28,021 nt of DNA, from assembly GCA_022539475.1 (NCBI GenBank), contig VCMS01000336.1, positions 1 to 28,021 on the forward strand, read 5' to 3'. Shown piece by piece: positions 1-28,021 of the stretch (positions within the stretch are counted from its first letter, which is position 1; each line of letters begins with the position of its first letter). This DNA comes from Gracilaria domingensis. Lineage: Eukaryota; Rhodophyta; Florideophyceae; Gracilariales; Gracilariaceae. The position numbers were made by a program, and so were the translations under genes. The notes beneath the pieces were generated by a model, which did no database searches, had not been told where the DNA came from, and was given only the letters and a program-made list of their open reading frames with translations.

Positions 1-2
1 TC

Positions 3-518
3 CTTGACCACACTGTTGACGGACTACTGTTCCTGGCAAGGGATTTGAATAGGAGGCATGGTATTGTGAATGATGATGACAAGGGGTTCGTGGAGACCAG
101 AAGTGATAGTGGCCTTCCCAATTTCGTGTACAACAAACTGTGGCAGTGGAAAGAAGAAGTGGATTCTGCTATTGGGGACCTGTTGCAGAAGATGGATGCG
201 TTTGTTATCTATCCCGGCGATAAAAGTTGCGAAATTGTGGACAAGCGATACACAAAAGGAAGCGGAGGAGAAAATCTTGTGGATAATGAACCGAGATTTA
301 TTGATACGGATGACGTCGTGACGTTCGGAAGTGCTTTGAGCGACGGGCCTTTGCATGAGGTAGGCGTGTACGGCGTTCACGTCAAAGAAGATTGTATCCC
401 GCGTGGAGTACACAACCTGTTCGAAAGCGTGGAGGATGTACATTCGACAATTATGTTGGTGGCTCTGTTGTACGGCTACGAGGAAAAGCAGCACGATAAA
501 AACCACCATGAATCATAG
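3..518 (+). pseudogene. HAD-superfamily phosphatase-like gene, 3' part (window-truncated)
   Basis: The frame is open from base 3 and runs off the window start, so only the C-terminal 171 residues are visible. It aligns through the segment DSGLPNF and the C-terminal HAD core with the intact paralogue at 571-1443. The motif IV region reads FGSALSDGP where the paralogue has FGNASNDGP: the last acidic residue is kept, but the Asn before it is Ser. The N-terminal half with the nucleophile motif lies outside the window, so I cannot say whether this copy is functional. The homologous copy at 25707-26722 is clearly broken. It converges on the next gene with a gap of about 50 bp. Labelled pseudogene with reservation because the homologue is one and motif IV is eroded. 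Confidence 0.55.
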
Positions 519-570
519 AAGGGTATTGAGATATATACGACACTTTTATTACTGAGATCTCATATCATAG

Positions 571-1443
571 CTAAGTATTACAGGCATCGTAGCACTGGAA
601 ACAAATTCCAAGAGCATTTCTAAACCATTGACACTTGCATTTTCTGTACCCGTACAGTTCTGCCACCCTTCTGATGGTCTCATGCACGTCCTCCACCCCA
701 TCAACAAGATATGTTACCGCTGGTGGAGGGTCGTCTCCCTTCACATGAACTGCGAGGGTTGCCATTTCATATAGAGGACCATCATTGGAAGCATTCCCGA
801 AAGCAACGATTAAATGTGTGTCGAACTGGGGGTCGTTTTCAACCAAGGCTAGCGCCCCACTATTTTTCGTGAAACGAATGTCCCCTATGTCACAGTTTTC
901 ATCTTGAGGGTACGCAACCAGGTTCGGAAAGGATGTCAACACTTTTGAAATACCGGAGTTAACTTCTGTTTTCCACTTCGACAGTCCATTGTACGTGAAG
1001 TTAGGGAGTCCACTGTCTTTTCTAGTGCTCACCACTGCTTGTTGACGCTCTTCGTGAAGTCCGTGCGATTCATTTAAGGAGAGTGCAAGTCTCTCAAGTT
1101 CGGCTGCACATCTTTCGTAACCTTCCCTGTCAAGGTCCTGATCAATTTCGGTACCATTGGATAATCTCACCCGTGCGCCTTGGTTTCCAGAGATGCCAAA
1201 AGTGTAGCCACCCAGGTGCTCCATGAAACTCTCGGCATCCTCTATATCTCGCCCAGTAGCAATTCCGAAACCAACGCGTGCGTTGATGTACTTCATGCAT
1301 TTGACTGTTTCGGCAGGAATGTTCTCCCCAGCTCTTTTCAGAGTACCGTCAACATCACTAATCACGGCGTAGCCATTTTCGAATATTTCGTTAGCCAGCT
1401 GCTGAGGAGTTACTTCTTGGGCTCTAACTTCTGAGTTATACAT
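571..1443 (-). CDS. HAD superfamily (Cof/sugar-phosphatase-like) hydrolase
   Basis: This gene encodes 290 residues from the ATG at 1443; the frame is open further upstream but has no earlier ATG. Motif I is SDVDGTL, with Asp30 as expected nucleophile and Asp32 as acid/base. Motif II is GIATGRD with Thr63. A FTKNSG segment could supply the motif III Lys, and FGNASNDGP supplies motif IV acids. A roughly 100-residue cap lies between motifs II and III, as in the IIB group (sucrose- and trehalose-phosphate phosphatases, Cof proteins). A sugar-phosphate substrate is therefore likely but not shown. No signal peptide or membrane segment is seen, suggesting a cytosolic enzyme. The right-hand homologue at 26744-27595 has two in-frame stops, so this is the intact member of the pair. 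Confidence 0.75.
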   Translation of the reverse strand: MYNSEVRAQEVTPQQLANEIFENGYAVISDVDGTLKRAGENIPAETVKCMKYINARVGFGIATGRDIEDAESFMEHLGGYTFGISGNQGARVRLSNGTEIDQDLDREGYERCAAELERLALSLNESHGLHEERQQAVVSTRKDSGLPNFTYNGLSKWKTEVNSGISKVLTSFPNLVAYPQDENCDIGDIRFTKNSGALALVENDPQFDTHLIVAFGNASNDGPLYEMATLAVHVKGDDPPPAVTYLVDGVEDVHETIRRVAELYGYRKCKCQWFRNALGICFQCYDACNT

Positions 1444-2070
1444 GTTTTGAAAGCTTTCGAAAGGGTTCGTTTTGCAAATGGGTATGGGTATACGAATGAG
1501 AAGGATGTGATTGATGTTCACAAGGTGTTTCGTAGTATACAAAGAGTCTAAGAACGACCATATACGGGTATTGTAGTACTGTTTTAAAACGTTACTAGGA
1601 GGAGAAGTTTTTGCGTCGATTTGAAGTAAAGAAAGGATGATTTAGTCATAAATTATATGTACGGGTTGAAGTGGGTAAAGAAAACTGTAAATATCTTTAA
1701 CATGAGCTTAGAAATCAAGAAGAGTAAAACAACCTCCATTATGGGTTGAAACCCATAAAAGGTTTACCTTACTTTATACGGGTGCCCCAAGTATTGCAAA
1801 GGCTTAGTTCTTCAGAAATATCACAATTTTTGTACTTGTTTCGTTACTAGTATCGTGCACTTTAATGATATGGAATGACCATTTTCTATCTAGCAAAGTC
1901 TTAGCGAAGTATTAGTGATAAGGGATGTAGGATTTAAAGGGGCATATTTGAACCACAGAAGGACGAACAATATAAGTAATGTAATAGGAACAGGTCATTT
2001 CGATAAAGTAACTTTTATGTTTAACTATCTCTAAAAGGTTTACAACACCGAAAAGTCATGTGTTCTAACC
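1444..2070. other. Intergenic, AT-rich, no gene seen
   Basis: This 627-bp interval lies upstream of both flanking minus-strand genes' ends. Bases up to about 1873 belong to the duplicated segment and are conserved at 27596-28021. No open frame of note, tRNA or splice pattern is seen. Confidence 0.6.
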
Positions 2071-2973
2071 TCAAAGCTGGGGGAATGGGGAGGGGGATAA
2101 CTTTTCCTTAACAACGTTGACGTAGTTTGTATGAAAAGGAGCGGGGTCACCGCCTACAATGTTTCTTTCTTGGCGGGAAAAGTCGTAGAAGTACGCGTTC
2201 CTAAACTGAAAGTCGGAGAAAGAAGTAGGGAAGCCAATGAGAGTTTTCCCATATGCAAGAAGTCGCCCAACGGTCTCTTCCAGGTTGAAAGTAGTACCTG
2301 TCTTAAGCGAAACTATCTTCAACAGCTCTTTCATTATTGTGAGCACAACCGTACTGCACTCCGTAGCGACTACGTCCATAGGAATGAGACCTCTTGAGGC
2401 CCCGACGATGTTGAACGCTGATAGCCACACGAGCTTCTCATAATAGCTTACGAGAAATGTGTCTTCGTCGACAACCCCGCAAGTGAGACCCATAGACCTA
2501 AACCTGTCTGCAACGTTGGAGGCCCACTTTCCTGTTGCGACAGTGAGACCATCCGGACTTTGAGGAGTGACACCATCCTGCGGAGCTGCGTTTCTTGAGG
2601 GGACACCAACGTATAGGACAACTTTTGAACATTTGTCCACACCGAGCTTCGAAAGCAATGGTATGATGTCTCCATTCTGGAAGAAAACGAGATTCTCTCT
2701 GAGCGAATAAGGGCAAGCCTGAATTACGGTCTCCAGGGTGTTCGTTCTTCCACAAACTAGTATCGGTACATCAGAAAGATGAGAGGTAGCAGCCATGCTG
2801 CAGAATTCGTGTGCGGAAATGACCGTATCTTCTTCGTTAGCCAGCATGGTACCTATACGCCCCCTTCCAACAATAACGGCCCGAGTCCTTCGGGCGGGAG
2901 ATGAGGCCTGAGGGACGTCAGAGTATCTGGGACTCGGAGGCGGAGTCGGAGGCATGTCGGACTGGGAGTTCAT
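2071..2973 (-). CDS. Ketopantoate reductase (PanE/ApbA)-like dehydrogenase
   Basis: This gene encodes 300 residues from the ATG at 2973; the frame is open further upstream but has no ATG there. A Pro/Ser-rich leader (residues 1-30) precedes a Rossmann strand with GRGRIG at 36-41, the GxGxxG dinucleotide-binding loop. The C-terminal helical half has KLVWLSAFN, resembling the KLxxNxxxN helix of 2-dehydropantoate 2-reductases, where Lys is catalytic. The first Asn of that motif is replaced by Leu. The family reduces ketopantoate to pantoate with NADPH in pantothenate synthesis, but many eukaryotic homologues are uncharacterised paralogues, and this one may have another substrate. No introns or breaks are seen. 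It is flanked by an HAD gene downstream and a gene relic upstream. Confidence 0.6.
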   Translation of the reverse strand: MNSQSDMPPTPPPSPRYSDVPQASSPARRTRAVIVGRGRIGTMLANEEDTVISAHEFCSMAATSHLSDVPILVCGRTNTLETVIQACPYSLRENLVFFQNGDIIPLLSKLGVDKCSKVVLYVGVPSRNAAPQDGVTPQSPDGLTVATGKWASNVADRFRSMGLTCGVVDEDTFLVSYYEKLVWLSAFNIVGASRGLIPMDVVATECSTVVLTIMKELLKIVSLKTGTTFNLEETVGRLLAYGKTLIGFPTSFSDFQFRNAYFYDFSRQERNIVGGDPAPFHTNYVNVVKEKLSPSPFPQL

Positions 2974-3370
2974 TGCAAGTGTTCGATTGTTTTTGTGTGA
3001 CGATAAAAAGGGAAGATGGGGCGGAGAACTGCTGGGGTAAAGAGTGATACGTAAGTACAAACGGTTGGGAAGCGCAGAACGGGAACATGGTTCACTTTGT
3101 GAAAGTGAGCGAAATGTATGATATGTGATTGTACTGAATGAATGATAGGCCTTGTATGAGACGACAAGCCACAAAGTGTGATGATGTTTTATGAAAGGTA
3201 GGTGGAAGAGTAGAAAGTGTGCAATGAATGAAACTGATTTCGAACCTGAGTTGTAAAGTAGTTGTAAAGTACGAGTTACGGGGAGCTTGAATACAGGATG
3301 AAAGGAGCCATTTTGGCTTCATAAATGACGTGAACGGGTTCTATAGCTTCACTTGGATTGCCATAATTAA

Positions 3371-3691
3371 AAGGATGGAGTTGGATTGCGCCCGAATACG
3401 TCTATAAAGGTCGTAGAAGCACTTATGAACGAAGGAGTTGTAGACATGTTATTGTTGATGACGGTGGAGCCAGGGTTTGGAGGACAGGCGTTTATGGAGG
3501 GTGTTCTTGATAAGGTGCGACATGCAAGGGAGTTGTACCCAAGAATAGGGATACAGGTGGATGGGGGTATTGGACTGAGTACTGTGAAAGGAGTAGTGAA
3601 GGCCGGTGCAAACATTTCAGTTGCAGGATCTGCCATCTTTGGCTCGAGTAACCCAGCTCATGTCATAGCTGGTTTTCGAAAGGTTGGTTAG
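3371..3691 (+). pseudogene. Ribulose-phosphate 3-epimerase fragment (C-terminal third)
   Basis: About 106 residues match the C-terminal half of the TIM barrel of pentose-5-phosphate 3-epimerase. The family signature MTVEPGFGGQ is present, followed by the phosphate- and metal-site strand IQVDGGI and the final phosphate-binding turn AGSAIFG. A stop lies directly upstream of residue KDGVGLRP, and no N-terminal half can be found between 2974 and 3370 in any frame. A full enzyme is about 220-230 residues, so this is a gene fragment, probably left by a duplication or rearrangement. The remaining part is unmutated at the motifs, which suggests a young event. A far-upstream exon is possible but not seen. 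Confidence 0.75.
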
Positions 3692-3769
3692 AGATAGTAG
3701 CATAAATTTATTGTTTATTACATTGTTACCTTTACGTGTTATCACGACTATATTCTCCGTCTCCATTGG

Positions 3770-4110
3770 AGATGTATTTCTCTTGTATGACAACCGGGAA
3801 AGGATGTGAGAGAACATAAATATATCCCCAGTGGACGCTGAGAGGGAGGATGAACTACTCTACGTGCTATCATTGTTACCCATCCGGTGTCGAGTGGTGA
3901 CATATTCTTTTTTTGTCACAACCCACAAAGGATGTGACGGAAGAAGAACATGCCCCCAGTCGAGACAGAGGGTGAGCAACTCTAAGTACAATCACTAGTC
4001 CCTAGCTTGCCTCCACTGGCAATATCTTCCTGTTTTGCTATAACCATCGAGTGGGGTTATGGTGGAAGAGAAAAATATCGCCGGTCGAGGCGAGGTGGGT
4101 GGGGACTATG
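3770..4110 (+). repeat. Degenerate tandem repeat, about 125-128 bp period, three units
   Basis: Three diverged units each contain a GTATGACAACC-like or GCTATAACC-like word, then AAAGGATGTGA or a relative, then an A-rich stretch, then CCCCAGT..GA.GC.GAG. Anchors fall at 3799, 3927 and about 4052. No coding potential is seen across the units. Confidence 0.6.
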
Positions 4111-4324
4111 TGAAGAGGGGACAGAGAGATGGCGCTTAAATAGTGGAAGGTGCGGAGGTGTACAGTGGATGTTTTGGCGGGAAATGGGATGAGGGAAACA
4201 GGGACAATCATGGTGCTGGATATAGCCCGTGTGGTTGGACAGTGGGGGTGGACAGCACAGTTTAGCTCGATTGCACTGTATCGCAGCGGAAACTTCGATC
4301 CAACTACTACTTCTTCTTCTGAAT

Positions 4325-5254
4325 ATGTCGAACGGATACGTGAAGGATGAGGAGCTGTGGGTGCTGTTGGAGGGGAAGGAGGTACCGCAGACGCCGTCAC
4401 CAAAGCGGGAAGAGGACGTGATTACGGCGGCTGGTCGGATGTCGCAGAAGAAGGAAGTGGCTGAGGAAGGAAAGAAGTGTGAGGCGAGGAGAGGGGATGG
4501 TGATGAGGTGGAGAAGGGGGTAGAATTGGAGGTGGAGGGGGTCGCAATGGAGAGAAGGGGTGCGGTGCATCTGAGTCAGTTAGAGGTTGGAGACCAGATA
4601 GAGAGTGGGGGCGGAGAGGGTGACAGGGAGATGCGGTTTGTGGGGGAGATGAAGGCGAGGGTGGGGATGTTGGGGTTGGTGATGAAGGAGCAACTGGACG
4701 ATGGAATTGTGGAGATTGTAACGGAAATGGGCGGTGTGGTGCTGAGTGGGGGTGGTAGTGGTGTTTCGGTTGAGGCGATTTCGAGCTTGCGGAATTCGTT
4801 GTCGGTATTGGGAGTGGAGATGAGAAATCATGTGTATGGGATAGTGGAGTGTGCGGGAAGGGAGGTTGGAGAGTTGCGGGAGGAGAATAGGGTTCTGAAC
4901 GAGAGGTTGGACGTGCTGGAGAAGGAGGTGAAGGAGCTGTGCAAGAGGCAAAGATTGGTGGAAGAGGAGAGGGTGAAAGGAGGTGTGGAGGGAAAGACGG
5001 AGAAGGGAAGTGTGGGAAGGGTGGCGGTGCAGAAGGGGTCTCCTGTGACACCGAAGACAAAGGGTGGTGGGGTTGGGGATGGGAAGAGCCGTCTGAAGAA
5101 GAGGCGTAAGGAGATGAAGAAGGTGGTGGAGGAGGTGCCGCGGGAGGGAGTGGGAGCTCCGGTGGTGACTGGGTTTAGGAGTGCGGCGGAGGTAGCGCGG
5201 ACTGCGAAGGGGATTCTGAGGGGACAGGAGGAGAGAAGGATGGGAGGGATTTGA
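4325..5254 (+). CDS. Charged coiled-coil protein of unknown function
   Basis: This gene encodes 309 residues from the ATG at 4325. I do not recognise the family. The protein is rich in Glu, Gly, Lys and Val and poor in aromatics. A heptad-like segment from about residue 180 to 215 (around EENRVLNERLDVLEKEV) predicts a parallel coiled coil. A basic tract, RLKKRRKEMKK, near residue 260 could be a nuclear signal. The coding strand is extremely purine- and G-rich, which creates long mirror ORFs on the other strand. Those mirror ORFs are Pro/Ser/His-rich nonsense and I reject them. The window offers no partner gene. Moderate confidence that it is a real gene, low confidence in any role. Confidence 0.55.
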   Translation: MSNGYVKDEELWVLLEGKEVPQTPSPKREEDVITAAGRMSQKKEVAEEGKKCEARRGDGDEVEKGVELEVEGVAMERRGAVHLSQLEVGDQIESGGGEGDREMRFVGEMKARVGMLGLVMKEQLDDGIVEIVTEMGGVVLSGGGSGVSVEAISSLRNSLSVLGVEMRNHVYGIVECAGREVGELREENRVLNERLDVLEKEVKELCKRQRLVEEERVKGGVEGKTEKGSVGRVAVQKGSPVTPKTKGGGVGDGKSRLKKRRKEMKKVVEEVPREGVGAPVVTGFRSAAEVARTAKGILRGQEERRMGGI

Positions 5255-5878
5255 AGCCGTTTTGGGGCGAGGCGGGTATACGAGAAGGGGGAGAGTTGTG
5301 CACCTGACTTCTACAAAATGAACGCGTGATGGGCGAGAAATGGGTAAATAGCGGGGGTGGTGTGGACTGGGAAGAAGTGATGGGATGATTGAGGTGGGAT
5401 GAGTTGCGATTGGCATTGCAACATGGGAGAAAATGGAAACGCAAACTAGCACGAGTGCAGTTTTGAGAGAGGGTCGCGGAAAAGAGTGAATGGGGTGGTG
5501 CGGCGAAGTAGAACCTCTACAAAAACTAGGGGACCCAAGCACTAAACTGCGCGAAATGGAATTTAATATTCCAAAATTTCTTAATTTTTTGAGTGCCAGC
5601 CTCTGCTACCCCCTCGCGCGCCCCAAATAGCCCCAAAACTAGCTTAGTTTCCAAAGCGAACAGACTATATTCCACTTTGCAGAACACAGACGAATGCACC
5701 ATCTCCGTCGAGGGCGTTACCGCCGAAACCCCATAGAAGTGGGCATCCCTGAAAGGGCATTGCTCTACACAGTTGCATGAACTCACACGTGTGCGAAAGC
5801 AACACCACAAAGACATGTTCGCCAAGTGATTTTGACGTAGAAAAATTGACCCTTACAGTAGTGAATGTAGTGCCGCGC
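5255..5878. other. Intergenic, no gene seen
   Basis: The first part continues the G-rich skew of the upstream gene. The rest is of mixed composition. Short minus-strand open frames are present but show no family motif or coding bias that I can support. Confidence 0.5.
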
Positions 5879-6197
5879 ACTAGCAAACGTACAAGAAGCC
5901 ATTAACTTTTGTGACCCAACACAAAAATAATGACTACACAAATTTCTCTTACATATACTTGCATCAGAAAGAAACACATAGCAAACAACAAAGCAATTGG
6001 TTTATTATGGCTTAAAACAAGTCATCATAAAACAAACTAGTAAACGTACAAGGAGCCATTAACTTTTGTCACGCACCACAACAGTAAAGTGACTACACAA
6101 TTCTCCCTTGCATATATATTCGCATCAGAAAAAAACACATAACAAACAACAAAACAATTGCTTTACTATGGCTTATAACAAGTCATCATAAAACAAA
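5879..6197 (+). repeat. Tandem duplication, two units of about 160 bp
   Basis: Unit 1 is 5879-6035 and unit 2 is 6036-6197. Both begin ACTAG.AAACGTACAAG and end near AGTCATCATAAAACAAA. The 24 bp before unit 1 (AGTGAATGTAGTGCC..) recur in altered form near 6286-6310, hinting at a third, truncated unit. It lies just downstream of the minus-strand gene at 6307-6820 and is AT-rich and non-coding. Confidence 0.75.
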
Positions 6198-6306
6198 ATA
6201 TCCCACTTTGTGATCAGAATACTAGCCACACAATACAAGACAAATGAGTATCTTCTAAAACCAATAACCATATTCGATCAACGATAGTAGAAGTAATGCC
6301 ACACAC

Positions 6307-6820
6307 TTAGTGCTCATGCACTCCATTGGCGACAGGATGATTCTCGAACACTCCAGGAAAATTCGGAAAGAGAACCATATCGGAGCGACGCTCAAACTGC
6401 AGAGAAATGTCGGTGTCCTCCGGAAACTCTTCTATGTGCACGACAGCGGCTTCTATCTCATCCACGAATGTGTCTTCACCATCGGGCCAAATGACCAAAA
6501 TGAGCCAGGAGCCAACCGTAGAGATACAACTGAAACTCATCGTGCACATCTGCCATCACTCCATCTTCGAAGGCAATGAACAGCTTCCTGAGCACCAGTG
6601 CAAGCTCCTCGGTTAGGAACGGTCTTCGAAGCTGCATCAAAGCGAAGACGATGTGAAACGACGCCCATACCAGACGATACTTCTCGTAGAGGTCGTCGGT
6701 GATATCCGCAAACCACAACAACATCCTCTGGCCTCCCAGTTCAATACGACCGTAGAACTGGTGCGCTATATCGTGCGCAAGGGTGTTGCGGCGGCCATCG
6801 GAGTTGTTGTTGTTCTCCAT
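6307..6820 (-). pseudogene. Unknown protein gene, one apparent frameshift
   Basis: An ATG at 6820 opens a 114-codon frame that ends in TGA at 6476-6478. The coding-like pattern then continues in another frame through an acidic stretch (FVDEIEAAVVHIEEF) to a stop at 6307. Read across one shift near 6480-6490, the product is about 170 residues, with alternating hydrophobic and acidic helices and a low-complexity MENNNN start. I do not recognise it. The shift could be a real mutation, a sequencing error or a short intron; no convincing GT/AG pair is seen at the join. It ends against the tandem repeat at 5879-6197. Confidence 0.45.
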
Positions 6821-7476
6821 ACCGAATGAACACGAAGACAGGAGGGAGAAGTGGCGGAAAGGAGGCGGTTGTGGAGAAGGCGGGGGGGAGCGGGGAGGTA
6901 CGGAAAAAAAAGAGAGTTGAAAGGGAAGATAGGGGAACAGAAAAGCAGAGATGCGGCAGAACGTCGACTGGGTGTGGGCGACGAAATGACTGATTACTTG
7001 CTGGTTGGAGGAGTTGATGAGGTCGGGGCATCGACCCAGTGATTCATGGCCTCGGCGATCTTCTTATAGGGCACGAGATCGTCTGTGTTTCCGGGATGCT
7101 AGTTTACAGTCCAAAAATCGCAGAAAAAAATGCTAGTATTTCATATGTTAAATTGCGATTAGTGGAAGTTTGAAGTGGAAGAAAAACTAGAGTAAACTCC
7201 AGATTCTGCAGTATGGTTTGAATGGAATACTAGGCTTGACTTTCAAACTACGAGCTATTTCTAAGAAATATGAAAGTTGCTAGAATCTTAGAACTAACTT
7301 CCATTTCTGCTAGTTCACTAGTACTACCGGTCCATCGGTCCAAAAGAGCCATCGGTCCGAAAGCACGCTGGAAGTTCCATCCTAGCAGAAATGAATGTTA
7401 TTGATGCAGTATTGCAGGTTCATGCAAGGTATAGCACCACATGAAAACAGGTCCAAACCGGTCATCGTACACATCT
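6821..7476. other. Intergenic, no gene seen
   Basis: This holds a G-rich purine tract near 6840-6960, then AT-rich sequence. Around 7330-7365 the word CCATCGGTCC followed by AAAG or GAAAG occurs twice in tandem. No gene is supported. Confidence 0.5.
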
Positions 7477-7810
7477 CTACCCTACTTCCCACCCCCGAAA
7501 ATCCATTCTGACATCACCAAAGAAGCCCTGTATCATTTGGAAGACAATTACGCATCGAAACTCACCGAATAGATACCCTGAAAATGCTCTCGTTGCCCTC
7601 AATGTAGACATCCCCTTGGTTAGTTTTCTGTTGCCTAGTCTCTTCGTCCATCCCAACATGGAAATAAACACGCTTACCTCAACATTCTTCGCCATCTTCA
7701 TCTCCCCAACTCCCTCGAAAACATTTCAACTGCACAATTTCCAGCACCGCCACCGATCCATTGCCATCCAACGCACCTGCACATGCACAAACACAAGCTA
7801 GTCAAATACT

Positions 7811-7998
7811 CCGTTAGATACTTTTCCATCTTCGAAACTTTCCCAAATGCACACTTATCTACTTACCATGTGTCCCTACCTCACCAATAGCCTCGAAAAC
7901 ACGAATCAAACTGTCCCGAAAATCCTGCACATACACATAAAACAGTAACCAGTTAGCATTCTTATCAGAACTCGAACAAAAAACATCTCGTACTTACT
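7811..7998 (+). repeat. Direct repeat (exon plus introns), copy 1
   Basis: This matches 8363-8552 in the same orientation with many substitutions and few indels. The copies share a 58/59-bp exon-like core, both splice sites and the branch-point word on the minus strand. The exon-like core is better conserved than the flanks. Confidence 0.75.
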
Positions 7999-8025
7999 CC
8001 GACGCGTACCTTGCCATCCACACCG

Positions 8026-8133
8026 AACTCTGACGAACAAGAATTTGGAGTAATGGCAAAGAATGATTACCTGGAAGGCCTCGGTTGAGGTAATCATTCT
8101 TTCCATGACCCCAAACTCTTGTTCGTCAGAGTT
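8026..8133. repeat. Long inverted repeat (foldback), 46-47 bp arms, 15-bp loop
   Basis: Arms are 8026-8072 and 8088-8133, with a handful of mismatches. The loop is GGAAGGCCTCGGTTG. On the minus strand the right arm reads as coding sequence and the left arm looks like a short intron, with CCAG before GTAATC and an end at GTTCGTCAG. A folded transcript would pair the putative intron with its upstream exon. Confidence 0.8.
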
Positions 8134-8362
8134 CAGGGTCATTAGCATGATTCCTCTAGAAACCCAACCACCCAGCCACATCGTAACCATTCTCCCTTAT
8201 CCACTTCACCTCAAAAAACACGTTACACATAGGAAACGAAGTAAACCACCGCCTTCCGCCCCATCCCTATTCCACTTCCAATCCAAAGATCCCGCACGCT
8301 ATAACTCCATGAACCTATCGCGCTCATTCTCGCAAACAGCCCCCGCCGCGCAATCACATATC

Positions 8363-8552
8363 CCGTTAGCTAACTCTTCGCTCTTCGAAACATTCTCAAA
8401 TGAACACTCATCTACTTACCATGTGTCCCCTACCTCACCAATACCCTCGACAACACGCATCAAACTGTCCCAAAAGCCCTACGCATACGCATACAACATT
8501 ATCCAGTTAGCATTCACATCAAAAGTCGAACAAAAAGCTTCTCAAACTTACC
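8363..8552 (+). repeat. Direct repeat (exon plus introns), copy 2
   Basis: Second copy of the unit at 7811-7998, about 550 bp away. In this copy the exon-like core has one extra G in its G run, which changes its length from 58 to 59. Confidence 0.75.
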
Positions 8553-9082
8553 CATAGGCCCCCGCCCAAGACATTTACGCTAACCTGCTTCCAAATCCTC
8601 TCCGTGCGTCTCGCAAAATCACGTAACGTTCCGCTGTTAGACTTCGCAAACACCATCGTCTGTCTCTTGCAGATGCTAGTTTTTGGCGAGGGTCGTCCAG
8701 AAATTGGCAAGGGTTGTCCAGTAAATTTTTTGAAAAATATCGAGATCAATTATTTCAAAATTTGGAGATAATTGCTTGGGTCGTCCAGAATCGCTGTGCA
8801 GTAAATACTGGTGGGTTTTCCACTCGTGCTAGTTCTTTAGTCGAGGGCTACCTGAACTGTATTTCGCGAAGTCTAGGTTCAGTTTCCATTAAGGTGCACA
8901 TTACACGGTACCTTCTGCGGAATGGTACCCTGCAACGCATGGAATACTAGTGCTAGTACAGATGATGCCCATTATGAAATCATACCGTTTTATTCGTATC
9001 TATTCTTCTATCGACCGCTTTTGCTAACCACTACTTCGCTATATTACATGTACCATTTCCCCATGATGGATCGGGTGTAGGC

Positions 9083-9239
9083 GCAATCTGCGGCAGATGC
9101 CGCAGACTGCACCTCCACCAAATTGCGGTAACGGTAGAACACATACGCACTCCGAGAGGATGAGGCGCGAAGCGCCTCATCCTCTCCGTTCCTCATGTAG
9201 GGAACCATGCCCAGATGCATGGTTCCCTACTTGAGGAAC
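9083..9239. repeat. Cluster of three hairpins
   Basis: Hairpin 1 (9083-9110) has the core TCTGCGGC and its complement around AGAT. Hairpin 2 (9154-9186) has a perfect 15-bp stem, GAGAGGATGAGGCGC, and a 3-nt loop. Hairpin 3 (9188-9239) has a 23-bp stem with one mismatch and loop CCAGAT. No open frame crosses them. The stem lengths are far above chance, and three in 160 bp suggests structured or transposon-end DNA. Confidence 0.8.
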
Positions 9240-9280
9240 CTGCACCTGCAACTCGTGAGCTACGTACGCATCAAAAGTCA

Positions 9281-9419
9281 TTTACCTGTATACGCAAGCG
9301 GAAAGTATCCATAAGTTAGTCAATGATCCGTTGGATACATTTGAAATGCGATGGAACGTACCATTGATAAAGCAAAACAGAAACGTTGCGCTAGAAAAGT
9401 CGAGGGACCTAGTAACTCC
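9281..9419 (+). repeat. 139-bp direct repeat, copy 1
   Basis: Begins TTTACCTGTATACGCAAGC and ends GGGACCTAGTAACTC. The second copy is at 9654-9792. Differences are about ten substitutions and a 1-2 bp indel. No protein motif is seen in either. Confidence 0.85.
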
Positions 9420-9653
9420 CAAAATTAAAAAGAAGAAGGAAAGGGATCGGTTAGATTACCAGCCCATCATCATCGTAAAGCGCGAAAGGTGTCGAAGCGA
9501 GAACTCACAAGCAAGGACACCAAGAATGCCCATGCAGCAAACATACCGCAAGATGCGATAAACGAAAGAGCAGCCTATGTCCCAACCAAGTACCAGAATC
9601 GCCTATCCCGAACAGCCAGAGATCGATCTTGAGAGACGAAATGAAATTGGTCG

Positions 9654-9792
9654 TTTACCTGTATACGCAAGCAGAAAGTATCCATATGTTAGTCAATGCT
9701 CCGTTGGATACAGTTGAAATGCGATAGAACGTACCATTGATAAGAGCAAAACAGAAAGGTTGCCCTAGAAAAGTCGAGGGACCTAGTAACTC
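9654..9792 (+). repeat. 139-bp direct repeat, copy 2
   Basis: Second copy of the unit at 9281-9419, 373 bp away. The spacer (9420-9653) is unique and non-coding as far as I can see. Confidence 0.85.
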
Positions 9793-10060
9793 GCAAAAGT
9801 AACCCAAAGCCTTTTTCCTGCCGTTTACATGTCGCAGAGCGCGAAGAGACGTGGTGAGGATTGGTTAGTTTAGAACAAAGATACGTAGAAGGAAATGGAA
9901 GCACGTACGAAAAGACTGCACGGAAAGACTGCACGGAATACATCCGTGAGATACGGATGCTGTCCGCTTTATGGAGGCGTCCGACGAGGGCGGAGAAAGA
10001 GAATGAGGTACGCTTCATGTCCGCTTAATGGAATCCATTCTCAGCACGCTACTTCGTAAT

Positions 10061-10124
10061 CCGTCGTACTTTTTTCCGCCCTCGCATTTCGTAGCGAGTG
10101 CGAGGGCGGAAAAACGTACGACGG
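10061..10124. repeat. Hairpin upstream of the transposase gene
   Basis: Two 26-bp arms (10061-10086, 10099-10124) pair with one mismatch around a 12-nt loop. Weaker pairing continues outward for about 15 bp (CTACTTCG..CGGAGTAG). It lies about 370 bp before the transposase ATG and could be a foldback element, a subterminal structure of the element, or both. It does not resemble the TIR family at 19750-21227. Confidence 0.75.
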
Positions 10125-10489
10125 AGCGGAGTAGAACGCGAGGATGGCACGGATCACGACGGTAACAAAAGGTCGGACGTCGGACGGGCGGGGGCGGCGG
10201 CGGAGGGAAGAGATATATTTTTCTGTGCGAGATTGGACAATTGTACAGCGTACAACGTTGGGAAACCACAGGTTTATAACCAGTGGTAGATAATACGAGA
10301 AGTACACCCTTGTGTTGAGGTCGACGTGTACCTACGTTCCTTTTTGAACGAAAGCACGTGATTTAAACTCAAAATATATTCTCCGTTCTGAGCAAGACGT
10401 CGATATTGAATGTCGCTCGACCTCCTTCTCCCTTCGGACGCCCTTCCCTTGCAGTCTTTGTCGTCGTTTCTCGTTCATTTCTTCTTCCC

Positions 10490-13400
10490 ATGGTCTACTA
10501 CTGTACACATAAGAAGCGTGGGTGCCCCTTCGTTACTCGCCGAGGAGTCTTATCTCTTCAACAGCATGTCAACCATTGCCCGTTTCGTCTGAAAGCAGCG
10601 CTGGAAGACGACAATAGCCAGTCCATTCGGAGAAGCAAGCGTCTCAAGCTTTCCGCACCCGCGCCCGCATCTTCCGAAACGGTCACTGCCCCTTGTCGCC
10701 TTCCCGAGCCTCCGGTGTCCGAGGACATCGTCGACCCCACTCCGTGCGCCCCTCCCATTCCGGACACTTCGCATTGTGTTTCTCCTTCCCCGGGTCCCGC
10801 GTCATTAGAGCGAGAACACGGAAGCAGTTCCCGCCCAGTGCCTTCTGAAGAGACCCTCGGTGATTTGCATATGGATTATCTCACGGTTTGTCTGGCTTCA
10901 GTAGCTTCCAACCTTGGTCATCGTGAGGCTGACGAGCTACTTGGGCTACTTCGGGACCCGCGATTCTCGCAAAAGCGATTCAACGAGACCATAACAAGTT
11001 CCAAGCGCTGTACAGAACTGAAGAACGCCATTTTCGAACGATACGCCTCAAAGGACGGTTTCAATCGAAAAACTGTCTCGCCAGAAGGATGTAAGTTCAG
11101 CGCCACCCTCTACACGAGAGACCCCGTTCAGACACTTGTGAAACAGCTCCAGTTGGCTAACAACGAAAACACATTCTTCCACCCTATACCTCAGACCCAC
11201 TCCACGAAAATATCTCACCCCATGTCCGGCTCTCTCGCAAGAGACGCCACCTCAAAACTTAAGGAAACGGTCATGGGCTCTTTGGATAGTAGAATAGTGT
11301 GGTACTCCCAAGAAATAAGTTACAGTGAATCTTTCGTAGGTCTTCTGCAGGTATACACCGATAAGTCTTCAACAACTCTAAAGCAAACATCGGTTACCGC
11401 CTATCCTCTTCACCTCATATTTCTCAACTTCTCCGACCAGCTTCGCCGTAAGTGTATCCGTGATGACCTCACAGTAGTGGCATACGTCCCTACCACACTG
11501 ATCGAGGTTTCCGCATCTGAAGCAGACGCAATGCCATTCGTTTCTAGCAAGTCTCTACGCGAGTCCAGGATGCAAATCCTTCAAGAATCTCCTCGTCAAG
11601 TCCTGGAGCCCATTCTAAATCTCACGCAGAAAGGTTTTCAGTTCATCGGCGAAGACAAACTAAGTCGAGTGTGCCATCCTCTGCTTGCAAGTTATTGTGC
11701 GGATATTCCTGAGGCTAAGGACATTCTGTCCATTCTTCATGGGACCAAAACGGAAAGCCCGTGTCATAGATGCAAAGCCCCTCGCTCATCTTTATGCAGT
11801 CCTATTACCACCTCATTCAACGGACGTTCTCAGAAGCACACGAAAAGCATCCGAAAGACATACACAGCTATCTTGCAACATGCACAAAAAGACGAGGCGG
11901 AAAGACGTCCACGTCGTGCGAGGGAGAAGAGATCTCAAGCGGATACTCTGATGCGTTCAAATTCCATATCTCTCATTCCTTCGTTCCTCGAAACTTCTGT
12001 AAGCCTTGGAACGATCCCGGGATTGTCCCCATACAGTCTGTTCTCATTCGAACCATTACACAACTTGCATCTCGGCATCTCAAAGCTGATAAAAACGGCC
12101 ACAATCGAGAGACTGCAGTCAGACACCCTGTGCACCACAATAGGAACATCTGCATCGCGTTCATTTCGAACGATACGCACCCAACTCCTGAACCATGCAA
12201 ACGCAATTCTAGCTGCCATAGAACGCGATTCTCCTGCCAAAGGTTTACATATCGATTTCTCCACGCAGGAGAAAGGCAAATCTTTGAATGGTATCTTCAC
12301 GAAAGACGGTCTCCGTGGAATGCTGGAGGCCAAAAACTACAAAGCACTTGACATGGTCTTCCCCTTCATAGGAGCATTCTTTGACATATGCTGTGGAGAA
12401 CAGGACGTTGCCCCAATCACAACCGTTTTCTCTCAGTACTCGGACTTGCTTTCGACCTTATTCAGATACAATCGTGACCCGTATTGGACTGAAAGCTCTC
12501 TCCTGTGTCTTAGTTCGGAGATTGAAGCCTTCAAGCGTTCCGCAACAAAGACTCTGGCGGATTTTCATCCCTCCAGACTGGGAACTCTGAAGTTTCATCT
12601 TCTCGATCATCTCGTGGACGATATTCGCCGTCTGGGAAGTATCAAGTACTACGACGCAGGCATATACGAACATGCACACTTGCTATTTAAGAGACACTAC
12701 AAAAAGACGTCCAGAAGAACAGCAACGGCTGTGGAGGAGACTATTCGCTCCATTGAGCACGGACATGTTAGAAAGCAATGGAATGGCAATACTCCTTACC
12801 AGCGTAATCCAGGTCTACCAGGAACTTCCACACAGCTTCCTCGGTTTGAAATGAGAGGGCGTTCTTTCACTTTACGAGCTCTTCAACAATTTGTTTCAAG
12901 TATGTCCAGTTCAAAAACATGGACTGCTGTTAGAGAGATGTTCTCAAGTACGGACACAAGGTCGATTCTTGACCAAATTGGTGAACAGGCCCTTCCTCCT
13001 TTCCTCAGTCTCGTGAAAGAAACACTGGATGAGCACTCTATTACATACTTCCCAGAAAAGACAAGGATAACTCTGGTGAATTCGGCCCTCGTGAAAGGCG
13101 GTTTCGTTCCGACTCTTGAACACTTCGATTCGTCTTCTAAGGCACTTAAGCTGGGACGACCCAAATACCCCTTCATCCAACGTGTCTTCGCTTCTCCAGC
13201 ATTTGGTCTCAGTAGAAAGCCAAAGTTTTCCACTGTATTGGTAAGCGGAGAAGATTCAGAGACTTGGGTTGCCCAGGTAGTCGCTCTGATTCGAATATCT
13301 CTCCTTGATTCTGCACTTACCGCACCGGAGGTGGTATTCGTCCGGTAGTTCGAGGTTTTACCCCCCGCAACAAATATCGACCACATATTGAAATGCATTT

Positions 13401-13669
13401 CTTTACGGTGGGCTACAAACGATGAAAAGAACCACAGTCTTCCGTTCCCTCGTCATTCCAAAGCGGAGACTATCGTAGAGTTAACTCCTTGGTACGGGAT
13501 GGTTCCGGCTTCTGCACTACAGGGAACTGTCCATGTTGTTCGCTCCAACTACCCTGCTCCACCTTTTTGTCCTCCACTTCAATGGTTCCAACACCGATTC
13601 TACATCAACAGATTCTATCACGATTCAGATGAAGGACCAACTGAGCACGTTGATTTTGTACAGCCTTAA
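10490..13669 (+). pseudogene. Plavaka/TNP2-like (CACTA-related) transposase with in-frame amber
   Basis: The start is the ATG at 10490. An N-terminal zinc-finger-like CTHKKRGC..H..HC leads. The RNase-H-like core follows: VYTDKSSTT with the likely first acid at residue 291, then AYPLHLIFLNFSDQLRRK and VVAYVP. Next come GTKTESPCHRC, FEPLHNLHLGI with Glu521, and KFHLLDHLVDDIRRLGS with YEHAH (Glu727), the block shared with Plavaka and TNP2 transposases. A TAG at 13346-13348 follows codon 952. The same frame then stays open another 107 codons to 13669 and holds a C-terminal segment (VPASALQGTVHVV, WFQHRFYINRFY) of the same family. One nonsense change is the only defect. The 3' end overlaps the convergent gene at 13666 by 4 bp. 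The 952-residue part might still be active. Confidence 0.75.
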
Positions 13670-16116
13670 ACATTAAGGGCTCCATCTTCTACATGTTCAC
13701 CTTGTAGTGCCTTTTCTTGTGATCCTGTGCTAATTCCGAAATTGTTCATGTCCATTTCCCTGAACTCCATATCCCCTTCCTCGCATTCACCAACGAAGCA
13801 ATCGCTAATAGAACCCAATCTTCGGCTCACACTGTCAATAAGAAATTGTTCTTTCACAGTGAGGTAAAGTCTTCCGTTCGACGGCATTCGATATCCAAAT
13901 GTAGCCTCTCTCATGTCATTACCAAGAACCTTAGTCCAAACTTCCGTTGTCGTTCCAAAATTATGAAACTCGCTGGAATTGGTCCTCAAGACACGTTGCC
14001 TAAAACCCCCCAGAACATTCTTTAAACACAGAGGTAGCAGTTGGGCAAACTTCTTTGTAAACAGTTTCTGTCTCTGGCCACCCCTTGACACATCCGTACT
14101 TAGAAGGCTCACAACCGTCAACACCCAAGCGTCCAAACGTGCGAGCAACAGTATTGTGCCATCTAAAAAGGTGCCGGTATCCTTGTCTTCCACATCATAC
14201 CCAATAAACTCCTTCAGCACTTGTACCCCGACACGGTTTCGGAAGAACAAGTCTTGATCTTCCGTCAGCATATCCTCAACATTGTCCGCATTGGAGTACT
14301 TTAGACGAACAAATGGGGCTTTTCTCCACCATGAAGTGTTCAGTACACCATTTTCCTCGAGACGCAGTAGGTTCTCCTGCGCTTCCTTCAACTGCATTGT
14401 GATTTAGTCAGCATTCTCTTCTTTCAGCTTTGTTCTTCTCCAAATCAGATCGTAGCCCAGGAGCAGAAATAGTTTATCCCTCGTATTTCTCTTCCGAACC
14501 ACGACGTCACTCATGGTCTACCGCATTCTCTGCCTAAGGCACATATCTGCATAAAGTTCCAGTATACACCTGTCGGTAAGAGACGCTTTTCTGATACCTT
14601 CCCAGCTCAACTCCTTCAACTCGCTTTCAACCATTTTCTTCAGCAAAGCATCTGGCCCCCCCTCTACTGACTTTTTGAACATGCCAAAACTGCCCAAGAG
14701 CTCCACGGGGTTTTTAGGAACCATGTATGAACCACCTTCCTCCGGCTCAATAAGCGCTTCCCCACTCTCAGTTGCGTCTTCCACCTTCTCGGCACGGCTA
14801 CCCCAATTTCGGGTGAGCGACTCACCTTCGAGCCATAGCTCACTTGTTTCTCCCCTTGACGACGTCAGCATGTTGTGATAAGCTGCTCGAGCAACCCCTC
14901 TAAACTAGTCACACCCCTCAATTTTATGCTTCTTTCGACCTGTCTGCCCAGGTTCACCAGCACGTGTACTCCTATCTCCCTCCTGTTTCAGTGCCCCCCT
15001 TAGCCCTTCAATGACTAGATCCTTCTCCTCAATCCTCTTTTTCAAAGCCGTACTCTGCTCTTAGGTGACCTTCACTAGAATACCCCGAACCATCAAGTCC
15101 TCTTGTAGCGTCTTAACCTTTTCTTTCAAGCAACTCAGTTCATTTAAAAGATCAAGTCTGTTCATAGAGGTTGAATTCACACCAGTGTGGATATTTTCCG
15201 GTATTTCCCTAGCCTCTTCGGCGATAGGCCCCGATAATGCCGCAGGATTCGGTTTTATTTCGTTATCGGAACTATCCTCATGTGCCACAACCTTAGACAC
15301 GAGAGGCTGCAGGCGTTCTGTGTCCACCCTTGGCACGGCTCCGAGCTCCAACTCCCGTGTATGTCCTCCTCCATGGCATGGTATATCAGATGAAGTGGGT
15401 CTCGTACGAGCTGCAACGGCCCCCGCTCTGGAAAGAGGGCAAGGTCGAAAAGTAACTCGTCTATCAGTTGTCTCTCGATTTCTTATTGTCTTTCTCCCTT
15501 GTCCGGACCCATTGCGAGACATAATAAGATTCATAGTGGCCTCAGTTCTAAAAGACAGGGTGGGACGTGACGATCTTAATATATTAGGGTTCTCACGACT
15601 TCTCGTCATTTTCCCTCGTTGTCCAGATCCACTGGGCAGCGTAACCCGTGCCCCAGTAGCCCTAGTCTTCGATATCGGCGAGGGACGTGAAGTTTTTGGT
15701 GCCATACGAACCTCTTCAGTTCCAGTTGCCATGCCCTTCTGTCCTGACCCGCTGGGCCGAGTTACCTCCTCTTCTTGGGGAGCAGACAGAGATGCACGAT
15801 TTTCATTACCGGCAGTTGACGGCACGACATCGTTCGCTGATCCACGAATTCTTGACGCAATCCCAGAAGACACTCCGCTGCAAGATGGGCGAAAGAGTAC
15901 TGTAGAAGGACGCCCACTTACTCTCTCCTTCGTCGTAGACGACTTTCGTTTAGGAAGTGCGGTGCTTGTAGCCTGATTCGTATCATCCGATGCTCTTCTC
16001 TTCTTCTGTTCACTCTTGTTCCGCTGCGTACTATTTCGCTTTCTCGGCGTTATACCCATGTTGTGGAGATAAACGAGTAAATGAAACGAAATGTTTTGGG
16101 AGGGGGGGGAGTGCAT
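13666..16116 (-). pseudogene. Repeat and coiled-coil protein gene of the element, four in-frame stops
   Basis: Three open stretches (16116-15061, 14871-14518, 14397-13666) lie in exactly the same frame. They are separated only by stops: TAA 15061, TAG 14905, TAG 14518, TGA 14410. I see no indel. The start is the ATG at 16116 or, more likely from its basic context (MGITPRKRNS), 16059. Order: basic Ser/Thr-rich N-terminus, three 40-residue repeats, an acidic linker, a leucine-rich coiled coil (LLNELSCLKEKVKTLQEDL) continuing past the first stop, then a mixed alpha/beta C-terminal region. I recognise no family; a DNA- or chromatin-binding accessory role is a guess from charge and context. It is convergent with the transposase (4-bp overlap) and lies 152 bp downstream of the methyltransferase-SET gene. 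Confidence 0.6.
15388..15750 (-). repeat. Three in-frame tandem repeats of 40 residues (120 bp)
   Basis: Each unit starts GSGQ followed by a basic segment (KGMAT, RGKMT, GRKTI), then a charged stretch and RP.P.S...A. Units occupy residues 123-162, 163-202 and 203-243 counted from 16116. Spacing is conserved although most residues have diverged, which indicates selection or slow drift since amplification. Confidence 0.75.
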
Positions 16117-16268
16117 GGTTCAGATATTCCGGGAGACTTCGCAGTTCCTGCTTTTTAGGAATTTGAGGTGCCCAATGGGTCGCAAATATCGGCTTTGCAA
16201 ATAGATGAAGAGCTCCATTGTACATGTACAACGCGTATTGAAGGCAGCTGCAACATTGACAAGCATAT

Positions 16269-19200
16269 TTACTTTCTATTCCGTGCTGCATTCATCCATT
16301 GCTCCAATGTCAGGGCCCGGTCCCAGGCGTACTGCTCTCCGTGGTTGAAATACAACTCTTCGCCCCTCTCAATGTCTCTTGCTGCTCTACAACGAAGTAG
16401 AGCATAGTTAGAAAGGTCGGACTTAAACTGTATCACGGACTTTCATTCCACCATCTGCATATTGGCACTTCTAGTCCTGTTCGACCGAGGCTGCGATAAA
16501 TCGGGATCTCCGGCATGATATCCGGCGTCGTTAATGTAGCCCCCGATACAAAAAGGCGCCGAGACAATGTAGACTTTGCTCTACTTTCTATCCTGAGCCT
16601 GTCCTGGTCTGTTCCTCAAGTGCAGAAACTCCGAACCAGTCACAGTGACGATCATAGAAAACAACTTGTACCGCACAGAAGTTGCTCCGAGACAGCCAGT
16701 TCCATACGTTAAGTGTCTTTCCTTCCGGTTCGTCAGATCTGTGTATAACAAAGTTCCATAAAAATGACAGATAGTTTCCCCAGCCAATATCTTATGTTCC
16801 GTGAACACCCCCATACCAGCACGGGGATGTCGAATCTTAGAAGATGCTACATGTAACCGATAGCGATTGGCTTCAACAGTCAACAGCATATGCATATCCA
16901 TTAGATTTAGAGCTCCTCGGTACTTCTACTCCCAAAGATCTACAGTATGCTGTCCACACTTGTCGACAAAGTCCCAGTCCTTCCAGTATCTTCCTAGGAA
17001 CTGAGTAATATGTGCAGGCATCACTTGGTACTGGGGGTATCCAAATGGAGCCTCCCACTCAAGCCGACCTCGGTCCCGATGTGGAACCCGTTCATAAGTC
17101 GTTGAAGCAGCATCCACCACCTCCTGTTGAACCAGGATGTCATTCTTCCCCCCGCGAAGAACTTCGGCCATAAGAGTCGTTAGATGGTGCTTCGCATGGG
17201 CGAAACATGGCCTATTCTTCTCGCACCCCAAGAATTTCCTATGCTTTGTCAGCGATAGGCACGCCATACCCGTAGAAAAAGTTCCCGCGAACATGTCCAT
17301 GACAAGATCACCCGGTATTGTGAAGCGACATATCAACTCTTTCATCAACTCCCTGGACTTCTGCTCCGGTCTTATGTACTGCCCACTTGGTACTGAACTA
17401 CCTGGCTCATGTACCTTCCATGTCAACCACTCCCCCGCTCTCGGTTTTGGCACCCGGTCAATTACATTCCTGTTAGCCGGGAAAGTAGAAGGAATGAAAT
17501 TGTTCTCCTCAAATGGAGTAAGACTGGCTTCCTCGGATGGTCGCAATCCACGCTTCACCCCATGAACGGCGTACTCCGTTACGGGCTGTATCCCAAACTT
17601 CCGTGGATTCCCTCCAACATTACTTCGATCCCGGATGAACACCAGTGGATTCCCATCCACTTTAAACGAAGGCATGAGTTCTGGCTTACCTTCGCTTCCA
17701 GCTTCATCTTTCGTACTCGCCGTTTCCGAAAGTATCCTGTGCCAAACATGAAACTGTGCCATGGCACAGAATATAATGAAGTGCCCACCTGACCGAAGCG
17801 CGGAACTTATTAAGTCAGCCGTACTGATCATGTCATCCTCACTGAAGACAAGGTGAGCACTATTCCGTTTGCTCCTCTTCCTTCAAGTGTTAAAGGGAGG
17901 GTCTGTTAGAACAAGCTGTGCCTCACCCCCATAAAATCTCACTTTGATTCACAAACGTTTCATGTGTGTGCCTCAAGTCCTTCATGTTACAGTTGTGCGC
18001 TACAAAGTGCGACTTTCTCATTCCCTCCCACACCTTTTCCATATTCATTCGAAGGAGACTGGATATTCCCTTCGTGGGCGGCTCAATACCATTCTTTTCG
18101 ATTTTGTACCCGGCAACCCGAGATTCATGCTCCGCACGGTTCACCGGCTTCTCGAAGTCGTCGCTATCGGAGCTCACGAGGTCTATATACTCTCGACGAG
18201 GTGGGGGCGGGGCGGACTTGGTCGAAGAAGGTTCGGCATTACCGGAAGTTTTAGGAGTATTCGTCAGTTCAATATCGGGTTTCGCGTGAATGGCTACATT
18301 GAACCCAGCCGCATGACGCATATCCTTTATGGGTTTCCATAGCAACTCCGAAAAGTTCTGAAATCGTGCACGCAACTCACCTGAGTCAGAAACAGATACG
18401 GTATTCATCCGTATCTCCGAAAACTCTATCCAGTTCCTCATCTGATCAACCCGTAAGCTGTAGAGGCTATCGTGGGTGCATGTGGCGTCGAGGTCTGTCA
18501 AAAATTCCTTACCCAGTATTCGGAGGTTTGTATCGCATTCATCGCTCAAGGTCTCCACCGATCCACTAGTACTGCTCTGTGGCACATCCTGTGTGTGGAA
18601 TCGAGTACTCTGGCTTGGCGGGGCATAACCAGACTCCCGTGTCTCGAGCGCTGTATACTTCAACGTCTGCATATTCATGTAAATGTGTGGTTTCACCATG
18701 TGCTGAACGTTCGTGTATCCAAGATGAGCCGCAAAACAACTCCATGCCCATACAACCTCACCGATAGCGAATCCCAGTCGATCGCAGTTGTCTTTGGAGA
18801 ACGACGTAAAAGTGGGTATGTAGAAAGATGGTGCATGGTTCACTCTTCGTTTCTTTTTCGGTTGTTTCTTCTTCATCATTCTGATGTTGTCGTTCTCTCC
18901 CATTATGTGGCCGAGGTATGATAAGTATATAACGACCTCAAATGGGTTCACTGCTGTTGGTGGGATAAAAACTGCCGTCTTCAGAACCTGCTTTTTCCTG
19001 GTCATGAAATAACCAACCAGGCATCGCACCGGTAGATATATACCCTTATCCATGGAGAGAAGGAAATAATCGCGGAGTCTCTGGTCCTCATCCCCGTCTT
19101 TCTTGTCAAGAAGCATCTTCACAAGATAACGTTGCTCCACAGGTTTGTTATTCACAACACTCTTTCGTAGCTGTTGCAGTGTCAAGTTCTGCAGGTTCTT

Positions 19201-19434
19201 GGAGTTAGTGGCCTCCTCAAACATCTTCCTTTCCTCCGGAATACCTCCTCAGTTCTCAGCGCAGAACTCTATTAGCCCTCTAAACACCACGTCCCGTGGC
19301 CGATCAGGGGCTCCATCGCTGTTTGCCAAAGCATCGCGAAGAACCAAGAAAAGTCTGACATATGCATGGAACGCCGGAGGCGGAGCACTCATGTCGATAG
19401 AATGTATCTCCTCTCCATCATCGGTGGAATCCAT
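16269..19434 (-). pseudogene. DNA amino-methyltransferase fused to a SET domain
   Basis: The ATG at 19434 lies 29 bp after a TATA-like ATTTAAA. An N-terminal region of about 500 residues, unassigned, leads to LVLTDPPF (17903-17892), motif IV of N6-adenine-type methyltransferases. About 200 codons later come RPEQKSRELMKELI and GDLVMDMFAGTFSTG (about 17291), the motif I/X region. This IV-before-I order is the beta class, common in bacteria and phages. The same frame continues into a SET domain: AGMGVFTEHKILAGE, FCIGGYINDA, GEELYFNHGEQY, ending in TAA at 16269. Breaks are TGA 19249, TGA 17883 (three codons after DPPF), TAG 16926, TAG 16581, TGA 16443 and one extra G in a G run at 17926-17930. 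DPPF favours N6-adenine over N4-cytosine. The fusion is inferred from frame continuity; a TAG separates the two parts. Confidence 0.75.
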
Positions 19435-19442
19435 TGGTTCAC

Positions 19443-19532
19443 TACAAGAACGGAGGCGAGCTTTTAAATGGCGACTTAAGCTGGGCACCCCAGTTTTCCG
19501 TAGCTCCTCCCAGCGCACTGCCAGTCTCGTCC
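19443..19532 (-). promoter_or_regulatory. Promoter-like block upstream of the methyltransferase-SET gene
   Basis: This 90-bp block recurs in inverted orientation at 21451-21540. On the minus strand it contains GCCATTTAAAAGCTCGCC, a TATA-like core, followed by CTCCGTTCTTGTA. The gene's ATG follows 9 bp after the block. It lies 361 bp inside the right-end TIR. Promoter function is inferred from position and conservation. The block is also open in frame, so part of it could be coding, but it has no ATG. Confidence 0.6.
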
Positions 19533-19749
19533 GAGTAAGTGTCCGCTCACTTCTGAGGTCGGTGTCCGTGCCGCTTTGAGCGGGTGCGATAGCGTCGCGT
19601 GTCGGCCACGTTGCGATTCGGAGCTATTGGAAAGGTCGCGTATTGTGCTAATAGTCGCGGATCAAGTGGTTGTGAAGCGCTAGTTTTGTCTAGTTTGATA
19701 TATGTGCACGGCGTGTGCAGCGAAATCACTGCCGAAAGTGCCAGGAGGA

Positions 19750-19830
19750 ATGTTTTGGGAGGTCTCCTGAGGGTGCCAGAATGTGGCCAGAACGTGCCCG
19801 TGGGCGGGAGGGTCCGGTGGTGTTAGGGTA
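19750..19830 (-). mobile_element. TIR, right-end orientation, interior to the left
   Basis: About 81 bp from TGTTTTGGGAGGTCTCC to GTGTTAGGGTA, homologous to the TIRs of the 1201-bp element and, inverted, to 21146-21227. Shared blocks are GCCAGAATGTGGCCAGAACGT and a G-rich stretch before the terminal GTGTTAGGGTA. It is separated by 2 bp (CC) from the next element. Confidence 0.8.
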
Positions 19831-19832
19831 CC

Positions 19833-21033
19833 TACCCTAACACGACCGCCCCCCCCCCCCCCCGCCCGCCGGCACGTTCTGGCCACATTCTGGCGCCTTC
19901 CCGGGACCTCCCAAAACACACCACCCGGCACTTCCTGCACCCACCGCGTCACCCCAGTGCACCATCCCGTCTTCTCCACCCTCCAGACGCTCCCTAATTC
20001 CCACGCGCACCACACCTACCCTAGAGAAGAGGATGGTGTCGAGTGTGAATGATGTGGGGGACTTTATGCATTCTGCGCCGTGTTCGACGACGGGGGCTGA
20101 TAAACCGGATGCACCGCCGATGGCGATGGCGTGCGCAAACATGGCGGCCGCCCCTGGCGCAGCAATACTTAAGAGCGCCATCGATAGCAGTCTTTTCTAG
20201 TCTAGTGGTAAGCTATGAAACAACTTATATCTCTCAGTAAACTAATCACTAATCTTTACGCCAGTCATCGACTGTGCACGACGCAATTCTATCCCGGAGC
20301 CGTAAGACCGTTACGCGCATGCAGCCAATCGTAGGGCAGCCGCTGTGCTCGCCAGCCACCGCGCCCAACAACAGTCTCAATCCGAACCCACAACACCGAG
20401 CACTGCTGACACCAGGTGTGAAGGGCGTTGCGAACGCGCTTCACACCCTTCCGTACGTGCCCTCCCTCTCGTCGTACCACCTTTGTGCCATAAACACAAA
20501 ACGTCACAGTTCGTAGCCTCTATGGCAGCCTCGCCTGCTCCCAGAGATTCTGTAGTGGGGCACATCCCTCGCGCGCTCGCCGGTCAAGTGCCATGTGGCA
20601 CAATGCAACTGCCTGGTGCATATACTGCTGGTGGCCTTGTTCAAGACAGGTATAGGGACTACTGTACCATGGTACTCAGCGAACAGAGTAGTGCCTTGCT
20701 CGCTGAGTAACCCTCTCAGTCTAAAGTTGAGTGGTGTACATCCCTGCAGCGTGTAGAACAGGTGGGAATCACTCAATGTTACAGATTTGGTCACTGATTC
20801 AGTGACCGATAGCATCTCGGAAAAGATATGGTGATCGTTGAGAGAGTAGGTGTGGTGCGCGTGGGAATTAGGGAACGTCTGGAGGGTGGAGAAGACGGGA
20901 TGGTGCACTGAGGTGACGCGGTTGTTGCAAGAAATGCCGGGGGGGTGTTTTGGGAGGTCCCGGGAAGGCGTCAGAATGTGACCAGAATGTGCCCGCGGGT
21001 GGGAGGGGGGGAGGGGTCGGTCGTGTTAGGGTA
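19833..21033. mobile_element. 1201-bp non-autonomous element with about 190-bp TIRs
   Basis: The left arm 19833-20022 starts TACCCTAACACGACC. The right arm 20845-21033 is its reverse complement with scattered mismatches and ends GGTCGTGTTAGGGTA. The internal 820 bp encode nothing I can support. They contain a hairpin around GGTGTGAAGGGCGTTGCGAACGCGCTTCACACC. If TA is read as target-site duplication, the element proper is CCCTAACAC..GTGTTAGGG; otherwise TA is part of the TIR. No transposase is encoded, so it would need one in trans. Confidence 0.85.
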
Positions 21034-21035
21034 GA

Positions 21036-21143
21036 TACCCTAACACGACCGGACCCCCCCGCCCGCGGGCACGTTTTGGGCGATTTTTTGAAAAATGTGC
21101 GATTTTATGCCGGCGGGCGGGGGGGTCCGGTCGTGTTAGGGTA
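21036..21143. mobile_element. 108-bp miniature element made almost only of TIRs
   Basis: The arms begin TACCCTAACACGACCGG and end in its exact complement, with about 30 bp of perfect pairing. The centre is AT-rich (GATTTTTTGAAAAATGTGCG). It is separated by GA from the 1201-bp element and by CC from the TIR at 21146. It looks like an internal-deletion derivative of the same family. Confidence 0.85.
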
Positions 21144-21145
21144 CC

Positions 21146-21227
21146 TACCATAACACGACCGACTCCCTTCCGCCCGAGGGTACGTTCTGGTCACATTCTG
21201 GCAAACTCCGGAGACCTCTTAAAACAC
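21146..21227 (+). mobile_element. TIR, left-end orientation, interior to the right
   Basis: Starts TACCATAACACGACCG (one change from the family) and runs through CACATTCTGGCAAACTCC to GACCTCTTAAAACA. This is the mirror of 19750-19830. Its interior side faces the ParB-like gene. Confidence 0.8.
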
Positions 21228-21450
21228 ATGATTCGCTACATCGGGCCGCCGGTAGGTTGGCGCCGCTGTCCACCTGTATTGGCGGGAGTAGGCTGTGCAT
21301 GAATGTGAATGAGTGTACTCTTGACTACTATACTAAGCATGTGAAGAGCACGATTAGAGAGCGCGACCATTGCTCGCGTGAGTCATCGTTGCGCGTACTC
21401 CACGACTCTAAAGCGTACAATCAGCGTGCGAACGGCCACGTACAGGACAG

Positions 21451-21540
21451 GGACGAGACTGGCAGTGCGCTGGGAGGAGCTGCCGAAAGCGGTGGGGCCC
21501 AGTGTAAGTAGCCATTTAAAGGCTCGCCTCCGTTCTTGTA
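21451..21540 (+). promoter_or_regulatory. Promoter-like block upstream of the ParB-like gene
   Basis: Inverted copy of 19443-19532. It has the TATA-like ATTTAAA at 21514-21520 and the downstream GGCTCGCCTCCGTTCTTGTA. It lies 368 bp inside the left-end TIR, almost the same distance as its partner (361 bp). The gene's ATG is 56 bp after the block. The function is inferred. Confidence 0.6.
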
Positions 21541-21596
21541 TCGTCCATAGCGAGCGTATTGTTGATATACACCTTTCACTGCAATAGCTGTTGAAC

Positions 21597-23834
21597 ATGA
21601 AGCCGACTCGTGTTCGAAAGCGTACGCAAAGCGTGGTTCCTCGCACTCGGCGGAGCATTCGATCATTGCAAGGTGGAATGCGGGTTTCTCTGCAGATGGA
21701 TATTGAGAATGAAGGAAAGGTGATAGTCGGGGAAGCGTTGTTGCATGGAATTGGAAGTGTTCTACGCCGCGAGTTGAACGGGAGGCAATTGGACCCAGGT
21801 CTTGTGGTGGTTCATAATTTTCTCATCAGTCGAAGCGGTCAAACGTTCTACCTTTACCGTGCGGATGGCCTGGATCTTCCACAATACATCAAGAATCTCC
21901 GGACGGCCGCTCTTTGGGATGAGAAAATGATGGAACCGGTGGCAGCCAGCATTCCGGCGTCCAAGCCACGAACGTTGAGCGCTATGAGTGAGGTGATGAC
22001 GCCGACAAGCCGCACGAAGCCAATTCGAAGTTCATCAACACCGAGAGGGAGCGCATCAGTAGCACCTCCGCGGGCCGATCCTTCGTCTGTTACGAAGCAG
22101 ACTATGGAGACAAGATCATCCCCAGCTACGAAACGGACAGGCTAAACAAAGTCTACCTCCGCTACGAAGCCCACTGCGCCGAGAAAGGCATCTCCTGCAA
22201 TGAATCAGACCGTCGACACAAGGGGATCTTCTGCCTCAAACAGACGGTTGAGCACGGGACGGCTGTGCAAGAAGAGGAAGATGAGATCATAAAAAGTCCT
22301 CTTCCGGACGCGGATGCGCAATCCACACAAAGAGCTGGTCCATCTGTACCCCAGACTGCACCAAGAGCAGCAGGCCGATGACGATGTGCTTCTGTCCGCA
22401 AGAATGGCACGTTCAAGTGTTTCTGGCGAGCGGTCTGGAACACAAGGGACATCTACTCGGAGCAAGACGTATAGACGAATTCTTCAGAAGGTCCCAAAGG
22501 TGAACCTCAATCACTATCGGATGGTTGTTGTTACTGTTGACACCCCTCTCGTGAGCATTCCTCCCAATTTACTCCGTGGAGTAAGTAAACGGCACGTTGA
22601 AGCCGTTGTGAAGAGTATGGAGGAGCGAGGGACATTGCAGTCCATGGGTTCTCCCGTGGGGTCCTTACAAGATGCTACTACGGGACAGAGGGATACCGAC
22701 AAGGAACGCCTAACGAAAAAGTGCTTGATTGTGGATGGTTTGCATCGTCTGGAAGCTATAAAATATTTGGCTGCGACTGGTGCACCGAAGTGGAAGAGAT
22801 TAGCGAAGTTTTGGCGTTGCAATCTGCTGATACGAAGAGATGGGAGGCCCATCGGGATGAAGGATTTGTTATGTGTTGCTTCGTACCTCAATGAGTCGAC
22901 GAGTACCATGCGAAGGATGATGTGTGCGGACAAGATACACTCTATAGTTAGTGTGGTCGCCATTCTAATTGAAGATGTTGAGGGGATGCCCCCGGCAGAC
23001 GTGGATCCTGCAGAAGTGACAGAAGTGTTGAAAGAGAGCCAACTGATTGGGACTGTGCAAGAGCGTCAGTATCTGAGATATGCCACCGTCGCCCTGCAAC
23101 TCATGTCTCGTGAGGGAATGCTGGCCCATTTCGAGGATATGTGTGAGAGTGTGAGTGACATAGGTCTCACACATCTGTCCCATACTCCGCTATATGTTTT
23201 GGATGCCGAGGAGTTTTCCTTCATTCTTGATTGTCTTCAGATGTTTCTATTGAAGGGCAAGTCGACGAAGAAAAAGCAATGGAAAAACTTTGAAGAGGTT
23301 CGAGGTTTCTTTTATGATAGAGCAGTGTCTATGTTCCGCGCGGCTCGAGCAGTGATGAATGAACTGAACGAGGAAAAGTCGATGGAAGTGTTCCTTAAAC
23401 GCGAAGTCAGTCTTTCTGCTCCATCAAATGAAGATGATATTGAAGACCCAGACAACAACGCAGCTGTGTATCAGTTTCTTTTGGGACAAGTTGTGAATTT
23501 CAATACATTGCCGCGTGTTCGGATCAGGACGAACTCAATTAGAACTGCCACGACTTCAGTTCAGAATCGATTACGGACGATGCTCAAGGTAAATCCGCCT
23601 CCCGCACCAGTGAAGCAGTCCGTGACGAAGAGGAGGACTCCAGCTGCTGCTGCTGCAACATCTGCCAATGAAGAAGGGGAGCCGCGAAGAAGTGCACGGG
23701 AACAGGCGCAGGTGAGTTATAGGGAAATTGAGCACGGCCGAAATCGAGGTGCCATAGAAGTTCTGGATAGCTCTGAAGATGAACAGCGGGCTCTGCCGAG
23801 GAAGAAACAGAGAAAGACTTTCACCAACAGATGA
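21597..23834 (+). pseudogene. ParB/sulfiredoxin-fold protein, two in-frame TAA stops
   Basis: The start is the ATG at 21597. One frame of 746 codons is interrupted only by TAA at 22143 and TAA at 22290, both in a Ser/Thr/Lys/Pro-rich linker. After a basic N-terminus (residues 1-30) and an unassigned domain (to about 120) comes the ParB-like region: VNLNHYRM.., VSKRHVEAVVKSMEERG, then LIVDGLHRLEAIKYL near residues 377-391. The last matches the GxHRLxA signature of ParB N-terminal domains, which bind or cleave nucleotides or DNA. The C-terminus is helical, then basic, with an acidic LDSSEDEQ motif and KKQRK. In phages and bacteria such domains often accompany DNA methyltransferases. Its TGA overlaps the ATG of the next gene (ATGA). 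A pair of frameshifts in the linker, rather than the second TAA, is an alternative reading. Confidence 0.6.
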
Positions 23835-25501
23835 GATCCACTCTGAACAGCATGACACCGGATGAGCTTATGTCTCAACTGAATGAACATGTTCTGAGAG
23901 GGAGGTCGATGCAGGTTCAGTTTGTGGCATTGGCAGAGGGAGGGAATGCAGAGAACGCAGGCAGTTCTGCATTTGTGGATGACGAAGAGCTTCTTGCTGT
24001 CACAGTTCCACGGGTTGTCACCGTCGAGAAATATGCTGCGCCAGACGATCAGCAAGAGACAGTTGGGGGTCGTTTGATGACGAGTACCTACAGCTCTTCC
24101 GGAATCTGAAGAGCACGGACTTGTTCGAGGAGACCGATATGATAGCCCACCGAACCCATCATGCTGCGGGTATGTGAGACTGAGGCCGCAGGAATGGCAA
24201 GGTAAGAAAGTAATTGAGCACAAGGACCCCTGGCTCAGATTCATTCACTTGCCGAAGGCACATAGGTCGGAGCTACTAATTGTCTCGGATCTCAGAGATG
24301 TACACCATCTTGTGTTTTGGCACGCTGCAAGAGCTGAACATCGCTTACGGGCGGAGACATTTGGTATGCAGTATCTTCGTATCCGCCCGACAGGTATGGA
24401 TGATGAAGAGGTGCTGTGGGTTGCTGCGAAGGAGCATGACGAATTTGGGCAAATGTTCTTCGCCCGGATGCAAGCTGAGCTAAGGCAGAATGGATATTAC
24501 GTTCTTGATGGCTTTGCGACGGATAATGGTGTCCCTAAATGGGAGGAGTTGGAAGAAGTTCGGGAGTTCGGAGATGTGTCAGGGAGGTTGGTGGACTTCT
24601 TCGAGAATGAGTACCGAGCGATGCCGGATATACGGAGAGGGGAGGAACAGAAGTCGTTTGTTCAAATAATCAAAGATGATGAAGGATGGAAGGACGGGAG
24701 CGATGGACGATTTGAGGGGAGAGTGATGTCGACACGTTGGGATACGGTGGAGAAGCCGGAGGATAATGAGGAGCTCAGGTGGGTTGTAAGGGCGCGTGCT
24801 TTACTTGATGTTCGAATGGGTAGAATTGCTGCGGCTTTGAGACTATGGGACAATGAAAGGGAAGCTGTGAAGATGTACACTCCGAAAACTGGTGGTCGAT
24901 TTCTGGCGACCACGAGAAAGTGCAAGCGCCAGACGATTCGCACCGACTTCAGTGGTCTGGTTACGAAAGAAACAATGAATACTGGTAACCCCGGATACTT
25001 TGTAATGGCCTCTGGGAAAGAGGGCTTTCCTCTCTGGGTGAGCGCTGGAAGCCATCAACTGGTGGGGATGAACAACCAACAGCTGCGAGTGATGTCGGAG
25101 GTGTATCCAGCGAAGAAGATAATCATCCCACCGTACTCTATATTAGTGGGCCGTGGTGATGTGACATATGCTGGAGCAAGTGGGAAGGACAAGGTGGATA
25201 GGCCTGAGTCTATGGTTTGCTGGTTAGATAACACATGTACATGGTCCCGGAGGGCTACGCACTACCTGATGCAGTTCATCGTGTACGGGATTTCCGATCC
25301 ACGTTTGTCAATGGTGACGAAGAGGAAGAGGCGGAAGATGAACTGTTGTCCGATAAGGAGGGTGAGGCGGTTGGCATAGAAGAAGACCAAGTGGTCGTGG
25401 AGATTGGTGTGGAAGCGGAGGCCGGTAGAACCGAAGTGCTCGAGAGCAGTAGTGATGATGATTTGCCAATAATGAAGCTGAGAGCGCCTCGAAGTGGATG
25501 A
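23831..25501 (+). pseudogene. 2-oxoglutarate/Fe(II) oxygenase-like protein, three frame shifts
   Basis: The ATG at 23831 overlaps the preceding stop. The coding pattern changes frame three times: at a G run at 24065-24069, at GGG 24168-24170 and near 25302. Each is restored by one added base. The beta-helix core follows QTIRTDF (24933-), LWVSAGSH, KKIIIPPYSILVGRGDVTYA and RRATHYLMQFIVYG. This is the pattern of a 2OG oxygenase: HxD site, GSH strand, GDxxHAG, then Arg for 2OG. Both metal histidines are replaced here: Arg at 24939 (HxD site, Asp kept) and Tyr at 25167 (distal site). The C-terminus is acidic (LESSSDDD), like that of the ParB-like protein. Family membership is motif-based; another double-stranded beta-helix family is possible. 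Confidence 0.55.
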
Positions 25502-25706
25502 GATGATTAGTAAATTATGAGTGTCTTGCGAGTATTACGAATAGTATACTATTGTAAGGCGATACGTATGAACATAGAAAAGGTGCGGCAGGCTGGTAAT
25601 TGAACAAATATCATACGTCTTTGTTCCCAGTTGCCTCTAATTGCAACATGCAACATGCTCGGTATCGTTAACATCATTGGTGGCATCATTCAATTCGCAA
25701 TTGAAC

Positions 25707-26722
25707 ATGAAGCGTCCTACCACTTCTGAAACTGCACTTAAGGTTGGTTTGAAGAGAAGTATGAAGATGAGAAGTCTATGCAGTTCCTGTCTATGCGGTA
25801 CTTGTGGCAGTATGGTGACTGTATCAAGAAAAATGGCAGAGGAACAGAGAGACTTGGCGGAAATTTCACCCAATACCTTGTCTAAGTTCATATATGCCAA
25901 TACTTACGGTATATTAAGTTCCGTTGATGGAACGTTGAGAAGAGAAGGAGCGTCAATTCCAGAAGAACTTGTGAAGTGTATGAAGTTCATTGACGAACGT
26001 GTTGGTTTCGGACTTGTCACAGGGGTGATGTGGGCGACGTGGAGGGGAAAATTAAAGGACTCGGAGACTATAAGTTTGGTGTGTCGGCGACTCATGGAGC
26101 TTTCTTCCGTTTCTCTGACGAGAGAGAAATTAAGGCTGCATTCAATGATCACTAGCTTGACCACACTGTTGACAGACTACTGTTCCTGGCAAGGGATTTG
26201 AATAGGAGGCATGGTATTGTGAATGATGGTGAGAAGGTGTTCGTAGAGACCAGAAGTGATAGTGGCCTTCCCAATTTCGTGTACAACAAACTGTGGCAGT
26301 GGAGAAAAGAAGTGGATTCTGCTATTGACGACCTGTTGCAGAAGATGGATACGTTTGTTATCTCTCCCGGCGATAAAAGTTGCGAGATTGTGGACAAGCG
26401 ATACAAAAAGAGAAGTGGAGGAGCAAATCTTGTGGACAATGAACCGAGATTTATTGATACGGATGACGTTGTGACGTCTGGAAGTGCTTTGAGCGACGGT
26501 ACTTTGCAAGAGGTAGGCGTGTACGGCGCTCACGTCAAAGAAGAGTGTATCCCGCGTGGAGTACACAATCTGTTCGAAAGCGTGGAGGATGTGCATTCGA
26601 CAATTATGCTGGAGGCTCTGTTGTACGGCTACGATGAAAAGCAGCACAATAAAAACGCCATGAATGATAAAAGCGTATTGAGATATATACGATCCTTTTA
26701 TTACTGGGATTCCATATCCTAA
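25707..26722 (+). pseudogene. HAD phosphatase-like pseudogene, right copy
   Basis: The start is the ATG at 25707. Motif I reads LSSVDGTL: the nucleophile Asp is Ser (25920-25922), while the second Asp remains. After GLVTG the frame is lost at a GGGG run near 26022 and continues in another frame (DVGDVEGK..). It then meets TAG at 26153-26155 and proceeds through DSGLPNF to FGSALSDG-like motif IV (here SGSALSDGT). The stop used by the left copy at 516-518 is changed here, extending the frame. It is convergent with 26744-27595. Clearly non-functional as a phosphatase. Confidence 0.75.
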
Positions 26723-26743
26723 CTAAATACCAGAGACGTCGTA

Positions 26744-27595
26744 TCACTTGAAACAAATTCCGAGAGCATTTCTAAACCATTGACACTTGCATTTTGTGTA
26801 CCCGTACAGTTCTGCCGCCCTTCTGATGGTCTCATGCACGTTCTCCACCCCATCAACAAGATATGTTACCGCTGCTGGAGGGTCGTCTCCCTTGACATGA
26901 ACTGCCAGGGTTGCCATTTCATATGGAGGACCATCATTGGAAGCATTCCCGAAAGCAAGGATTAAATGTGTTTCGAACTGGGGGTCGTTTTCAACCAAGG
27001 CCAGCGCCCCACTGTTCTTCGTAAAGCGAATGTCGCCTATGTCATAGTTTTCATCTTAAGGGTACGCAACCAGGTTCGGAAAGGATTTAAACACTTTTCA
27101 AATACCGGAGTTAACTTCTGTTTTCCACTTTGACAGTCGAATGTATGTGAAGTTAGGGAGTCCACTGTCTTTTCTAGTGCTCACAACTGCTTGTTGACGC
27201 TCTTTGTGAAGTCCATGCGATTCATTTGATGAGAGTGCAAGTCCCTTAAGTTCGGCTACACATCTTTCGTAGCCTTCCCTGTCAAGGTCTTGATCAATTT
27301 CAGTACCATTGGATAACCTCACCCGTGCACCTTGATTTCCAGAGATGCCAAAAATGTAGCCACCCAGGTGCTCCATGAAACTCTCGGCATCCTCTATATC
27401 TCGCTCAGTAGCAATTCCGAAACCAACGCGTGCATTGATGTACTTCATGCATTTGACTGTTTTGGCAGGAATGTTGTCCCCAACTCTTTTCATAGTACCG
27501 TCAATATCACTAATCACGGCGTAGCCATTTTCGAACATTTCGTTAGCCAGCTGCTGTGGAGTTACTTTTTGGGCTCTAATTTCTGACTTATACAT
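26744..27595 (-). pseudogene. HAD phosphatase pseudogene (copy of 571-1443)
   Basis: It shares the ATG (27595) and reading frame of the intact gene, with no indel that I can see. It carries TGA at 27098-27100 (Ser codon in the intact copy, C to G) and TAA at 27056-27058 (Gln codon, C to T). Motif I is kept as SDIDGTM, with the TL pair changed to TM. Motif II has ATERD in place of ATGRD. The last residues diverge and the stop lies earlier (after GICFK). Relaxed selection after duplication is the simplest account. Confidence 0.8.
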
Positions 27596-28021
27596 GTTTT
27601 GAAAGCTTTCGAAACAGTTTGTCTTGCGAATGGGTGTGGGTATACGAATGAGAAGGATGTGATAGATGTTCGCAAGGTGTTTCGTAGTATAAAAAGAGTC
27701 TACGAACGACCATATACGGGTATTGTAGTACTGTTTTAAAACGTTACTAAAACGAGAAGCTTTTGCATCGATTTGCAGTAAAGAACGGAAGATATATTCA
27801 TAAATTATATGTACGTGTTCAAGTGGGTAAAGAAACTATGAATATCCTCAACATGAGCTTAAAAATCAAGAAAAGTAAAACAACCTCCATTGGGGGTTGA
27901 TTCCCTTAAAAGGTTTACCTTACTTTATACGGGTGCCCCAAGTATTGCAAAGGCTTAGTTCTTCAGAAATATCACAATTTGTACTGGTTTCGTTACTAGT
28001 ATCGTGAACTTAATGATATGG
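27596..28021. other. Non-coding flank, conserved in the left copy
   Basis: Matches 1444-1873 closely. It contains the upstream region of the HAD pseudogene and no gene that I can support. Confidence 0.6.

Follow-up and report, generated by a model that had tools for sequence, protein, structure and literature searches.

Giant Plavaka transposons with cargo genes have reportedly been found in red algae in a study of Bostrychia moritziana. According to the available text of two sources, published transposon cargo comprises DNA methylases, ParB-like proteins, SET genes and TET/JBP enzymes (PMC12477816, PMC12730594), and the first of them refers to the Bostrychia study for EnSpm elements of giant size that carry accessory genes (PMC12477816). 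The same text describes an accessory protein of Ectocarpus Sola1-1 in which ParB is joined to a methyltransferase (MTase), says that such proteins have been reported for green and red algae, and proposes that the algal ParB–MTase proteins bind and modify their own transposon (PMC12477816). The TET/JBP enzymes of fungal transposons are thought, in the text available, to counter silencing (PMC12730594).

We analyzed the first 28 021 nt of contig C336 of Gracilaria domingensis (this whole stretch is called the window) and searched the genome, 77.9 Mb in 680 contigs, for related sequences. Eight genes of phycobilisome type on contig C680 match their profiles over almost the full length, as would be expected of a red-algal plastid. 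We observed that the window carries, inside a giant Plavaka transposon, a decayed copy of a gene that joins a beta-class DNA amino-methyltransferase to a SET domain, and that other copies of this MTase-SET gene are intact. As in Sola1-1, the bacterial-type N4C/N6A MTase is transposon cargo, lies on the strand opposite the transposase and is accompanied by a part that is, here only tentatively, ParB-like; but in Sola1-1 ParB and MTase form one protein of 1104 aa, as far as the available text describes it (PMC12477816), whereas the MTase of the present element is joined to SET, and a separate, divergent gene encodes the tentatively ParB-like protein. The Plavaka transposase, the large size and the cargo are shared with the giant elements of Bostrychia moritziana and the Plavaka giant repeats of Amoebidium; however, an MTase-SET protein is not named for either in the text available, and the Amoebidium repeats are said there to carry tyrosine recombinases (PMC11244446). 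Fungal Plavaka and KDZ transposons with TET/JBP genes are likewise DNA transposons with a DNA-modification enzyme, but those enzymes are thought to remove 5mC, while here two writer domains are present; oomycete HarbingerS and MuDR elements carry a SET methyltransferase as cargo, which in the available part of the source is not described as coupled to a DNA methylase (PMC12730594). The N4CMT of bdelloid rotifers is a host gene with an SPPY motif, a chromodomain and 4mC as its mark, in contrast to the DPP[FY] motif, SET domain and transposon found here: DPP[FY] is conserved in 14 of 14 aligned proteins, and MTase and SET are the sole families above the Pfam cut-off in the intact copy P0001, so that neither SPPY nor a chromodomain was seen. 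A single protein uniting a bacterial-type DNA amino-methylase with SET was not found in the literature searched, as far as its available text extends, and an earlier report is possible.

With stops written as X, a single minus-strand frame of the window holds DPPF, FAGTFSTG, GMGVF, YINDA and GEELYFNHG, all of which a first-pass annotation had named, and the span 16269–19434 that it had assigned to the gene agreed nearly to the base with a tblastn search of P0001. In this search residues 1–503 aligned to 19434–17926 (minus strand, 90% identity) and residues 503–1045 to 17927–16299 (minus strand, 94% identity). The N-terminal part begins with an ATG at 19434 and contains one in-frame stop; the MTase and SET part contains four and is set off from the upstream part by a frame break, which gives five in-frame stops and one frame break in total. 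Conversion from P0001 residues 506–743 and 873–1032 places the N6_N4_Mtase domain (PF01555) at 17205–17918 and the SET domain (PF00856) at 16338–16817, both on the minus strand. Between them lies the in-frame TAG that had been reported at 16926 (minus strand, 16928–16926); 19 of the 19 other top copies have no stop at this site, and 7 of these 19 end before the end of SET. A profile search of the window's own letters, again with X at stops, matched N6_N4_Mtase at 5.8e-15 and SET at 3.9e-06, both above the curated Pfam cut-offs, and the motifs are therefore not due to chance. Without read-through the MTase piece alone clears the Pfam cut-off (1e-11), and the amino half of the window's SET domain alone falls under it (0.048). 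Since both domains pass these cut-offs in a gene with five stops and a frame break, we regard the window gene as a pseudogene of a real fusion.

The MTase frame matches at least 126 places in the genome (125 of 607 candidates were scored). We fetched 20 stretches, two of which were the window's own region, choosing mainly copies with long open frames, and 9 of the 18 others contain a single open frame of 1055 aa, in which the protein starting at the ATG has 1045 aa (L021, L023, L024, L026, L027, L028, L029, L030 and L032). In L025 and L033 the frame passes YINDA and then stops slightly early. For a less selected sample we took the 20 closest MTase matches, where the frame continues through SET in 12 of the 19 non-window copies, including L003 with a stop inside the MTase and L013, which is nine residues short. 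When a query of 358 residues reaching from motif I to the end of SET was used, 46 of 116 genomic matches showed no stop throughout (counted by hand, 114 of 686 candidates scored). The majority of the examined copies, the window's included, are broken somewhere. By a further hand count, 18 of the 126 MTase matches stop at query residue 246–247, and in the three of these frameshift copies that were fetched (L036, L037 and L038) MTase and SET are found in two overlapping ORFs in different frames; the fusion is thus not required in every copy. Members of this frameshift subfamily have still multiplied, which may reflect trans-complementation or a working split gene.

A search with residues 440–1045 of P0001 returned 13 proteins of 29–45% identity, each a single predicted protein whose alignment covers both parts. 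The fusion of MTase and SET in one gene, which had been put forward as an inference, is supported by the stop-free copies that cover both domains and by these homologues from other sources, which are also fused; the two domains are not always separate genes, yet the subfamily with the domains in different frames exists. The TAG between MTase and SET in the window copy could speak for an artefact, in which two adjoining decayed genes are read as one. However, the 46 stop-free genomic matches and the 13 single-protein homologues already refute such an artefact, and we assign it a probability close to nil.

The intact protein of 1045 aa consists of a mostly helical N-terminal half, which is undescribed, the MTase domain and a C-terminal SET domain. 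P0001 matches PF01555 at 4.4e-15 and PF00856 at 3.4e-07 (31.1 bits versus a cut-off of 22.4), so that the SET domain recognized in the first-pass annotation holds at the profile level. Motif IV precedes motif I, with DPPF at ORF position 521 and FAGTFS at 725, and together with the N6_N4_Mtase profile above its cut-off this beta-class order bears out the assignment to the beta-class DNA amino-methyltransferases. The domain has the fold of the MTase family; all 50 structural matches listed are MTase-like, and the top ones include CcrM and M1.HpyAVI, which share the beta-class fold and motifs but are stand-alone bacterial enzymes. The MTase appears closest to the N6-adenine enzymes, and adenine N6 specificity is predicted from DPP[FY] and the modeled fold.

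In the alignment of 14 proteins, Pfam identifies the MTase in 14 of 14 and SET in 13 of 14 at E ≤ 0.01; in P0003 SET lies just under the cut-off (20.5 versus 22.4 bits) and in P0010 no SET match to Pfam was obtained, while both keep the MTase. The canonical SET motif is NHxCxPN. In our alignment this motif was not found in its canonical form: Asn stays and His is replaced by Asp in 13 of 14 proteins, and P0010 lacks both residues. The glycine pair (GxG), the Asn and a late Tyr are conserved in 13 of 14. From its sequence the domain is a SET member by profile and not a canonical histone SET, and since Asn-His is replaced by Asn-Asp in 13 of 14, its substrate or even its activity may differ. A profile built from 11 of the 14 segments (P0008, P0010 and P0011 left out) gave EZH2 as best match in the PDB, with KMT5A and MLL also listed; because these matches are short local stretches and include KMT5A and MLL, they cannot set the specificity.

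The pairwise distances of MTase and SET correlate among 13 proteins, P0010 having been dropped beforehand (r 0.73, reached in 0 of 5000 permutations), as expected if both domains travelled together. Within this genome, the nine intact ORFs, which were selected as intact and form non-independent pairs, show a pN/pS of 0.42 overall, with 0.32 for the MTase, 0.40 for SET and 0.54 for the N-terminal part, and for two divergent copies, each set against L021, the values are 0.56 and 0.44. These values bear on whether the MTase alone matters, SET being a structural or decaying passenger. The Asn-Asp replacement, the missing SET match in P0010, the sub-threshold score of P0003 and the frameshift subfamily, which splits MTase from SET, would all agree with a passenger; but the pN/pS of SET is near that of the MTase, the Pfam match persists in 13 of 14 divergent proteins, and Asn, Tyr and GxG are kept in 13 of 14, and we judge a passenger SET to be quite improbable. 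Scans of viral contigs and genome contigs with the 14-protein alignment yielded no relative confirmed by tblastn.

The claim that the gene belongs to a mobile element was borne out by a Plavaka transposase and terminal inverted repeats. The transposase ORF of 993 aa (10367–13348, plus strand) matches PF18759 at 6.3e-17 (62.2 bits versus a cut-off of 26.3), and as a query it matched the genome over its full length in 48 of 48 scored places (48 of 1713 candidates). The window part of the element covers 8657–28021. At its left end, all 39 of the other places scored begin at query positions 452–460, corresponding to 8651–8659 of the window (40 of 692 candidates scored), and five fetched left ends (L045–L049) have CGTCTGTCTCTTGCAG in common and different flanks; the left terminal repeat CGTCTGT lies at 8657–8663 (plus strand). 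The right end was read in L056, and the element extends to C336:31948, from which with the left end at 8657 a length of ∼23.3 kb follows. Positions 1–5692 of the window are the right terminal part of another copy of this element, closed by the right terminal repeat ACAGACG at 5686–5692 (plus strand), near which all 39 of the other main places scored stop (query 2532–2548; 40 of 706 candidates scored). The ends thus form a 7-bp inverted repeat CGTCTGT/ACAGACG, unlike the TGT..ACA or CATCA..TGATG termini given for fungal PlavakaA and PlavakaB in the available text (PMC12730594). Plavaka elements have target site duplications of 2–3 bp; two of four end pairs examined have 2-bp duplications (AT in C158, TT in C16), while none was seen in the C164 copy and the window's element, and both of these may for this reason be recombined. 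Insertion of one element copy into another is suggested as well, since by eye the left flank of L048 resembles the HAD-type ORF. Among 394 candidates, the 39 best places apart from the query itself are 99–100% identical over a 1-kb piece of the element's right part. Collinearity with the window extends, in the fetched copies, across much of the region from transposase to ParB-like gene, with internal gaps in some.

Three other readings of the repeat structure were discarded. A 17-base match to the left end at 24047–24063 (3 mismatches) seemed significant and was considered as right terminus, until all 39 of the other places scored, out of 271 candidates, proved to read across it. A tandem 26-kb unit was also rejected: both window ends repeat because the window begins inside the right end of another element copy. 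The region 7080–8656 is not part of the element but belongs to a different family of repeats (123 candidates, of which 40 were scored) that was broken into by the element at 8657, and L043 and L044 are uninterrupted copies of it. Sequence at 6150–7083 is multicopy and diverged (67–91% identity in the scored places), and many of its places share an end near 7083. At 9154–9240, near the left end of the element, two hairpin-forming repeats are kept in many other left ends.

Besides the transposase the element contains ORFs of 352 aa (15061–16119) and 245 aa (13666–14403), both on the minus strand and without a Pfam match, and at 25641–27835 two opposed, interrupted groups of HAD-phosphatase-like cargo ORFs; Hydrolase_3 matches 27101–27835 at 1.4e-07, whereas 25641–26198 and 26747–27055 gave no Pfam match and the plus-strand HAD group was assigned by eye only. 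The upstream copy (1–5692 of the window) brings metabolic cargo, for which a first look at the genome gave 394 candidates, 40 of them scored: it contains a HAD-type hydrolase ORF (Hydrolase_3, 4.8e-13), a 415-aa ORF without family and a fragment of ribulose-phosphate 3-epimerase (2.8e-25).

Back to back with the MTase-SET gene lies a gene that we tentatively describe as ParB-like on the strength of one weak profile match (21597–25379, plus strand, ATG at 21597, 3′ limit approximate). Its product matches phrog_3264 (ParB-like) at 1.6e-4 in the L028 copy and at 0.0014 in P0015, with no match in P0016; no Pfam family over the cut-off and no PDB match was obtained, and the predicted model has a pLDDT of 28.6. 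In the window the gene is broken into open pieces at 21588–22145, 22293–23834 and 24081–25379, assigned by eye against P0015. Residues 220–620 of the L028 copy are 98% and 92% identical to P0015 and P0016, for which the public annotation of Gracilaria domingensis gives a Mediator subunit and a protein anchored in the cell wall; these product names are likely misannotations of transposon proteins. The C-terminal part at 24700–25379 looks, by eye, slightly like a cupin-type oxygenase, and Pfam gave no match there.

Between the two start codons we found palindromes of the form GTGTTAGGGTA NN TACCCTAACAC. By pattern search, 26-bp sites lie at 19819–19844 (1 mismatch), 21022–21047 (exact) and 21132–21157 (1 mismatch), i.e. 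3 sites in the window versus an expected 0.00, and the genome contains 1115 such places versus 0 for a reversed control. In each of the 11 stretches that show both ATGs, all palindromes found (one to five per stretch) fall between the two, their spacing is 109–117 bp in 15 of 22 cases, and 16 of the 18 non-window 10-kb stretches have exact sites, the two others being L023, which ends before the region, and L036, which is masked there. Folded as one DNA strand, a single site reaches −31.4 kcal/mol (z −7.0). The cluster as a whole (19819–21157) is made of near-perfect palindromes of 24–26 bp with a TTAGGG-like core. Perhaps the palindromes are candidate binding sites of the ParB-like protein.

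From the observed fusion, its conservation, the element and the palindromes we infer an activity, a substrate, a mode of recruitment and an anti-silencing direction. We propose, at somewhat less than even confidence, that the fused protein methylates the element and nearby chromatin and so keeps the element's genes open. The MTase-SET protein would bind the element either on its own or assisted by the ParB-like protein, whose loading site may be the palindrome cluster in the promoter region common to both genes; the MTase domain would then methylate DNA adenines (6mA) and the SET domain a lysine on neighbouring chromatin proteins, and the element's genes would stay open in a genome that otherwise silences them. 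The anti-silencing direction is drawn by analogy from the fungal transposon TET/JBP enzymes and the algal ParB–MTase proteins.

The same two domains might instead write repressive marks, DNA methylation together with a silencing histone mark, by which the element would limit its copy number or hide from the host. Such self-restraint has a counterpart in rotifers, where a DNA amino-MTase and histone methylation silence transposons (N4CMT/SETDB1), according to the available text of PMC8885841, and the best PDB match of the SET profile is a silencing enzyme, EZH2. However, the short local PDB matches also include KMT5A and MLL, an element gains little from silencing itself, and the many near-identical copies of its right part do not fit with restraint; we consider this doubtful. 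In Tn10-type bacterial elements transposition is tied to adenine methylation. With this precedent, and with transposase and MTase in the same element, the MTase could modify the DNA of ends or promoter region and thereby couple the binding of transposase to replication or to the state of the strands, and SET could methylate a partner protein other than a histone, for instance the transposase. But a target site of the MTase was not found and a connection between SET and transposase was not seen, which leaves such a control of transposition rather improbable in our estimate.

The proposed opening of the element's chromatin would have a more far-reaching form, which we rate as unlikely: the ParB-like protein would load at the palindromes, spread and bring in the MTase-SET protein, whose linked marks on DNA and histones would let every new copy restore its own open chromatin after transposition.

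DNA and histone marks usually come from separate proteins that must meet. Here one transposon protein contains both kinds of domain, in many copies and beside a compact palindrome array, which raises the questions of whether a mobile element can write its own chromatin state and whether a bacterial-type adenine mark functions in a eukaryotic genome. This pair of writers joins the known transposon erasers (TET/JBP) and the ParB–MTase proteins, and if the mark does propagate itself as outlined above, the element would combine bacterial and eukaryotic parts into a selfish dual epigenetic writer.
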